Translations under genes and position numbers: made by a program
Notes under the pieces: model-generated
Told to the model about the DNA's origin: nothing
Databases searched by the model: none
What the model saw: the letters and a program-made list of their open reading frames with translations, nothing else
Assembly: GCA_016779995.1 (NCBI GenBank)
Contig: JADHMO010000003.1
Location: 1-64,000 of the forward strand
DNA length: 64,000 nucleotides
Direction of reading: 5' to 3'
Source: Flavobacteriales bacterium
GTDB taxonomy: Bacteria; Bacteroidota; Bacteroidia; Flavobacteriales; UBA7312
Shown: positions 1-64,000 of the stretch, piece after piece
Layout: the number at the start of each line of letters is the position of its first letter
How positions within the stretch are numbered: position 1 is the stretch's first letter

Positions 1-1337
1 TACCAACTTGTCCTTCTGTTTCTGTAGAGGCTAGTGCTACAACTTTCTGTTCTGGTGATGTTTCTACTTTGAGTGTGTCATCAGACTATACGTCTTATCA
101 GTGGTATTTAGGTACTTCAAATAACAACGGTAACGGCAACGGCAATGGCAATATCACTTACAACATGATTGATGGTGCAACAAGTTCTACTTATTCAGCT
201 TCTTCAGCTGGTAATTATTATGTTGTTGTACTTACTTCAGAAGGTTGTGAAGTAACTTCAGAGGTAATGACTTTAAATATGATTAGTTTAACTGCAGTAA
301 GTACTATGGAGATTGACAATGTTACTTCTACTGCAGCGACTTTGGATTGGAATAATGCTTCACCGACAGGGGTTTACAACATCCGTTACAGTACTGATGG
401 AGGTGCGACTTGGACTGCAATCGATGGTCATTTAGGTTCCTCTATTAATCTTACTAACCTTATTCCATCAACTACTTATGAAGTTGAGATTTATTCTTCA
501 GCTTATGGTTGTTTATCAGTGCCTTATGTTACTTCGTTTTCAACTTTATTTGAGTGTTTAACTCCTGAAAACATTGTAATAAATTATAACCCATCTGAAG
601 CTACTATTTCTTGGGATGAACTTGTCGGGTCGTTATCATATGAAATTTTGTATAATTTTGGTTCAGGTTTTACCACAGTAACAACAGAATCAAATAGTAT
701 TACGCTCAGCCTTTCGGGTTCTACAACAAATGTTTTCTATATTAGAGCAAACTGTCCAAACGACCAACAATCTGCTTGGTCTGCAGTACAGTCTTTCTCT
801 TTAACTTGTGATGTGCCATCTGATATAGTCGTTTCTAATTCGGGAACAGACTTGACCATTGATTGGGAAGGTTCAGCCCCAATGTATAGATTGATTTACA
901 ATGTTGGTAACGGTTGGGTGAATGTTTATCCAACAGTTTCAGACTATACTGTTTCAGATGTTCCTGTTGGTACTAACGTTACCTATTATATAAGGTCTAT
1001 TTGTGATGACGAAACAAACTTCTTCTCATCTTGGGCTTCAGGTTCGTATACGACACTGTCAGGAGGTAAAATAGCTCAGGACAATTCATTTGAGGTTGAA
1101 GTATATCCAAATCCAACTGATGGATTGGTTAATATTTCTTTCGATAAGATAATTGAGCAAAATGTAAATATTAGATTAGTCGATGCGTTTGGTAAAGAAG
1201 TTTATCGTAAGCAATTCAATGTTGGTTTTGAAACAAGTGTTATAGGCTTTGATATATCAAATTATGCTAAAGGAGTTTACTTCTTGCAATTGGTTTCGGA
1301 CGATATTGTAAAAACAGAAAGAATAGTATTGCACTAG
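1..1337 (+). CDS. Secreted Ig-like/FN3 protein with T9SS sorting domain (5' partial)
   Basis: The frame is open from base 3, so the N-terminus lies outside the window. An Ig-like segment comes first (YQWYLG ... AGNYYVVV), with an Asn-Gly run in it, followed by about three fibronectin type III-like modules of roughly 85 residues. The last ~75 residues are a type IX secretion sorting domain (VYPNPTDG ... GVYFLQL ... ERIVLH). By family knowledge such proteins cross the outer membrane through the SprA channel and are released or anchored at the surface. No enzymatic domain is visible in the part present, so adhesion or matrix function is only inferred. A GC-rich hairpin follows 65 bases downstream. 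Confidence 0.88.
   Translation, partial: PTCPSVSVEASATTFCSGDVSTLSVSSDYTSYQWYLGTSNNNGNGNGNGNITYNMIDGATSSTYSASSAGNYYVVVLTSEGCEVTSEVMTLNMISLTAVSTMEIDNVTSTAATLDWNNASPTGVYNIRYSTDGGATWTAIDGHLGSSINLTNLIPSTTYEVEIYSSAYGCLSVPYVTSFSTLFECLTPENIVINYNPSEATISWDELVGSLSYEILYNFGSGFTTVTTESNSITLSLSGSTTNVFYIRANCPNDQQSAWSAVQSFSLTCDVPSDIVVSNSGTDLTIDWEGSAPMYRLIYNVGNGWVNVYPTVSDYTVSDVPVGTNVTYYIRSICDDETNFFSSWASGSYTTLSGGKIAQDNSFEVEVYPNPTDGLVNISFDKIIEQNVNIRLVDAFGKEVYRKQFNVGFETSVIGFDISNYAKGVYFLQLVSDDIVKTERIVLH
123..152 (+). repeat. In-frame hexanucleotide repeat coding for (Asn-Gly)n
   Basis: Four to five tandem near-copies of GGYAAY lie inside the Ig-like segment and encode alternating Asn and Gly. The run is short and imperfect (GGT AAC, GGC AAC, GGC AAT). 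It could vary in length by slippage without breaking the frame. Confidence 0.7.
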
Positions 1338-1351
1338 TAATAAGGTTTATT

Positions 1352-1383
1352 TTTGAAATATCTCTAAAAAAGTATTACATTTG
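1352..1383 (+). promoter_or_regulatory. Bacteroidota-type promoter for rimP-nusA-infB
   Basis: TTTG at 1352-1355 and TACATTTG at 1376-1383 are separated by 20 bases. This matches the known Bacteroidetes pattern TTTG-N19-21-TAnnTTTG. Transcription would start near 1388-1390, before the hairpin at 1403, so that hairpin would lie in the operon's leader. Confidence 0.7.
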
Positions 1384-1402
1384 CACACGATTGTTTTTTA
1401 AT

Positions 1403-1429
1403 GAGGGGGCCTATCGCCCCCTCTTTTGT
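1403..1429 (+). terminator. Perfect GC-rich hairpin with T-rich tail: terminator or leader attenuator
   Basis: GAGGGGGC (1403-1410) and GCCCCCTC (1416-1423) form a perfect 8-bp stem with a 5-base loop, followed by TTTTGTT. It has the shape of an intrinsic terminator. It could end the upstream T9SS gene, but it also lies downstream of the apparent rimP promoter, so it may act as an attenuator in the rimP-nusA-infB leader. Confidence 0.75.
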
Positions 1430-1440
1430 TAAATGTTTTT

Positions 1441-1905
1441 ATGTTAAAAAAAGAGTTAATAATAAAACTTGTTGGCGATTACATTCTAGAAAACGAGTCT
1501 ATTTTTCTTGTTGATGTGAAAGTTAGTTCGTCAAACCAAATAGAAGTTTTGATAGATTCTTTTGATGGTATAAGTATCAAAAACTGTATTACTTTGAGTA
1601 GGCATATAGAGTCAGCTTTAGATAGAGATGAATGCGACTTCTCTTTACAGGTTGCTAGTGCTGGTTTGAGTGAACCATTTAAGGTTTTTCAACAATATAA
1701 GAAGAGTATTGGTAGAGATGTCAACGTTTATCTAAAAGGCGGAAAAGAGCTGTTAGGTAAAATGCTTGATGCGAAAGAAGGAGAAGGAATAACATTAGAA
1801 ACAATCACAAATAAAAAACAAGGAAAAAAGAAAACACAAATTATTGAACAACAATCATTAAGTTTTGACCAGATAGACAAAACTAAGGTTGTTATATCCT
1901 TTTAA
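1441..1905 (+). CDS. rimP: Ribosome maturation factor RimP
   Basis: This 154-residue protein has the RimP two-domain layout: an N-terminal alpha/beta domain with the segment ITLSRHIESALD and the conserved VASAGLSEPF stretch, then a small SH3-like C-terminal barrel with a Lys-rich insert (KKQGKKKTQ). RimP binds the 30S subunit and aids its maturation. The ATG at 1441 is chosen over an in-frame TTG at 1426, because the latter is only four bases past the hairpin and adds nothing conserved. It is first in the rimP-nusA-infB order, a very widely conserved operon, and 14 bases precede nusA. Confidence 0.93.
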   Translation: MLKKELIIKLVGDYILENESIFLVDVKVSSSNQIEVLIDSFDGISIKNCITLSRHIESALDRDECDFSLQVASAGLSEPFKVFQQYKKSIGRDVNVYLKGGKELLGKMLDAKEGEGITLETITNKKQGKKKTQIIEQQSLSFDQIDKTKVVISF

Positions 1906-1919
1906 ATTACATTATAAAG

Positions 1920-3155
1920 ATGAATGCGACAAATTTAATTGAATCATTTTCAGAGTTTAAAGAATTTAAAAACATAGATCGTGAAACGATGATGAACGTT
2001 CTTGAAGATGTTTTTAGAAGTATAATGATAAAACAGTATGGCACAGATGAAAATGTAGATGTCATTATCAATATTGATAAAGGTGATTTAGAAATCTGGA
2101 GAAACCGAGAAATTGTAGCTGACGAAGAAATTGAAGATAGTAATTTACAAATTTCTTATACAGATGCCATTAAAATTGAGCCAGATTTTGAGATTGGAGA
2201 AGAAGTATCTGAACAAGTTTTCTTGAAAGACTTTGGCAGAAGACAAGTTTTAGCATTAAGACAAACCCTTACTTCTAGAATTTTAGATTTAGAGAAAAAA
2301 GAAATTTTTGATAGATATGAAGATAGGATAGGTGAAATAATCAATGGTGAAGTTTATCAAGTTTGGAGAAATGAAGTTCTTATACTTGACGGGGAAGAAA
2401 ATGAATTGATTTTACCAAAGTCTGAAGCTATTCCAAGTGATTACTTTAAGAAAGGTGACACCATAAGAGCAGTTGTTAAAAGCGTAGAGATGAGAAATCA
2501 CAATCCATTAATCATCCTTTCCAGAACAGCTCCTGAGTTTTTAGCTCGATTATTTGAGCAAGAAGTGCCAGAGGTATTCGATGGACTAATAACTATAAAA
2601 AAGATTGTTCGTGTGCCAGGAGAAAGAGCAAAAGTAGCGGTTGAGTCCTACGATGAAAGAATTGACCCTGTTGGAGCTTGTGTCGGAATGAAAGGTGCTA
2701 GGATTCACGGAATTGTACGAGAATTAAGAAATGAAAATATTGATGTAATCAACTACACAGATAATATTCAGTTATTCATTACAAGGTCATTGAACCCAGC
2801 TAAAGTATCTTCTATTCAGCTAGATGAAGAAAATTCTAAAGCTGATGTATATCTTCACCCAGATCAAGTGTCTCTAGCTATTGGTAGAGGAGGATTCAAC
2901 ATACGATTGGCGAGTATGCTAACTGGATATGAAATTGATGTATATAGAAATATTGATGAAGCCGATGACGATGTTGAATTGACAGAATTTGTTGACGAAA
3001 TTGAAGGTTGGATTATTGATGAATTAAAATCTATTGGTTGTGATACTGCAAGAGATGTAATAAAATTAGATATTGCAGATCTTGTAAAGCGTACCGATTT
3101 AGAAGAAGAGACTGTCAGTGAAGTATTAGAAATACTAAAGGCAGAGCTCGAATAA
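1920..3155 (+). CDS. nusA: Transcription termination/antitermination factor NusA
   Basis: 411 residues. In order there are an N-terminal RNA-polymerase-binding domain (to about residue 130), an S1 domain (about 133-200), KH1 with the segment VGACVGMKGARIHGIV, KH2 with LAIGRGGFNIRLAS, and a single C-terminal helix-hairpin-helix-like segment after an acidic linker. NusA modulates pausing, termination and antitermination. Only one C-terminal repeat is present, compared with two acidic repeats in E. coli; short forms are usual in this phylum. It is co-transcribed with rimP and infB. Confidence 0.96.
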   Translation: MNATNLIESFSEFKEFKNIDRETMMNVLEDVFRSIMIKQYGTDENVDVIINIDKGDLEIWRNREIVADEEIEDSNLQISYTDAIKIEPDFEIGEEVSEQVFLKDFGRRQVLALRQTLTSRILDLEKKEIFDRYEDRIGEIINGEVYQVWRNEVLILDGEENELILPKSEAIPSDYFKKGDTIRAVVKSVEMRNHNPLIILSRTAPEFLARLFEQEVPEVFDGLITIKKIVRVPGERAKVAVESYDERIDPVGACVGMKGARIHGIVRELRNENIDVINYTDNIQLFITRSLNPAKVSSIQLDEENSKADVYLHPDQVSLAIGRGGFNIRLASMLTGYEIDVYRNIDEADDDVELTEFVDEIEGWIIDELKSIGCDTARDVIKLDIADLVKRTDLEEETVSEVLEILKAELE

Positions 3156-3175
3156 ATATGATTTGAAACGAAATT

Positions 3176-5800
3176 ATGGCAGAACAGTCACAAAGATTAT
3201 CAAAGGTTGCTAAAGAATTTAATGTTGGTGTTGACACTATTTTAGAATTTTTAGCTAGTAAAGGGGTGGATGATTTGAATAGAAATTCAAAGATTTCACC
3301 TGAAACCTATGAAGTATTAGTAGATGAATATCAGCCTGATAAAAAGGTTAAAGCTGAGGCCAAAGAATTGAAGAAAGCTGAGACCGAGCAAAAAAGTCAG
3401 GAAAAAGAAGAAGTTCAAACAGTTCGTGTTTCTGTTCCTAAGATGGAGGGCTTAAAAATAGTTTCAAAAGTTGATATTGCTGAGGCAAAATCTACACCTA
3501 AACAAGAGGAGGTAAAAGCAGAGGTTGCTGAGCCATCGACTCAAAAGCCTGAAGCCCCTGTTCATGAAAAACCTTCTGATTCTCAAGAGTCTGATGAAAA
3601 AGTCGTTGAAAAAACTGACAAACAATCAAAAAACCCTGAAGAATCATCTCAAGATAATGTTGTTACAACTGCCTCTAAAGATAAAACGACAAAAGGAGTT
3701 TCTGTTATTCGTGCAAAAGCCAAAAAGTTGGATGGACCAACTATTGTATCCTCTGAAAAAATTGATTTATCTAAGTTTAAAAAGCCAGTTGCTTCTTCTT
3801 CTGCTAAAATTGAAGGTAAAAAGAAAAGAAAAAGAGTCTCTACAAAACCTAATACAGCTAAACCTAATAAAGATAGAAAAAACACGACTCCAAAGGTTGA
3901 ACTTACACCTGAACAAATCCAAAAACAGGTTAGAGAAAACTTGGCTAAGTTACAAAGTGGAGGAAAGAACAAAGGAGCTAAGTTAAGAAGAGAGAAAAGA
4001 CAAGCTCGAAAAGAACAAGAAGAAATAGACTTAATAAAAATTGAGGAGGAAAGCAAAACTATACAAGTAACAGAGTTTGTTACTACGGCTGAATTTGCTC
4101 AATTGATGAATGTTCCGCCAACAGAAGTTATATCTGCTTGTTTTTCACTTGGTATGATGGTGACACAAAATCAACGATTAGATGCAGAAACATTATCTAT
4201 TGTTTCAGAAGAATTTGGATATACTATCGAATTTGTTGGCGCTGAAGTACAAGAGTCTATTTCTCAAGATGAAGACTCTGAAGAAGATTTGATGCCAAGA
4301 GCACCTATCGTAACGGTAATGGGACATGTTGATCATGGTAAAACTTCCCTTTTAGATTACGTAAGAAACGCAAACGTAATTAGTGGTGAAGCAGGTGGAA
4401 TTACTCAGCACGTAGGTGCATACGAAGTGGATTTAAATGGTAAAAAAATTACTTTCTTAGATACGCCGGGACACGAAGCTTTTACAGCTATGAGGGCGCG
4501 TGGTGCTCAAGTTACAGATGTGGTAATTATTGTTGTTGCTGCTGATGATCAAGTAATGCCTCAAACCAAAGAAGCAATTAGTCATGCTCAAGCAGCTGGT
4601 GTTCCTATGGTTTTTGCAATCAACAAAATAGATAGAGAAACTGCCAACCCTGATAAAATTAAAGAGCAGTTATCAGCAATAAACATTTTACTAGAAGATT
4701 GGGGAGGTAAGTACCAATCGCAAGAGATTTCAGCAAAAACAGGACAGGGGATTAACGAGTTATTGGAGAAGGTATTGTTAGAGGCGGAATTACTTGACCT
4801 CAAAGCTAATCCTAATAAAAATGCTATAGGCACTGTAATTGAAGCTTCTCTCGATAAAGGTAAAGGTTACTTAACAACTATATTAGTGGAAGCAGGAACT
4901 CTGAAAGTAGGAGATTACGTCTTAGCTGGTTGCTATTCTGGTAAAGTCAAAGCCTTATTAGATGAGAGAGATGCTAAAATGAACCATGCAGGGCCGTCTA
5001 CACCAGCTGTTCTACTAGGTTTAAATGGAGCAGCTCAAGCTGGTGATAAGTTCAATGTAATGGACGATGAGAGAGAAGCTAAAAACATCGCCACAAAGCG
5101 TATGCAGCTTCAAAGGGAGCAAGGAGTAAGAACTCAAAAACACATTACTCTAGATGAAATTGGTAGAAGATTGGCACTTGGAGACTTTAAGGAACTTAAT
5201 ATTATTATAAAAGGTGATGTTGATGGTTCTATAGAAGCTCTTTCAGATTCTTTACAGAAGCTATCAACGGATTTAATAGCAGTAAATATCATACACAAAT
5301 CTGTTGGTCAAATTTCAGAGTCTGATGTGATGTTAGCAGCAGCTTCAGATGCGGTAATTATTGGATTCCAAGTAAGACCATCAGTTAATGCTAGAAAATT
5401 AGCAGAAAACGAACAAATTGATATACGTCTTTACTCCGTGATATATAATGCTATTGAAGAACTTGAAAAAGCAATGGAAGGAATGTTATCACCTGACATT
5501 GAGGAGAAAATAGTATGTAATATTGAAATTAGAGAAACTTTCAAAATTTCTAAAGTTGGAACTATTGCGGGATGCTATGTGCTGGATGGTAAAATGACTA
5601 GAAACACCCAAGTGAGAGTCATTAGAGATGGAATAGTAGTATATACCGGCGAATTAGCGACCTTAAAACGATTCAAAGACGATGTTAAGGAAGTTTCTTC
5701 TGGATATGAATGCGGATTAAGTATCAAAAACTTTAATGACATTAAGGTTGGTGATATTATTGAAGGATTTGAAGAAGTAGAAATAAAAAAGAAACTTTAA
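3176..5800 (+). CDS. infB: Translation initiation factor IF-2
   Basis: 874 residues. The N-terminal IF2_N segment ([20 protein letters not shown]) is followed by a long, charged, Lys/Glu/Pro-rich linker to about residue 290. A second IF2_N-like segment precedes the GTPase domain, where G1 is GHVDHGKT at 383-390, G3 is DTPGHEAF, and G4 is NKID near 483. Domains II-IV follow, ending with the C2 fMet-tRNA-binding domain. IF-2 is the GTPase that places initiator tRNA on the 30S subunit. Its stop codon abuts the stop of the convergent SPOR gene with no gap, and no hairpin terminator is visible there. Confidence 0.98.
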
Positions 5801-6199
5801 TTAGTTTACAACTTCTTCGAACGGAACCGTAGCTGGAACGATGTAAGTACCTCTATATTTTCTGCTTATCTCTTTTTGAACTTTATGAGCATCAAGTTTG
5901 TTTACGAAGTTTCCAACTTGTATTTTATAATATGGCGATTTGAATTCTAGATAAGTCTTCAAATGAGGAAAATCTGATGAAAATTGTGCGCGTACTTTTT
6001 GAGATTCCTCCCTACTTTGACTTTGATTATGATGAATTTGGACTCTGTAGCCATCTACGCCACGTTTTGAATTATTTAGTTTAATTTGAGTTGACATTAA
6101 GCTATCAATTCGACTATCATTTATTGTCATATTTTCAGTGTTTTGGGCTATAATTGAGCCAGAAAAAAGACAAATTGTAATAAATATTAAACCTTTCAT
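5801..6199 (-). CDS. Secreted SPOR-domain protein
   Basis: 132 residues from the ATG at 6199. The start is placed there because a signal peptide follows at once (MKGLIFITICLFSGSIIAQ). Residues ~50-125 form a SPOR domain (GYRVQIHH ... YYKIQVGNF ... ISRKYRGTYIVP). SPOR domains bind denuded peptidoglycan glycan strands, typically at division septa, so a periplasmic cell-wall role is likely. The gene converges on infB with adjoining stop codons and diverges from the ACIII operon. A TATATTTG -7 box ends only four bases before the ATG, suggesting a leaderless transcript. Confidence 0.88.
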   Translation of the reverse strand: MKGLIFITICLFSGSIIAQNTENMTINDSRIDSLMSTQIKLNNSKRGVDGYRVQIHHNQSQSREESQKVRAQFSSDFPHLKTYLEFKSPYYKIQVGNFVNKLDAHKVQKEISRKYRGTYIVPATVPFEEVVN

Positions 6200-6203
6200 T
6201 TTG

Positions 6204-6211
6204 CAAATATA
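6204..6211 (-). promoter_or_regulatory. -7 box (TATATTTG) for the SPOR gene
   Basis: On the minus strand TATATTTG matches TAnnTTTG and ends four bases before the ATG at 6199. The start of transcription would fall on or very near the start codon. No clear TTTG -33 element is seen about 20 bases upstream. Confidence 0.5.
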
Positions 6212-6334
6212 GATTTTTATGTTTCTAAGTGTGTGAATTTGAGTGTAATATAAGATTAAACGAAACTTATTTAGAATCAGTATAAATTGGGGTAAAAAAA
6301 TAAAACTCATAAGACTAAAAATAGTGGAATGTAA

Positions 6335-6342
6335 TACATTTG
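6335..6342 (+). promoter_or_regulatory. -7 box (TACATTTG) for the ACIII-cox operon
   Basis: TACATTTG is a perfect TAnnTTTG match 51 bases before the chosen actA start. No good -33 TTTG is seen at the expected spacing, so the call rests on the -7 box and its position in the divergent intergenic region. Confidence 0.5.
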
Positions 6343-6393
6343 TGGTCGAGAAAAATCTAGCTTTTGCTACAACTGAATTATACGTTTATAAAC

Positions 6394-7632
6394 ATGACTA
6401 AATTTATTAAGTTAAGTAAGTATCCTGTCACAATATTCTCCTCGCTAATTATCCTATTATTTGCTATTTCCACTTCTGTATCAGCACAAAATGTTGAAGA
6501 AGGTGAGAAATTGTATAAAGCTAATTGTACAGCCTGTCACCAGATTGACAATAAGTTAATTGGTCCAGCCCTAAGAGGTGTTAGCGATAAATATTCTGAG
6601 GAATGGTTGATTAAATGGATTAAAAACTCTGCCGAGTTAATTGCTTCTGGAGATGCTGATGCAATTGCTATTTATGAAGAGTACAACAAGTCACCAATGA
6701 CAGCCTTCCCGTACTTTTCAGATGATGATGTGAGAAATATCTTGGCTTATGTCGAAGAAGCTCCTGAAAAACAAGCTGTTACAGCAACAGCTTCTGCTGA
6801 TGGTGGAACGCTTGTAGTTGAAGATCAAAAATCAGACTATGTAATACTCACTATTGCTATTGTCTTATTGCTTGTTATTGCAGGTTTATGGAAAATTAAA
6901 AACACGCTTAAGGAAGTTGCGGGAGAAGAAAGTGAAGATTTATTTAAATCTACAATCACACTAGCTAATGCATTCCTTGAAAGAAAATCATTAGTTGTTC
7001 TTACGGTCTTGTTTATTGCAGGTTTAGGTCTAAACTCTGCCTGGAATTTAATGTCAGGAGTAGGTGTTACTAAGGGCTATGCACCTGAGCAACCTATTGC
7101 ATACTCTCATAAATTACACGCTGGTATTAATGGAATTGACTGTAATTATTGTCACCATTCTGCTAGACACGGTAAGTCCGCTGCTATACCATCTGCCAAT
7201 GTTTGTATGAATTGTCACACTTACATTAACGAAGGGCCTTCAGGAAAAGCAGAGATTCAAAAGATTTACGATGCGGTTGGTTTTGACCCTGAAAAAGGAC
7301 AATATATAGAAGGCTATGAACAAAAACCAATCAAATGGGTTAGGATTCACAACCTGCCTGACTTAGCTTACTTCAATCACTCTCAGCACGTTGTGGCTGG
7401 TGGTCTTGAATGTCAAGATTGTCATGGTCCTATTGAAGAAATGGAAGTTGTTGAACAACATGCTGAGTTAACAATGGGTTGGTGTATCGATTGTCACAGA
7501 CAAACGGAAGTTAAAGTGGCTGACAACGATTATTATGAAGAAATGCATGCCAAATTTAAAGAGAATCATCCTGGAGAAACATTTAATGTTGAAGCCATAG
7601 GTGGTCTTGAATGTGGTAAGTGTCATTATTAG
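6394..7632 (+). CDS. actA: ACIII subunit ActA: multiheme cytochrome c with N-terminal monoheme domain
   Basis: 412 residues from the ATG at 6394, followed by a signal peptide (to AQ at 31-32). Six CXXCH heme sites are visible: CTACH at 45-49 in a class I cytochrome c domain, then, after two membrane segments (~147-166 and ~200-220), CNYCH, CMNCH, CQDCH, CIDCH and CGKCH. ActA of Alternative Complex III is known as a pentaheme protein, so this is a pentaheme module fused to an extra monoheme domain. It carries electrons from ACIII toward the oxidase in the periplasm. It is first in an eight-gene run ending with coxA. Confidence 0.9.
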   Translation: MTKFIKLSKYPVTIFSSLIILLFAISTSVSAQNVEEGEKLYKANCTACHQIDNKLIGPALRGVSDKYSEEWLIKWIKNSAELIASGDADAIAIYEEYNKSPMTAFPYFSDDDVRNILAYVEEAPEKQAVTATASADGGTLVVEDQKSDYVILTIAIVLLLVIAGLWKIKNTLKEVAGEESEDLFKSTITLANAFLERKSLVVLTVLFIAGLGLNSAWNLMSGVGVTKGYAPEQPIAYSHKLHAGINGIDCNYCHHSARHGKSAAIPSANVCMNCHTYINEGPSGKAEIQKIYDAVGFDPEKGQYIEGYEQKPIKWVRIHNLPDLAYFNHSQHVVAGGLECQDCHGPIEEMEVVEQHAELTMGWCIDCHRQTEVKVADNDYYEEMHAKFKENHPGETFNVEAIGGLECGKCHY

Positions 7633-7657
7633 AATAGAAAATAAATTAGTTTAACAT

Positions 7658-10639
7658 ATGACTAAGCAAAAAAAATACTGGAAGGGATTAGCGGAATTAG
7701 CTAACGACCCAGTTGTTGACAAACTAAAAGAGAATGAATTTGTTGAAGACATTCCTGTTGATGATTTCTTAGGAGACGACAAAAATTTGTCAGAAACAAG
7801 TACCTCAAGGAGGGACTTCTTAAAATTCTTGGGTTTTAGTACAGCCGCTGCTACACTTGCTGCTTGCGAAACACCAGTTATTAAGTCTATCCCTTACGTA
7901 GTAAAGCCAGAAGAGATTACTCCGGGTGTTGCCAATTGGTATGCTTCTACTTTTTATGATGGCAATGATTTTGCTAACGTACTTGTTAAAACTCGTGAAG
8001 GAAGACCAATTTTTATTAAAGCTAACGATTTAACATCAGCAACTCCTAATGCAAGGGTTATTTCTTCTGTTTTATCACTATACGATTCAAATCGCCTTAA
8101 AGGTGCGATGAAAAATGGAAAGCCAGTTACTTGGTCTGATGCTGATGCTGATATTACAACTAGGCTTTCAAATGTAGAAGGTGATGTTGTAGTATTAACG
8201 AATACAATTATTAGCCCAACAACACAGGCCATTATTGATGCATTTGGTAAAAAGTATGCCGCAAAGCACGTTCAATATGACGCTATTTCTGCTCAAGGAA
8301 TGCTAGATGCAAACAAAGAATCTTTCGGTCAAAGAGTAATACCTACTTATCACTTAGATAAAGCTGATGTTATCGTATCCTTTGGTGCTGACTTCTTAGG
8401 AAGTTGGTTAAACACCTCTTTTGAAAAACAATACATAGCAAATAGAAATCCGAAATCAGGAAAAATGTCTCGTCATTTTCAGATTGAGACCAACATGTCA
8501 TTATCGGGCTCTAATGCTGATGTAAGGATTCCAGTAAAGCCTTCTGAGAAGCTAAACTTACTAGAAAACTTATACGATACTTTAAAAGGAAATTCTACAG
8601 CAAACGATAAAATTAAAGATATCGTAGAGGAGTTATCTTCAGCCAAAGGAAAATCCTTAGTAATTTGTGATAGCAACGATAAAGCTGTTCAGATTATGGT
8701 TAACGCTATAAACGATATGCTCGGCAACTATGGTAAGACCATAGATATGGGGCAGCCATCCTTGTTGAAAGCTGGTGATGATAATGCTGTTGCTCAACTA
8801 ATAAAAGATATGAATGACGGAAAGGTTGGTGCACTAATTATGAGTGGTGTCAATCCTTCATACACTTTAGCTGACGCACAATCCTATAATGCTGGTTTGA
8901 AAAAAGTTTCTTTAACTATTTCTACGGCATTAAGTATGGACGAAACATCTACTAATGTAGAATATGTATGTCCTGATCGCCATTATTTAGAAAGCTGGGG
9001 AGATGCCAAAGCAACACCAAATCAAGTGGCATTTACACAGCCTACTATACAGCCTTTATTTGACAGCCGTCAAATACAAGAGTCTTTACTTGTCTGGAGT
9101 GGTGACGATACAGAATACTACACCTATTTAAAAAATTATTGGAGAAGTAAGGTTTCTTGGTCTTCTTCTTTGCACGATGGAATTGCAGAACTTTCTTCAG
9201 ATACACTATCAGTATCCTCTTTCGCAGCTAACGTCAAGTCTGTTTCAATACAAGCTCAAGGATTAGAATTAGCACTTTATCAATCTAATTCCATTGGTGA
9301 TGGCTCACAAGCCAATAACCCTTGGTTACAAGAGTTGCCAGATCCTATTACAAGGTCATGTTGGGATAATTACCTCACTATTTCGGCGACTACTGCTCGT
9401 GAAAATGGTCTTTCTAATTGGAATATTTCTGATGGTGCTCTAAATGGTGATATGGTTAGACTTACAGTTGGTGATGTCGTATTAGAAAATGTTCCTGTAC
9501 TTATTCAGCCAGGACAAGCGATAGGCACTCTTGGTTTAGCATTAGGTTATGGACGTACAGCATCAGGTAAAGTTGGTAATGGAGTAGGAGTAAATGCATA
9601 CCCATTAGTTCTTAACAATAGCTACACTTCTTCCGATGTTAAAATTGAGAAAGTTGAAGGCGAACACGGTTTTGCTTCAGTTCAGTTACATCATACCATG
9701 ATGGGTAGAGACCTAATTAAGGAAGCAACACTTGTAGACTATATTGCTGACCCTAAAGCTGGTAATCCTGATCTTTTGTTTGATACTCATAAAGGTAAAT
9801 TGTTTGCTGATGAGGTGAGTTTATGGAAAGAACACGATCACGAAACTGGTCATTTTTGGAACTTATCTATTGATTTAACTTCTTGTATAGGTTGTAACGC
9901 TTGTGTTGTAGCTTGTCATTCTGAAAACAACGTTCCTGTTGTTGGTAAAGAAGAAGTAAGAAAAAGTAGAGATATGCACTGGTTACGTATTGATAGATAC
10001 TTCTCTAGTGATATGACTAAAGAAATTGCTGAGGAGCAAGGTCTTGGAGCAGTGTCAAAATACAAAGCTATGGAGGTTCCATCAGAAAATCCTGATGTGG
10101 CATTCCAGCCTGTTATGTGTCAGCACTGTAATCACGCACCTTGTGAAACGGTTTGTCCAGTGGCAGCAACTTCTCATAGTGCAGAAGGACAAAACCATAT
10201 GGCTTACAACCGTTGTGTAGGTACACGTTATTGTGCTAACAACTGTCCTTATAAAGTACGTCGTTTCAATTGGTTTAATTATGCTGAAAACGATGCCTTT
10301 GACTACAATATGAATGACGACTTAGGTAAAATGGTATTGAATCCTGATGTTACTGTTCGTATTCGCGGTGTAATGGAAAAATGTAGCATGTGTGTTCAGA
10401 TGATTCAAAAAACTAAACTTGATGCTAAACGTGATGGCAGAAAGGTATTAGATAAAGATGCACAAACCGCTTGTTCAACAGCTTGTCCTACCAATGCTCT
10501 TGTATTTGGTGATGTCAACGATGAATCAAGTGAAGTTAGACAATTAAAATCAGATGAAAGAAGGTATTTCTTGCTTGAGGCATTGAATACTGCTCCATCT
10601 GTATTTTATCAAACTAAGATTAGAAATAGAAAAGCTTAA
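7658..10639 (+). CDS. actB: ACIII subunit ActB: molybdopterin-oxidoreductase-like/iron-sulfur fusion
   Basis: 993 residues. A twin-arginine motif (SRRDFLK, 50-56) is followed by a hydrophobic stretch ending at Cys70, consistent with Tat export and possibly lipid anchoring. The body resembles the large molybdopterin-oxidoreductase fold, which in ActB is known to lack the cofactor. From about residue 743 to 950 there are four ferredoxin-type Cys clusters (CIGCNACVVAC, CQHCNHAPCETVC, CVGTRYCANNC, CSMC...CSTAC). It is the peripheral periplasmic iron-sulfur subunit of ACIII and lies 25 bases after actA. Confidence 0.95.
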   Translation: MTKQKKYWKGLAELANDPVVDKLKENEFVEDIPVDDFLGDDKNLSETSTSRRDFLKFLGFSTAAATLAACETPVIKSIPYVVKPEEITPGVANWYASTFYDGNDFANVLVKTREGRPIFIKANDLTSATPNARVISSVLSLYDSNRLKGAMKNGKPVTWSDADADITTRLSNVEGDVVVLTNTIISPTTQAIIDAFGKKYAAKHVQYDAISAQGMLDANKESFGQRVIPTYHLDKADVIVSFGADFLGSWLNTSFEKQYIANRNPKSGKMSRHFQIETNMSLSGSNADVRIPVKPSEKLNLLENLYDTLKGNSTANDKIKDIVEELSSAKGKSLVICDSNDKAVQIMVNAINDMLGNYGKTIDMGQPSLLKAGDDNAVAQLIKDMNDGKVGALIMSGVNPSYTLADAQSYNAGLKKVSLTISTALSMDETSTNVEYVCPDRHYLESWGDAKATPNQVAFTQPTIQPLFDSRQIQESLLVWSGDDTEYYTYLKNYWRSKVSWSSSLHDGIAELSSDTLSVSSFAANVKSVSIQAQGLELALYQSNSIGDGSQANNPWLQELPDPITRSCWDNYLTISATTARENGLSNWNISDGALNGDMVRLTVGDVVLENVPVLIQPGQAIGTLGLALGYGRTASGKVGNGVGVNAYPLVLNNSYTSSDVKIEKVEGEHGFASVQLHHTMMGRDLIKEATLVDYIADPKAGNPDLLFDTHKGKLFADEVSLWKEHDHETGHFWNLSIDLTSCIGCNACVVACHSENNVPVVGKEEVRKSRDMHWLRIDRYFSSDMTKEIAEEQGLGAVSKYKAMEVPSENPDVAFQPVMCQHCNHAPCETVCPVAATSHSAEGQNHMAYNRCVGTRYCANNCPYKVRRFNWFNYAENDAFDYNMNDDLGKMVLNPDVTVRIRGVMEKCSMCVQMIQKTKLDAKRDGRKVLDKDAQTACSTACPTNALVFGDVNDESSEVRQLKSDERRYFLLEALNTAPSVFYQTKIRNRKA

Positions 10640-10649
10640 TTAATAAATT

Positions 10650-12023
10650 ATGCAAAAAGAAAGCCCAATAAGAGAGCCACTAATTCTCGGTAACAAAAGC
10701 TACCACGATATTACCGTGGATGTAGCAAAACCAGTATTAGCCAAAGCCAACAAAATGTGGTGGATAGTATTTGGTATCTCATTAGTATTATTTGTTTGGT
10801 GGATTTTATCCGTAGGATATACCATAGGAACAGGAATTGGTGTTTGGGGATTGAACAAAACGGTCGGATGGGCCTGGGATATTACCAATTTCGTATGGTG
10901 GGTAGGTATTGGTCACGCTGGTACCTTAATCTCAGCAGTATTACTATTGTTCAGACAAAAATGGAGATTATCCATTAACCGTTCTGCAGAAGCCATGACC
11001 ATTTTTGCCGTTGTTCAGGCAGCGATGTTCCCTCTTATTCACATGGGGCGTCCTTGGTTAGGGTATTATGTATTCCCAATTCCTAACAACTTTGGTTCGT
11101 TATGGGTTAACTTTAACTCACCATTATTGTGGGATGTATTTGCGATATCAACTTATTTTTCTGTATCCTTTGTATTTTGGTATGTAGGTCTTATTCCAGA
11201 TTTTGCTATGATTAGAGATAAGGTTAATGAGAAATATTGGCCTTTACGTAAAAAGATATATAGTATACTATCATTTGGTTGGAGTGGTAGAGCTAAGGAT
11301 TGGCAACGTTTTGAAGAAGTTTCACTTGTTCTGGCTGGACTAGCTACACCTTTAGTTTTCTCGGTACACTCTATTGTATCTTTTGACTTTGCTACTTCTG
11401 TAATACCAGGTTGGCACACTACTATTTTTCCACCATACTTCGTTGCAGGAGCGGTATTCTCGGGCTTTGCTATGGTACAAACCTTATTATTAGTTATGCG
11501 TAAGGTAGTAGGTTTAGAAGCTTATATTACCATCAAGCATGTTGAGTATATGAATATCGTTATTATGCTAACGGGTAACCTTGTTGGTATAGCCTATCTT
11601 ACTGAGTTGTTTATGGCGTGGTATTCAGGCGTTGAGTTTGAGCAGTATGCATTCCTTAACAGAGCGACAGGACCATACTGGTGGGCTTATTGGAGTATGA
11701 TGACCTGTAACGTTATATCACCACAGTTGATGTGGTTCAAAAAATTAAGAACAAACATTGTGTTTACATTCATATTAGCTTTATTCGTGAATATTGGAAT
11801 GTGGTTTGAGCGTTTTGTAATTATCGTGACATCTATTCACCGTGATTACTTACCATCGAGCTGGAGTATGTTCTCTCCAACCTTTGTTGATATAGGTATT
11901 TTTGTGGGGTCTATTGGTTTCTTCTTTGTACTATTCTTATTGTACTCAAGAACGTTCCCAGTAATAGCACAAGCAGAATTAAAAACGATTGTTAAATCTT
12001 CTAGCGAACAATATAAAAAGTAA
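10650..12023 (+). CDS. actC: ACIII subunit ActC: NrfD-like integral membrane protein
   Basis: 457 residues with about ten hydrophobic segments (for example IVFGISLVLFVWWIL) and the NrfD/PsrC family layout. ActC is one of two paralogous quinol-binding membrane subunits of ACIII; the second, ActF, is encoded three genes on. It starts ten bases after actB, so the two are translationally close. Function is assigned from family and operon order. Confidence 0.95.
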   Translation: MQKESPIREPLILGNKSYHDITVDVAKPVLAKANKMWWIVFGISLVLFVWWILSVGYTIGTGIGVWGLNKTVGWAWDITNFVWWVGIGHAGTLISAVLLLFRQKWRLSINRSAEAMTIFAVVQAAMFPLIHMGRPWLGYYVFPIPNNFGSLWVNFNSPLLWDVFAISTYFSVSFVFWYVGLIPDFAMIRDKVNEKYWPLRKKIYSILSFGWSGRAKDWQRFEEVSLVLAGLATPLVFSVHSIVSFDFATSVIPGWHTTIFPPYFVAGAVFSGFAMVQTLLLVMRKVVGLEAYITIKHVEYMNIVIMLTGNLVGIAYLTELFMAWYSGVEFEQYAFLNRATGPYWWAYWSMMTCNVISPQLMWFKKLRTNIVFTFILALFVNIGMWFERFVIIVTSIHRDYLPSSWSMFSPTFVDIGIFVGSIGFFFVLFLLYSRTFPVIAQAELKTIVKSSSEQYKK

Positions 12024-12028
12024 AAGAC

Positions 12029-12550
12029 ATGAGTAAAAAAGTCATTTACGGAATATTTGATGATGAGGAGGTACTACTTAACAGTGTTAAGGAAGTCCGT
12101 TCAAAAGATATTTCTATTAAAGAAGTGTATTCTCCATTTCCTATTCATGGTTTGGACCATGCCTTAGGTTTGGAAAGAACACGTTTGGCAATTGCAGCCT
12201 TTATTTATGGAGCCATTGGTTGTGCCTTAGCAATATGGATGACCTATTATATAATGATACTAGATTGGCCACAAAACATAGGGGGTAAACCAAGTTTTGC
12301 TTATTATCTGAATATGCCTGCTTTTGTACCTATTATATTTGAGATGACTGTATTATTTTCAGCTCACCTTATGGTAATAACTTACCTATTCAAATGTAAA
12401 CTATTCCCTGGTCAGGAGTCTGCTAGTCCAGACCCAAGAACAACTGACGATAAGTTTCTTATGGAAATAGAGTCCGATGATGATAAGACAATTAGCACAC
12501 TTTTGAAAAAGACGGGTGCTACTGAAATTAACGTTAAAGAAATTGCCTAA
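12029..12550 (+). CDS. actD: ACIII subunit ActD (DUF3341)
   Basis: 173 residues. The N-terminal soluble part (VIYGIFDDEEVLLNSVKEVR ...) is typical of DUF3341. Two membrane helices follow (about residues 57-80 and 95-118), then an acidic cytoplasmic tail. It is a structural subunit of ACIII, sits five bases after actC and is two bases before actE. No cofactor ligands are seen. Confidence 0.93.
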   Translation: MSKKVIYGIFDDEEVLLNSVKEVRSKDISIKEVYSPFPIHGLDHALGLERTRLAIAAFIYGAIGCALAIWMTYYIMILDWPQNIGGKPSFAYYLNMPAFVPIIFEMTVLFSAHLMVITYLFKCKLFPGQESASPDPRTTDDKFLMEIESDDDKTISTLLKKTGATEINVKEIA

Positions 12551-12552
12551 AA

Positions 12553-13146
12553 ATGAAAAAAGTTTATAGTAATATCCTTCTAATAGCGATACCATTTTTA
12601 GTCTTATCGTTATTGTCTTCTTGTTCGAACAACGAAGTTGGCAAACCGGGTTATGAGTTTATGCCTGATATGTACCGTTCACCGTCCTTGGAAATTTATT
12701 CTTCGAATACATTTTTTAAAGATAGTTTGAATGCACGTCCGTCTGTTGAAGGAACTATGCCTAGAGGTTTTGTCGCATTCGATTATGATAATACTTTGGA
12801 AGATTATCTTTTAGCAGGTAAAGAGCTAGAAAATCCTTTTGAAAATACGGAAGATAATGTTGAAAAAGGAAAACAGCTTTATCAAATGTTTTGCGCACAC
12901 TGTCATGGAAAAAATGGCGATGGTAAAGGAAGTATAACGCACCCTGTTTATGGAGCTATTCCTTCCTACGCTGATGATGTAATGATTCGTAGAACGGGTG
13001 AGAATATGAATGATTTAAATGCTGGTCATATTTATCACGCTATCTATTATGGGCTGAATGCAATGGGTCCTCACAATACACAAATAAATGATACGGAACG
13101 TTGGTTGATAACAATGTACGTTCAAGAATTACAAAAAGGAAACTAA
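12553..13146 (+). CDS. actE: ACIII subunit ActE: monoheme cytochrome c lipoprotein
   Basis: 197 residues. The signal ends in a lipobox (LLSSC, Cys24), so the mature protein is probably lipid-anchored in the periplasm. One heme site, CAHCH at 114-118, is followed by GKNGDGKG, typical of class I cytochromes c; a downstream Met-Gly (NAMGP) can supply the axial ligand. It passes electrons from ACIII to the oxidase. It lies between actD and actF as in other ACIII operons. Confidence 0.94.
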   Translation: MKKVYSNILLIAIPFLVLSLLSSCSNNEVGKPGYEFMPDMYRSPSLEIYSSNTFFKDSLNARPSVEGTMPRGFVAFDYDNTLEDYLLAGKELENPFENTEDNVEKGKQLYQMFCAHCHGKNGDGKGSITHPVYGAIPSYADDVMIRRTGENMNDLNAGHIYHAIYYGLNAMGPHNTQINDTERWLITMYVQELQKGN

Positions 13147-13167
13147 TTAAGATTAAACCAACTGTAT

Positions 13168-14346
13168 ATGTACACAGTAACAAAAAACACCAAGTTAATT
13201 TCTTACGTCTTAATGGCAATAGGATTAGTCGCTATTGTATTCGGATTTATTAATGATGCACACCGTGCATGGCCGAGTTTGATGGTTAATAATTACTTTT
13301 TCTTAGCCATATCGGCATTTGCTATATTTTTTATAGCACTTCAGTACGTTTCTGAGGCAGCATGGGCTATTCCTTTCAAGCGAATAGCGGAGGGTATTAC
13401 TTCTTACTTCTTAGTTGGAGGTATTATTATGTTACTCATAATTGTAGCAGGAAAATTACATTGGAATCACATTTGGCACTGGATGGCTGATGGTATTATG
13501 GATCCTAATGATGAGCATTATGACCCTATAATTGCAGGTAAAGAAGGGTATTTAAATTTCCCATTTTTCTTTATTCGTGCAGCCGCTTACATCTTTGGTT
13601 GGTGGTATGCTGCCAAACGTTTAATTGCACTTTCAAGACAAGAAGATACAGAAGGTGGACTAAGTAGCTATAAGAGAAGTATAACCCTATCAGCCATCTT
13701 TATTGTATTCTTTGGCTATACATCTTCTATGATGGCATGGGACTGGATTATGTCTATAGACACTCACTGGTTCAGTACCTTATTTGGTTGGTTTGTATTT
13801 TCTTCAATGGGAGTTACAGGCTTTACTATGATTGCTATGGTTGCCATTGTATTAAAGCGTAAAGGCTATTTGGAGTATGTCAATGAAAACCACATTCACG
13901 ATTTAGGTAAATGGATTTTTGCATTCAGTATTCTATGGACTTATATGTGGTTCTCACAATTTATGCTAATCTGGTATTCAAATATTCCTGAAGAAGTGAC
14001 CTACTATATGGCACGTTGGGACAACTACAATGCTCTATTTTGGATAACTTCTGTGATTAATTTCATCTTCCCATTACTTATTCTGATGAGTAGAGATAGT
14101 AAGAGAAACTTCGGTTACATTATGACTATTGGTGTTATTGTTTTAATTGGTCATTGGTGTAACGTATTTTTAATGATAGAACCAGGAGTAATGAAAGATC
14201 ATTGGCACATAGGCTTTACTGAAATAGGCATGTTTGCAGGATTCTTAGGGTTGTTTTTGTTTATCGTAAATAAAGCATTGACAAAAGCCCCACTATTTGT
14301 TAAGAATCACCCATTTGCTGATGAAAGTATACATCACCACATTTAA
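13168..14346 (+). CDS. actF: ACIII subunit ActF: quinol-oxidising membrane subunit
   Basis: 392 residues with about ten membrane segments and His/Trp-rich loops (KLHWNHIWHWMADG; MMAWDWIMSIDTHWF). It is the second NrfD-like subunit of ACIII, paralogous to ActC, and ends with a His-rich tail. It is followed 36 bases later by the oxidase genes, in line with the known ACIII-caa3 supercomplex arrangement. Confidence 0.93.
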   Translation: MYTVTKNTKLISYVLMAIGLVAIVFGFINDAHRAWPSLMVNNYFFLAISAFAIFFIALQYVSEAAWAIPFKRIAEGITSYFLVGGIIMLLIIVAGKLHWNHIWHWMADGIMDPNDEHYDPIIAGKEGYLNFPFFFIRAAAYIFGWWYAAKRLIALSRQEDTEGGLSSYKRSITLSAIFIVFFGYTSSMMAWDWIMSIDTHWFSTLFGWFVFSSMGVTGFTMIAMVAIVLKRKGYLEYVNENHIHDLGKWIFAFSILWTYMWFSQFMLIWYSNIPEEVTYYMARWDNYNALFWITSVINFIFPLLILMSRDSKRNFGYIMTIGVIVLIGHWCNVFLMIEPGVMKDHWHIGFTEIGMFAGFLGLFLFIVNKALTKAPLFVKNHPFADESIHHHI

Positions 14347-14382
14347 TATAAAAGAGATAACGAATAAAATATACAGGCGAAT

Positions 14383-15414
14383 ATGACTACTTTTTTAAAT
14401 TTCTTAATCATAGTCTTGACCATAATAGGAATCGTACAGATAGTACGTATCATTGAAATTGCGGCTAAATTAAAAGGGCCTCAAGACAAGATTACGACTG
14501 ATCAAGATAATCGTTACAATGCCCTCGCAATGTTAATTGTCGGTTTAGGCTTCACAGCTTTTGTGGCTTATTCTTTCAAACTATGGGGACATTTAATTCT
14601 CCCAGACCCAGTAAGTGTACATGGTGCTGGAATAAAAATGTTATGGGATACAACCATGATATTGATACTTGTGACTTTCTTCATTACACAAACATTATTA
14701 TTCGTTTTTGCATACAAATACAGAGGGAAAGAAGGTAATACGGCTCTATTCCAAACACACAACAATAAGTTAGAATTGCTATGGACTTCTGTTCCTGCAT
14801 TTGTTTTAACAGGTCTAATTTTATTTGGGTTGAGTACTTGGAACAACACTATGGTGCCAGACACTACCAATGCCAAAGTAATGGAAGTTTACGCTCAGCA
14901 ATTCAATTGGACGGCTCGTTATGCTGGTGATGACAATCAGTTAGGAAAAGCACATTACACACTTATCGGTGGTATAAACACTTTAGGGGTTGATGAAAGA
15001 GACTCTTTATCGCACGACGATGTAGTCGTGAGAGAAATACACTTGGTTAAAGACCAACAGGTATTAATGAAATTTAGGTCACAAGACGTTATTCACTCGG
15101 CTTATTTACCACACTTCAACGTACAAATGAATTGTGTACCAGGTATGAGCACTCAATTTGCATTCACGCCAACAAAAACAACCAAAGAAATGCGTGAAGA
15201 CCCTGAGATGATTGAAAGAATGAAATTCATCAACGAGGCACGAGCTAAAAAAGGGGAGGAAGCTGTAGAGTTTGATTACGTCCTTCTTTGTAATAAAATA
15301 TGTGGTTCTGCCCACTATAACATGCAGATAAAAGTGATTGTAGAAACCCAAGAAGAATTTGATGCTTGGATGGCAGAGCAAGACACCTTTAAAACTTTAG
15401 TAAGCGCACAATAA
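14383..15414 (+). CDS. coxB: Cytochrome c oxidase subunit II
   Basis: 343 residues with an N-terminal helix, two further membrane helices and a periplasmic cupredoxin domain. CuA ligands are visible: His238 (HSAYLPHF), then C303, C307, H311 and M314 in CNKICGSAHYNM. The subunit accepts electrons from cytochrome c and passes them to subunit I. No fused cytochrome c domain is present, so it is not the classical caa3 subunit II fusion; ActE or ActA may be the direct donor. It lies directly upstream of coxA. Confidence 0.96.
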   Translation: MTTFLNFLIIVLTIIGIVQIVRIIEIAAKLKGPQDKITTDQDNRYNALAMLIVGLGFTAFVAYSFKLWGHLILPDPVSVHGAGIKMLWDTTMILILVTFFITQTLLFVFAYKYRGKEGNTALFQTHNNKLELLWTSVPAFVLTGLILFGLSTWNNTMVPDTTNAKVMEVYAQQFNWTARYAGDDNQLGKAHYTLIGGINTLGVDERDSLSHDDVVVREIHLVKDQQVLMKFRSQDVIHSAYLPHFNVQMNCVPGMSTQFAFTPTKTTKEMREDPEMIERMKFINEARAKKGEEAVEFDYVLLCNKICGSAHYNMQIKVIVETQEEFDAWMAEQDTFKTLVSAQ

Positions 15415-15435
15415 GAACATAGAATAATTAGAGAT

Positions 15436-17202
15436 ATGTCAGATCATAACGAACACCACCACCACGAAGAAACATTCATTTCCAAGTACGTTTTCAGTAC
15501 TGACCATAAGATGATTGCTAAGCAATTCCTTATTACGGCTATGGTAATGGGTGTCATTGCTATATTGATGTCCGTATTTTTCAGAATGCAGTTAGCATGG
15601 CCTGCTGAAGGCTACCCTATACTAGAAACATTTTTAGGTAAATGGGCACCTGACGGTGTAATGGACCCCAATATTTACTTAGCCTTAGTAACTATTCATG
15701 GTACCATAATGGTATTCTTTGTGCTTACAGGGGGGCTTAGTGGTACGTTCTTTAATTTACTTATTCCTCTACAGATTGGAGCGAGAGATATGGCATCAGG
15801 ATTTTTGAATATGTTGTCCTATTGGTTCTTCTTTGTATCATCTGTAGTGATGGTCATATCTTTATTTGTCACCTCTGGACCTGCCGCTGCTGGTTGGACT
15901 ATATATCCGCCGCTTAGTGCTTTGCCACAAGCTATGCCGGGTTCTGGATTGGGTATGACACTATGGTTAGTTAGTATGTCTTTATTTATTGTTTCAGCAC
16001 TACTTGGTGGTCTGAACTATATTGTAACCATTCTAAACCTTCGAACAAAAGGTATGTCTATGACGCGTATGCCTTTAACAATGTGGGCATTTTTAGTAAC
16101 AGCTATTTTAGGGGTATTATCTTTTCCAGTTTTACTTTCAGCGGCTCTACTCTTGATATTCGATAGAGGTTTTGGAACAGCCTTTTACCTTTCTGATATT
16201 ATGATACAAGGTGAGATGCTAACGCAAACAGGAGGTTCGCCCATTTTATTCCAACACCTATTTTGGTTCTTAGGACACCCTGAAGTTTACATTGTATTAT
16301 TACCAGCTTTAGGTATTACTTCGGAAGTAGTATCAACAAATTCTCGTAAACCCATCTTCGGTTATAGAGCTATGGTAGGTTCAATATTAGCCATTGGATT
16401 TTTATCCTTTATTGTATGGGGACACCACATGTTTATGACGGGTATGAACCCATTCTTAGGTTCTGTATTTACTTTTACGACCTTACTAATTGCTATTCCT
16501 TCGGCAGTAAAAGTATTTAACTACTTAACTACTTTATGGAAAGGAAATATACAATTTACACCAGCCATGTTATTCTCTATTGGTTTAGTATCTACCTTTA
16601 TTTCGGGTGGTTTAACGGGACTTATCTTAGGAGATAGTGCTTTGGATATCAATGTACACGACACCTACTTTGTAGTAGCTCACTTCCATATTGTAATGGG
16701 GCTATCTGCTATCTTTGGTATGTTTGCAGGTATCTACCATTGGTTCCCTAAGATGTATGGTAAGATGATGAATAAGAATTTAGGCTATGTACACTTCTGG
16801 CTAACCTTCATTTCAGCTTATGGGGTATTCTATCCTATGCACTTTATTGGATTGGCAGGTGTACCAAGACGTTATTATTCCAACACCGCTTTCCCAATGT
16901 TTGATGGCTTAGTTGAGATTAACGAATTAGTAACGGTATTTGCTATTTTGGGTGCGGTGGCACAAATCTTTTTCTTCTTCAATTTCTTCTACAGTATATT
17001 CAGAGGAAAAGATGCCCCACAAAACCCTTGGCGTTCTAACACTTTAGAATGGACCACACCTACACACGATAGAATACACGGTAATTGGCCAGGCGAAATA
17101 CCAAGCGTACACCGTTGGGCATACGATTACAGTAAGCCCGGTGCTGATGAAGATTTTATTTCTCAGGTAGTACCACTCAAAGATGGCGAAGAAGAACATT
17201 AA
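15436..17202 (+). CDS. coxA: Cytochrome c oxidase subunit I
   Basis: 588 residues with 12 or more membrane helices. Catalytic motifs are present: HPEVY starting at His281 (CuB ligand and cross-linked Tyr), GHHMFMTG near 330 (two CuB His), and HDTYFVVAHFHIVMG near 410 (heme a3 and heme a ligands). The N-terminus is His-rich (HNEHHHHEE). It reduces oxygen to water and pumps protons. It is the last gene of the ACIII-cox run and is closed by a strong hairpin terminator. Subunits III and IV are 37 kb away. Confidence 0.97.
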   Translation: MSDHNEHHHHEETFISKYVFSTDHKMIAKQFLITAMVMGVIAILMSVFFRMQLAWPAEGYPILETFLGKWAPDGVMDPNIYLALVTIHGTIMVFFVLTGGLSGTFFNLLIPLQIGARDMASGFLNMLSYWFFFVSSVVMVISLFVTSGPAAAGWTIYPPLSALPQAMPGSGLGMTLWLVSMSLFIVSALLGGLNYIVTILNLRTKGMSMTRMPLTMWAFLVTAILGVLSFPVLLSAALLLIFDRGFGTAFYLSDIMIQGEMLTQTGGSPILFQHLFWFLGHPEVYIVLLPALGITSEVVSTNSRKPIFGYRAMVGSILAIGFLSFIVWGHHMFMTGMNPFLGSVFTFTTLLIAIPSAVKVFNYLTTLWKGNIQFTPAMLFSIGLVSTFISGGLTGLILGDSALDINVHDTYFVVAHFHIVMGLSAIFGMFAGIYHWFPKMYGKMMNKNLGYVHFWLTFISAYGVFYPMHFIGLAGVPRRYYSNTAFPMFDGLVEINELVTVFAILGAVAQIFFFFNFFYSIFRGKDAPQNPWRSNTLEWTTPTHDRIHGNWPGEIPSVHRWAYDYSKPGADEDFISQVVPLKDGEEEH

Positions 17203-17226
17203 AGTTTATTTAATATTGATTTAATA

Positions 17227-17256
17227 AAAGCCTCATCGACAGATGGGGCTTTTTTA
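17227..17256 (+). terminator. Intrinsic terminator after coxA
   Basis: An 11-bp stem (AAAGCCTCATC with GATGGGGCTTT, one G-T pair) with a GACA loop is followed by a T-run. It ends the actA-coxA transcript. Confidence 0.88.
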
Positions 17257-17257
17257 T

Positions 17258-17265
17258 TAACTTTG
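17258..17265 (+). promoter_or_regulatory. -7 box (TAACTTTG) for the 17290 gene
   Basis: TAACTTTG fits TAnnTTTG and stands just after the coxA terminator, 24 bases before the next ATG. No TTTG lies at the -33 spacing because that space is taken by the terminator stem. Confidence 0.45.
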
Positions 17266-17289
17266 CTTATTCTTAAAGTCCCCATTATC

Positions 17290-17784
17290 ATGAAAAAACA
17301 ACTCAATGTTTCTGAAGAAACCAATTTTAAGATTGAATTTTATATTGATAAATTTCATGATATCTGTTTTATATTAACCAATAATTCAAACTTTGAAACT
17401 TTCGAAACCTATTTTGCTGGTTACGAAGTTGAATATTGGTCTGATGAATTGAGAAAATGGTTAGAGCGTATTGTTAAAGGCTCAAAGCACACACTTTTAA
17501 TGTATAATGCAGAAAGTCTTGAACCTTCATTATGGTTTTATATCAAAGATAATCGTTACTATTTTAAAGTTATAGAAGAATATTCACCATTGAGACCACC
17601 ATTTTTTGAAGTTCAAATTATAAATCTTGGGTCATTCATTAATGAAATTTACACAAAATATCTTCAGTTGCTTCAAGACTTAGTTAAGAAAAAAGATGAT
17701 AACCAACATATTAGTAGTTGGAATGAGTCTCTTAAAAGTTTTAAATCTAGCAAAATAGAAAATTACCTAAATTCAAATTTTTAA
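17290..17784 (+). CDS. Hypothetical protein (cytosolic, 164 aa)
   Basis: I do not recognise this family. The ATG at 17290 is chosen over an upstream TTG at 17263, which lies inside the -7 box. The protein has no signal peptide or membrane helix. It is rich in aromatic and charged residues (VEYWSDELRKWLERI; DNRYYFKVIEEYSP) and ends in a Lys/Ser-rich helical tail. It is two bases upstream of a beta-barrel gene, so the two are probably co-transcribed, but no joint function can be argued. Confidence 0.7.
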   Translation: MKKQLNVSEETNFKIEFYIDKFHDICFILTNNSNFETFETYFAGYEVEYWSDELRKWLERIVKGSKHTLLMYNAESLEPSLWFYIKDNRYYFKVIEEYSPLRPPFFEVQIINLGSFINEIYTKYLQLLQDLVKKKDDNQHISSWNESLKSFKSSKIENYLNSNF

Positions 17785-17786
17785 TC

Positions 17787-18365
17787 ATGAAAACACACAT
17801 TCTCTTATTTCTTTTTGTAGCGGCAACTTGTAGTCTGTCAGCCCAAGAAAACAGCAAAAGCAGTATTAAAGTTGGTTTGGGTTTAGGATTTTCTGATAAC
17901 GATTTTAATTATGGTATTGGTTATGTTTACTCTTTAGGTTATCAAAGAGAAATTTGGAAAGACCGATTGAGAATAAACCCTAACTTAAGTATTGGTCATT
18001 ATAATATGAAATTCCTAACTGGTGAGAGTGGCAATCAGTTTAGGTCTATATCTTATGCTTTGAATTTTAATGTTGATGTCCTCAAATACAAATCCACTTC
18101 TTTGTTATTTGCTTGTGGTGGCTTAGTCAATAATTCGCGCGGTAATAGCGACTATCACTATTATGACGACTATGGCACATACGTTTCATTAAATGAACCA
18201 ATATACTTCAACGACTACTATTATGGGATTTCTCTAGCTGCTGGTTTTCGTGTGAATTCTAAAGATAAGCGCACCGCTATCAATATTTTACCTTTTTTTT
18301 ATGAGCTAAGTAGTGTTTCTTTATTCGAATTTCACCCTAGCATACAGTTGGATTTTAAGTTTTAA
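17787..18365 (+). CDS. Outer membrane beta-barrel protein
   Basis: 192 residues with a clear signal peptide (MKTHILLFLFVAATCSLSAQ). The mature part alternates short amphipathic strands with turns (IKVGLGLGFSDNDFNYGIGY ... YGISLAAGFRV ... SIQLDFKF) and ends in an aromatic Phe, as outer membrane barrels do. It resembles small porin-like barrels of Bacteroidota with about eight strands. Substrate is unknown. Confidence 0.75.
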   Translation: MKTHILLFLFVAATCSLSAQENSKSSIKVGLGLGFSDNDFNYGIGYVYSLGYQREIWKDRLRINPNLSIGHYNMKFLTGESGNQFRSISYALNFNVDVLKYKSTSLLFACGGLVNNSRGNSDYHYYDDYGTYVSLNEPIYFNDYYYGISLAAGFRVNSKDKRTAINILPFFYELSSVSLFEFHPSIQLDFKF

Positions 18366-18447
18366 CAAACACTTTTTTCAAATTCAGTGTAACCAAAGCC
18401 TTAGTATATGCGTACAACAAAGTATCGTATAATTTAAGGCTGCGCTT

Positions 18448-19233
18448 ATGAAAACCTTAACAAGACTCATCTTTTTAATACTTGTTTTTGGCATTTTTAG
18501 CATCTCAGCCGATGCTTTAAATGCTTTTAGTCACAGTATCATTTTTGACGAGCATAAAAGCACCTTAAATGCACACGATTGCTTAACCTTTCGTAAATAT
18601 TTAGATAGCGTATGCCACACCAATGTGGTGGTTCGCATAGAAGTTCTGGGCTATTGCAACGATGGCGAATACCAGAACTTCTTCTTAAACCTAACCAAGA
18701 AACGCTCTAAGTTTATCACCAAAGAGTTAAAATCTTTTTTCAAAAATCAACCCTTGAAAAGTATCCATTTTTGTGTCCATTCTTCAGAAGATTCAAGTCC
18801 ACCCAATGAAAAGGATGTCTTGATGGAAAAAAGCAGAAGAATAGATATTGTGTTTAGTATTAACACCAATCCCCACAGAAATATAAGTAAAGGCGATAAG
18901 TTTATATTGAATGGAATATTGTTTGAAGGCGGAAAAGACCTATTGTTAGAAGAGTCCATGCCAACGCTCAAAACCTTATATCAAGAGCTAGTAAAACACC
19001 CCCAATTGGTGATTCAGATACAAGGACATATCTATGACGCAGACTTTAGCTGGTCAGAAGAAAAGCAGAATGAAACACTTTCTGCTCGCCGTGCCAAGCG
19101 TATTTACGACTACCTCATATTCAAAGGTGTCAATCCTAATCGACTATCTTATATTGGTCTAGAAAACCAATTCCCTTTGCACAAGGGAGCCAAATACGAT
19201 AGGCGAGTAGAAATAGAAATTATAAATATCTAA
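18448..19233 (+). CDS. Periplasmic protein with two OmpA-like domains
   Basis: 261 residues with a signal peptide (about 1-23). The C-terminal half is a recognisable OmpA/MotB-type peptidoglycan-binding domain: ILFEGGKDLLLEES, then VIQIQGHIYD, then LSARRAKRIYDYLIFKG, and DRRVEIEI at the end. The N-terminal half (IIFDEHKSTLNAHDC ... RRIDIVFSI) repeats the same pattern more weakly, so this looks like a degenerate tandem copy. No outer membrane barrel is attached. It probably anchors something to the cell wall. The gene stands alone between a barrel gene and ruvB. Confidence 0.78.
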   Translation: MKTLTRLIFLILVFGIFSISADALNAFSHSIIFDEHKSTLNAHDCLTFRKYLDSVCHTNVVVRIEVLGYCNDGEYQNFFLNLTKKRSKFITKELKSFFKNQPLKSIHFCVHSSEDSSPPNEKDVLMEKSRRIDIVFSINTNPHRNISKGDKFILNGILFEGGKDLLLEESMPTLKTLYQELVKHPQLVIQIQGHIYDADFSWSEEKQNETLSARRAKRIYDYLIFKGVNPNRLSYIGLENQFPLHKGAKYDRRVEIEIINI

Positions 19234-19266
19234 TCCAGCCTTGTTTCGTTTACTTTGATTTTAGTT

Positions 19267-19274
19267 TATCTTTG
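19267..19274 (+). promoter_or_regulatory. -7 box (TATCTTTG) for ruvB
   Basis: TATCTTTG matches TAnnTTTG and ends six bases before the ruvB ATG at 19281. Transcription would begin at or within a few bases of the start codon, implying a leaderless or nearly leaderless mRNA. Confidence 0.55.
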
Positions 19275-19280
19275 TTCTAG

Positions 19281-20306
19281 ATGAATGAGAATTTAAACCC
19301 AGAACGAGATTCACTATCCAATATAGATTTAGAATTGGACAAGGCATTACGCCCTAAACAATTTGATGATTTCAGTGGACAGCCAAAAGTGGTTGAAAAC
19401 CTAAAGGTTTTTGTTAGTGCTGCCAAGATGCGAGGGGAGGCACTTGACCACGTTTTGTTACACGGCCCTCCGGGTTTAGGCAAAACGACATTGTCTAATA
19501 TTATAGCCAATGAGATGGGCGTAGGTATAAAAATTAGCTCAGGCCCTGTTCTCGATAAACCTGGTGACCTAGCTGGTTTATTGACTAATCTCGAAAGTGG
19601 CGATATCTTATTCATTGATGAAATTCATCGTTTGAGTCCCATAGTTGAAGAATATTTGTATTCAGCTATGGAAGACTTTAAAATCGACATCATGATAGAG
19701 TCGGGGCCCAACGCTAGAGCTGTTCAGATAGAACTGAACCCTTTCACTTTAATAGGGGCTACTACTCGTTCAGGTTTGCTTACAGCCCCCTTAAGAGCAC
19801 GTTTTGGCATCAACTCACGATTGGAGTATTATGATGTTGAAACACTTTCTAACATCGTTAACCGTTCTTCAAGTATTTTAGATATTTCTATTTCTAAATC
19901 AGCATCCGAAGAAATAGCAGGTCGAAGTCGAGGGACACCACGTATTGCTAATGCGCTATTGCGTAGAGTGAGGGACTTTGCCCAAGTCAAAGGCGATGGA
20001 AGTATTACTTTAGACATTACACACTTGGCTTTATCTGCACTCAATGTAGATGCTCACGGATTAGACGATATGGACAACCGTATTTTATCGGCTATAATTG
20101 AGAAATTTAAAGGAGGGCCTGTCGGACTAACCACCATAGCAACAGCAGTAGGTGAACAAAGTGGCACCATAGAAGAAGTGTACGAGCCTTTTCTAATACA
20201 AGAAGGCTATTTGATGCGTACTCCAAGAGGAAGACAAGCAACAGAAAAAGCCTACAAGCATTTGGGGCTAAACCCATCTTCACAAATCGGTGGACTTTTC
20301 GAATAA
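19281..20306 (+). CDS. ruvB: Holliday junction branch migration helicase RuvB
   Basis: 341 residues, the usual RuvB length. The AAA+ Walker A is GPPGLGKTT, Walker B is LFIDEIHR, sensor 1 lies in LIGATTRSG, and the arginine finger is in APLRARFG. The C-terminal winged helix ends with [15 protein letters not shown]. RuvB drives branch migration with RuvA, encoded here 14 kb away next to maeB. The end overlaps queG by 17 bases. Confidence 0.98.
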
Positions 20307-21213
20307 ATCTTACAAATCATTAATTAGAAAGGAAGCCCAACGATTAGGGTTTTCTCATTGTGGTTTTTCTAAAGCTGATTTTTTGGAAGATGAAGCACCT
20401 CGTTTAGAACGTTGGTTAAATGAGAAAAAACACGGTGAAATGGCCTATATGGCCAATCATTTCGATAAGCGTTTAGACCCTCGATTGTTAGTCGATGGTG
20501 CTAAGACGGTGGTTTCTCTTTTGCTCAATTACTATACCGATGAGCAACAAAATAGCGATGCTCCAAAACTATCCAAATACGCTTATGGTGAGGATTATCA
20601 TTTTGTTATAAAAGACAAGTTAAAGCAATTGCTACAATTTATTCAAGAAGAAATTGGGGAAGTTAATGGTAGAGTTTTTGTAGATAGTGCTCCTGTGATG
20701 GATAAAGCTTGGGCAGTTCGTAGTGGCTTAGGTTGGATGGGTAAAAACACGAATCTAATTAATAAGAAACAAGGCTCTTTTTTCTTCATTGCCGAGTTGA
20801 TTATTGATTTAGAAGTGGAAGCAGATTTGCCAGTTCTTGACCATTGTGGGACATGTACCGCCTGTATTGATGCTTGTCCAACACAAGCTATCGTAGCACC
20901 CTATGAAGTCGATGGAAGTAAATGTATTTCATACTTTACTATCGAATTAAAAGATTCTATTCCAAATGAGATGAAGGATAAAATGGACGACTGGATGTTT
21001 GGTTGTGATGTTTGCCAAGATGTATGCCCTTGGAATAGGTTTTCTAGCTCACATAACGAAGAACGGTTTAAACCTCACCCAGATTTATTAGATATGAACA
21101 AAAGCGATTGGCAAGAACTGACGGAAGATACCTTTAAAAAAGTGTTTAAGAAATCGGCTGTAAAGCGGACTAAGTTTGCAGGTTTAAAAAGAAATATAGA
21201 TTTTCTTAAATAG
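20290..21213 (+). CDS. queG: Epoxyqueuosine reductase QueG
   Basis: 307 residues. A cobalamin-binding N-terminal domain is followed by two 4Fe-4S sites, [12 protein letters not shown] and [11 protein letters not shown], as in QueG. It reduces epoxyqueuosine to queuosine in the tRNA wobble position. The start is the GTG at 20290, since no in-frame ATG precedes the conserved [11 protein letters not shown] segment; this overlaps ruvB by 17 bases and implies translational coupling. The 3' end overlaps the small convergent gene by eight bases. Confidence 0.93.
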
Positions 21214-21391
21214 TGTTTTCGAACACATCGAGAATAATGTCTTTGTAGTTAGCAAAAGTAGTTAAACACCATATTTTTAATACCATTTGTTCTTTTTTAT
21301 TGACTAAACGAGTGGATTTTTTAAGTTCTTTTTTAAATAAGTTTTTGTCGAAAGAAACTTTTTGTAAAATGGTTTTGCAAAAACGAAGCAT
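21206..21391 (-). CDS. Small conserved-looking cytosolic protein (61 aa)
   Basis: The ATG at 21391 gives 61 residues (a GTG at 21409 would add six). It is highly basic and helical: [20 protein letters not shown], then [15 protein letters not shown]. The pattern K-x-SFD-x-x-LF-x-KEL-K and a following short helix resembles a family of tiny proteins common in Bacteroidota, whose function I do not know. It converges on queG with an eight-base overlap. It looks real rather than a shadow because the opposite strand outside queG has no competing gene. Confidence 0.6.
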
Positions 21392-21431
21392 AGTTTTGTA
21401 ATTTACCACTATAACTACAAAACAAAAGGTA

Positions 21432-21998
21432 TTATTGTCCCCATTGGTAAGAATCTTGCTCTAGTCCAGCTAAGGCAATAACTCTATCAACAACCGTAGA
21501 CGCCAATTCTTCAAAAGTAGAAGGATTGCTATAAAATGAAGGGGTAGCTGGGCAAATGATACCACCTGCTTCGGTAACGGTCTTCATATTATTGATATGA
21601 ATAAGATTTAAGGGAGTGTCCCTTGCCACTAGTATTAGTTTTCTTCTTTCTTTAAGGATAACATCGGCAGCTCGAGTAGTTAAGTCATTAGAAATGCCTT
21701 GAGCAATACGTCCTAATGTACCCATAGAACAAGGGCAAATAATCATTGTTTCAAAGCGAGCCGAACCAGATGCAAAGGGTGCGGTAAAGTCTTGTGGCTT
21801 ATAAAATTTAAAAGGTAAATCTTTATAATCGGTATTACCCAATTCTGTTTTCCAAACGTATTTTGCATTATCAGACATCAAAATACCTACTTCTTCAACT
21901 TGATTATGCAGTTGTTGTAGTCTGTCGAATAACACTTTGGCATAGATAGCACCACTAGCACCACTTACCGAAACCACTATTTTTTGTTTCTTACTCAT
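21432..21998 (-). CDS. ubiX: UbiX-family flavin prenyltransferase
   Basis: 188 residues with the UbiX/Pad1 flavoprotein fold: the N-terminal VVSVSGASGAIYA phosphate/FMN loop, CPCSMGTLGRIAQGISNDLT in the middle, and LILVARDTPLNLIHINNM. UbiX makes the prenylated FMN used by UbiD-type decarboxylases. No ubiD is in the window. Its start overlaps the end of the upstream beta-barrel gene by four bases, making it the last gene of a six-gene minus-strand run that begins at 26504. Confidence 0.95.
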   Translation of the reverse strand: MSKKQKIVVSVSGASGAIYAKVLFDRLQQLHNQVEEVGILMSDNAKYVWKTELGNTDYKDLPFKFYKPQDFTAPFASGSARFETMIICPCSMGTLGRIAQGISNDLTTRAADVILKERRKLILVARDTPLNLIHINNMKTVTEAGGIICPATPSFYSNPSTFEELASTVVDRVIALAGLEQDSYQWGQ

Positions 21999-22588
21999 TC
22001 AGAGAACAAATATCGGAAAGAAAAACTTAATATGGAATTATATTTGCCTTTGTTTAGCCCGTAGGTAGCTCCACCAGGGTGGTCTTGTATGGGAAAAAAG
22101 GGAATACTATTGCTCAATTCCCAAAACATAGTCAGTTGAGGTTTGAGTTTAACTCCTGCAGCTAATTTTGCGCCGATATCAAATTTATGGAAATCATTTT
22201 TTTGAACGTCTTCATAGCCATAGATATCGTATGTTTTGCCATCTACCAAAACACCAAATAATAGTCCTCCTTCATAAATAAATCCTTTAGATGTTTTCTG
22301 AACGCACCATGACGTTTCAATATAGGATAAATCAATCCTAAAATCGCTATTGACATCATTACTCCCTTTGTCGATATAGTACAATGCTAGCTGACCACGA
22401 CTAGCAGAATTTATAAAATGATTGACCGATGCACCAAACTTGATGCCTAATTTGTTAAAACCACCTAATTGGTCGCCAGATACTTGCGAAGTGCTAACAC
22501 CAGCAATAAGTCCTGCTTTGAAATTTTGACCATAGCAATAACTACTTATGGCAAGGGAAAAAATACATATGAAAATTAATCGTGTCAT
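21995..22588 (-). CDS. PorT-like outer membrane beta-barrel protein
   Basis: 197 residues, signal peptide MTRLIFICIFSLAISSYCYG. Mature sequence shows the barrel pattern of the PorT/outer-membrane-beta-barrel family: FKAGLIAGVSTSQVSGD, then LGIKFGASVNHFI, with a strand-like end SILSFSFRYLFSE. True PorT is a T9SS component, but this resemblance is to the broad family only. It overlaps both neighbours by four bases (22585-22588 and 21995-21998), a sign of translational coupling. Confidence 0.8.
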   Translation of the reverse strand: MTRLIFICIFSLAISSYCYGQNFKAGLIAGVSTSQVSGDQLGGFNKLGIKFGASVNHFINSASRGQLALYYIDKGSNDVNSDFRIDLSYIETSWCVQKTSKGFIYEGGLLFGVLVDGKTYDIYGYEDVQKNDFHKFDIGAKLAAGVKLKPQLTMFWELSNSIPFFPIQDHPGGATYGLNKGKYNSILSFSFRYLFSE

Positions 22589-23547
22589 CTAAAACTGATG
22601 CCAATTCCTGCCGATGTACTTGGATAGCTAGAAAAGGTCTGATTGGCATAAAGTGTAAAGATAGCAAATTGAAGTCGAACTCCTGCTGAAGCTTGCATTT
22701 CAGAAGTGTTTGACATATTAATTTCTAAGGGGAAATCAAAATTTAAAGTACTTGTGCTGCCTAGACTAAAGTTAGTATTGGCATTAAGTGTAGAGCTTAC
22801 AAAATTTTGACCTAAACTAGCGTAAGCAGTTATCATGGCAAACTTTTTTGAAAAGATAAGATTGACTGTACTTGCTCGTATGTCTAAATCTACTCCTTGT
22901 CTAACGCTTTGACTTTCTATTTCAAAGGAGGTGTTGAATTGACTAAAAGCACCTTGAACCGATAAGTCGAAGGGTAAAAATTTATTTAAAGGCAACCATT
23001 GCAAAACATCGTGTTTTATTCCAGCACCGTAAAGTTCTACAGACCCTTTACCTACAAAGCCAATATCGTACTCATAAGTCGGAATATATCTTACATTGAT
23101 TTCAGTTCCTTTTATTAAGCCTAGTCCTACATTTAAAGTTGGAATTGGTACAGCTTTTATTTCAATATTTTGGTCAGGCATTACAAATTGACCGTTTACA
23201 TTTCCGTTTTGATAATTTATAATTGCACCTTCTCCACTCCCCATGATACTTGGAGTTGATGAAGAAGTACTGCTAAAGTTTTCTATACTATTGACATCAA
23301 ATGAAGCTACTTCATCTGATATAGTAATTAAGTTTAGACTTAGACTAACATCAAAACCAGCCAATTTATGAGGCTTTGCTGTATTATACCAACCTTTGTT
23401 TAGGCCAGCTCCAATAGATTCAGCAAAGGGAGAGAAATAGGCTCCCAAAAAATTAGTAGCATCTGAAGTGTTACTAACAGTAATGTTCTGAGCTGAAACA
23501 AAAAGCGAAGAACAAACTAGGAATAAAAAGGTTAAGATTTTTGTCAT
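22585..23547 (-). CDS. Outer membrane beta-barrel protein (DUF6588-like)
   Basis: 320 residues with signal peptide (MTKILTFLFLVCSSLFVSAQ). Near the N-terminus, YFSPFAESIGAGLNKGWYNT followed by KPHKLAGFDVSLSLNLI resembles the family I know as DUF6588, long-chain-type outer membrane barrels with amphipathic strands to the end (GIGISFR). Substrate unknown. It is 12 bases downstream of the Omp28-like lipoprotein gene and four-base coupled to the next barrel. Confidence 0.72.
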   Translation of the reverse strand: MTKILTFLFLVCSSLFVSAQNITVSNTSDATNFLGAYFSPFAESIGAGLNKGWYNTAKPHKLAGFDVSLSLNLITISDEVASFDVNSIENFSSTSSSTPSIMGSGEGAIINYQNGNVNGQFVMPDQNIEIKAVPIPTLNVGLGLIKGTEINVRYIPTYEYDIGFVGKGSVELYGAGIKHDVLQWLPLNKFLPFDLSVQGAFSQFNTSFEIESQSVRQGVDLDIRASTVNLIFSKKFAMITAYASLGQNFVSSTLNANTNFSLGSTSTLNFDFPLEINMSNTSEMQASAGVRLQFAIFTLYANQTFSSYPSTSAGIGISFR

Positions 23548-23559
23548 TGTAAATAGTAA

Positions 23560-24348
23560 TTAATCCGTAAGGTGTATTTTTTCGACTTGCAAAACTTCTT
23601 TATTGCTATTGTCGTATACGAAAGCCACTATATTGCAGTTACTTCTTACCCATGAATTTTCTAAAGTATAGTCATAGCTATATGTGCTTGAAGTACTACT
23701 CAATTGTATATTACTCCCCCAAGCTCCATTGATTACTTTTCTAAGTACATGATTATGTTCATACTCTTCAATTAAGTCTGAGCCATATATTTGTTTGTCA
23801 ATAATACCATCTTCAGTAATACATACCACTAATTTCAGACTATTATTAGCCTCTGTAAGTCGTCTTGCTTGAACACTAACGGAATTATTTTCTTCAGAAA
23901 TTGAGAGTTCAATAGTTGGTGCTTGTAGTAATTGTTCTCCAGCTTGACTAGCCCAATCGGTATAATTTAACAGAACATTATCAGGATATCCTTGTCTATT
24001 GACCATACCTATTGGAAAGCCTTCGGGGCCGAAAAAATCTGTAATTTCATTACCTTCATCTGTTCTAAAGTCTGTTACAAAAACACCACCTGGCTTTGCA
24101 AAAGTACCAGAATGAATGGCTATGCCGATTACTTTGTCAGGATAAAGTTCTTCAATCTTGTGTAGTTCAGAAGATGCGTCTGGACAATTAGTACACTTGT
24201 AGCCTGTGAAATCTTCAATTAGCACCTTTTTACCTAGCCAAGGAAAACCAGCGTTAGGATCTGTAAAATTATCTTTTTCGATGACATCACATGAAAAAGT
24301 TAAACTAAGTATAAATAAACTAAGAAATAAATAATAGGTCTTTTTCAT
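23560..24348 (-). CDS. Omp28-related lipoprotein with CxxC
   Basis: 262 residues. The signal ends in a lipobox (LTFSC, Cys20). The motif VLIEDFTGYKCTNCPDASS with Cys52 and Cys55 identifies the Omp28 family, whose fold is thioredoxin-like, and it is followed by residues handling peptides of the form GFPIGMVNR. It probably sits on the outer membrane and may act in thiol-disulfide chemistry; that activity is inferred from the CxxC and the nearby TlpA gene. It is one of five thioredoxin-fold or Omp28 genes between 23.5 and 31 kb. Confidence 0.82.
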   Translation of the reverse strand: MKKTYYLFLSLFILSLTFSCDVIEKDNFTDPNAGFPWLGKKVLIEDFTGYKCTNCPDASSELHKIEELYPDKVIGIAIHSGTFAKPGGVFVTDFRTDEGNEITDFFGPEGFPIGMVNRQGYPDNVLLNYTDWASQAGEQLLQAPTIELSISEENNSVSVQARRLTEANNSLKLVVCITEDGIIDKQIYGSDLIEEYEHNHVLRKVINGAWGSNIQLSSTSSTYSYDYTLENSWVRSNCNIVAFVYDNSNKEVLQVEKIHLTD

Positions 24349-24350
24349 AA

Positions 24351-26009
24351 TTAAAAGCTTGAAGTTATATTAAGAGTAAATCCATTAGATGATGGTACAT
24401 TACGGCAGACACCACCTACACAAAAAATACCCTCTCGGACCTTACCATATCCTAATTCAAAACGGTTTGTTCCTTTGCTGTAGCCACAACTGATATTGAG
24501 GTAATGTACAGCCTCATAGGTTTTGCCTTCGCTAGTATAGCCGCCATTATATTGATCTACAAAAGCAAAAAACCAATGTGGAGAAAAGGTATATTCTACC
24601 AACCCCATTACCCAATCGCCTTGATCTTTGTAGTATTCTTCACTCTTATCAACTGAAAGGTATTGAAATTCACTTCTTAAAGTGTGTTTAGGTTTTATTT
24701 TGTAATTAACCTCTGCTATTCCAATTCTAGCATGTACGTTTTTGCCAATAATTTTCCCTTCTATGACATCTTTATTGTAAATAACATCTAAGTAGTTCAG
24801 CATAACCTTGACCTTTTTACTAACTTTCTTTTTTAGGTCGAAGTTTAAATCTCTAAAATAGAGTTCTTCATTAATAACACTAAAAAACATGGGGGTATGG
24901 TCTCTGTTTATGGTTAACTCTGAAGGGCCGCCATTGAGTCCATTAATTCTTGAATAATTGACAGCAACTTGTGTGCCATATTTACCACCTAATTTACTTT
25001 TCTTTTTAAAAGTATAGTTGATTTCCCCTTGAAACCCTAATTCTCCTAAAGGCTGAGTAGCAAAAGGGTAGAATGCAGCCAAGGTGTAAGCGTGTTGTTT
25101 ACTTATGGCTGGAATGTAATTTAAAGTGAGTTCTTTTCCTGTACCACCTCTTTTAGAACGGTAATCCATATTGTCAACTCTATGTGCTTCTAACATTATA
25201 CCCAAGCCTCTTTGAGAATAAGAAAGGTTAGTCATTAAGGCACTTCCTGGAGCAAAATTATTATAGGTTATACCACCTGCCGGATCATTATATTTATAGG
25301 CGTATTCTGTATTAAAAGAAATTTTACCTCTGTTAACGGTAGAACGAATAGCATAAGCAGCTACGTTTTCAGGCAAATTAAATACAGGATTGTTATCATC
25401 TTGAAAACGACTCACAAAACTACCTCCGATTATAGCATTTGTCTTGCTGCTTTCTAAAGAAGATATAGCTTCATTCAGGTTTAAGTCAGCATCGAACCCT
25501 CTTATAATACCCGGGCCTTGTTCCCAAAATAAACGTTGAGTAGCAACAAACCCTTTAAGTGATAATCCTTTTAGTGGACTATACTTTAAACGAACACCAT
25601 CCATAACATTGTCGATGCCTAGTGTTTTTTCTTCGTAGCTTCTAAAGATAAGACCATTTCCAAATTGTTCGTAAAAGTTACCTACTGTTATATCTAAGCC
25701 ATTAACATTATACTGAGCAAATCGATAGGGTATGCCATTGCCATTAAAGTTTGATTCAAAACCTTGCAAAACGTTTAAATAACTTTCGAAACGTACACCG
25801 GCTGTAAAGTTGCCTTTGTTATATCGAATATTAGAATAAGCATTCATGAGTATAAACTCATCAACCTTTTCAGCGTTTATGGCAGGGTCTTCGTAATAAC
25901 TCTGGGTGCTTAGATTAAAATCACCCTGAATAGTACCGTTAGAATTATCTTGTGCCCAAGTTATAAACGAAAAAAAACTACAGGTAATAATAATAGTGAG
26001 TCTTTTCAT
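24351..26009 (-). CDS. Outer membrane protein, DUF6029-like
   Basis: 552 residues with signal peptide (MKRLTIIITCSFFSFITWAQ). The mature region is a large beta-barrel: it begins NGTIQGDFNLSTQSYYED and continues with alternating amphipathic strands such as FTAGVRFESYLNVLQGF and ends in TLNITSSF. It resembles DUF6029 proteins of Bacteroidota. It is two bases upstream of the Omp28-like lipoprotein and three bases downstream of the TlpA-like gene, so the barrel and the two redox-type proteins are likely co-expressed. Confidence 0.75.
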   Translation of the reverse strand: MKRLTIIITCSFFSFITWAQDNSNGTIQGDFNLSTQSYYEDPAINAEKVDEFILMNAYSNIRYNKGNFTAGVRFESYLNVLQGFESNFNGNGIPYRFAQYNVNGLDITVGNFYEQFGNGLIFRSYEEKTLGIDNVMDGVRLKYSPLKGLSLKGFVATQRLFWEQGPGIIRGFDADLNLNEAISSLESSKTNAIIGGSFVSRFQDDNNPVFNLPENVAAYAIRSTVNRGKISFNTEYAYKYNDPAGGITYNNFAPGSALMTNLSYSQRGLGIMLEAHRVDNMDYRSKRGGTGKELTLNYIPAISKQHAYTLAAFYPFATQPLGELGFQGEINYTFKKKSKLGGKYGTQVAVNYSRINGLNGGPSELTINRDHTPMFFSVINEELYFRDLNFDLKKKVSKKVKVMLNYLDVIYNKDVIEGKIIGKNVHARIGIAEVNYKIKPKHTLRSEFQYLSVDKSEEYYKDQGDWVMGLVEYTFSPHWFFAFVDQYNGGYTSEGKTYEAVHYLNISCGYSKGTNRFELGYGKVREGIFCVGGVCRNVPSSNGFTLNITSSF

Positions 26010-26012
26010 AAT

Positions 26013-26504
26013 TTATTTTGATAAGGCTTCTATTTTTTTGAATAAATCAAATTCGTCACCATCTTTATAACCAGTATGTTGATAAACGATTTCTTTATTT
26101 TCATTAAGTAAAAAAGTGTGTGGCACTGAGCCAACACCCATAGCTCTTTTGAGTTCGCCATTAGGGTCGCAATACACTTCGTAATCCCATAACAAGGCAT
26201 TTACTTTAGGTTTTACTTTGCTCATATTTCTAGCATCATCAATAGAAATAGCAATGACTTTAACACCTGTTTCGTCTTGCCAATCTTCATAAACTTCGGC
26301 AATATTGTTTAACTCTTTAATACAAGGTTTGCACCAAGTTGCCCAAAAGCTAATAACAATAGGTTTGCCATCATTATCGAAATCAGAAGTGTTAAAAGTA
26401 TTATTGTCAAGTGTTTTCAAGTCTACTTTTGGCAAAGTTCTATTTTGAGAAAAAGAGAGTAAACTGAAAGATAAAAAAGCGGTAAAAATCAATAATTTTT
26501 TCAT
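26013..26504 (-). CDS. TlpA-family thiol-disulfide oxidoreductase
   Basis: 163 residues with a signal peptide (to SFSQ at ~20) and a thioredoxin fold. The active site is FWATWCKPC with Cys58 and Cys61, and the cis-Pro lies in GSVPHTFLL. Proteins of this family reduce or exchange disulfides in the periplasm. It is first in a tight minus-strand run (TlpA, barrel, Omp28, two barrels, UbiX). A hairpin terminator lies just upstream and no TAnnTTTG box is seen between them, so expression may depend on readthrough. Confidence 0.9.
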   Translation of the reverse strand: MKKLLIFTAFLSFSLLSFSQNRTLPKVDLKTLDNNTFNTSDFDNDGKPIVISFWATWCKPCIKELNNIAEVYEDWQDETGVKVIAISIDDARNMSKVKPKVNALLWDYEVYCDPNGELKRAMGVGSVPHTFLLNENKEIVYQHTGYKDGDEFDLFKKIEALSK

Positions 26505-26528
26505 AGTATTTTTTAGTTTTTAAGCATT

Positions 26529-26574
26529 AAAAAAAGGCCAGTAAATTAGTTAGGCTAATCTACTGACCTTTTTT
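26529..26574 (-). terminator. Long hairpin terminator between the T9SS thioredoxin gene and tlpA-like gene
   Basis: Twenty-base arms pair almost perfectly around TTAGG; in the minus-strand RNA the two non-Watson-Crick positions become G-U pairs. A T-run follows on the minus strand. It closes the gene at 26594-28144 and may set the level of readthrough into the six-gene run below. Confidence 0.82.
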
Positions 26575-26593
26575 GTTTTGAGCAAATTATCCT

Positions 26594-28144
26594 TTATCTA
26601 GTAACTGTGATTTTTATTGTACTTGTTTCACCATTTGAAGTAAGGTGAGCAAAATAAATACCACTCGTTAAACTACTAACGTCTAAATCCAAAGAATTAT
26701 TTCCTGCATTTAAACTAAATGTTCTAGTAAGGTTGATTTCTCCAAGTATATTAACAACATCTAGCCTCAAATCTGAACTTTCAGAAAGGTTAACATTTAT
26801 TGTCGCCTTAGAGTTCATAGGGTTTGGATAGATAACAAAACCAAAGTTGTCATTTTCATCAATTGAAGATGTTCCAGCTTCAGTATTTTCAAAATAAGTA
26901 TCGTCTTCATTTTCAAAATTCTGAACGGTTTGTTGACTAATGATGATACCGTTGTTGTCTTCAATAGACCAATCTCCATCAATACCACCGTTAGTGTTAG
27001 TTGAAGCTGCTAAGCCATCACCATAATAATCAGTAATTTCAAATTTAAAACAGCCTATTGTTGGAAGTGTAACATCCCACGAATAAAGTTGATTGTTTCC
27101 TAATGGATTAGTTGCATCTGCAGGTGCTAATTGACCAGTTCCAGATATTCCAGCAGTAGCCTCATTTCCTTCAAACCAGATAATGTTATTGTTTTCGTCA
27201 GTGATTTGCATATAAGTTTCGTTACCATAGTTGTCTGTAAGTAGGTTGACTTTAACCATCTGAGAAGACTGACCAGTTGAAAAATTAACAGTATGAGACA
27301 TAGAGTTGTCATTGTCATTATCATCAGTAGAAGTAATATTTACTTCAATTGTTTCTGTCTCAACAGTAATATTTCCAAAATTGATAGTCGTTGTTTCGTA
27401 AGTATCAAGGTTTCCGTCAAAATCGTCTGATGCAATAGTCTGTCCGTTAGCACTTACTTCAACACTAAATGAAGTTAGGGTATTTGTTCCCATATTTTGA
27501 ACAACAACTGAGAAATTTCCTGATGCACTTGATTCACATCCGTTAGGAAGAATATCAGTATCAATATTTAACAAGGCAGCGTTTGTTCCTTCAGTTTCTG
27601 TAGGACAGTTTGCAATGCCGTTATAGTGTGCTGATGCTGATAATTGACCAGACACAGTAAGGGTTCTATTAGGACAAATAGTGTAAATAATTGGCCAGTA
27701 AGGTAGTTGGTACAAGTCGGCAATGTTGTCATCATTACTAATTGGGAAATTTACTTCATTTCCATCTGGTGCTAACCAGTTTCCAAGGTTGCTATTTTCC
27801 AATTCACTAAGTGCAGTAGTGGGATCTCCTTCAAACCATAAAATCATTATGTCATCCGTTGTGTTTGCACTAACGCCTGGTTCTCCAACAGGTCCGTGAG
27901 CTTCCCAAATTTCTTCGAATGTACCGCCTGAGTGGTAGTTCCAGCAAGGACCACACCAAGTTGCACTAATGTCTAGAATTACTGTGTATCCGTTGTCTAA
28001 GTAGTCATATAGTCTGTGTTCATTTCCATTGACGTCTGTAGTTGTAAAGTCAGGAGCAATCGAGCCATCAGGAAGTTGAGCCGATGCAAGGAATGAAGTC
28101 GATAAGAATAAAACTATAAATAGGTTTTTGATAAAGTTAGTCAT
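26594..28144 (-). CDS. Secreted TlpA-like protein with T9SS sorting domain (copy 1)
   Basis: 516 residues. A signal peptide (to SAQ at 23) is followed by a TlpA/thioredoxin domain starting LPDGSIAPDFTTTDVNG, with the active site ATWCGPCWNYH (Cys64, Cys67). A central beta-rich region (~190-290) and a module with VNLLTDNYGNETYMQI precede the C-terminal T9SS sorting domain (VIYPNPMNSKA ... GIYFAHL ... IKITVTR). It is thus a thiol-type protein sent outside the cell. It is paralogous to the gene at 28333. Own promoter boxes lie upstream. Confidence 0.92.
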   Translation of the reverse strand: MTNFIKNLFIVLFLSTSFLASAQLPDGSIAPDFTTTDVNGNEHRLYDYLDNGYTVILDISATWCGPCWNYHSGGTFEEIWEAHGPVGEPGVSANTTDDIMILWFEGDPTTALSELENSNLGNWLAPDGNEVNFPISNDDNIADLYQLPYWPIIYTICPNRTLTVSGQLSASAHYNGIANCPTETEGTNAALLNIDTDILPNGCESSASGNFSVVVQNMGTNTLTSFSVEVSANGQTIASDDFDGNLDTYETTTINFGNITVETETIEVNITSTDDNDNDNSMSHTVNFSTGQSSQMVKVNLLTDNYGNETYMQITDENNNIIWFEGNEATAGISGTGQLAPADATNPLGNNQLYSWDVTLPTIGCFKFEITDYYGDGLAASTNTNGGIDGDWSIEDNNGIIISQQTVQNFENEDDTYFENTEAGTSSIDENDNFGFVIYPNPMNSKATINVNLSESSDLRLDVVNILGEINLTRTFSLNAGNNSLDLDVSSLTSGIYFAHLTSNGETSTIKITVTR

Positions 28145-28168
28145 AAATGTATTGTTTTGTTAGGTTCA

Positions 28169-28186
28169 CAAATTTAAGCAAATTTA
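28169..28186 (-). promoter_or_regulatory. Tandem -7 boxes (two TAAATTTG) for the 28144 gene
   Basis: On the minus strand two TAAATTTG boxes, ten bases apart (28179-28186 and 28169-28176), precede the start at 28144 by 25-35 bases. A third copy is at 28252-28259. All fit TAnnTTTG. The region is very AT-rich, so chance matches are possible. Confidence 0.45.
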
Positions 28187-28283
28187 AATTTAATTATGTA
28201 ATTCCCTTATTATTTTTATTCTAAACTGCAGTTTTGCTTTAAGGTTGATTACAAATTTATGTTAAAACTAGAGTTATTGACAA

Positions 28284-28308
28284 AAAAAATAGCCCGAAGG
28301 CTATTTTT
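28284..28308 (-). terminator. Intrinsic terminator with UUCG tetraloop
   Basis: On the minus strand AAAAATAGCC and GGCTATTTTT flank TTCG, giving a C(UUCG)G tetraloop stem followed by a T-run. It closes the operon 30956-28333. Confidence 0.88.
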
Positions 28309-28332
28309 AAAAATTGATTTTTTAATCTGATA

Positions 28333-29847
28333 TTATTCTATTTTTAAGATATTTTGAGACTGAACGAACGATTTAGATTCAATGCTTACAGTATAAATAC
28401 CTCTTACAAGTTCAGCACAATTTATGTTGACTGTATTAGAGCCTTTAATTAGATCTACATCATTTAATTCAAGAATTTTTGATCCTAATACATTATAGAT
28501 CGAAATTTGTGCGTTTTCAACAAATTCATTTGAGCTAATAGTGAGTTCAGATTGATTATACACTGGGTTTGGAAAAACTCCAAACTCAATGGAAGAATTT
28601 TCTTTCATATTTAGCCCATTACCATCTGAGGTTATTGCAAAAATTGTTTTAACATCAGTGCCAAAATTTGGTTTAGTCAGTTCACTAATTATGTCAGTAC
28701 TAACAAGATTATGACCTGTTACAGCATATCCAGATTGAACTGTTGCATCTGACAAACCATCGCCATAACTATCTAAAATATTTAGTTCATAACATTTTGT
28801 ACCCTCTGGAAGTGCCACATAATACTCGAATGATTTATTAGCGTCTTCGCCTCCAGATCCATTGGAGCCTGGTCCTGCTTGGTAAGGGCCAAAGCTTTTT
28901 AAAGTATTCCCATCACTATCTTTTAGGTTCCAAGAAGTTTCTCCAGGGTAATTGTCTGTTACAATTGTAATTTTAATGGTGTTTTCTGTTTCAGATGGAG
29001 CAAGTTCAATTTCCAAGCTTGACTCATTACCATCACTAAAAGTATCTGTATTATTATTGACGGTCACTAATCGTGCAGTATAGGAGCTATTACCAGTAAT
29101 GTTACTTATGGTATTAAACTCAACACTTCCTTTAGCTAGTGATGTTAAGTTACCGCTCCAATCCGTTGAGTCTATGGCGTTATCATTTTCATATAGCTTA
29201 ACTTTTGCACTTGTCAAATTGTTAGTTCCAAAGTTAATGATTTCTACTGAAGGCGTTACATCTTCTCCAGAAAGACAAACTTTCTGAATATTGTCATGTA
29301 AAGCGGCGTTATTAGATGTGCCCTGAATACTATTTCCGCACTTTTCTTCAAAAAGGGCCTTTAATTGAGCTGGAGTTTTTTGTCCAAATTGATAGATTTT
29401 TTTATCGGGACAAATACCATAGATTGTAGGGTAATATTGGATTTGAAATGTAGTTGAAAGAGAGGCGTTGTCAATTATTGGGTATGGCGTTCCCGTAATC
29501 CAATCGCCTGTAGTGTTAGAGCCAGTTCCTTGTAAGTCAGCTAAGGATGTGTTGGACGCTCCTTCTATAAGTATTACCATAAGTTCATTACTAGCATCTG
29601 GTCCATACATATTATAAAGATTTTTTAAAGCGTGTGATTCATGGTAAGACCAACACGGACCGCACCAAGTTGCTGAGATATCGATGAGAACTGGAATGCC
29701 TTTGTCTAAATAGTCGGCAAAAAGAGAATGGCTGTTGCCATTGATGTCGTCTGCTGTAAAGTCTGGGGCAGTACTGCCATCAGCCATTTGAGCATTTGCT
29801 TGTGTAAAAAACACAAAACATAAGGGTAAGAGTAGTAGATTTTTCAT
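28333..29847 (-). CDS. Secreted TlpA-like protein with T9SS sorting domain (copy 2)
   Basis: 504 residues, same build as the gene at 26594: signal peptide to NAQ (~19), thioredoxin domain beginning MADGSTAPDFTADDINGNS, active site SATWCGPCWSYHE (Cys62, Cys65), beta-rich middle, then a T9SS tail (GVFPNPVYNQS ... GIYTVSIES). The middle segment VTDNYPGETSWNLKD parallels VNLLTDNYGNETYMQI of copy 1. The two genes look like an old tandem duplication. It follows the Omp28-T9SS gene by 14 bases. Confidence 0.92.
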   Translation of the reverse strand: MKNLLLLPLCFVFFTQANAQMADGSTAPDFTADDINGNSHSLFADYLDKGIPVLIDISATWCGPCWSYHESHALKNLYNMYGPDASNELMVILIEGASNTSLADLQGTGSNTTGDWITGTPYPIIDNASLSTTFQIQYYPTIYGICPDKKIYQFGQKTPAQLKALFEEKCGNSIQGTSNNAALHDNIQKVCLSGEDVTPSVEIINFGTNNLTSAKVKLYENDNAIDSTDWSGNLTSLAKGSVEFNTISNITGNSSYTARLVTVNNNTDTFSDGNESSLEIELAPSETENTIKITIVTDNYPGETSWNLKDSDGNTLKSFGPYQAGPGSNGSGGEDANKSFEYYVALPEGTKCYELNILDSYGDGLSDATVQSGYAVTGHNLVSTDIISELTKPNFGTDVKTIFAITSDGNGLNMKENSSIEFGVFPNPVYNQSELTISSNEFVENAQISIYNVLGSKILELNDVDLIKGSNTVNINCAELVRGIYTVSIESKSFVQSQNILKIE

Positions 29848-29861
29848 TTCATTTAAGGGTT

Positions 29862-30956
29862 TTATCTAACAATTATTTTATGTGTTGAAGATTGATTTCC
29901 ATTTTGTAGTTCTAAGAAATAAATTCCACCAACAAAGTCAGAAATATCGACTTGTAGTTTGCTATGACCTGCTGAGAAAGTTTTTTGTTGTGACATTACA
30001 TTTTGACCTAAAAGGTTGTATAGTTTAAAGCTTATGTTACTAACTTTTCTTATCTCAAATTCAACGTTTACTTTATCAATTGCTGGGTTAGGATAAATAT
30101 CAATCGATTCTATTGAATTAGTAGCTTCAGTTATACTAGTTGCAGAACCCATCTTCGGCTTCATATGAGTAGTATTCAATACTTCTTGCCTATCTTCAGT
30201 TACAAAAACAGCGATATCTAAATCCTCTAGTTTTAAATCAACACCTTGAATGTTCTCAGGTAGATTATAAAAAACTTGCTTATAAACCAGTGTTCCAGCT
30301 GAAATGGAATCTATTTTTTCACCCCATTGACCTGTTGGCAAGTGCCTTAGAATATGTTTATGCTTATATTCTGCGTCAGAACCATCAGCAGGGTTGAAAC
30401 TACTTGCTCCAGATTGACTTCCAATGATATCGTCTTGTAAAACAGCAACATTGAGTCTGTTAAAATCAACATCTTGATCTTCGTTATAAAATACTTCTAC
30501 TTCAACATATAGTTTACGTGTTGCCGTATCCACTACAGCATTCATGCCGATGTTTAGAACAGCTTGTTCTAATAAAACATCGCTTGACACAGAAGCCCAG
30601 GCATTTCTTCCCATAGACATCGCGCTACCACTAAATACGTGTCTATTTATAGTTCCTGTTGGGTAGCCTGATATTCCAGATTGACCTGCTAGAGCTGAGC
30701 CAAAATCTGTGTTTAAGTTCGGATAACTAGTAGGGGCGTATCCTCCTGTATGAACTCTTATTAGTACAATATCATTAGGATTTGCTACTTTAATATCATT
30801 AGCTATTTTATGTCCATCGGGGCAATATGGACAAAGACGACCAGTATATTCTTCGAGTAACACATTTTTATTTTCTACTTGAGTAGTATCTACAAGGTTC
30901 TGAGCGTTCAAAGAAAAGCTAACAATTGTAGCAATGAGAAGTAATTTTTTTTTCAT
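29862..30956 (-). CDS. Omp28-family protein with T9SS sorting domain
   Basis: 364 residues. Signal peptide (to NAQ at 19), then the Omp28 motif VLLEEYTGRLCPYCPDGHK with Cys42 and Cys45, and a T9SS sorting domain at the end (IYPNPAIDKV ... GIYFLELQNG). Related to the lipoprotein at 23560, but surface-secreted rather than lipid-anchored. It heads a two-gene operon with the TlpA-like copy 2. The 218-base upstream intergenic region, shared with a divergent T9SS gene, shows no minus-strand TAnnTTTG. Confidence 0.88.
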   Translation of the reverse strand: MKKKLLLIATIVSFSLNAQNLVDTTQVENKNVLLEEYTGRLCPYCPDGHKIANDIKVANPNDIVLIRVHTGGYAPTSYPNLNTDFGSALAGQSGISGYPTGTINRHVFSGSAMSMGRNAWASVSSDVLLEQAVLNIGMNAVVDTATRKLYVEVEVFYNEDQDVDFNRLNVAVLQDDIIGSQSGASSFNPADGSDAEYKHKHILRHLPTGQWGEKIDSISAGTLVYKQVFYNLPENIQGVDLKLEDLDIAVFVTEDRQEVLNTTHMKPKMGSATSITEATNSIESIDIYPNPAIDKVNVEFEIRKVSNISFKLYNLLGQNVMSQQKTFSAGHSKLQVDISDFVGGIYFLELQNGNQSSTHKIIVR

Positions 30957-31136
30957 AATTTTTAAGTTTAGAGTTATTAATCAATTAAACCACAACATAT
31001 CACTTATTAAGGGACTGCTAAATTAATGAAAAGTTGCCTCTTTAGAAAAGGTAAAACTAGAGTCTTAGCATTTTCTTACGTCTTCAATTGTGTTTTTTGG
31101 CAGGTATAATAGCGAACTAGTTTAGTATGTTTTTAC

Positions 31137-31144
31137 TATATTTG
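31137..31144 (+). promoter_or_regulatory. -7 box (TATATTTG) for the 31175 gene
   Basis: TATATTTG matches TAnnTTTG, 30 bases before the ATG at 31175. No convincing -33 TTTG is seen 19-21 bases upstream. Confidence 0.5.
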
Positions 31145-31174
31145 TAATGAATAAATTAAACACACAGATTTAAT

Positions 31175-31885
31175 ATGAAAAATTTACTATTAATATCGGC
31201 TGTTTTGGTCTCTTTATCAGCTTTTTCACAGAGTATTAGTGTTGAGGCTCACACAACAGAGGTTGACCCTACTTGTTGTACGACTCTAATTGGAGATATA
31301 GGAACTGAAATAACTGTTAGGAACACAACAAATTCATCAATAGAAATTAGTGTTTCTAGACAAACGCTCAATCAAACATTGGGAACAGAAAATTATTTTT
31401 GTTGGACATCGTGTTACGGTTCGCAAACCAGTGTTTCTCCTCAATCTAAACTCTTTTCTCCGCAAGAAGTGGATCAGAATAGTTTTCAGGTACATTACGA
31501 CAACAAAGGTTATACACCAGCCTCTGCTTCGGTAAAGTATTGCGCCTTTGTTACTTCAAACCCTTCTGACTCGGCATGTACTATTGTTAATTATACTGTA
31601 GGTATTACTTCTGTTGAAGACAATTTTAGTACTGTTTCTTTTTCAGAATTTCACCCAAACCCTACGTCTTCGATAGCTTTTTTAGATTATAATCTAGATT
31701 ATTCTGATGTGGCTGAAATTGTTGTAACTGACATGCTTGGAAATGTGATTCGTAAAGAAAATATTAGCAGCCAAAGTGGCACTCTAAAATTTGATGTTAG
31801 TAATACCAAAGCGGGTTTATATTTTGCAAACATCTCAGTTAATGGAGAGTTAAAAACAATAAAGCGTTTAGTTGTTAGCAAATAA
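31175..31885 (+). CDS. Secreted Cys-containing protein with T9SS sorting domain
   Basis: 236 residues. Signal peptide (to FSQS ~20), a compact ~130-residue domain with six cysteines (a CC pair at 34-35, CWTSC, and two more at about 125-140), then a T9SS tail (FHPNPTSS ... GLYFANISVNG). I do not recognise the N-terminal domain; the even Cys number suggests disulfides. It diverges from the Omp28/TlpA T9SS operon, so a structural-disulfide client of those proteins is possible but only inferred. A strong terminator follows. Confidence 0.85.
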   Translation: MKNLLLISAVLVSLSAFSQSISVEAHTTEVDPTCCTTLIGDIGTEITVRNTTNSSIEISVSRQTLNQTLGTENYFCWTSCYGSQTSVSPQSKLFSPQEVDQNSFQVHYDNKGYTPASASVKYCAFVTSNPSDSACTIVNYTVGITSVEDNFSTVSFSEFHPNPTSSIAFLDYNLDYSDVAEIVVTDMLGNVIRKENISSQSGTLKFDVSNTKAGLYFANISVNGELKTIKRLVVSK

Positions 31886-31905
31886 TTGATTTATTATAAA
31901 TTTAT

Positions 31906-31933
31906 AAAACCGGTCTTAGTGCCGGTTTTTTTT
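31906..31933 (+). terminator. Intrinsic terminator after the 31175 gene
   Basis: AAAACCGG and CCGGTTTT form an 8-bp stem around TCTTAGTG, followed by a T-run. Next gene starts at 31967. Confidence 0.88.
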
Positions 31934-31966
31934 GTTTAATTTTACGAGCTTATTCTAAAAAAACGT

Positions 31967-34237
31967 ATGTCAAATAGAAGAAGAAAACAAGAATCGCTTG
32001 ATTATCATAAATTAGGTCGGCCAGGAAAAATAGAGGTTATTCCTACTAAAAAACACAGCTCTCAGCGTGATTTGTCTTTGGCCTATTCTCCTGGAGTTGC
32101 TGAACCTTGTATCAAAATCAGTGAAAACAAAGATGATGTTTACGAATACACAGCAAAAAGCAATTTAGTAGCAGTAATAACTAACGGGACTGCCGTTCTT
32201 GGATTAGGAGATATCGGCCCTGAGGCGTCTAAGCCTGTAATGGAAGGAAAAGGATTGTTATTTAAGATTTTTGCTGATATAGACGTTTTCGACATTGAAG
32301 TTGATGCTTCAGAAGTAGATAAATTTGTTGAGGTTGTAAAGTCTATTGCGCCAACCTTTGGAGGTATCAATTTAGAAGACATTAAAGCTCCTGAATGTTT
32401 TGAAATAGAAAAGCGTCTTAAAGAAGAATTAGACATTCCCATAATGCATGACGATCAGCACGGAACTGCAATTATTTCTGCTGCTGCACTTTTGAATGCC
32501 CTTGAACTCGCCGACAAAAAGATAGATTCTATTCAGGTTGTCATAAATGGTGCTGGTGCTGCTGCTATGTCGTGCGCTAAATTATACCTTTCGCTTGGGG
32601 CTAAGAAGTCTAATATTATTATGCTCGATAGCAAAGGTGTAATCAGAAAAGATAGAGATAATTTAACCCAAGAAAAAGCATTCTTTGCATCTGATAGAAA
32701 TTTAAGCACACTTGATGAGGCTATGAATGGAGCTGATGTTTTTTTAGGTTTGTCATCTGGAAACATTGTTTCCAAAGAGATGATTAAGTCCATGGCTAAA
32801 ACACCAATTGTCTTTGCTTTAGCAAACCCTGACCCTGAAATATCTTACAATGATGCTGTATCTGTTAGAGAAGATATCATAATGGCTACGGGGCGTTCTG
32901 ACCACCCTAATCAAGTCAATAATGTCTTAGGATTTCCATACATATTTAGAGGGGCACTGGATGTTAGAGCAACAAGTATAAATGAAGAGATGAAATTGGC
33001 TGCAGTTCGTAGTATCGCTGAATTGACTAAAGAAGTAGTCCCCGATACAGTTAATTTAGCTTACGGAGAAAAAGTTATCACTTTTGGCCCAGAATATATT
33101 ATTCCAAAACCTCTTGATAATCGATTAATATCTGTTGTAGCTCCAGCAGTAGCAAAAGCAGCCATAGAGTCTGGAGTGGCTCAAAAGAATATTTCGAATT
33201 TTGAAGAATATGCCCAAGAATTGAATAAACGATTGGGCTTAGACAATAAACTAGTCAGAAGAATTACTACCAAGGCTAAAAGAAACCCCAAGCGTATTGT
33301 CTTTGCAGAAGCCGAGCATTATAAAATTTTGAAAGCTGCTCAAGAAGTTAAAGATGAAGGTATTGCCATTCCAATTTTATTAGGTAGGGAAGGTAGAATT
33401 AGACAGCTAATTGAGGATAATGTTTTGGATTTAGATGACGTTCAGGTACTAGACCCTAAGAGTGATGAGCAAAGGGAAATGAGAAATCAATTTGGACAGA
33501 TTCTTTTTGAAAAACGCAAACGCAAAGGAATGACACTGCCAGAAGCGCAAAAGCTGATGCGTGAGAGAAATTATTTTGGCTCAATGATGGTCGATCAAGG
33601 TATGGCTGACGCTTTTATTTCAGGAATAAGTAGAAATTATCCTAGTACATTACGCCCAGCCTTACAAATTATAGGAACTGAAGAAGGAGTTGATAAGGTA
33701 GCAGGAATGTTTATCCTTAACACTAAAAAAGGAACTCTATTTTTAGCTGATACCACCATAAATATTAACCCTACGGCAGAAGAGTTAGCTAATATTGCGA
33801 TGTTAACAGCCAAGACAGTACGCCGATTTAATGTAGTGCCCAGAATAGCATTGTTGTCATATTCCAACTTTGGTTCATCAATGAACTCAAAGGTTGCTAA
33901 AATAACGGAAGCCTTAAAAATAATAAATGAGGCAGAGCCAACTTTATCGGTAGACGGAGAAATACAAGCGGATTTTGCTTTAAACAAAGAAAAGAGAGAG
34001 CAAATTTTCCCTTTTTCTGATTTAAAAGAGAATGCTAATACGCTTATTTTCCCCAACTTAGAATCTGGAAATATAGCCTATAAGTTAATGCAAGAATTTG
34101 ACGATGTAGAAGCGATAGGGCCTATTTTGATTGGCATGAAAAAGCCTGTGCATATTTTACAACTTGGTTGCTCGGTGCGTGAAATTGTAAATATGGTAAC
34201 TATTGCCGTTATTGATGCTCAAACAAAAAGAATATGA
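31967..34237 (+). CDS. maeB: NADP-dependent malic enzyme, MaeB type
   Basis: 756 residues. The first ~420 are malic enzyme ([14 protein letters not shown], then [10 protein letters not shown], then [16 protein letters not shown] as the nucleotide-binding loop). The rest (~430-756) is a phosphotransacetylase-like domain ([13 protein letters not shown] ...), which in this family is regulatory. It decarboxylates malate to pyruvate making NADPH. Its stop overlaps the ruvA start by four bases. The next genes form the order ruvA-sprA-gcvH seen in other Flavobacteriia. Confidence 0.96.
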
Positions 34238-34815
34238 TTACACACATACAAGGAAAATTAGTAGAGAAAAACCCTTCATTTGTCATTATTGATTGTAATG
34301 GGATAGGTTATTTCTTGAGAATATCATTGCAAACCTTTTCCAAGTTGTCTAATGATGAACATTGTATGCTTTTTACTCATTTGTCTATTAAAGAAGATGC
34401 CCATACCCTTTATGGTTTTTTCGATAAAGACGAGCGTGAGTTATTTCGATTACTTATTTCTGTTTCAGGAGTAGGCCCTAACACAGCTCAGATGATATTG
34501 TCTTCATTAACTCCACATGAGATACAGCAATCGATACTTACAGAAAATGTTAGAGTTTTACAGGCAGTAAAGGGAATTGGTGGAAAAACAGCACAACGTA
34601 TCATTTTAGATTTGAAAGAAAAAATTGCTAAACTTGGAATAAGCGCAAATTCTTCCTCAATTTCATACAATACTATTCGAGAAGAAGCGTTATCGGCATT
34701 AACCATGCTTGGGTTTTCTAAAAACAGTATTGAAAAATACATTGATAAAGAACTGCAAGAAGATGGGAGTGTTGAGGTCGAAGAATTGGTTAAACGAGTA
34801 CTTAAAAAAATATAG
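34234..34815 (+). CDS. ruvA: Holliday junction DNA-binding protein RuvA
   Basis: 193 residues. N-terminal OB fold ([28 protein letters not shown]), two helix-hairpin-helix motifs (LLISVSGVGPNTAQMILS; LQAVKGIGGKTAQRII), and the small C-terminal domain III that contacts RuvB. It binds four-way junctions. Its partner ruvB is at 19.3 kb. It overlaps maeB by four bases. Confidence 0.97.
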   Translation: MITHIQGKLVEKNPSFVIIDCNGIGYFLRISLQTFSKLSNDEHCMLFTHLSIKEDAHTLYGFFDKDERELFRLLISVSGVGPNTAQMILSSLTPHEIQQSILTENVRVLQAVKGIGGKTAQRIILDLKEKIAKLGISANSSSISYNTIREEALSALTMLGFSKNSIEKYIDKELQEDGSVEVEELVKRVLKKI

Positions 34816-34844
34816 AGATGACTCTCTAATTTAATGGAATTATA

Positions 34845-37800
34845 GTGTTTCAAAATAAGGCAATACATAAACAAGCACTTTGGTGCTTTTTCTTGTTTTT
34901 AGTGCTGAGTAAATTTTCATATTCTCAGTCCACTAATGATAGCCTAATTTATCAGATACCAGAAAATAATCCTTGGGATAATCCACTAGATAATCCAAAT
35001 AGCGGTTTTTACCTAAACCCTCCCTCTAACCTGCAGCCTCAATTAGAGTACGACCCTGAGTCAAAACTGTATAGTGTAGAGCAAAAAATAAATGGTTTTA
35101 GACTTTCAAACCCTACATTTCTGAGTGCCGAAGAATACGATAATTACAATTCTAGACAATCTATATCAGACTATTGGAAAGAAAAAACTTCAAACCCCTC
35201 GCTTAGTGGAGATAACACCAATAAAGGCCCTTTGAGTATAGACATAGGAGGAGAAATTTTTGATAAAATATTTGGAAATAGTACGGTAGATATTAGACCC
35301 CAGGGCTCAGCAGAACTGATATTTTCTATTAAGCACAACAAGACCGAAAATAATGCTCTGCCAATAGATAAACAAAGCAACACCAGCTTTGACTTCAAAC
35401 AAAAAATACAAATGAATGTCATCGGTAAAATTGGCGACAAACTCCAACTAAATACCAATTATAATACTGAAGCAATTTTTGATTTTGACAACAAGATTAA
35501 GCTGGAATACGAAGGTGAAGAAGATGAAATAATAAAGAAAATCGAAATTGGAAATGTAGGCTTACCTCTCAACGGTACTTTAATCTCTGGAAGTCAAAGT
35601 TTATTAGGTTTAAAAACACAACTGCAATTTGGTAGAGCAACAGTAACTACTATTTTTTCTCAACAAAAAAGTAATTCTAAAGTAATTGATGTTGAAGGGG
35701 GTGCACAAACCACAGAGTTTGATATCTATGCCGATCAATACGAAACCAACAAACACTTTTTTCTATCTCATTACTTTAAGTCAAGGTATAATGAGGCTAT
35801 GTCACAACTACCTTTTATCAATTCGCCAGTAAATATTACAAAAATTGAGGTTTGGGTAACCAACAAAACAGGAACTGTAGAAGACACTAGAAATATTTTA
35901 GCCTTTTTGGACTTAGGAGAGTCTCAGTCCGATATGTATAACACGGTTTTATTTTCTGATAATGCTGACTTTTCCTATCCCGACAATGATAACAATACTC
36001 TTTATCAACAGATGCTCTCTGAAGGTGAGGCGTTGAGAAATATAAATCAAGTGAATAGCATATTTGGTACAGCTTCTTATCCTGACTTTTTAGGTTCGCA
36101 AGATTATGAAAAGTTAGAAAGAGCAAGATTATTGTCACCGACTGAATATACATTTCATCCCCAATTGGGTTATATATCATTAAACAACATCATTGGGCCT
36201 GATGAGGTTTTAGCTGTAGCTTTTCAATATACCATAGGAAATGAACTTTATCAAGTGGGTGAGTTTAGCTCAAATGGACCGTCAGCACCAAGCTCATTAT
36301 TTGTTAAACTATTGAAAAATTTGAGTTTTTCTCCACAACTGCCTAACTGGGACTTGATGATGAAAAACATATATTCTTTAGGTGCATACAACGTTAGCCC
36401 TACAGAATTTTATTTAGATGTAGTTTTTGAAAATACTAGGGATAATGGTACAATTACGAACTATATTCCTGAAGAAAATCTAACAAATAAACCCATAATC
36501 AATCTTTTACGATTGGATCAATTAAATGCTCAGCAGGAGCGCAAGGCCGATGGTATTTTTGATTTCTTACCTGGCATTACAATCATTACCTCAAATGGTA
36601 AAATTATTTTTCCAGTAAGAGAACCTTTTGGTGAAGATTTAAGAGATAAATTTAGCAACAATGACATTGCAAACAATTACGTTTATGATGTCCTTTACGA
36701 TTCTACTTTAACCATTGCTCAGCAATTTCCAGAATACAACAAATTCAGAATAAAGGGAAGTTATCAATCTGAGTCGGGAGCTGAAATTTATCTGGGAGTT
36801 TTTTCCATAGAACCAGGCTCAGTAGTAGTAACGGCTGGGGGTTTGCGACTTGAAGAAGGACAAGACTTTACCGTCAATTATTCTATGGGAAAAGTTAATA
36901 TCATCAATGACGGTATATTGATGTCAGGAACTCCCATTAGAATTTCTGTTGAAAGTAACACCTTTGGCTTACAACAAAAAACACTAGTAGGTACTCATGT
37001 AGATTATCGTATTTCTGATGACTTTATGCTTGGGGGTACTATTCTAAACCTGACCGAAAAACCCTATACCAAAAAGGTGAATTCTGGCGACGAGCCTATC
37101 TCAAATACCATATGGGGCTTAGATGGTACATATAGACGAGAATCTAACTTATTGACCAAAATTGTAGATTTTTTACCACTATTAGAAACCAAAGAAAAGT
37201 CTATGCTTACTGCTCAAGGTGAGTTTGCTCATCTCATACCCGGTCATCAAAGAGCGATTGGTGAAAATGGAACAGCCTATATTGATGACTTTGAAGCTAG
37301 TAGCACAGGAATAGATATAAAAAATCCTGGGGCTTGGTTTTTAGCTAGTTTGCCCAACGACCCTGATTTATTCCCTGAGTCTGCATTACCTAATCAAAGT
37401 CCTAGACTTGGAAACTTAAACTCAGGAGCAAATAGAGCATTATTATCTTGGTATAATATTGACCCAGTATTTTACAGAAATACCAATAATACCCCAAGAC
37501 ATATAGCTGACGATGAGGTACAACTATCAAACCACAATGTAAGAGAAGTACTTGAAAAGGAAGTATTCCCCAATCGTGACCCCCAGTATGCTACTCAAGT
37601 ATCTAATTTGCCAGTTTTTAACCTTTCCTATAATCCATCTAAAAGAGGACCTTATAATTTTGACACTGAAAATATTACCACCTCAGGATTATTACTAAAC
37701 CCCGAAAATAGGTGGGCTGGAATTATGCGTAAGCTAGAAACAACAGACTTCGAATTGCAAAATATTGAGTTTGTTGAGTTTTGGATAATGGACCCTTTTA

Positions 37801-40800
37801 ATGACGATTCTGAAAACCAAAGTGGTGGTAACTTGATTATGAATTTGGGTAATGTTTCAGAAGACGTTTTAAAAGATGGGTTTAAGAGTTTTGAAAATGG
37901 ATTGCCTTCTTCAGATGTTGTAGAAAATGTTGACGATGAAAGTAGTGTATGGGGGCGTATGCCTACTACTTTTGCTTTAACAAACTCCTTTGATGTAAAT
38001 GCAGAGTCACGTCAATATCAAGATGTGGGGCTTGATGGCCTTAGGGATGTTGATGAGCGTACATTTTTTGATACGGCTTATGTTCAAAAAATAGAATCCA
38101 TTTATGGAGTCAATAGTAATGCTTATTCCTTAGCATCGACAGACCCTTCTTCTGACAACTACACTTATTTTTTAGGTAATGATTTGGACAATGAAAGTGC
38201 TTCTATTTTAAAGCGTTATGAGTATTTTTCTGGAATAGATGGTAATTCAGCAATTCCAGACCCTACACCAACTATGGCTACTACTATTCCAAACACAGAG
38301 GATATAAATTTTGACAATACACTCAACGAATCAGAGAGTTATTACCACTACAATATCCCCCTATTCCCTGGTATGCAAATTGGCGATAGTTACATTACCG
38401 ATATACAAGAAACGGAGGCTAAAACACCAACTGGGGATAGAACAATAAAGTGGTATCAGTTTAAAATCCCAGTCCAACAGCCTGACAAAACAGTAGGTTC
38501 TATTCGTGACTTTAAATCCATACGATTTATTCGTATGCTACTCAAAGACTTTGACCAACCTATCGTAATGCGTTTTGCAACATTAGAGCTCGTTCGTGGC
38601 GAATGGAGACGTTATAATTTTAGTCTAAAAACAGAAGGAGAATATGTTCCAAATGATAATGCTAGTAATACTTCATTTGATGTTTCTGTAGTAAACATAG
38701 AAGAGAATGCTGAAAAAATTCCTGTGCCTTATGTCTTGCCTCCTGGTATAGAGCAAGAACTTGATAACACTACGACCTATGTTAGAAGGCAAAACGAACA
38801 ATCTTTAGTCCTTAAAGTATGTGATTTGGAAGATGGAGATTCTAGAGCTGCGTATAAAACCTTCAACAACGACTTTAGAACATACAAGCGACTAAAAATG
38901 TACGTGCACGCAGAAGCATCTGGTGAAATAGAGTCAGCTCTTCAAGACGGTGACTTATCACTATTTGTTCGATTAGGTACAGACTTTAACGACAATTATT
39001 ATGAGTATGAAATTCCACTCAAGGTTACTCCATGGGGTGTTTCTAGACTTGATGATCAACTTATATGGCCAGTAGAGAATGAGTTAAATATTACATTCGA
39101 ACAACTGCTCGATGCCAAGCAAGAAAGAAACAAAGCCATAAGGGACGGAATACACACCAGTAGCACTGATCCTTTTTCAGGAACAGACAAACAAATAACT
39201 ATTGTTGGTAACCCTAATATTAGTATGGTAAAAACCATTATGTTGGGAGTAAGAAATCCAAGAAAAGGGAGTTTTACTTCCACTGTCAATGATGATGGCT
39301 CTTCCAAATGTGGAGAGATTTGGTTAAACGAATTGCGTCTAACGGACTTTGACGAACGAGGTGGATATGCCGCCAATGGTCGTATAAATGCTAGGTTGGC
39401 TGATTTTGCTAATATTAATCTTACTGGAAGTATGAGTACTATCGGTTTTGGTTCTATTGATCAAAGTCTTACAGCCAGACAAAAGTACGATGCATACCAA
39501 TACGATTTTTCATCAACTTTTGCCTTAGGAAATTTCTTCGGAGAAAAAGCAGCTATTAAAATACCTATGTATGTTGGCGTTTCTGAAGCTATTCAAAACC
39601 CACAGTACAACCCATTAGATCCAGACATCACTTTAAAGGCATCTTTAGATGAATTACAATCCAATGAAGAGAAAGAAGAACTGAAAGAGATAGCACAAGA
39701 CTTAACAAAAAGAAAGTCAATTAACTTTACTAATGTTAGAAAAAACAAATCTTCTTCCTCGGGTAATAATGCTAAGATTTATGATATAGAAAACCTGTCA
39801 GCAACCTATTCGAGAAATGAAACTTTTTCTAGAAATGTTAATCTTAAAGAAAGAACAACAGTTAGTACGAAAGCTTCTCTAAATTATACTTATTCTTCAA
39901 AGCCCAAAAACATAAAGCCATTTCAAAAAGTAAAGTTATTTAAGAACAAGTATTTTGCATTATTGAAAGACTTTAACTTTTACACCTTACCAAAATCAAT
40001 ATCATTTCAAACAGATTTGGATAGATACTATAATAAAACACAATTTAGAAACATCAACAATCCTGATTTCACTTTACCGCCATACTACAACAAGGCATTT
40101 GTTTGGAATAGAAATTATAGCATTAAGTACGATTTGACACGTACACTAAAAACAGAATTTAAGGTAAATAATTCGGCTAGTATTGACGAGCCCGATGGTG
40201 AGCTAGTAAAAACAGATCCATATTTTCAAGAAAAGAAAGACTCAGTATGGAATAATATTCTAAATTTTGGAAGACCGACTTTGTATCATCATTCATTAAA
40301 TGCGAGTTATAATGTTCCTTTGAATAAGTTCCCCCTAACTTCTTGGATAAATCTGAACACTAAATATGTAGCCAATTACGATTGGTTAGCAGCACCATTA
40401 AGTTTACAAAGTTTGGGTAATACCATTCAAAATAGTAATAACAAACAAATTAACTCAACATTTAATTTTGGTCAGCTATATAATAAAGTACCTTTCCTTA
40501 AAAAGTTAAATCAAACTGGCCCTAGTGTAGGTGTAAGAGGTAGAGGTTCAAGCAGAGAAACGATTCGATTGCCCAATGAAGCCCCCGATACCGTAAAAGT
40601 TTCTTTTAAAGAGATTGCAAATACACTTTTAAGAACAACTTTATTAGTCAAAAACTTATCGATTTCTTATCGACAAAATCAGGGCGTTGTATTACCAGGC
40701 TTTAATAAAAAGCCTCATTTCTTCGGTCAAGATTGGGATGCTATGGCTCCAGGAATACCTTTTGCTTTGGGAAGTCAAAATATTGACATTAGAGAGCTAA

Positions 40801-41990
40801 GTTCACAAGGCGGTTGGCTCACTTCCAATACTAATTTGAATCAATTTTTTAAACTGACCAATAGCGAAACTCTTAACCTTAGAGGAACTCTTGAGCCTTT
40901 TAAAGGATTTAGAATAGAGCTAACTGCTAATAGAACAAAAACGAATAATGTTCAAGAAATCTATAGATTTGATTCGGACTTAGGCGACTACGATTCATTT
41001 AATAGTATCGAAAATGGTAGTCACAGCATCTCGTTTATTAGTTGGAACTCTGCTTTTATAAAAGACGATGACAATTATTCAAATGCTACCTTTCAGCAGT
41101 TTAGACAAAATAGAGAAATAATTGCTAACAGACTTGCTGAGTCAAATCCATACGACAACAGCATTGTTGATAGTACTGGATATCCATTAGGATATCAAAG
41201 TACTTCTCAAGAGGTGTTGATACCCGCCTTTTTAGCAGCTTATTCAGGAAAAAATGCTTCTTCGGTAGGTCTTAATAATTTCCCAAATATCCCTTTGCCA
41301 AATTGGCGAATTAATTTTGATGGTTTACGTAATCTTAAGTGGATAAAAAAACGAATGAATAACATAGTTTTAAGTCATTCCTATCAATCTACTTATAGTG
41401 TAGGTAACTATGTGACTAGTCTAGACTATGAAGAGGGTTTTGATGAATGGCCCAATGCGATTAACGAGGCTACCTTAAACTATTACGATAAGTACGAAAT
41501 TAATCAAGTAACATTACGAGAAAGTCTGAATCCCCTGTTTAAGATAGATATGACTTTCAAAAATAGTATGACAGCGCGTCTAGAAATAAAGAAAGAAAGA
41601 ACTTTAAGTTTGGGCTTGAGCAATAATCAACTCACAGACCGTTCTTCTGATGAATGGATAATAGGAACAGGGTATAGAATTAAAGAGTTAGCCTTTAACG
41701 TAAGAGCAGCAGGCAGACAAAGAAAAATAAGCTCAGATTTAGATTTAAAATTAGATTTCTCACTTAGAAGTAATAAGGTTGTAATTAGAAAAATAGAAGA
41801 AAACCAAGAAGAAATAACGGGTGGTAATAGTGTAATTACGTTGAAGTTTACTGCCGACTATGTTGTTAGTAGCCGATTTAATCTACGTTTATTCTATGAT
41901 AAAGTGATGACAAACCCTTATGTTTCAAATACTTTTCCTTCAGCTATTACAAATGGTGGATTTAGTGTAAGATTCACCTTAGCTCAATAG
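34845..41990 (+). CDS. sprA: T9SS outer membrane translocon protein SprA
   Basis: 2381 residues, in the size class of SprA (~2,300-2,400). A signal peptide (ALWCFFLFLVLSKFSYSQS) follows the GTG start at 34845; an in-frame TAA at 34827 leaves no ATG upstream. Repeated SprA_N-type segments (IDIGGEIFDKIFGN; LNTNYNTEAIFDFDN) and a large Asn/Tyr/Arg-rich beta-barrel region follow. SprA is the 36-strand outer membrane channel of type IX secretion and is needed for gliding in relatives. It would export the five T9SS-tailed proteins in this window. Confidence 0.96.
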   Translation: MFQNKAIHKQALWCFFLFLVLSKFSYSQSTNDSLIYQIPENNPWDNPLDNPNSGFYLNPPSNLQPQLEYDPESKLYSVEQKINGFRLSNPTFLSAEEYDNYNSRQSISDYWKEKTSNPSLSGDNTNKGPLSIDIGGEIFDKIFGNSTVDIRPQGSAELIFSIKHNKTENNALPIDKQSNTSFDFKQKIQMNVIGKIGDKLQLNTNYNTEAIFDFDNKIKLEYEGEEDEIIKKIEIGNVGLPLNGTLISGSQSLLGLKTQLQFGRATVTTIFSQQKSNSKVIDVEGGAQTTEFDIYADQYETNKHFFLSHYFKSRYNEAMSQLPFINSPVNITKIEVWVTNKTGTVEDTRNILAFLDLGESQSDMYNTVLFSDNADFSYPDNDNNTLYQQMLSEGEALRNINQVNSIFGTASYPDFLGSQDYEKLERARLLSPTEYTFHPQLGYISLNNIIGPDEVLAVAFQYTIGNELYQVGEFSSNGPSAPSSLFVKLLKNLSFSPQLPNWDLMMKNIYSLGAYNVSPTEFYLDVVFENTRDNGTITNYIPEENLTNKPIINLLRLDQLNAQQERKADGIFDFLPGITIITSNGKIIFPVREPFGEDLRDKFSNNDIANNYVYDVLYDSTLTIAQQFPEYNKFRIKGSYQSESGAEIYLGVFSIEPGSVVVTAGGLRLEEGQDFTVNYSMGKVNIINDGILMSGTPIRISVESNTFGLQQKTLVGTHVDYRISDDFMLGGTILNLTEKPYTKKVNSGDEPISNTIWGLDGTYRRESNLLTKIVDFLPLLETKEKSMLTAQGEFAHLIPGHQRAIGENGTAYIDDFEASSTGIDIKNPGAWFLASLPNDPDLFPESALPNQSPRLGNLNSGANRALLSWYNIDPVFYRNTNNTPRHIADDEVQLSNHNVREVLEKEVFPNRDPQYATQVSNLPVFNLSYNPSKRGPYNFDTENITTSGLLLNPENRWAGIMRKLETTDFELQNIEFVEFWIMDPFNDDSENQSGGNLIMNLGNVSEDVLKDGFKSFENGLPSSDVVENVDDESSVWGRMPTTFALTNSFDVNAESRQYQDVGLDGLRDVDERTFFDTAYVQKIESIYGVNSNAYSLASTDPSSDNYTYFLGNDLDNESASILKRYEYFSGIDGNSAIPDPTPTMATTIPNTEDINFDNTLNESESYYHYNIPLFPGMQIGDSYITDIQETEAKTPTGDRTIKWYQFKIPVQQPDKTVGSIRDFKSIRFIRMLLKDFDQPIVMRFATLELVRGEWRRYNFSLKTEGEYVPNDNASNTSFDVSVVNIEENAEKIPVPYVLPPGIEQELDNTTTYVRRQNEQSLVLKVCDLEDGDSRAAYKTFNNDFRTYKRLKMYVHAEASGEIESALQDGDLSLFVRLGTDFNDNYYEYEIPLKVTPWGVSRLDDQLIWPVENELNITFEQLLDAKQERNKAIRDGIHTSSTDPFSGTDKQITIVGNPNISMVKTIMLGVRNPRKGSFTSTVNDDGSSKCGEIWLNELRLTDFDERGGYAANGRINARLADFANINLTGSMSTIGFGSIDQSLTARQKYDAYQYDFSSTFALGNFFGEKAAIKIPMYVGVSEAIQNPQYNPLDPDITLKASLDELQSNEEKEELKEIAQDLTKRKSINFTNVRKNKSSSSGNNAKIYDIENLSATYSRNETFSRNVNLKERTTVSTKASLNYTYSSKPKNIKPFQKVKLFKNKYFALLKDFNFYTLPKSISFQTDLDRYYNKTQFRNINNPDFTLPPYYNKAFVWNRNYSIKYDLTRTLKTEFKVNNSASIDEPDGELVKTDPYFQEKKDSVWNNILNFGRPTLYHHSLNASYNVPLNKFPLTSWINLNTKYVANYDWLAAPLSLQSLGNTIQNSNNKQINSTFNFGQLYNKVPFLKKLNQTGPSVGVRGRGSSRETIRLPNEAPDTVKVSFKEIANTLLRTTLLVKNLSISYRQNQGVVLPGFNKKPHFFGQDWDAMAPGIPFALGSQNIDIRELSSQGGWLTSNTNLNQFFKLTNSETLNLRGTLEPFKGFRIELTANRTKTNNVQEIYRFDSDLGDYDSFNSIENGSHSISFISWNSAFIKDDDNYSNATFQQFRQNREIIANRLAESNPYDNSIVDSTGYPLGYQSTSQEVLIPAFLAAYSGKNASSVGLNNFPNIPLPNWRINFDGLRNLKWIKKRMNNIVLSHSYQSTYSVGNYVTSLDYEEGFDEWPNAINEATLNYYDKYEINQVTLRESLNPLFKIDMTFKNSMTARLEIKKERTLSLGLSNNQLTDRSSDEWIIGTGYRIKELAFNVRAAGRQRKISSDLDLKLDFSLRSNKVVIRKIEENQEEITGGNSVITLKFTADYVVSSRFNLRLFYDKVMTNPYVSNTFPSAITNGGFSVRFTLAQ

Positions 41991-42012
41991 CTATATTTTA
42001 AACTTTAAGTTG

Positions 42013-42020
42013 TACTTTTG
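42013..42020 (+). promoter_or_regulatory. -7 box (TACTTTTG) for gcvH
   Basis: TACTTTTG fits TAnnTTTG in the 53-base gap between sprA and gcvH, 23 bases before the ATG. It would let gcvH-vanZ-tonB be transcribed apart from the long sprA message. Confidence 0.5.
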
Positions 42021-42043
42021 TAGCAATAAAAAATATAACTCAA

Positions 42044-42421
42044 ATGAATATTCCAGCAGAATTAAAATACACGAAAGATCACGAATGGGTAAGAATTGAA
42101 GGCGATGAAGCAGTTATTGGGATTACTGATTTTGCTCAAAGTGAATTAGGAGATATCGTCTTTGTTGAGGTAGAAACAGAAGGTGAAAGCATTGAAAGCG
42201 AGGAAATATTCGGTTCTGTTGAAGCGGTCAAAACAGTTTCAGATCTTTTTATGCCTTTGAGCGGAGAAGTTCTTTCTTTTAATTCTGAATTAGAAGACAC
42301 TCCTGAAGTTGTTAACTCTGACCCGTATGGAGAAGGTTGGATGATTCGTGTTAAAATATCTGATGTCTCAGAAATAGAGAATTTGTTATCAGCTGATCAA
42401 TATAAAGAGTTAATCAGCTAA
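42044..42421 (+). CDS. gcvH: Glycine cleavage system H protein
   Basis: 125 residues, the usual length. It begins [21 protein letters not shown], and the lipoylated lysine lies in [13 protein letters not shown]. GcvH shuttles the aminomethyl group between the P, T and L proteins, none of which is in this window. Its position just after sprA is typical for Flavobacteriia. Its stop is adjacent to the VanZ-like gene's start. Confidence 0.97.
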
Positions 42422-42799
42422 ATGCGCTACACTATTGCAATAGTGTGGGTTGTTGTTATAGCAATTTTACATGCTATTCCAGGCTCTGACTTTCCAGAGG
42501 TTTCTTTTTCTGACTTTTTTCAATTAGATAAATTAATACATGCTTTCATATTCATGCTTGGGGTATATTTGTTTGCTATAGCTTTGAATGAACAACAAAA
42601 AAGTCAATTTTTACGTTACATAGTAATATCATTTATTGCATACGGCTTATTGTTAGAAGTGCTTCAAGGTCTTGTTTTTGTTGAAAGGAGTGCTGATATC
42701 TTAGATTGGTTAGCAGACACCATAGGCGTATTTTTAGGTGTTTGGATTTTTAAGAAATTTCCCTTTCCCGTATCAATGAATTCAGCTAAAAAAGATTAA
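42422..42799 (+). CDS. VanZ-like membrane protein
   Basis: 125 residues with four membrane helices. VanZ-like marks are IPGSDFP near residue 20, the charged LDKLIHAFIFMLGVYLF and the later SADILDWLADTIGVFLG. The molecular function of this family in Bacteroidota is not known. It abuts gcvH and precedes tonB by 23 bases. Confidence 0.88.
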   Translation: MRYTIAIVWVVVIAILHAIPGSDFPEVSFSDFFQLDKLIHAFIFMLGVYLFAIALNEQQKSQFLRYIVISFIAYGLLLEVLQGLVFVERSADILDWLADTIGVFLGVWIFKKFPFPVSMNSAKKD

Positions 42800-42822
42800 A
42801 TTTGCTCAAGTAACCCAATTTT

Positions 42823-43494
42823 ATGGAACCAAAAAAAAACCCCAAAGTAGATTTAGAGAAAAAAAGAGGTTTGTTTATGCAAATCGGCTTAGCAATGTCT
42901 CTTTTAATCGTTTTAGGCGCTTTTGAATACAGAACGTATGAAAAAGTTGTTGCTTCATTAGGTGATTTAGTATTAGATGCAGAGTTTGAGGAAGAGATAG
43001 AAAATACATTTAGAGAGAAAAAGCCACCTCCACCACCTCCACCACCACCAGATGAAATCGTTATTGTTGAAGATGACGAGGAAATTGAAGAGGTAGAAAT
43101 AGAAGATACAGAATCTGATGAAGACCTCGAAGTAATAGAAGAGGAAGAAGAGACAACTGATGAAATTTTCATGGTTGTTGAAGATATGCCTCGCTTTGAA
43201 GGGTGTACTGATGAAACTTGTACCCAAACAAAGATAATGCAGTTTATCGCTACAAAAACAAAGTATCCACCAATCGCTAAAGAGAATAATATTACTGGTA
43301 GAGTTTTTGTGAGTTTTGTTGTAGATAAAACAGGAAAAGTTACTAATGTTAAGATTTTACGTGGAGTAGATAAATATTTAGATGCCGAAGCGGTTCGAGT
43401 AGTTTCAAGTTTGCCAAAATTCAAGCCTGGCAAACAAAGAGGTAAGCCTGTAAAGGTGCAATACAACGTGCCAATAAGCTTTAAATTGAATTAA
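42823..43494 (+). CDS. tonB: Energy transducer TonB
   Basis: 223 residues. One N-terminal membrane helix (MQIGLAMSLLIVLGAF), a Pro-rich stretch of nine prolines near residues 67-75, an acidic Glu/Asp-rich linker, and a C-terminal TonB domain (YPPIAKENNITGRVFVSFVV ... PKFKPGKQRGKPVKVQYNVP). It transmits proton-motive energy to outer membrane receptors. No exbB/exbD or receptor gene is next to it. A terminator follows. Confidence 0.95.
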   Translation: MEPKKNPKVDLEKKRGLFMQIGLAMSLLIVLGAFEYRTYEKVVASLGDLVLDAEFEEEIENTFREKKPPPPPPPPPDEIVIVEDDEEIEEVEIEDTESDEDLEVIEEEEETTDEIFMVVEDMPRFEGCTDETCTQTKIMQFIATKTKYPPIAKENNITGRVFVSFVVDKTGKVTNVKILRGVDKYLDAEAVRVVSSLPKFKPGKQRGKPVKVQYNVPISFKLN

Positions 43495-43512
43495 AAATTT
43501 TTACTTTTTATT

Positions 43513-43543
43513 AAAAAGGCTCTCCATTTGGAGGGCCTTTTTT
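43513..43543 (+). terminator. Intrinsic terminator after tonB
   Basis: AAAAAGGCTCTCC pairs with GGAGGGCCTTTTT around ATTT, giving a 13-bp stem with one G-T pair and a T-run. Confidence 0.9.
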
Positions 43544-43600
43544 AGTAGTGGATTTTCTAGTTTTAAATCGTTATTTTTACTGACCCAAACAAGACACAAC

Positions 43601-44350
43601 ATGAACTTTAACATCACTAGTTTTTTTGATTCCACATATCTCAAAACAAAAGAACAATCAGGTCTCAGTGACAAAGAAGAAAAACAAGTTGTTAAATCTT
43701 TTGTCTTAGAGGCTGTTGAGTATGGTTTCAAATTGGTGATGATTCGTTCAAACCATATTGCTTTTGCAAAAGAAATAATAGCCGACAACGCTAGCAATGT
43801 TTTAGTTGGAACGGTTATTGATTTTCCTAATGGAAATTCATCGACAGAAAGCAAATTAGATGAGATTAGTAAAGCTATCAAGTTAGGTGCAGACGATATT
43901 GATGTTGTTATTAACTATGAGCTTTTCAAAAAAGGGGATTACGATTATATTGTCAATCAAGTTAAAGAATGTACTGCTCTGTGTTTGTCCAATAATAAGA
44001 CTATAAAATGGATAATAGAATCAGCGGCATTAAGTGATAATGAAATAATAGATATATGTCAGCTCATTAGAAATGTTGTCATAGATAATTTCGGTCAAAA
44101 TAAAGCTCATCATGTTTTTGTAAAATCATCAACAGGATTTTATGTTAGTCCTGACTCAGCGCCAAATGGTGCAACTGTGTCAGCGATAAAACTAATGTTA
44201 GATAATTCCTCACCTTTGCCAGTAAAAGCATCTGGAGGAATCCGAAATATTGAAGACTTTAAGACGATGGTTGACTTAGGTGTAAAACGCATTGGAACAT
44301 CGTCTGCGCTTTCTATTTTACTTGGCAAACAATCCGATTCAAACTATTAG
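43601..44350 (+). CDS. deoC: Deoxyribose-phosphate aldolase
   Basis: 249 residues. The DeoC class I aldolase pattern is present: FDSTYLKT at the start, VGTVIDFPNG, the Schiff-base lysine in HHVFVKSSTGFY, and VKASGGIRNIEDF with the phosphate-binding end GVKRIGTSSAL. It splits deoxyribose 5-phosphate into glyceraldehyde 3-phosphate and acetaldehyde. It is six bases upstream of the polysaccharide flippase, so it may carry that locus's promoter, but no functional link is evident. Confidence 0.95.
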   Translation: MNFNITSFFDSTYLKTKEQSGLSDKEEKQVVKSFVLEAVEYGFKLVMIRSNHIAFAKEIIADNASNVLVGTVIDFPNGNSSTESKLDEISKAIKLGADDIDVVINYELFKKGDYDYIVNQVKECTALCLSNNKTIKWIIESAALSDNEIIDICQLIRNVVIDNFGQNKAHHVFVKSSTGFYVSPDSAPNGATVSAIKLMLDNSSPLPVKASGGIRNIEDFKTMVDLGVKRIGTSSALSILLGKQSDSNY

Positions 44351-44355
44351 AATTT

Positions 44356-45690
44356 TTGAATAAAATAAAATCATATCTATCTAAGTACTCAAGAGATGTT
44401 CATTTTGTTGAGCTTATTAAAGGAGCATCTAGCACTTTTATCTTGAAAATTGTAGGCTTACTAGTTGGCTATGTTCTTGCTATTTTCATTACTAACAAAT
44501 TTGGAGCTTTTGTATTTGGTCAGTATGTAACCGCCTTATTAATAGTTGAAATTTTAAGTATCATTTCAAGGTTAGGAATAGACACCGCTTTAGTTCGATA
44601 TATCTCTAGATATGTGCACAATGGAGCCTCTCAATTAATCAATAAACTTTTTTTTAAATCGATAGCTATTGTCACTTTAGCTGCTATTATTTTCACCTTA
44701 CTGTTATTGTTTTTTTCATCCTATATCGCTGATTTTATGAATCTTGAAGAGGAGTACCTTTTAATCGTATCCTTTTCTTTCATTCCATTAGTATTGTTTC
44801 ATATGAATGTTCAAGCCATTCGAGGGTTGAAGAAAATGCTTTCTTTTTCTTTTTTGAATAATGTTGCGATAACCCTATTCACTTTCATTATTATGGTGGT
44901 ATTGGTGTCGTATACTTCTTCTGAAAAACTTCCTATTTACGCCTATGTATTGAGTGTTTTTATAATGACATTTTCTTCTTATTTTTTATGGTTCTATCAT
45001 AAAACAAGACTTGAAAATTCTAAGGTCATTAATAGTGAGACAGAACTCACTACAAAAGCACTATTTAAGGTGTCTATACCATTGTTATTGGGGCAATCAA
45101 TGATGCTTATAATGGGGAAAGTAGATTTGTTTATGTTAGCAAATATGACTTCCTCAGACCAAGTTGGAATTTATAACATAGCCTTAAAGTTATCGATGTT
45201 AGCATATATGGGGCTTATGGCGGTTAATAGTATTGCTGCACCCAAATTTTCAGAAATTCATTCTTCAGGAGATATTGATGCGCTTAAAAAAATAGTACAA
45301 CAATCAACTAAAACCATATTTTGGGTTACTGTTCCAGTAATAATATTATTTTTATGCTTTCCTAAATCTATATTAAGCGTATTTGGAGAAGAATTTAAGT
45401 TAGCAGCTATGGCGTTAATTATCTTATCAATAAGTAAAATGTTCAGTGCAATTTCTGGCTCGGTAGGTACATTCTTGCAAATGGTTGGCAAACAAAATGT
45501 GTTTCAGAATATACTTATCCTTACAGCTATTATAAATATTGGTTTAAACTATATTTTAATTCCAAAATATGGTATTGATGGAGCGGCTTTTGCTAGTGCT
45601 ATTAGTGGAGTGATATGGAATGTTCTTATGATAGTTTACATCAAGAAAAACTTTGGATTTTATTCAATTTATTTCCCAGGTATTAGATAA
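44356..45690 (+). CDS. Polysaccharide flippase (Wzx/MOP family)
   Basis: 444 residues with about twelve to fourteen membrane helices and the MOP-superfamily layout of oligosaccharide flippases (GASSTFILKIVGLLVGYVLA at the start; LLLGQSMMLIMGKVDLFMLA in the second half). The start codon is a TTG six bases after deoC; no better start precedes the conserved first helix. It would move lipid-linked glycan repeat units across the inner membrane. It is first in a ten-gene polysaccharide locus. Confidence 0.9.
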   Translation: MNKIKSYLSKYSRDVHFVELIKGASSTFILKIVGLLVGYVLAIFITNKFGAFVFGQYVTALLIVEILSIISRLGIDTALVRYISRYVHNGASQLINKLFFKSIAIVTLAAIIFTLLLLFFSSYIADFMNLEEEYLLIVSFSFIPLVLFHMNVQAIRGLKKMLSFSFLNNVAITLFTFIIMVVLVSYTSSEKLPIYAYVLSVFIMTFSSYFLWFYHKTRLENSKVINSETELTTKALFKVSIPLLLGQSMMLIMGKVDLFMLANMTSSDQVGIYNIALKLSMLAYMGLMAVNSIAAPKFSEIHSSGDIDALKKIVQQSTKTIFWVTVPVIILFLCFPKSILSVFGEEFKLAAMALIILSISKMFSAISGSVGTFLQMVGKQNVFQNILILTAIINIGLNYILIPKYGIDGAAFASAISGVIWNVLMIVYIKKNFGFYSIYFPGIR

Positions 45691-46616
45691 TGAATTATCC
45701 TAACTTATATATCGTAGGAGCACCCAAGGCTGGCACAACTTCTTTGTATCATTATCTTAGTCAACATCCAGATATTGCTATACCTGATAAAGAGCCACGA
45801 TTTTTTATAAAGGATAGTATTCAAAACATTTCTGAGGCAGACCCAATCAAACCTTATTTATTGAGAAGTTCAGTACTTGATGAACTTGCTTACACCAATC
45901 TTTATGCCAATAAAAGTGAAAAAATAATTTGTGACGCTAGCACACAATATTTATACCATCATCATGAAGTAATTCCTAAAATAAAACAACTGAAAGATGG
46001 TCAGTCACCAAAAATTTTAATTCTTTTAAGAAATCCTATTGAGAGAGCATTTTCAAATTATTCTCATAATTATTCAACTTTTGAAAACTTGGATTTTAAG
46101 CATGCACTTGAGCAAGAGTCAGAGCGAATTTCAAAAGGCTTTAATTCCTTTTGGCACTATAAAGGCTTAAGCACATATGCTGATTCGGTAAAAGCTTATA
46201 AAGATGCTTTTAAGGAAGTAAAAGTTGTTTTTTTTGAAGATTTTGTAAACGATATTGACAAATCATTAGTCGATATTTTCGATTTTTTAGGAGTTGATAA
46301 TAGCTTTAAAGTATCCCATTTTATGATAAATAAAAAAAGCACGGGTGCACCAAAGAGTAAAAAATTAAACACAATTCTTCAATCATCTTCTAAGTTTAGT
46401 TTTATAAAAAAAATACTTCACAACACTATTGGAGAACAAAAAACTAAGTTGATTAGAGAGTTGATAATGCGTAAAAATTTATCTAAGTCAAAAATTTCTT
46501 TAGATGAATCTTTAAAATCCAAATTAGAATCCTATTTTGTAGAAGATATTGCTCAGCTAAAAAAAATATTGCCCGAGCATAACATAGGCTGGTTAAATAA
46601 TGGAACAAATTCATAA
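45690..46616 (+). CDS. PAPS-dependent sulfotransferase (copy 1)
   Basis: 308 residues, soluble. The 5'-phosphosulfate loop is VGAPKAGTTSLYHYL near residue 8-22, and the 3'-phosphate-binding motif is LRNPIERAFSNYSHNY near 110. This is the heparan-type (GlcNAc N-/O-) sulfotransferase fold, using PAPS to sulfate a sugar. It overlaps the flippase stop by one base. A second sulfotransferase is encoded at 50439, so the glycan is probably sulfated at two positions or sugars. Confidence 0.92.
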   Translation: MNYPNLYIVGAPKAGTTSLYHYLSQHPDIAIPDKEPRFFIKDSIQNISEADPIKPYLLRSSVLDELAYTNLYANKSEKIICDASTQYLYHHHEVIPKIKQLKDGQSPKILILLRNPIERAFSNYSHNYSTFENLDFKHALEQESERISKGFNSFWHYKGLSTYADSVKAYKDAFKEVKVVFFEDFVNDIDKSLVDIFDFLGVDNSFKVSHFMINKKSTGAPKSKKLNTILQSSSKFSFIKKILHNTIGEQKTKLIRELIMRKNLSKSKISLDESLKSKLESYFVEDIAQLKKILPEHNIGWLNNGTNS

Positions 46617-47193
46617 TATATATCGCAGAGTAAGGGATAAGGTTTTTACTTTTCTTTATCGTTTTTCGTTTAAGGAGTTAGCATCAAAATCAACACTATC
46701 TATGCCATTTTCTGTTGAAGGGGCAAGATATATTGCTATCAAAAAAGATGTTTTTATTAAACCTAACGCTTGGTTTTTGGCATTAAACTATTCCGACTCA
46801 ACATCTAAAGACACTAAACTTTCTATTGATGAAAGTACCTATATTGGAAGAAATGCTCATATCGTTTCTGTTAAAAGTATACGAATTGGCAAGAATGTAT
46901 TGATGGGTGATAATGTATATATAGCTGATAATTTTCATCGTTTTAATAGGGTTGATTTGCCTTATAAAGACCAAGGAGTGGGCTTTAAGGCTGAAGTAGA
47001 AATTGGTGATGGCACATGGCTAGGAGAAAATGTTTGTGTCATCTCATCTAAGATAGGTAAACAGTGTATTGTAGGAGCAAATTCTTTGGTTATTCATGAT
47101 GTGCCAGACTATTGTATGGTAGTAGGTTCACCTGCTCGAATAATCAAGACTTACAACCACACTAAACAAAGTTGGGAAAGGATCAAAGATTAA
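46600..47193 (+). CDS. Hexapeptide-repeat acyltransferase
   Basis: 197 residues. Left-handed beta-helix repeats run from about residue 85 to 180 (IGRNAHIVSVKSIRIGKNVLMG; IGDGTWLGENVCVISSKIG) and end with the typical PDYCMVVGSPARIIKTY. Such enzymes O- or N-acetylate sugars with acetyl-CoA. A catalytic-type His lies in NFHRFN. It overlaps the upstream sulfotransferase by 17 bases. Confidence 0.9.
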   Translation: MEQIHNIYRRVRDKVFTFLYRFSFKELASKSTLSMPFSVEGARYIAIKKDVFIKPNAWFLALNYSDSTSKDTKLSIDESTYIGRNAHIVSVKSIRIGKNVLMGDNVYIADNFHRFNRVDLPYKDQGVGFKAEVEIGDGTWLGENVCVISSKIGKQCIVGANSLVIHDVPDYCMVVGSPARIIKTYNHTKQSWERIKD

Positions 47194-47195
47194 TC

Positions 47196-48419
47196 ATGAA
47201 ACTAACGTCAAAACATCTCAAATTTTCTTGGTTTCCTATGCTTTTTTTGGTACTAACAGCAGGTAGTATGCTTTTCATATTTTTTAGAAAGGAGATGCTA
47301 TATTTTGTCTTTTTTCTATTCTCATCTCTTTTTGTTGTTAAGAATCTTTACAAAAGAGAACTGCTAATTTTTTTGCAGCTTTTGGTATTGTTTTTGTCCT
47401 TACTCACTATCAACTACATAGTTGCATCATCGCCTCAATCAACACAAAAGTTATTGGCCAATATTGTCATTTTTACTACCTCTATTTTTTCAGCTATGTA
47501 TTATAATAGAGAAGAAAATAAAAAACTGTTCATTCCTCATCTTTACTTGGTTTTAAAAATAATTTTAATTCACGCCCTGATAAGCTTTTTTATTTTCCCT
47601 TTTGTAAAACCTTTTTTAAATGATATTAGTAATAGCCGTTATGAATGCGTTACTTTTCTAAACATTTTCTTTTATCTTAAGTATACGCACTCATTTTCTG
47701 TATTGGGAATTGAGCTCGTTAGAAATCAAGGTATTTTTTGGGAACCTGGCGTCCTTCAGATTTTTCTTAACCTATTACTTTTTATCCTCTCTTTTATTAA
47801 AAAGAAAAGAGGAATAATATTTTGGTTGACTATCCTAGCTATTTTTACAACCTTTTCAACTACTGGATTAGTTGTATTGTTTATCCAACTTCTATTGTCA
47901 TTTAGTTCTGAGATTAGAAAAAATATTTTGTTCTTGCCCATAGCAGTATTTATGACTTTATTGGTGTATTTCATTACATCTATTAATATTTCTGACAAGC
48001 TTCATGGCAAAGGACAGTTTTCTTTTCAAGCTCGATTTTTTGATTTAGTTCAGCCCTTATATATTGTTGCTGAAAATCCCATTACTGGCGTTGGTTTGGA
48101 CGATGAACAATTTGTTCAACTTCGTCAAAAAACTAAATTTTCATTAAATCTAGAAGCTATTGATTTTTCAAATGTAAATGACAAGGGTTCGACTAACTCT
48201 ATAATGTTTTTCTTGGCTGCTGCAGGGGTGCCATTTACCTTGATTCTTATAGTGATGTTATACTTGCAGGATTTTGTTCCTGAAAAGCGTAAATGGTTTT
48301 TCATTTTCGTGATAATTTCATTAATGACAGAGCCTATTTTGCTAAGACCTTTTTTCCTTACTTTTGTAATGTCAGGAGGTATTTATATAATTAACAAGTT
48401 TAGATGGAAAATATATTAA
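47196..48419 (+). CDS. O-antigen polymerase/ligase-like membrane protein
   Basis: 407 residues from the ATG at 47196, chosen over a TTG at 47172 inside the preceding gene. About ten to twelve membrane helices, the loop YECVTFLNIFF then RNQGIFWEPGVLQIF, and the Wzy/WaaL-type segment NPITGVGLDDEQFVQLRQ. It probably polymerises or ligates the repeat unit on the periplasmic face. It overlaps the next gene by 16 bases. Confidence 0.82.
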   Translation: MKLTSKHLKFSWFPMLFLVLTAGSMLFIFFRKEMLYFVFFLFSSLFVVKNLYKRELLIFLQLLVLFLSLLTINYIVASSPQSTQKLLANIVIFTTSIFSAMYYNREENKKLFIPHLYLVLKIILIHALISFFIFPFVKPFLNDISNSRYECVTFLNIFFYLKYTHSFSVLGIELVRNQGIFWEPGVLQIFLNLLLFILSFIKKKRGIIFWLTILAIFTTFSTTGLVVLFIQLLLSFSSEIRKNILFLPIAVFMTLLVYFITSINISDKLHGKGQFSFQARFFDLVQPLYIVAENPITGVGLDDEQFVQLRQKTKFSLNLEAIDFSNVNDKGSTNSIMFFLAAAGVPFTLILIVMLYLQDFVPEKRKWFFIFVIISLMTEPILLRPFFLTFVMSGGIYIINKFRWKIY

Positions 48420-49537
48420 TTTCTGGAGGAGCAGGATTTATTGGCTCTAATTTAGCGTTGAAGCTTGTTAGTCTTGGGCACAATGTAAGTGTGTTAGATA
48501 ACCTTTCGCCCCAGATACATACCAATTCCAAAGAAAATTCTCAGTTATATCAGTCTATAAAAGGTAAAGTTACTTTTATAAACGGAGATGTAAGAAATAG
48601 AAAAGATTGGCAAAACGCTATTGTAAACACTACTATTATTGTACACTTGGCAGCAGAAACCGGTACAGGTCAGTCCATGTATCAAATTGAAAAATATGTT
48701 CAAGTGAATTGTGGTGGGACAGCCCTAATGTTAGATGTATTAGCCAATGAGAAACATACTGTTAAGAAAGTAGTAGTTGCCTCATCACGTGCAATATATG
48801 GTGAAGGGAAATACCATTGTGATTTACATGGCGAGGGATATCCTAATGAACGAGAAGACGCCCAAATGTCAAACGGGCAATTTGAGCCATTATGTAGCAT
48901 TTGCAAACAACCTTTGAGTATGTTAGCAACTGATGAAGACTCTAAGATTCATCCGTCTTCTATATATGGAATTACTAAAAGTGACCAAGAACAAATGATT
49001 CTTGTGGCTTGTAAGAGTTTAGGTATTTCCGCTATTGCTTTGAGGTATCAAAATGTCTATGGACCGGGACAATCCCTTAGTAATCCATATACTGGAATTT
49101 TATCCATTTTTTCTACTCGCATATTAAATAATAACCCCATAAATATTTTTGAAGACGGCAAGGAAAGTCGTGACTTCGTATTTATAGACGATGTTGTCAG
49201 TGCGACTGTTTTAGCTATACAAGACAATAAACTTAAGTCGTGTTCATTAAATGTGGGTTCAGGAGTTTCGACTACGGTAAAAACGGTTGCAGATAGTCTA
49301 AAAAAACTATATCAATCTGATGTAGATATAAACGTTTCAGGAAATTATAGGCTTGGCGATATTCGACACAATAAAGCTGATATTAGTAAAATAAAAAAAC
49401 TCTTAGGTTTCAGTCCAAAAGTGTCATTTGAAGATGGACTAAAACAATTTGTAGATTGGGTTAAAAAGCAAGAAGTCAATTCTGATAATTATGAACAGTC
49501 TATAAATGAAATGAAAGATAAAGGGCTAATGAAATGA
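48404..49537 (+). CDS. NAD-dependent sugar epimerase, dTDP-L-rhamnose 4-epimerase-like
   Basis: 377 residues, extended SDR fold: GGAGFIGSN Rossmann loop at the N-terminus, and the active-site YGITK (Tyr near 189). An inserted Cys-containing segment, with Cys139, Cys164 and Cys167 (CSICKQPL), lies between the SSR motif and the YxxxK motif; such an insert is what I remember from WbiB-like dTDP-L-rhamnose 4-epimerases. The exact substrate is inferred. It supplies a nucleotide sugar for the locus. It overlaps both neighbours (16 and 4 bases). Confidence 0.82.
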   Translation: MENILISGGAGFIGSNLALKLVSLGHNVSVLDNLSPQIHTNSKENSQLYQSIKGKVTFINGDVRNRKDWQNAIVNTTIIVHLAAETGTGQSMYQIEKYVQVNCGGTALMLDVLANEKHTVKKVVVASSRAIYGEGKYHCDLHGEGYPNEREDAQMSNGQFEPLCSICKQPLSMLATDEDSKIHPSSIYGITKSDQEQMILVACKSLGISAIALRYQNVYGPGQSLSNPYTGILSIFSTRILNNNPINIFEDGKESRDFVFIDDVVSATVLAIQDNKLKSCSLNVGSGVSTTVKTVADSLKKLYQSDVDINVSGNYRLGDIRHNKADISKIKKLLGFSPKVSFEDGLKQFVDWVKKQEVNSDNYEQSINEMKDKGLMK

Positions 49538-50436
49538 AAATAGGTATTGTAACAGTCACTTTTAATAGTTCTTCTGTATTAGACGATTTTTTCACTTCTA
49601 TTGAGCAACAAGATTATTCAGATTTCAATATTTACATTGTCGATAACAATTCTGTTGACGATACACTTTCAAAAGTAGGTAGTTGGAGTTTTAAATCTAA
49701 AGTACTTTTAAAGAACACCAATAACTTAGGTGTTGCAGCAGGAAATAATCAAGGTATCAAGTTGGCACTTAAAGACGGTTGCGATTTTGTGTTGTTATTA
49801 AACAACGATACAGTTTTTGAAGATAAGTTATTGTCAAAACTAGTCGAGACCTACAACAGTTACGGCTCATCAATAGTAGTCCCCAAGATGAATTATTTTT
49901 CTCCATCTAATATGATTTGGTATGCTGGAGGCTTTTATAACCGAAAAAAAGCATTTTTAAATTTTCATCGTGGGCAGGGAGAGATTGATAACAACCAATA
50001 CAATGTTGACGATAAGATAGAATATGCCCCAACATGTTGTGCCTTAATACATCAATCTGTTTTTGAAGATATTGGTTTGATGGATGAGAAGTACTTTGTA
50101 TATTTTGATGATACCGACTTTTTCTTTCGAGTTTTACAAGATGGAAAACACGAAGCTAGGTATAGGCACGACGTTCATTTTTTGCACAAAATAGGTAGTC
50201 TTACGAAATCTAGAAATAAAGAGAAACCAAAAAAATATGGAGAGTTCTTTATAAAGCAGAATAGCAAAAACCACGTCTATTTTTTAAGAAAACAAAAAAC
50301 ATTAATTGCGCACGTCAATTTAATTTATTTGTGGTTTTATTTGACCATTCGTTTTTTCATAAGTCCTAGGTTTGAAAAAAAATGGAGTATCTTTTACCTC
50401 ATACAAACGTCCTATTTTCAAGGATTTAAAATGTAA
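49534..50436 (+). CDS. Glycosyltransferase family 2
   Basis: 300 residues. GT-A fold: IGIVTVTFNSSSVLDDF, NNLGVAAGNNQGI, the metal-binding LLLNNDTVF (~90-98), and the acceptor-side DEKYFVYFDDTDFFFR. Resembles rhamnosyltransferase-like GT2 enzymes, which would fit the rhamnose-type epimerase just upstream. It shares four bases with that gene. A hydrophobic C-terminal segment may associate with the membrane. Confidence 0.92.
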   Translation: MKIGIVTVTFNSSSVLDDFFTSIEQQDYSDFNIYIVDNNSVDDTLSKVGSWSFKSKVLLKNTNNLGVAAGNNQGIKLALKDGCDFVLLLNNDTVFEDKLLSKLVETYNSYGSSIVVPKMNYFSPSNMIWYAGGFYNRKKAFLNFHRGQGEIDNNQYNVDDKIEYAPTCCALIHQSVFEDIGLMDEKYFVYFDDTDFFFRVLQDGKHEARYRHDVHFLHKIGSLTKSRNKEKPKKYGEFFIKQNSKNHVYFLRKQKTLIAHVNLIYLWFYLTIRFFISPRFEKKWSIFYLIQTSYFQGFKM

Positions 50437-50438
50437 TA

Positions 50439-51287
50439 ATGAAAGTAAATACATTCATTGTAGGCGCACCAAAAGCAGGAACTACCTCCTTGCATCATTA
50501 TCTCAATCAGCATACTGATGTGAGCATGAGCAGTGTCAAAGAGCCTAACTTTTTTTCCTCAAAAGAAGTAGAGTCTTTGTTCTATAATTCCAAATGTATT
50601 GACGATAGTAAGGACTATCACCAATTATTTTCCAAAGAAAAAAGACGAATTAGAGGAGAAGCTAGTGTGTCTTATTTGTATTATGAAAATGTGCCTAAGC
50701 GTATTCATGATTACAACCCTGAAGCCAAAATTATCATTATGCTGAGAGAGCCTATTGAACGTGCATTCTCTCATTATTTGATGGATTGTCGATTGGGTTT
50801 TTGCTCAGAAAAATTAGAAGATATCATAGCTAATCCACAAATCTATCCTCAATATTTTCAACAATACTTAGAGTTAGGCAATTATTATTCGCAATTGAAA
50901 AGGTATCAAGATATCTTTGGAAAAGAACAGCTTTTGGTTATTTTTTACGAAGATTTCAAGACTGACACTAAAAAAGTGATGAAAAGTGTTTTTAGTTTTT
51001 TACAAATAGAACAACAGGAGATAGATTTTAGCATTAAAAATCCTTTTTTATCTCCTTCTAACACATTGATTTCTAAGTTGTATAAATTCAACATTATAAG
51101 AAAAGGGGTAAAGACATTTATGCCTGAACGTTTTTTGACATTAATTAGGTCTAAGTATTTTTCAGCTAAGTCCAAGCCGATGCTTTCAAAGGCTACAGAG
51201 CAAGAGTTGAAAGCATATTACAAGTCCGATGTTTTTCAGCTTGAAAAACTCTTAAATATAGATTTAGCTAGATGGAACATAAAATAG
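50439..51287 (+). CDS. PAPS-dependent sulfotransferase (copy 2)
   Basis: 282 residues. VGAPKAGTTSLHHYLNQH is the PAPS phosphosulfate loop and MLREPIERAFSHYLMD the 3'-phosphate motif, near residue 100. Clearly paralogous to the gene at 45690 (the same GAPKAGTTSL and PIERAFS blocks), yet diverged across the substrate-binding half, so the two may act on different sugars. It overlaps the downstream GT4 gene by 16 bases. Confidence 0.92.
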   Translation: MKVNTFIVGAPKAGTTSLHHYLNQHTDVSMSSVKEPNFFSSKEVESLFYNSKCIDDSKDYHQLFSKEKRRIRGEASVSYLYYENVPKRIHDYNPEAKIIIMLREPIERAFSHYLMDCRLGFCSEKLEDIIANPQIYPQYFQQYLELGNYYSQLKRYQDIFGKEQLLVIFYEDFKTDTKKVMKSVFSFLQIEQQEIDFSIKNPFLSPSNTLISKLYKFNIIRKGVKTFMPERFLTLIRSKYFSAKSKPMLSKATEQELKAYYKSDVFQLEKLLNIDLARWNIK

Positions 51288-52393
51288 CTATTATTGACCC
51301 GGTAGGAATAAAAAGCGGAATGAATCATTACGATACATTTCTGTGCACTTCATTAGATAAATTAGGTGTTAATACCTACATCTACTCCAATTTTGATGTG
51401 CAATCCGAAACTATCGTTTCTAAGCCAGTTTTCGGAACTTTTTTTAAAAATAAACTTTCCCAAACGTATAATTTTATCATGGGAATGTTTAAGTCTTGTA
51501 GAGATTGTAGAAGGAACAAAATCAATATGGTAATAATTCACGTTTTTTCTACACACAATATGGCAATATTGACTTATGCTATCAGCAAATTGTTTGGGCT
51601 AAAAACGATAACCATTTCTCATGATGTTTTTTCATTTACAGATCAAGATAACAAGTGGTATCATCACTTAATTTACAACCGTTGGTCAGATAGAATTGTC
51701 GTTCACAATAGTTTTTCTTTAGATTATCTTCTGCCGCAGATTGAATCCAAGATGCATTCCAAAGTAAGCGTTTTAAAACACGGCGCTTTTGTTGGCTTAT
51801 CAGATAATTCAATAAGTAGAAAGTTGGCTAGAAAAACATTGAATTTTGAACAGCAAAGGCAATACATTTTGTTTTTTGGTCGCTTAAAGCCTAACAAACG
51901 TTTAGATCTAATGCTTAGAGCGATGCCTAATATTGATTCCTCAATACACCTTGTTATTGCTGGTCATTCAGGAAAAGATGACTTTAACTACTACCAATCC
52001 ATCATCGATGAATTGGATTTGTCAAGTAGATTAGTTTTAGATATTAACTACATCAGCGAAGAAAAAAGAGAATTATATTTTAAGGCGGCCGATTGTTTAG
52101 CCTTGCCCTATGAACTCATTTTTCAAAGTGGTGTTTTATTGATGTCAATGTCTTACGGTTTGCCAGTGGTAGCTTCTCAAATACCTTCTTTTGAAGAAGT
52201 TATTGAAGATGGAAAAAACGGTTTGCTTTTTGAAAAAGGAAATGCAGACGATTTGGCTAACAAGTTGAATGCTTTGATGAATAATAGGGATTTATTGAAT
52301 GAAATACCGCATAATGCAATTAGTAATATGAAAGAAAACTATTGTTGGGATTCTATTGCTGAGGGCTATGTTGAGCTAATAAAAACTCTCTAA
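51272..52393 (+). CDS. Glycosyltransferase family 4
   Basis: 373 residues, GT-B fold. C-terminal nucleotide-sugar half: LFFGRLKPNKRLDLMLRA, HLVIAGHSG, and the EX7E-type segment YGLPVVASQIPSFEEVIEDG preceding NGLLF. It transfers an activated sugar onto the growing glycan. It starts inside the preceding sulfotransferase gene, as several genes in this locus do. Confidence 0.93.
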   Translation: MEHKIAIIDPVGIKSGMNHYDTFLCTSLDKLGVNTYIYSNFDVQSETIVSKPVFGTFFKNKLSQTYNFIMGMFKSCRDCRRNKINMVIIHVFSTHNMAILTYAISKLFGLKTITISHDVFSFTDQDNKWYHHLIYNRWSDRIVVHNSFSLDYLLPQIESKMHSKVSVLKHGAFVGLSDNSISRKLARKTLNFEQQRQYILFFGRLKPNKRLDLMLRAMPNIDSSIHLVIAGHSGKDDFNYYQSIIDELDLSSRLVLDINYISEEKRELYFKAADCLALPYELIFQSGVLLMSMSYGLPVVASQIPSFEEVIEDGKNGLLFEKGNADDLANKLNALMNNRDLLNEIPHNAISNMKENYCWDSIAEGYVELIKTL

Positions 52394-52406
52394 GGTTTGT
52401 TTTGTT

Positions 52407-52414
52407 TACCTTTG
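52407..52414 (+). promoter_or_regulatory. -7 box (TACCTTTG) for the Wzi/RemB-like gene
   Basis: TACCTTTG is a perfect TAnnTTTG match in the 57-base gap after the GT4 gene, 36 bases before the ATG. It suggests the outer membrane protein has a promoter of its own. Confidence 0.5.
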
Positions 52415-52450
52415 TTTTTGGAGAAACTCTTTTGACTAAATAAATTACAA

Positions 52451-54031
52451 ATGAAGAAATACTTTTTAAGTTTTATATTGGTTCAGTTCTCACTAATAGT
52501 GATAGGGCAAACCAATGCACCTTTAAGTCATTCTTATTATTCGTATTTAGAAAAGGATATGCATGACATAGGCGTTTCAAAACACACCTCATTTAAGCCT
52601 TTTTTATATTCTACGGATGACACCACATTTTACAATTCTTTTAAGCCAATTGTTTCAAAAAAGTCATTCATTCATAATTTTCTTAACTCCAATTTACTAA
52701 GTATTGAACATGCAGATTATAGTTTTGTACTTAACCCTCTTTTTCATTTTGAGATAGCTGAAGATAATGACAGAAGATATGTCAATACAAGAGGGATTGA
52801 GGTGAAAGGTAGGGTTGGTGAAAAGTTATCTTTTTATTCATCTTTCTATGAAAATCAAATGGTACTTCCAGATTATTTAGAGAATTATGTAAAAGGTAAT
52901 AATTATATTCTGCCTGGCCAGGGCATTATAAAGTATTATCCCTTTATAAATGAGGGTTTAATGGATTTTTATTACGCTAATGGCTACATCAATTATGATA
53001 TTAATCGCTTTTTTGATGTACAGTTAGGGCATGGCAAACATTTTATTGGCGATGGGTATCGTTCTATGATGCTTTCCGATAATTCATTTAATTATCCTTA
53101 TTTGAAAATAACTACGGATGTATGGAAATTTAAGTACGTCAATCTATTTTCTTATTTTCAAGATATCAATTTCGACATAGACGCGCCAGATATAAGCAAG
53201 TCAAAATTTAGTGCTATTCACTACTTGAGTGCTAATATAGGTGAACGTTTGAATATTGGCATTTTCGAGTCCATAATGTTGGGTGAAGATAGTTTAGGCA
53301 ATGTCTTTGACATCAACTACATGAACCCCATTGTTTTTTACAGACCTGTAGAGTACTCTATTGGCTATTCAAGACAAGGTAACGCATTGCTAGGTTTGTC
53401 ATTAAAGTACAAGTTGACATCTACTTCTCATTTGTATGGTCAAGTAGTTCTTGATGAGTTTGCAATAAGTGATTTTAGAGCTCAAAATGGGGCATGGCGC
53501 AATAAGTATGGAGGGCAACTAGGCATGAAATATTTCGATGCCTTTGGTTTTGAAAATTTATCTCTTCAATCAGAACTTAACTTTGCTCGACCATTCACGT
53601 ATTCTCATTTCAATCCCATACAAAATTATGCTCATTACGCACAGCCTTTAGCTCACCCTTTAGGAACAAGTTTTTTAGAAAATGTAAGTATAATTCGTTA
53701 CAGAAAAGATAGATGGACGGCGGATTTGAAATTGATACACGCTAAACATGGCGGAGAAATTGCTGGAGATACTACAAATTATGGTAGTGATATTTTTATG
53801 CCTTATGACGAGAATTATAAAGAGCTTGGCAATGATATTGCTCAAGGAAACACCTCTAATTTACAAATCATAGATTTTAGAATTGGCTACATTGTCAATC
53901 CAAAAACTAATATGAAGATAGAATTAGGTCTTACAAATAGGTCGTTAAGTGATAGAACTACCACCACTGACAATCAGTATTTGTTCTTTTCCTTCAAAAC
54001 CGATTTACAGAATTTTTATTACGATTTTTAG
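52451..54031 (+). CDS. Outer membrane protein, Wzi/RemB-like
   Basis: 526 residues with signal peptide (to VIGQ ~20) and an all-beta barrel layout. LGHGKHFIGDGYRSMMLSDN followed by FNYPYLKIT resembles the capsule-assembly Wzi family and the flavobacterial gliding protein RemB. By analogy it binds or anchors the surface polysaccharide. Its place at the end of the polysaccharide locus supports this. Alternative: an unrelated barrel; the motif match is my own reading. Confidence 0.72.
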   Translation: MKKYFLSFILVQFSLIVIGQTNAPLSHSYYSYLEKDMHDIGVSKHTSFKPFLYSTDDTTFYNSFKPIVSKKSFIHNFLNSNLLSIEHADYSFVLNPLFHFEIAEDNDRRYVNTRGIEVKGRVGEKLSFYSSFYENQMVLPDYLENYVKGNNYILPGQGIIKYYPFINEGLMDFYYANGYINYDINRFFDVQLGHGKHFIGDGYRSMMLSDNSFNYPYLKITTDVWKFKYVNLFSYFQDINFDIDAPDISKSKFSAIHYLSANIGERLNIGIFESIMLGEDSLGNVFDINYMNPIVFYRPVEYSIGYSRQGNALLGLSLKYKLTSTSHLYGQVVLDEFAISDFRAQNGAWRNKYGGQLGMKYFDAFGFENLSLQSELNFARPFTYSHFNPIQNYAHYAQPLAHPLGTSFLENVSIIRYRKDRWTADLKLIHAKHGGEIAGDTTNYGSDIFMPYDENYKELGNDIAQGNTSNLQIIDFRIGYIVNPKTNMKIELGLTNRSLSDRTTTTDNQYLFFSFKTDLQNFYYDF

Positions 54032-54051
54032 ATTAATTCTAAATTTAAAAT

Positions 54052-54071
54052 TTTGCTAAATATTTAGCAAA
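54052..54071 (+). promoter_or_regulatory. Perfect 20-bp palindrome upstream of the heme O synthase operon
   Basis: TTTGCTAAAT followed at once by ATTTAGCAAA is a perfect self-complementary site 54 bases before the cyoE ATG. It has no loop and no T-run, so it fits a dimeric regulator's site better than a terminator. Which protein binds is unknown. Confidence 0.55.
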
Positions 54072-54124
54072 TAAAGCCTATGAAAATATAAAAAGTGGTA
54101 AATTTATCCCCTAGATAAAAATTG

Positions 54125-55021
54125 ATGATTTTTATCTCAAAACATTCTAAATCAAACACTTACAAATTGTCTATAAACGACGTTTTACAACTTTCAAAAA
54201 TAAGATTGACTACGAGTGTGGTATTTTCTGCCATTGCGGGTTATTTTATTGCTGGAGGAATATTTCAGTCCTTTGATTTGATAGCACTTATTTTGGGTGG
54301 TTTTTTGGTCGTGGCATCATCGAATGGTTTCAATCAAGTTATAGAAAAAGACTTGGATAAGCTGATGAAACGAACTGAAGACAGGCCCTTGCCAAAACAA
54401 AGAATGACCACCAATCAAGCACTAATTTTGTCATTAGCGATGGGACTTGTAGGCGTGTTTTTCTTATTTTCAATTAATTTTTACTCTGGATTTTTTGGTT
54501 CGCTTTCAGTCCTCTTGTATGTGTTAGCTTATACCCCTTTAAAACGGATTTCATCTTTTTCAGTTTTTGTAGGAGCTTTTCCTGGTGCTATTCCTTTTAT
54601 GTTAGGTTGGGTAGCAGTCACCAACGATTTTGCTATTGAAGCAGGCATCCTATTTGCTATACAATTTATCTGGCAGTTTCCTCATTTTTGGGCTATTGCT
54701 TGGGTTTCAGACGAAGACTATACCAAAGCAGGTTTCAAAATGCTTCCCGGTGAGAAAGGAAAAGCTACCGCTTTCAAAACATTGATTTACACCTTATTCT
54801 TAATTCCTCTATCCATATTACCCATTTTTGGATTTTCTGGAGAATTAGAACTTTCATTATTAGCCTGCTTATTGGCAGTGATTTTAGGCTTATGGTTTTT
54901 TACAAAGTCCGTAATGTTATTCAAAACACTCTCCGATGAAGATGCTAAGAAGCTCATGTTTGCTTCCTTCATATACCTTCCTTTATTACAATTGATTTAC
55001 GTTATCGATAAACTATTATGA
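54125..55021 (+). CDS. cyoE: Protoheme IX farnesyltransferase (heme O synthase)
   Basis: 298 residues from the ATG at 54125 (a TTG lies one codon upstream). UbiA prenyltransferase with about nine helices and the motif NQVIEKDLDKLMKRTEDRPLP, the Asp-rich diphosphate site typical of CyoE/CtaB, and a second conserved block DEDYTKAGFKMLP. It adds farnesyl to heme B to make heme O, the precursor of the oxidase's heme A. It overlaps the next gene by four bases and is first in the second oxidase cluster. Confidence 0.95.
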   Translation: MIFISKHSKSNTYKLSINDVLQLSKIRLTTSVVFSAIAGYFIAGGIFQSFDLIALILGGFLVVASSNGFNQVIEKDLDKLMKRTEDRPLPKQRMTTNQALILSLAMGLVGVFFLFSINFYSGFFGSLSVLLYVLAYTPLKRISSFSVFVGAFPGAIPFMLGWVAVTNDFAIEAGILFAIQFIWQFPHFWAIAWVSDEDYTKAGFKMLPGEKGKATAFKTLIYTLFLIPLSILPIFGFSGELELSLLACLLAVILGLWFFTKSVMLFKTLSDEDAKKLMFASFIYLPLLQLIYVIDKLL

Positions 55022-55584
55022 CAACATTTGAAGAACAAAAAAAGAAGTCAGCCAAGCCACTATTATGGATTTCTATGATAAGTATGTCCATGGTTTTTGC
55101 TGGTTTAACAAGTGCCTTAGTGGTCAGAAAAGCTGAAGGAAATTGGTTAGTTTTTGATTATCCGATTTGGTTTTATATCAGCACAGCTCTTATCATACTT
55201 TCAAGCTTTACGATGAATTGGGCGAAAAATAACGTCAAGAAAGATAATCTTGATTTGGCTAACAAAGGCTTTCTATGGACTTTAATATTAGGTTTAGGCT
55301 TTGCCCTTTCGCAGTACCTTACTTGGGGTGCTTTGTATAATGAAGGCGTTTATTTTACAGGACCTGGCAGTAATGCTTCGGGCTCTTTTCTTTATGTCCT
55401 AACTTTATTGCACTTATTGCACTTGGCAGGTGGGATAATTGCCTTGTTAATTACGACTTACAAAGCTAAAACTGGAGCTTACTCTAGTCAAAATTCTTTA
55501 GGGGTAGAGCTGTGTGCTATCTTTTGGCACTTTTTAGATTTTTTATGGCTTTATTTATTCCTATTTTTACTATATATTCACTAA
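55018..55584 (+). CDS. Cytochrome c oxidase subunit III family protein (short)
   Basis: 188 residues, about five membrane helices. Subunit III features: ISMISMSMVFAGLTSALVVR, LTLLHLLHLAGG and ending CAIFWHFLDFLWLYLFLFL. It is the shorter of two adjacent subunit III-like proteins, an arrangement common in Bacteroidota. It supports the oxidase core encoded at 14-17 kb. Confidence 0.9.
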   Translation: MTTFEEQKKKSAKPLLWISMISMSMVFAGLTSALVVRKAEGNWLVFDYPIWFYISTALIILSSFTMNWAKNNVKKDNLDLANKGFLWTLILGLGFALSQYLTWGALYNEGVYFTGPGSNASGSFLYVLTLLHLLHLAGGIIALLITTYKAKTGAYSSQNSLGVELCAIFWHFLDFLWLYLFLFLLYIH

Positions 55585-55613
55585 TATTGCAAAACTTTTC
55601 AAACCTAGAAAAA

Positions 55614-56510
55614 ATGGCAGACATTACAACAAATGAAAACAAAGCTTGGACAGGAGGAGATATTCCTTTCAAAGCAAGTTATGGCAAACTGATGATGTGG
55701 TTCTTCTTAGTCTCAGATGCACTTACTTTCTCCGGATTCTTATGTGCTTACGGATTTATGCGTTTCAAATACGCTCACGTATGGCCTGTAGCTGATGAAG
55801 TCTTTACTCATTTTCCATTTTTAAAAGGAGAATATCCTATGTTGTTTGTTGCATTAATGACATTCATTCTAATTATGAGTTCTGTAACAATGGTACTTGC
55901 GGTTAATGAAGGTCATAAAAACAACAAGAGCAAAGTGATTTTATGGCTTGGATTAACCATTGTTGGAGGTTTTATCTTCCTAGGTTCTCAAGCGTGGGAG
56001 TGGGGACACTTCATTCATGGAGACAAAGGAGGTATAGAATTAGCAAACCACGATATAGTACATGTTGTTGATGCCGATGCTCATTTTTATTCTATTTATG
56101 ACTTGGTTGGCGTAGATTCATATGCCGATGATGTTAATATTACTATCGATGATGTCAAAGGAGCATTGATGGCAGATAGTCAATACGGCATACGATTAGC
56201 TGATAAGTCTGTCGTTAGTGGAGAAGCAGCAATGGCTTATTTGAATAATGCCGAAGTAGTACTAGGTGCTAACCTTGTAAGAAATGAGTACGGACACCAA
56301 TTATTCGCTAATTTCTTCTACTTCATTACAGGTTTTCACGGTTTTCACGTATTCAGTGGTGTAGTGATACTCATTGTAATTTTTATTAATGTAATTAAAG
56401 GTACATACGAGAGGAGAGGACACTATGAAATGGTTGAGAAAGTAGGTCTATATTGGCACTTTGTCGATTTGGTATGGGTATTCGTATTTACCTTCTTCTA
56501 TTTAGTATAA
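55614..56510 (+). CDS. coxC: Cytochrome c oxidase subunit III
   Basis: 298 residues from the ATG at 55614; an in-frame start at 55512 would overlap the previous gene by 73 bases and adds only a non-conserved stretch. Five or more helices, with MMWFFLVSDALTFSGFLCAY near the start, FHGFHVFSGV and the end VGLYWHFVDLVWVFVFTFFY. A soluble insert of about 80 residues (ANHDIVHVVDADAHFYSIYD ...) lies between helices and is longer than in usual subunit III. It stabilises subunit I. Confidence 0.92.
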   Translation: MADITTNENKAWTGGDIPFKASYGKLMMWFFLVSDALTFSGFLCAYGFMRFKYAHVWPVADEVFTHFPFLKGEYPMLFVALMTFILIMSSVTMVLAVNEGHKNNKSKVILWLGLTIVGGFIFLGSQAWEWGHFIHGDKGGIELANHDIVHVVDADAHFYSIYDLVGVDSYADDVNITIDDVKGALMADSQYGIRLADKSVVSGEAAMAYLNNAEVVLGANLVRNEYGHQLFANFFYFITGFHGFHVFSGVVILIVIFINVIKGTYERRGHYEMVEKVGLYWHFVDLVWVFVFTFFYLV

Positions 56511-56534
56511 ACAAACAATTTAAACAGATATATT

Positions 56535-56852
56535 ATGTCAGAGCAAACAGGAACTTGGTGGATTTGGAGAGTATTTTGGATTCTATTAATTGTTACAGCA
56601 GTTGAGGTAATTTTAGGTATCATTAAACCTGCAGTACTTATTGATAATTCATTTCTAGGAACAACATTGTTGAATCTTATTTTTATTATTCTTACCATCA
56701 TAAAGGCAGCTTACATTGTAATGGAGTTTATGCACTTAGGACATGAAGTAAAAGGTTTAAAACTTTCTATTCTTTTACCAGCAGTAGTGTTGATTCCTTA
56801 TCTTATATTTATTCTTTTAACAGAGGGTCATTATATTTTTGGAACACTATAG
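56535..56852 (+). CDS. Cytochrome c oxidase subunit IV
   Basis: 105 residues, three membrane helices (RVFWILLIVTAVEVILGI; LIFIILTIIKAAYIVMEFMH; LLPAVVLIPYLIFILL). The central KAAYIVMEFMHLGHE is typical of the small subunit IV of caa3-type oxidases. It lies 24 bases after coxC and three bases before the SCO gene. Confidence 0.9.
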   Translation: MSEQTGTWWIWRVFWILLIVTAVEVILGIIKPAVLIDNSFLGTTLLNLIFIILTIIKAAYIVMEFMHLGHEVKGLKLSILLPAVVLIPYLIFILLTEGHYIFGTL

Positions 56853-56855
56853 CCA

Positions 56856-57542
56856 ATGAAGAAGTATACAGGTTTATTAGCAATTTTAATTCTGATTTTA
56901 CCTACTGCCATTTATGTTTTTTTGACCTATGGCAAACATAACTTCACGCATTTGCCTTACGTAGGTCCACAGACCGACTCTACTTATCACAGTATTCCAG
57001 ACTTTGCCTTTGTCAATCAGTTTAACGACACCATCAGTCAGTCCGATTACGAAGGTAATATTTACTTAGCGAATTTTGTTTTTACAACTTGCCCAACCAT
57101 ATGTCCTGTAATGACATACAATATGCGTAGAGTACAGCAAAAGATGGCGCAATACCCTAATTTTATGATACTGTCACATACTGTATTTCCAGAATACGAT
57201 ACGCCCGAGGTACTCTTAGAATATGCCAACAAGATGGAAGCCGATTTGTCCAATTGGAATTTTGTTACAGGAAATAGAGAAGACATTTATTCCATTGCCA
57301 ATTCTTATTTTGTTAATGTGATGGAAGACAGCACAGCCCAAGGTGGTTTTCTGCATTCTGAATACTTTGTATTAGTAGATAAAGAAGGGCGTATTCGAGC
57401 TAGAGACGACGATAATGGTAACAATATTGGTGTTTACGATGGCACTGACGATTACGAAGTCGGACTTTTGATAGATGACATTAAGGTTTTGATGGCAGAA
57501 TATAATTTAGCAAAGAAAGATAAGAATGAATCAAAACGATAA
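56856..57542 (+). CDS. SCO1/SenC-family copper chaperone
   Basis: 228 residues with an N-terminal membrane anchor and a thioredoxin-fold domain. The copper-binding motif TTCPTICPVM (CxxxC) is present and the conserved His lies near the C-terminal part (GFLHSEYFVLVDKEGRIRA). It delivers copper to, or reduces, the CuA site of CoxB. The end overlaps the DUF420 gene by 17 bases. Confidence 0.93.
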   Translation: MKKYTGLLAILILILPTAIYVFLTYGKHNFTHLPYVGPQTDSTYHSIPDFAFVNQFNDTISQSDYEGNIYLANFVFTTCPTICPVMTYNMRRVQQKMAQYPNFMILSHTVFPEYDTPEVLLEYANKMEADLSNWNFVTGNREDIYSIANSYFVNVMEDSTAQGGFLHSEYFVLVDKEGRIRARDDDNGNNIGVYDGTDDYEVGLLIDDIKVLMAEYNLAKKDKNESKR

Positions 57543-58062
57543 ATTCTATATCCCATTGATAGTAGCCTTATCGGTTATTATTCCTTTGGCAGTAGCAGGA
57601 TTAATGTTCTTGCCTGACGATTTACGTCTTTCTTTCGGCGGTGCTGATTTACGTTCCTTACCATTTTTTCATGCTGTACTCAATGGCTCAACTGCTGTTT
57701 TATTGTTGGTAGGTTTTGTTTGGATTAAGAATAAAAAGATTGCCTTACACCGTATTGCTATGATGAGTGCATTTATCTTATCGGCAGTATTTTTGGTGTC
57801 TTATGTGATTTCAAAGTTGTCCAATGCACCAACGCCTTATGGTGGTGAAGGCTGGTTAAGACCGACTTATTTCTTTATACTTGTTTCGCACATTATACTT
57901 TCCATTCCTGTGCTTCCTTTGGCATTATTGGCTATTTATAGAGGTGTTACTGGCGAATTCCAAAAGCATGTAAAAATCGTAAAATGGACATTTCCTATTT
58001 GGATGTATGTGGCTATTACTGGAGTACTTGTCTATATTTTTATGATGCCATATTATGCTTAA
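57526..58062 (+). CDS. DUF420 membrane protein
   Basis: 178 residues, about five membrane helices. DUF420 pattern: LPFFHAVLNGSTAVLLLVGF, then KIALHRIAMMSAFILSAVFL with conserved His residues, and FILVSHIILSIPVLPLAL. The family is found with oxidase genes and is thought to be related to subunit IV/heme-handling membrane proteins; its exact role is unknown. It overlaps the SCO gene by 17 bases. Confidence 0.9.
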   Translation: MNQNDKFYIPLIVALSVIIPLAVAGLMFLPDDLRLSFGGADLRSLPFFHAVLNGSTAVLLLVGFVWIKNKKIALHRIAMMSAFILSAVFLVSYVISKLSNAPTPYGGEGWLRPTYFFILVSHIILSIPVLPLALLAIYRGVTGEFQKHVKIVKWTFPIWMYVAITGVLVYIFMMPYYA

Positions 58063-58072
58063 ATTTGTACCT

Positions 58073-58297
58073 ATGAAACACCTCATTCTTATCGTATTAT
58101 TTTTAGCAACTCTGATGAATCAAGCTTACGCTCAGTGTGCTATGTGTAAGTCGGTTGTAGAAAGCAACATCGATGGAGGTAGTGCCATAGGCTCAGGCTT
58201 GAACGATGGCATATTGTATCTTATGGCGATGCCTTATTTGGCTTTAGCAATAGTCGCTTTTGCTTGGATGCGATACAATAAACGCCTCAAAGCATAG
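58073..58297 (+). CDS. Small membrane protein with CxxC (74 aa)
   Basis: From the ATG at 58073 the protein has a signal peptide (MKHLILIVLFLATLMNQAYA), a mature start QCAMCKSVVESN with a CxxC, and one membrane helix (LMAMPYLALAIVAFAW). An ATG at 58055 would overlap DUF420 by eight bases. Similar small proteins end oxidase clusters in related genomes as I remember them; function is unknown. The CxxC in the periplasm could bind metal or take part in redox chemistry. Confidence 0.72.
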   Translation: MKHLILIVLFLATLMNQAYAQCAMCKSVVESNIDGGSAIGSGLNDGILYLMAMPYLALAIVAFAWMRYNKRLKA

Positions 58298-58313
58298 TTA
58301 ACCAAATAACTAT
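58294..58313 (+). promoter_or_regulatory. Inverted repeat abutting the TolC promoter
   Basis: ATAGTTA and TAACTAT, perfect 7-base arms separated by ACCAAA, end at the first base of the -7 box. It also includes the stop codon of the preceding gene. It could be an operator for the efflux genes; the AT-rich arms make chance occurrence possible. Confidence 0.35.
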
Positions 58314-58320
58314 ATCTTTG
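58313..58320 (+). promoter_or_regulatory. -7 box (TATCTTTG) for the TolC gene
   Basis: TATCTTTG matches TAnnTTTG and ends five bases before the ATG at 58326, implying a leaderless or nearly leaderless message, as for ruvB, which has the same box. Confidence 0.55.
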
Positions 58321-58325
58321 ATGGT

Positions 58326-59681
58326 ATGAAAAGAATCCTTATTCTTATTTGTTTTGTTTTTGGTACGGTTAGTATTTATGCCCAAAAGCAATGGACTTTA
58401 GAAGATTGTTTGCGTTATGCTCAAGACAATAACATTACGATTAAAAAGGCCTTTCTCAATACCGAAATTTCTAAGCAAAATCATTTTCAATCTAAAATGG
58501 CTTTATTGCCTAACTTGAATGGTAGTCTTTCTGATAACACCAATTTTGGACGTAACATAGACCCTGTAACTAATCAAATTACTATTGATAGAGTACGCAA
58601 TAATAATTTTAGTTTGAGTTCCTCAGTAACACTTTTCAATGGTTTTCAGAGCATCAACAACATCAGAAAAAATAATTTTGATTATTTGTCATCGAAATAC
58701 GATGCTGAAAAAATAGCTAACGATATATCGGTCAATATTGTTACCGCCTATTTGCAATTGCTATACAATTCGGACTTGGTAGAAGTGAGTCAGCAGAAAG
58801 TTGATGTTTCAGAATTACAGGTAGAACGTATTTCTAAGATGGTAGAAGTGGGGAGTTTACCTCAAGGCGATTTGCTCAATACCGAATCTCAAAAAGCCCA
58901 AGAAGAATTGCAACTCATCAATGCTCAAAATCAAAGGGATATCGCTAAATTGAATTTAATGCAGTTATTGGATTTGTCGGTTTCCGAATCCTTTGATATA
59001 GTTCAGTTGGAGGTTGAGGTCGATGAAAATTACAGCACAGTTGACAATCAAGCGGTATATAATCTAGCTTTAGAAAATTTGCCAGATGTAAAAAGCGCCG
59101 AGTCCAAGCTCAAAAGCTCAGAGCGTTCTTTAGCCATATCACAAGGAGCTAGGAGTCCACGTTTGAGCCTATCGGCTAGTTTAGGGACTTTGTATTCTGA
59201 TGCTAATAGACGCTTAGTTTACGATTCTTTAGGAGCGATACCAACTTATCAAGACTATCCTTTTGAAGACCAATTTAACGACAACGTGAGTCAAGCGATC
59301 AGTTTGAGTTTGAGTATTCCCATTTTTAATAATTGGCAAGCCAACGCATCTATTAGCCGAGCAAAGATAGGAGTCTTACAAGCTCAATACAGTTTGCAAG
59401 AGGCTAAAAACAATTTGAGAAAAACCATAGAACAAGCCCAGAACGATGCTCGTTCAGCACAAAAGAAATATATAGCGAGTAAAAAGGCCGTTGCATATCA
59501 AGAAGAATCTTTCCAATATACGCAGAACAAGTACGACTTGCAGTTGGTCAATTCTTACGATTATAACAACGCAAAAAACACACTTTTTAAGGCTGAAACC
59601 GATTTGTTGCAGTCCAAATACGATTACCTATTTAAAACCAAGATGTTGGATTTTTATATGGGCAAACCCCTTATATTTTAA
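58326..59681 (+). CDS. TolC-family outer membrane efflux protein
   Basis: 451 residues with signal peptide (to YAQ ~20). Two repeated outer-membrane-efflux halves with long coiled-coil helices (for example LEDCLRYAQDNNITIKKAF, SSVTLFNGFQSINNIRKN, and the mirrored SLSIPIFNNWQANASISRAK). It forms the outer membrane exit duct for the adaptor encoded four bases downstream. No inner membrane permease is next to it. Confidence 0.94.
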   Translation: MKRILILICFVFGTVSIYAQKQWTLEDCLRYAQDNNITIKKAFLNTEISKQNHFQSKMALLPNLNGSLSDNTNFGRNIDPVTNQITIDRVRNNNFSLSSSVTLFNGFQSINNIRKNNFDYLSSKYDAEKIANDISVNIVTAYLQLLYNSDLVEVSQQKVDVSELQVERISKMVEVGSLPQGDLLNTESQKAQEELQLINAQNQRDIAKLNLMQLLDLSVSESFDIVQLEVEVDENYSTVDNQAVYNLALENLPDVKSAESKLKSSERSLAISQGARSPRLSLSASLGTLYSDANRRLVYDSLGAIPTYQDYPFEDQFNDNVSQAISLSLSIPIFNNWQANASISRAKIGVLQAQYSLQEAKNNLRKTIEQAQNDARSAQKKYIASKKAVAYQEESFQYTQNKYDLQLVNSYDYNNAKNTLFKAETDLLQSKYDYLFKTKMLDFYMGKPLIF

Positions 59682-59684
59682 CTT

Positions 59685-60974
59685 ATGACAGTATTTATTA
59701 TTTTCATTTTAGTTGGCATCGCTTTGTTCTATTTCGCTAGAAAAAAAGAAAATCGTTTGATGCGAATTTTTGGTATCTCTTTATTTGCTTTGGGATTCCT
59801 ACTTCTTATTGCTAAATGGGCAGGTTGGATATCTTCTGAAGACGGTATTAATGTGCAAACTACAACGGTGCAAAAGAGAACCATAGTACAAACGGTTTCG
59901 GCAAGTGGTAAGATTCAGCCAGAAGTAGAAGTTAAGATATCGCCTGATGTTTCAGGTGAGATTGTACAGCTTTACATTATGGAGGGCGACCAAGTAGAAA
60001 AGGGCGATTTGTTGTTGAAGATAAAGCCCGACACCTACCAATCTATCTTGGAAAGAAGTCAAGCCGCTTTGAACACTTCTAAGTCAGCACTTGCCAAAGC
60101 CAAAGCCCAATTGATAGAAAGTGAAGCCAACTTTAACAGAAACAAATCACTATACGATAACGGGACTATTTCTAAATCTGAATTTGAAAAAATACAAGCC
60201 TCCTACACTGTAGCTCAGCTCAATGTAGAAGATGGAGAATACGCAGTTAGTAGTGCTCAAGCCTCTTTAAGAGAAGCTCAAGAAAATTTGAATAAGACTA
60301 ATATTTATGCTCCTATTGGAGGTACTATTTCACGCCTCAATGTAGAGTTGGGTGAGCGAGTGGTAGGAACAGCCCAAATGGCAGGAACGGAGTTATTGCG
60401 TCTAGCTAATTTGAACCGTATGGAAGTAGCAGTTGAGGTCAATGAGAACGATATCAATAGCGTGAGTTTGGGCGATACAGCCCTTATTGAAGTGGACGCT
60501 TTTTTAGGAGAAAAATACAAAGGCTTAGTTTCTGAAATTGCCAATTCGGCTAATGTAACAGGCTCTAGTGCTGACCAAGTGACTAACTTTGAAGTCAAAG
60601 TAAGGATTATAGATTCTGTCAGTTTTAGACCCGGTATGACAGCTACTGTGGACATACAATCTGAACGTGCCAAAGACGTATTGTCTTTGCCTATACAAGC
60701 CGTAACAACTCGTAAAGATACAGCTGGGGGAGACGATAAGCTGGAATGTGTTTTTGAAGTGCAAGGTGCTACCGTTAAGATGCTAGTGGTAAAAACGGGG
60801 ATTCAAGACGATGAATACATACAGATACTTTCGGGTGTTAGCGATAGTATGTCTGTTGTCAAAGGACCGTATAGTGCAGTTTCACGACTACTCAATGACG
60901 GTTCATTTATCGTCAACGATGAGTCATCATCTTCCAAAGGCTCAACCATTTCATTTTCAGTAAGCACTAACTAA
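59685..60974 (+). CDS. Periplasmic adaptor (HlyD/MacA-like membrane fusion protein)
   Basis: 429 residues. Two N-terminal hydrophobic segments, then a lipoyl/barrel-sandwich domain (VKISPDVSGEIVQLYIMEGD), an alpha-helical hairpin (~130-195, Ala/Ser/Gln-rich), the returning lipoyl half (IYAPIGGTISRLNVELGERV), and a beta-barrel domain. It links an inner membrane pump to TolC. The next gene is tsaB, so the matching ABC or RND permease must be encoded elsewhere. Confidence 0.93.
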   Translation: MTVFIIFILVGIALFYFARKKENRLMRIFGISLFALGFLLLIAKWAGWISSEDGINVQTTTVQKRTIVQTVSASGKIQPEVEVKISPDVSGEIVQLYIMEGDQVEKGDLLLKIKPDTYQSILERSQAALNTSKSALAKAKAQLIESEANFNRNKSLYDNGTISKSEFEKIQASYTVAQLNVEDGEYAVSSAQASLREAQENLNKTNIYAPIGGTISRLNVELGERVVGTAQMAGTELLRLANLNRMEVAVEVNENDINSVSLGDTALIEVDAFLGEKYKGLVSEIANSANVTGSSADQVTNFEVKVRIIDSVSFRPGMTATVDIQSERAKDVLSLPIQAVTTRKDTAGGDDKLECVFEVQGATVKMLVVKTGIQDDEYIQILSGVSDSMSVVKGPYSAVSRLLNDGSFIVNDESSSSKGSTISFSVSTN

Positions 60975-60975
60975 T

Positions 60976-61644
60976 ATGGCTTGGATACTATCCATAGAAA
61001 CGGCTACTAAAAGTTGTTCGGTAGCTTTAGCAAGGGACGGTCAGTTAGTGGCTGTCAAAGAAGAAGTTTCAGAACAGTATTCCCATTCCGAACAACTCAC
61101 CGTATTTATAGAACAACTTTTACAACAAGAGGGGCTCAAGGTATCGGACTTGGACGCCATTGCTGTAAGTTCAGGACCGGGCTCTTATACCGGACTCCGT
61201 ATAGGCGTATCTACTGCTAAGGGTTTGTGTTATGCTAGTGATGTACCTTTGATAGCCGTTTCCACTTTAGGAGCTATGGCACAAGCTATGAAAGACAAGT
61301 ATCCTGAGGCACAATTGTGCCCTATGCTCGATGCTAGGCGTATGGAAGTCTATTGCGCGCTTTATTCTAAATCACAAGCCAGTCCAGTAGTAGCAAAAAT
61401 CATAGACCAGGATTCTTTTGCGGAGGAATTGGCACAAGGACCCCTATTATTTTTTGGCGATGGTGCAGACAAATGCCAAGATGTGCTAACACACACTAAT
61501 GCTCGTTTTGAATTGGGCGTTTACCCTTCAGCAACAAATATGATTCCTTTAGCACAGGACAAATTTCAAAACCAAGACTTTGAAGATGTAGCCTATTTTG
61601 AGCCTTTTTACCTCAAGGACTTTGTAGCGGGAGTGAAGAAGTAA
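60976..61644 (+). CDS. tsaB: tRNA threonylcarbamoyladenosine biosynthesis protein TsaB
   Basis: 222 residues, ASKHA fold. Starts ILSIETATKSCSVALARDG, with the key VSSGPGSYTGLRIGVSTAKG block and LCPMLDARRMEVYCALY. TsaB is the partner of TsaD in t6A formation at tRNA position 37. It is one base after the adaptor gene. A weak A/T hairpin with T-run follows. Confidence 0.96.
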   Translation: MAWILSIETATKSCSVALARDGQLVAVKEEVSEQYSHSEQLTVFIEQLLQQEGLKVSDLDAIAVSSGPGSYTGLRIGVSTAKGLCYASDVPLIAVSTLGAMAQAMKDKYPEAQLCPMLDARRMEVYCALYSKSQASPVVAKIIDQDSFAEELAQGPLLFFGDGADKCQDVLTHTNARFELGVYPSATNMIPLAQDKFQNQDFEDVAYFEPFYLKDFVAGVKK

Positions 61645-61671
61645 TAACTTAACCCAAGCTTAACGTCATTC

Positions 61672-61698
61672 ATTATTTCTTAAATAATTTTTTTTTTT
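61672..61698 (+). terminator. Weak A/T hairpin with long T-run after tsaB
   Basis: ATTATTT and AAATAAT form a 7-bp all-A/T stem with a 3-base loop, then a run of 11 Ts. Shape fits an intrinsic terminator although the stem is weak. Confidence 0.5.
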
Positions 61699-61733
61699 AA
61701 ATTGCAGTTACTTAATGTATAAATGAAAAAGCC

Positions 61734-61973
61734 ATGTCTAAAAGTAAACTGTTACGGGTCTATTCCCTACATCGTTTTTTGTCGAATAAAAAAAGAGTTT
61801 TCCCTAGAAAAATGGCGCAAAAATTCGGCGTTTCAAGAGCCACATTATTTAGAGATTTGGACCTGCTCAAATCCATAGGAGCACCAGTACGCTATTGTAG
61901 AATAAGCCAAATACATTACTACGAAGAAGACTTTCACATGAGTAGAGAGGAGTTTTTTGAAAAAATTTTTTAG
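61734..61973 (+). CDS. Small stand-alone HTH regulator (79 aa)
   Basis: 79 residues made almost wholly of one winged helix-turn-helix of the HTH_11/DeoR-WYL type: PRKMAQKFGVSRATLFRDLD is the HTH, followed by LLKSIGAPVRYCR and the wing. The WYL or other effector domain that usually follows is absent; the length matches small HTH proteins I know from other Bacteroidota, so this is probably not a truncation. A perfect inverted repeat immediately downstream lies at the promoter of the next gene, so it may regulate the cassette that follows. Confidence 0.82.
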   Translation: MSKSKLLRVYSLHRFLSNKKRVFPRKMAQKFGVSRATLFRDLDLLKSIGAPVRYCRISQIHYYEEDFHMSREEFFEKIF

Positions 61974-61974
61974 A

Positions 61975-61991
61975 GTCTCATTAAATGAGAC
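61975..61991 (+). promoter_or_regulatory. Perfect inverted repeat, candidate operator
   Basis: GTCTCAT, TAA, ATGAGAC is a perfect 7-base repeat with a 3-base centre (with one mismatch, arms extend to ten). It starts two bases after the HTH gene's stop and covers the -33 area of the next promoter. No T-run follows, which argues against a terminator. The HTH protein just upstream is the obvious binding candidate (inference). Confidence 0.55.
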
Positions 61992-62001
61992 GCTGAGCCA
62001 T

Positions 62002-62009
62002 TAGTTTTG
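62002..62009 (+). promoter_or_regulatory. -7 box (TAGTTTTG) for the 62040 gene
   Basis: TAGTTTTG fits TAnnTTTG, 30 bases before the ATG at 62040 and 10 bases after the inverted repeat. No TTTG -33 is seen; the repeat occupies that place. Confidence 0.5.
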
Positions 62010-62039
62010 TGGGCATATTAACAATAAAAATTAAAAATT

Positions 62040-62633
62040 ATGAAAAAATTAAATTTTAGATGGACAGCTCTAGTAGCTATTGCTGTCATCTTAGGAAGCG
62101 TATTTTTTAGTTCTTGTGAAAAAGATGTCTTTGTTTTCCCAACTGAAGTGAGTCTATCAAATAATGAAAAGTCACAATTAATTGAACTAAAAAATAATAA
62201 ACCTAATATTTTTGAACATATCAGTTGGGATAATTTTCAGAGGGTGGATGGATTATTAAGTCTGCCAGTTATTGAAAATGATAAAGTTGTCAGTAGATTA
62301 ATCGTTTCTAATTCTTCGTCATTTATTGTTGATTATTCTAATTGGAAACATGAACTGAAATTATATGATTTCAAAGAAATCGAATCATTTGCTGATTTCA
62401 AAATGGTTTATAAAGAAGAAGAAGCAATTTATGAGCCAGTATATTTGAAAAAAAAGAATAAAAAAAGTAAAGTAAATGCATGTATTGCTGGCTGTGCAAT
62501 TAGTGGTTTATATATGGGTGTCGCTGATGGTCCTTTACCTCTTGCTGATATTGCGGCATTAATATGGATGGGATTATGTATTCAAAATTGTCATGATAGT
62601 TATGGGGGAGAAGGAGGAGGTTCTTCAAAATGA
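62040..62633 (+). CDS. Lipoprotein with C-terminal twin CX3C hydrophobic hairpin
   Basis: 197 residues, family not recognised. A signal with lipobox (VFFSSC, Cys26) is followed by a ~110-residue soluble region, then a Lys-rich stretch (KKKNKKSK, ~138-146), then a hydrophobic segment bounded by CIAGC (148-152) and CIQNC (180-184), 27 residues apart, and a Gly-rich tail (GGEGGGSSK). Two CX3C motifs can be joined by two disulfides in a helical hairpin. The basic stretch could be a cleavage site releasing a ~50-residue peptide; this is inference. It overlaps the next reading frame by ATGA. Confidence 0.75.
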   Translation: MKKLNFRWTALVAIAVILGSVFFSSCEKDVFVFPTEVSLSNNEKSQLIELKNNKPNIFEHISWDNFQRVDGLLSLPVIENDKVVSRLIVSNSSSFIVDYSNWKHELKLYDFKEIESFADFKMVYKEEEAIYEPVYLKKKNKKSKVNACIAGCAISGLYMGVADGPLPLADIAALIWMGLCIQNCHDSYGGEGGGSSK

Positions 62634-62851
62634 AAAATAAATTAAAAAAAATCTTGTGGAATAATGTAACGGCTTTGATAGTATGTATTTTATTCTACCT
62701 ATGGGTGAAATATTGCTAGACAAAACAGGTGTGTGTTTACATAAACTTTGGAGATATTATACCTTCTGATTTTGGCATAATAACCCCTTATCCTGTATTA
62801 TTTGAATTTTATGATGATAAAATTCAACAGTTTGAGTTAGTACTTAATTAA
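62630..62851 (+). pseudogene. Small single-pass membrane protein with an in-frame TAG
   Basis: An ATG overlapping the previous stop (ATGA) opens a frame with a basic start and one membrane helix (NNVTALIVCILFYLWVKYC), then TAG at 62717-62719, then 43 more codons in the same frame, ending TAA three bases before the next ATG. Joined, it is a 73-codon protein filling the gap between its neighbours exactly. Either a nonsense mutation (CAG or similar to TAG), a sequencing error, or a real 29-residue peptide. No sign elsewhere that TAG is reassigned: the T9SS gene at 1337 and tonB's neighbours use normal stops including TAG. Confidence 0.6.
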
Positions 62852-62854
62852 ATT

Positions 62855-63329
62855 ATGAAAACAACTATTAATATTATCGTCTTTTTTTTATTAGCCATAT
62901 CAATTTGGGTATTAGTTGGAAGTAAACAATATATCCTTCATGTTGAGAATAAAAAAAACGTGGTGTTTATTTATCCCAGTTGGTGTGGAGTAGCACATGA
63001 GTTATTGCAAAAAGAAATTGCACCACTCAGTAAGGATACAAGTGTTAATGTCATACTTGTCTGTACTAGTTCTAACCCTAAAGAAAGTATAGCACAATTA
63101 AAATCCTATGGTATTCAGCAATCTCCCATTGTATTACAATCAATATTTAGTGGCTTTCCCCCTTATGACCGTTGGTGTATCAAACGTTTTATTCGTTCGC
63201 ATTTTAGTCAAAGTAATACTATATTTAGAGGGTTTTTTCTTTCCAGTACCCATTCGTTTTTTATGCGATGAAAATTTAATGGTGAAATCCTTACTCTCCG
63301 ATGATATTATTAATGAAACCTATCAATGA
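62855..63329 (+). pseudogene. Membrane-anchored thioredoxin-like protein, frameshifted
   Basis: The first frame (from 62855) has a membrane anchor (INIIVFFLLAISIWVLVG), then a thioredoxin-like part with VVFIYPSWCGVAHELLQ (single Cys44, no second active-site Cys) and QQSPIVLQS where a cis-Pro would be. At a run of six Ts (63233-63238) the frame breaks: as written it ends at 63271, but with one T fewer it continues FFFPVPIRFLCDENLMVKS to a stop at 63329, overlapping the next ATG (63326). That would give about 157 residues. A one-base insertion, natural or technical, is the simplest reading. Confidence 0.65.
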
Positions 63330-63754
63330 AAAAACTCATCTTTTTGTTGCTTTTAAGCAATTCAATATTGGCTCAGCAGCACCTCTCTTTAAATTGGGGA
63401 GGTGCTGTTGCTTATAATTTTAATACACCACTTCAAACCTTAGAGCAACCCTATGAAGCACATAGCAATTACCTAAGTCCTAATATCTTAGCTCATATTT
63501 CTTATGATGTCAATCGTTCGTATTTATCCTTAGAATCCACTTATCATTTCAGAAATTATGGATTTGTGATTGAATTTTCGGAAAAAGATTACTATCTGCG
63601 ACTATTTCAAAAACAAATAACAGAAACTATTAATGGTGTAATTCGTCAGCAATTAAAAGTATCTCACCGTTACAATCGAACTCAGAATAAACACTATTTA
63701 GTGTTCAAGAAAGATAGGGAAGTTCATTCTGCATATCCAATTCTTGTTAGATAA
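63326..63754 (+). CDS. Small exported protein, unknown function (142 aa)
   Basis: Signal peptide MKKLIFLLLLSNSILAQQ, then a mature part of ~124 residues with alternating, partly aromatic strands (LNWGGAVAYNFN; NILAHISYDVN; SYLSLESTYHFRNYGFVIEF) that resembles the start of a small outer membrane barrel, ending in a basic region (RYNRTQNKHYLVFKKDRE). I do not recognise the family. It overlaps the frameshifted thioredoxin-like gene by four bases and is directly followed by the next ATG. Confidence 0.7.
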   Translation: MKKLIFLLLLSNSILAQQHLSLNWGGAVAYNFNTPLQTLEQPYEAHSNYLSPNILAHISYDVNRSYLSLESTYHFRNYGFVIEFSEKDYYLRLFQKQITETINGVIRQQLKVSHRYNRTQNKHYLVFKKDREVHSAYPILVR

Positions 63755-64000
63755 ATGAATCTTCTAAGATTTTATTTTAAGTCGTCAATTCTATTTCTAT
63801 TAGGATTGGTGGCTTTTTTACATTCATGTCAAAATAATGCTTTGGATTTAAGGCAGTTAGATTCTCAAGTTTTTGAAACGAATTTTGTGCCCAGTAATCG
63901 ATTTTCTGGAGTTTATTATGACGAACACACAGAACAAGAATACATTTATCTAGGAAATGGTAAGACTGAAAAATCGGTTAGTTTTTTTACTTCAGATGGA
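63755..64000 (+). CDS. Lipoprotein (3' partial)
   Basis: Starts one base after the previous stop and runs open off the window end (82 codons seen). Signal with lipobox: FLLGLVAFLHSC, Cys25. The mature part (LDLRQLDSQVF ... YYDEHTEQEYIYLGNGK) has short strand-turn units reminiscent of the beta-propeller lipoproteins found in Bacteroidota, but too little is visible to assign a family. Confidence 0.7.
   Translation, partial: MNLLRFYFKSSILFLLGLVAFLHSCQNNALDLRQLDSQVFETNFVPSNRFSGVYYDEHTEQEYIYLGNGKTEKSVSFFTSDG

Follow-up and report, generated by a model that had tools for sequence, protein, structure and literature searches.

The window analysed here is a 64,000-nucleotide stretch of Flavobacteriales DNA, and the locus of interest within it comprises the genes listed in Table 1. 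The five thioredoxin-fold and Omp28 proteins that an earlier note had picked out are all present, open reading frames and Pfam/NCBIfam profiles being in agreement. The Omp28 lipoprotein scores 190 bits with NF033782 (cut-off 150) and 106 bits with PF11551 (cut-off 34.9), and the T9SS-tailed Omp28 also exceeds the latter threshold. All four tailed products lie above the TIGR04183 cut-off of 23 for a T9SS type A tail. The thioredoxin parts of the 26594 and 28333 products score just below their Pfam cut-offs (22.9 against 26 and 22.4 against 23.5, respectively), with the CGPC site present in each. The periplasmic TlpA, whose N-terminus is hydrophobic by eye, reaches 80.2 bits with the AhpC-TSA profile PF00578 (cut-off 26) and stays below the cut-offs of the named models (ResA 80.7 against 170, DsbE 56.5 against 123, TlpA 41.5 against 230).

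Table 1. Genes and features of the locus (positions within the window).
Feature	Position	Strand	Details
Small outer-membrane beta-barrel-like protein, lineage-specific addition	21995..22588	-	PF13568 20.4 bits, below cut-off 27
DUF6588 protein, lineage-specific addition downstream	22585..23547	-	PF20230 252 bits
Omp28 lipoprotein	23560..24348	-	lipid Cys C20; CTNC (C52, C55)
DUF6029 outer-membrane barrel, 552 aa, module core	24351..26009	-	PF19494 589 bits
Predicted last extracellular loop of DUF6029	24390..24437	-	residues 525-540; hairpin with C530/C535 (CVGGVC)
TlpA-like periplasmic thioredoxin, CKPC (C58, C61)	26013..26504	-	PF00578 80 bits
TlpA-like protein with T9SS tail, CGPC (C64, C67)	26594..28144	-	TIGR04183 42.6 bits
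TlpA-like protein with T9SS tail, CGPC (C62, C65)	28333..29847	-	TIGR04183 32.5 bits
Omp28 with T9SS tail, CPYC (C42, C45)	29862..30956	-	PF11551 72 bits; TIGR04183 54.5 bits
Small Ig-like T9SS protein, C-x3/4-C (C76, C80)	31175..31885	+	TIGR04183 38.1 bits

The outer membrane barrels had been described as interleaved with these genes; the adjacency is real, and the DUF6029 barrel proves to be the central component, with an invariant Cys pair of its own. PF19494 (589.5 bits against a cut-off of 27, protein residues 1-552 on profile positions 1-538) is its sole Pfam match at E<0.1. No usher family domain is found by Pfam, and the likeness to chaperone-usher pores is one of fold only. The AF2 model (pLDDT 90.1, pTM 0.85) predicts a barrel of usher size, the closest overall folds being the usher pores at about 10% identity: FimD is the top PDB match (Z 17.9 over 379 residues) and PapC follows with Z 17.2, while the porin OccK3 (Z 17.4) ties with the ushers over fewer residues. 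The model also predicts C530/C535 on the outer side.

The Cx4C motif is kept in 126 of the 127 DUF6029 sequences that were collected independently of it, at BLAST identities to the window barrel down to 21%; the single exception (L059), a probable frameshift with the C-terminal part as a second piece, stays in the denominators. The loop bearing the pair is the most conserved segment of the family (0.86 against 0.61 for the strands), and 144 of 202 barrels have no further Cys after residue 30; the window's barrel has one extra, C508. Another 80 loci were found with search patterns that included the Cys motif, and because of this they were left out of the Cys count and used for neighbourhood counts. 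A truncated sequence of 372 aa (L060) was excluded from the barrel counts, and a motif-less one below the Pfam cut-off (L201, E 6e-7) was not counted as a family member, its genome, G227, still figuring in the SprA set of 80 given below.

How widely is this arrangement kept? DUF6029 occurs in 80 of 296 sampled Bacteroidota genomes, about a quarter, and profile searches of Bacteroidota genomes mark TlpA, DUF6029 and Omp28 as a dedicated module. Salibacter halophilus (L171) and Hymenobacter terricola (L143) are environmental carriers available in culture. Among the 194 loci with covered flanks, 172 have TlpA immediately upstream of DUF6029, divergent from it or fused to it; for background genes the figure is 12 of 1288 (10 of 204 loci are omitted for too short a flank). 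In the other 22, no TlpA is encoded within the 1.2 kb before DUF6029, and the Cys pair is kept there nonetheless. The TlpA concerned is a dedicated ortholog, 151 of 152 DUF6029 neighbours matching the window TlpA best among the paralogs of their own genome. Two species of one genus carry a TlpA-DUF6029 fusion at the mature N-terminus of the barrel, in which TlpA occupies residues 23-157 and the barrel resumes at 163, its mature start, with no second signal peptide.

A same-strand thioredoxin-fold partner follows downstream of DUF6029 in 139 of 167 loci and is missing from 28. The near and far counts cover 177 loci after removal of duplicate barrels, which hardly altered them, and neighbours were labelled with profiles that derive from the window together with the first 60 loci. 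T9SS-tailed thioredoxin and Omp28 genes account for 102 of 1297 genes within four genes of DUF6029 and for none of 686 more than five genes away; the small CxxxC Ig-like proteins are distributed likewise (82 of 1297 near, 2 of 686 far), whereas other T9SS cargo does not cluster (29 of 1297 near, 13 of 686 far). Of the surface partners, 22 of 34 or more differ between lineages, with no single fixed protein, and the two 500-aa tailed thioredoxins, which vary between relatives, form the most variable part of the module. In one sampled family (f24), none of the 14 loci has an Omp28 gene; in its place stands a T9SS-tailed thioredoxin, often preceded by a thioredoxin-like lipoprotein, both mostly with CPHC. 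The type of partner is therefore kept while the protein changes. The lipobox regular expression behind this pattern misses true lipoproteins, that of the window included, so that its totals by cellular address are not counted here and its use is confined to f24.

The redox sites are conserved as well. The CxxC of TlpA is kept in 50 of 50 aligned sequences and takes the form CxPC in 152 of 153 module TlpAs; CxPC sites of the TlpA type are of the reducing type. Alignment places CxxC in 42 of 42 and 27 of 27 Omp28 sequences, the lipoprotein keeping C20, C52 and C55 in all 42. A loose pattern finds it in 70 of 70 T9SS-tailed and 132 of 135 untailed Omp28 proteins (three without), and 27 of 34 T9SS-tailed thioredoxins of the T9A/T9B type have it within the first 130 residues (seven without). 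The small Ig-like product, for which the AF2 model (pLDDT 87.1, pTM 0.57) gives a beta sandwich and a tail domain, does contain the six Cys once highlighted in it, but invariance is limited to C76 and C80 (42 of 42 in alignment A4). C34 and C35 occur in 1 of 42 sequences each, the window itself, C123 in 15 and C135 in 18.

The earlier note had envisaged a thiol system reaching from the periplasm to the cell surface, an idea that scattered genes in relatives or unconserved CxxC residues would have refuted. Neither is seen: the clustering is far above chance and the CxxC sites persist, and a periplasm-to-surface thiol system is therefore more likely. What needs amendment in that account is the role of the barrel, the six Cys and the supposed rarity of surface thioredoxins. 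The Omp28 lipoprotein may face the periplasm, because its N-terminus (C-D-x-I-D/E-x-P-Y) differs from the surface-export signal (LES) of the C-x-K-(D/E)2 or S-D-D type published in PMC5080379. That signal was not found in 73 Omp28 lipoproteins recognised by a simple lipobox pattern, which have D or E at +2 in 92%, at +4 in 0% and at +5 in 66% of cases.

What could hold such a set of genes together? The coupling of TlpA, DUF6029 and Omp28 is well supported by comparative genomics, which establishes a conserved gene set, the paired Cys, the fusion of TlpA to the barrel and the tails for T9SS export. That a periplasmic thioredoxin, a barrel and surface thioredoxins are kept as a set suggests an undescribed route for thiol electrons through the outer membrane. 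Our preferred reading, to which we give slightly less than an even chance, is that the three-part core is a thiol-disulfide relay across this membrane, running from DsbD through TlpA and DUF6029 to surface proteins. An inner-membrane DsbD-like protein, of which the genome encodes one (662 aa, DsbD_TM 96.8 bits), would reduce the CKPC site of TlpA, which would dock at the periplasmic opening of DUF6029 or inside it; with about 24 strands, this barrel would in principle have room for a thioredoxin domain. TlpA would swap electrons with C530/C535, the barrel's only conserved Cys pair, in the hairpin of the last extracellular loop. The pair would hand them to outer CxxC or CxxxC partners (the Omp28 lipoprotein, the T9SS-exported Omp28 and thioredoxin proteins, the small Ig-like protein), and the relay would thereby set the thiol state of surface proteins. 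As the prediction puts this pair on the outer face, TlpA would have access to it only via the lumen or by loop movement. A more specific form of the relay is possible and, in our judgement, rather doubtful: TlpA would enter the 24-strand lumen as a redox plug and electrons would pass through the C530/C535 hairpin to the surface thioredoxins, making DUF6029 a thiol conduit and the thiol counterpart of porin-cytochrome systems. What we infer here is the electron transfer itself, the outward flow of reducing power and the substrates at its end; against a relay, the conservation of the Cys pair would be equally expected of a structural disulfide.

This is the starting point of the chief rival, a redox chaperone dedicated to a barrel with another job, which we consider unlikely. 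On this view DUF6029 would be a large transporter or secretion pore of an ordinary kind, whose last loop contains a single structural disulfide; TlpA would form or mend that bond, and Omp28 and the T9SS-tailed proteins would be co-regulated surface thioredoxins. Such a chaperone accounts for the invariant pair and for the TlpA linkage, N-terminal fusion included, and a dedicated helper might be needed because the genome itself gives no Pfam match to DsbA, DsbB or VKOR. Alone, however, it leaves unexplained why T9SS-tailed thioredoxin/Omp28 proteins and the CxxxC Ig protein cluster there, unlike other T9SS cargo, and why f24 swaps Omp28 for other thioredoxins; the near-uniform CxPC sites of TlpA, being of the reducing type, also speak against it.

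A pore for uptake or export of metal, heme or small thiols, whose Cys pair, like the CxxC proteins, would bind or release a metal or thiol compound crossing the barrel, seems improbable. HBP35, a T9SS-tailed thioredoxin, is hemin-binding (PMC2907840), and the copper transporter OprC stands high in the Foldseek list for the DUF6029 model, beside other TonB-dependent receptors. However, OprC is not among the best 50 matches listed after VIA-align re-ranking, Pfam shows no plug domain in the barrel, and none of the 12 positions that are invariant in the diverse alignment A1 is His or Met. Export of a polysaccharide or other polymer is very improbable; the idea was raised in passing for DUF6029, on the available text as a suggestion without experiment, in PMC9603273, where HHpred relates plug-less Wzi-type barrels to this family. 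AlgE is indeed among the matches (Z 14.6), but ushers and Occ porins outrank it, and it is thioredoxins that are conserved beside the barrel. That independent surface thioredoxins came together loosely or by chance, with which the variability of the two 500-aa tailed proteins would agree, is scarcely credible against the near/far counts, the TlpA orthology and the fusion.

The proposed relay has parallels in known systems. In the DsbD/ScsB relays to TlpA, CcmG or DsbC, electrons likewise pass from inner-membrane DsbD to the Cys pairs of soluble TlpA-like thioredoxins; these relays end in the periplasm, as to our knowledge do all known thiol relays, whereas the window's module adds a barrel with an invariant Cys pair and surface thioredoxins. 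By analogy, MtrCAB-type conduits share the plan of periplasmic carrier, sheath barrel and outer-surface partner, and the Mtr complex barrel (6r2q_B) is among the Foldseek matches of the DUF6029 model. The present module differs in being thiol-based, with no sequence relation seen, and none of the nine products of 21995-31885 carries the CxxCH heme motif of a porin-cytochrome system.

Surface redox proteins with CGPC sites had been called unusual; for T9SS-tailed surface thioredoxins there is a precedent in HBP35 (PG0616) of P. gingivalis, a T9SS-exported surface thioredoxin that reduces insulin via its CxxC (PMC2907840); its likeness to the window's tailed thioredoxins is drawn independently of sequence comparison. 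The hbp35 locus was rejected as the same locus and is unlike the module, because the adjacent PG0615 appears as TypA in PMC10101095. The Omp28 structure 2r2c belongs to the same family (E 4e-16) and shares the lipoprotein form; Omp28 here is tied to TlpA and DUF6029 and has a conserved CxxC, and the literature search, in the texts available to it, returned no redox role assigned to this family. Nor was a description of the TlpA-DUF6029-Omp28 module found in the open-access literature. Membership of DUF6029 in the BAM complex of Bacteroidota was also considered and rejected: the components named in the available text of PMC12578637 are BamA, BamD and BamG-K, and Omp28, disulfide and thioredoxin have zero occurrences there. 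PorA was set aside as kin of the small Cys protein on the report of its homologs only in Porphyromonas (PMC7712824), a judgement of distribution rather than of compared sequences.

If the relay exists, Bacteroidota would gain a powered, reducing cell surface for T9SS-exported proteins. The module bears on disulfide control beyond the outer membrane in Gram-negative cells; it would connect the type IX secretion surface with the control of redox state and give Omp28, DUF6029 and the unnamed CxxxC Ig protein a shared, testable function. Should the chaperone be the true explanation, it would still amount to an unrecognised TlpA-barrel pairing.

SprA is present in 79 of the 80 genomes with a DUF6029 match, the exception (G230) having DUF6029 and Omp28 and no SprA match; this association is confounded by phylogeny. 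As for the two genes downstream of Omp28 in the window, DUF6588 lies within four genes of DUF6029 in 9 of 80 loci on the sampled genome contigs and the family of the small barrel-like protein in 27 of 80.

The genome whose contig C3 includes the window (Bacteroidota, 1.96 Mb, 97% complete) carries, as the earlier note had described, five thioredoxin-fold and Omp28 proteins, and we recover all of them at their positions in a tight minus-strand gene series. The series opens with an Omp28 protein bearing a T9SS tail, followed by two TlpA-like proteins with T9SS tails, TlpA and the DUF6029 barrel, and continues with an Omp28 lipoprotein, a DUF6588 protein, a small barrel-like protein and a UbiX-like flavoprotein. 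Beyond the divergent small T9SS protein lie a malic-enzyme-like gene and ruvA, both named by eye, and then sprA, three genes away from the cluster. At a number of loci ruvA, and often the malic-enzyme-like gene too, flank the module, and the DUF6588 protein belongs to it in some relatives only, at 9 of 80 loci.

Features of the redox gene cluster and its surroundings in the window
Feature	Coordinates	Strand	Remarks
Tight gene series	30956-21432	-	from ORFs and Pfam/NCBIfam profiles
DUF6588 protein	22585-23547	-	function unknown
Omp28 lipoprotein	23560-24348	-	
DUF6029 barrel	24351-26009	-	552 aa; CVGGVC
TlpA	26013-26504	-	CKPC
TlpA-like, T9SS tail	26594-28144	-	
TlpA-like, T9SS tail	28333-29847	-	
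Omp28, T9SS tail	29862-30956	-	
Small T9SS protein	31175-31885	+	divergent from the series
sprA	34845-41990	+	T9SS translocon gene; SprA_N match at contig C3 38079-39647

Profile searches for DUF6029 returned matches in 80 of 296 Bacteroidota genomes (78 above the cut-off; 56 of 140 genera) and 34 matches in 60 relatives. The neighbourhoods examined, comprising 100 places from both lists, 80 further contig loci and 29 short loci, contain 204 distinct barrels of at least 450 aa, 194 of them with the upstream flank covered. TlpA lies upstream of these 194 on the same strand in 151 cases, divergently in 19 and fused in 2, and 22 have no TlpA within 1.2 kb upstream; the background rate is 12 among 1288 genes lying more than three genes from DUF6029. 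Downstream, a same-strand thioredoxin-fold gene follows in 139 of 167, Omp28 in most. Among retrieved paralogs of its own genome, the upstream TlpA is the best match to the window TlpA in 151 of 152 cases (median margin 107 bits), as against only 10 of the 30 other TlpAs of these loci, and on this sequence evidence it is a single dedicated ortholog. Its active site is CxPC in 152 of 153. In one sampled family (f24), Omp28 is absent from all 14 loci within the retrieved 16 kb, and a T9SS-tailed thioredoxin follows TlpA-DUF6029, often with a thioredoxin-like lipoprotein in between; many of these proteins have CPHC.

Two species of one genus (G292 and G363) encode TlpA and DUF6029 in one reading frame, giving proteins of 667 and 678 aa that both exceed the Pfam cut-offs for DUF6029 and AhpC-TSA. 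In the G292 fusion (locus L041) the TlpA part aligns at 23-157 with 43% identity to the window TlpA, and the barrel restarts at 163, a position that aligns with the mature start of the window barrel, residue 21. Known outer-membrane barrels have a periplasmic N-terminus, and with a linker of about 5 residues the fused TlpA would therefore sit at the periplasmic mouth.

Within the last 45 residues, 126 of 127 distinct barrels found independently of the motif carry Cx4C (CVGGVC 45, CTGGVC 21, CTSGIC 16, others), at BLAST identities to the window protein as low as 21%; the one exception, L059, is apparently frameshifted. No further cysteine occurs past residue 30 in 144 of 202 barrels, and the window barrel has one additional, C508. 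An AF2 model from 66 sequences (pLDDT 90.1, pTM 0.85) predicts a barrel of 24 long strands, as counted from the strand list. C530 and C535 fall within two short strands (527-531 and 534-538) with Gly-Gly between them; judging from residue pairing, the two cysteines should therefore face each other across the hairpin, which is predicted to lie in the last extracellular loop because short and long loops alternate and the C-terminal residue is Phe. The hairpin is the best-conserved long loop (0.86, with strands and outer loops both at 0.61 and inner turns at 0.57, in alignment A3, whose loci were partly found via the Cys motif); one inner turn of two residues scores 0.88. VIA-align matches the model to the usher pores of FimD (Z 17.9, 379 residues, rmsd 4.4) and PapC (Z 17.2, 374 residues, rmsd 4.7), with which the OccK3 porin ties in Z (17.4, 321 residues, rmsd 6.6). 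Ushers have 24 strands, and folded subunits pass through them.

Across 177 loci, T9SS-tailed thioredoxin or Omp28 proteins make up 102 of 1297 genes within four genes of DUF6029 versus 0 of 686 more than five genes away, and the small Cys protein family 82 versus 2. The remaining T9SS cargo stands at 29 versus 13, and T9SS cargo in general is therefore not enriched. SprA is present in 79 of the 80 DUF6029 genomes, which include one doubtful match (G227), versus 148 of the other 216 genomes (p 7e-10 by Fisher's test, uncorrected for phylogeny). The sole DUF6029 genome lacking a SprA match, G230, keeps DUF6029 (CSGGVC) at L055 together with a 689-aa Omp28 protein with CINC, with no TlpA adjoining. 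The small protein, presented earlier as a divergent six-Cys T9SS protein, is indeed divergent and T9SS-tailed; of its six cysteines just two, C76 and C80, are kept in every sequence (42 of 42). An Ig-like domain (model pLDDT 87.1, pTM 0.57; low-TM matches to tandem Ig-like proteins) characterises its family, in which the conserved pair is mostly 3 or 4 residues apart and the tail is usual, being missing in two relatives (L088, L089). At L169 (10560-12779) three CxxxC Ig-like small T9SS proteins stand in tandem, adjoining the module.

How could these parts be connected? The genome encodes a DsbD-like protein (662 aa, CVNC, DsbD_TM 96.8 bits), and DsbA, DsbB and VKOR have no Pfam match in the 97% complete assembly; the sole periplasmic route that we recognise is therefore a reductive one. 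Given this route and the CxPC sites of TlpA, we propose outward electron flow: electrons would pass from DsbD to TlpA, from TlpA to C530/C535, and from there to the outer CxxC/CxxxC proteins. Of this scheme, the comparisons establish the gene set, the orthology, the fusion and the conserved cysteines, the fold and the side of the loop are predictions, and thiol transfer, its direction and its substrate are what we infer. The weakest link of the relay is the way by which periplasmic TlpA would get to the outer hairpin; it could pass through the lumen, for which a barrel as large as an usher may leave room. The module and the coupling of TlpA to the barrel are solid. As a single reading of them, a relay across the outer membrane ranks first, with roughly equal chances of being right or wrong, and its main rival is a dedicated redox chaperone serving a pore. 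The previously suggested thiol-disulfide system from periplasm to surface thus gains support, with the interest shifting to the DUF6029 barrel.

DUF6029 was found in a single open-access paper, which suggests a possible polysaccharide barrel (PMC9603273). HBP35 is reported to be a surface thioredoxin exported by T9SS and active in vitro (PMC2907840). In the open-access literature searched, no paper joins TlpA and thiols to type IX secretion and the outer membrane, and the one that joins Omp28 and thioredoxin to type IX secretion concerns smooth muscle cells and P. gingivalis. Among the published open-access papers listed by our searches, which for one search were 10 of 2,716, none describes the module.

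The Omp28 lipoproteins of the window and its relatives share C-D-x-I-(D/E)-x-P-Y directly after the lipid Cys, a motif unlike the published export signal and unlike the start of 90 further putative lipoproteins from these loci; they may sit on either side of the membrane. A third Omp28 domain of this genome is encoded apart from the cluster, on contig C5 (L253 910-2961), in a protein of 683 aa that looks exported and carries CGPC. The products of 23560 and 29862 score weakly (60 and 36 bits, cut-off 200) against the NCBIfam 'Omp28-related selenoprotein', which hints that the Omp28 active site may elsewhere be able to use selenocysteine.
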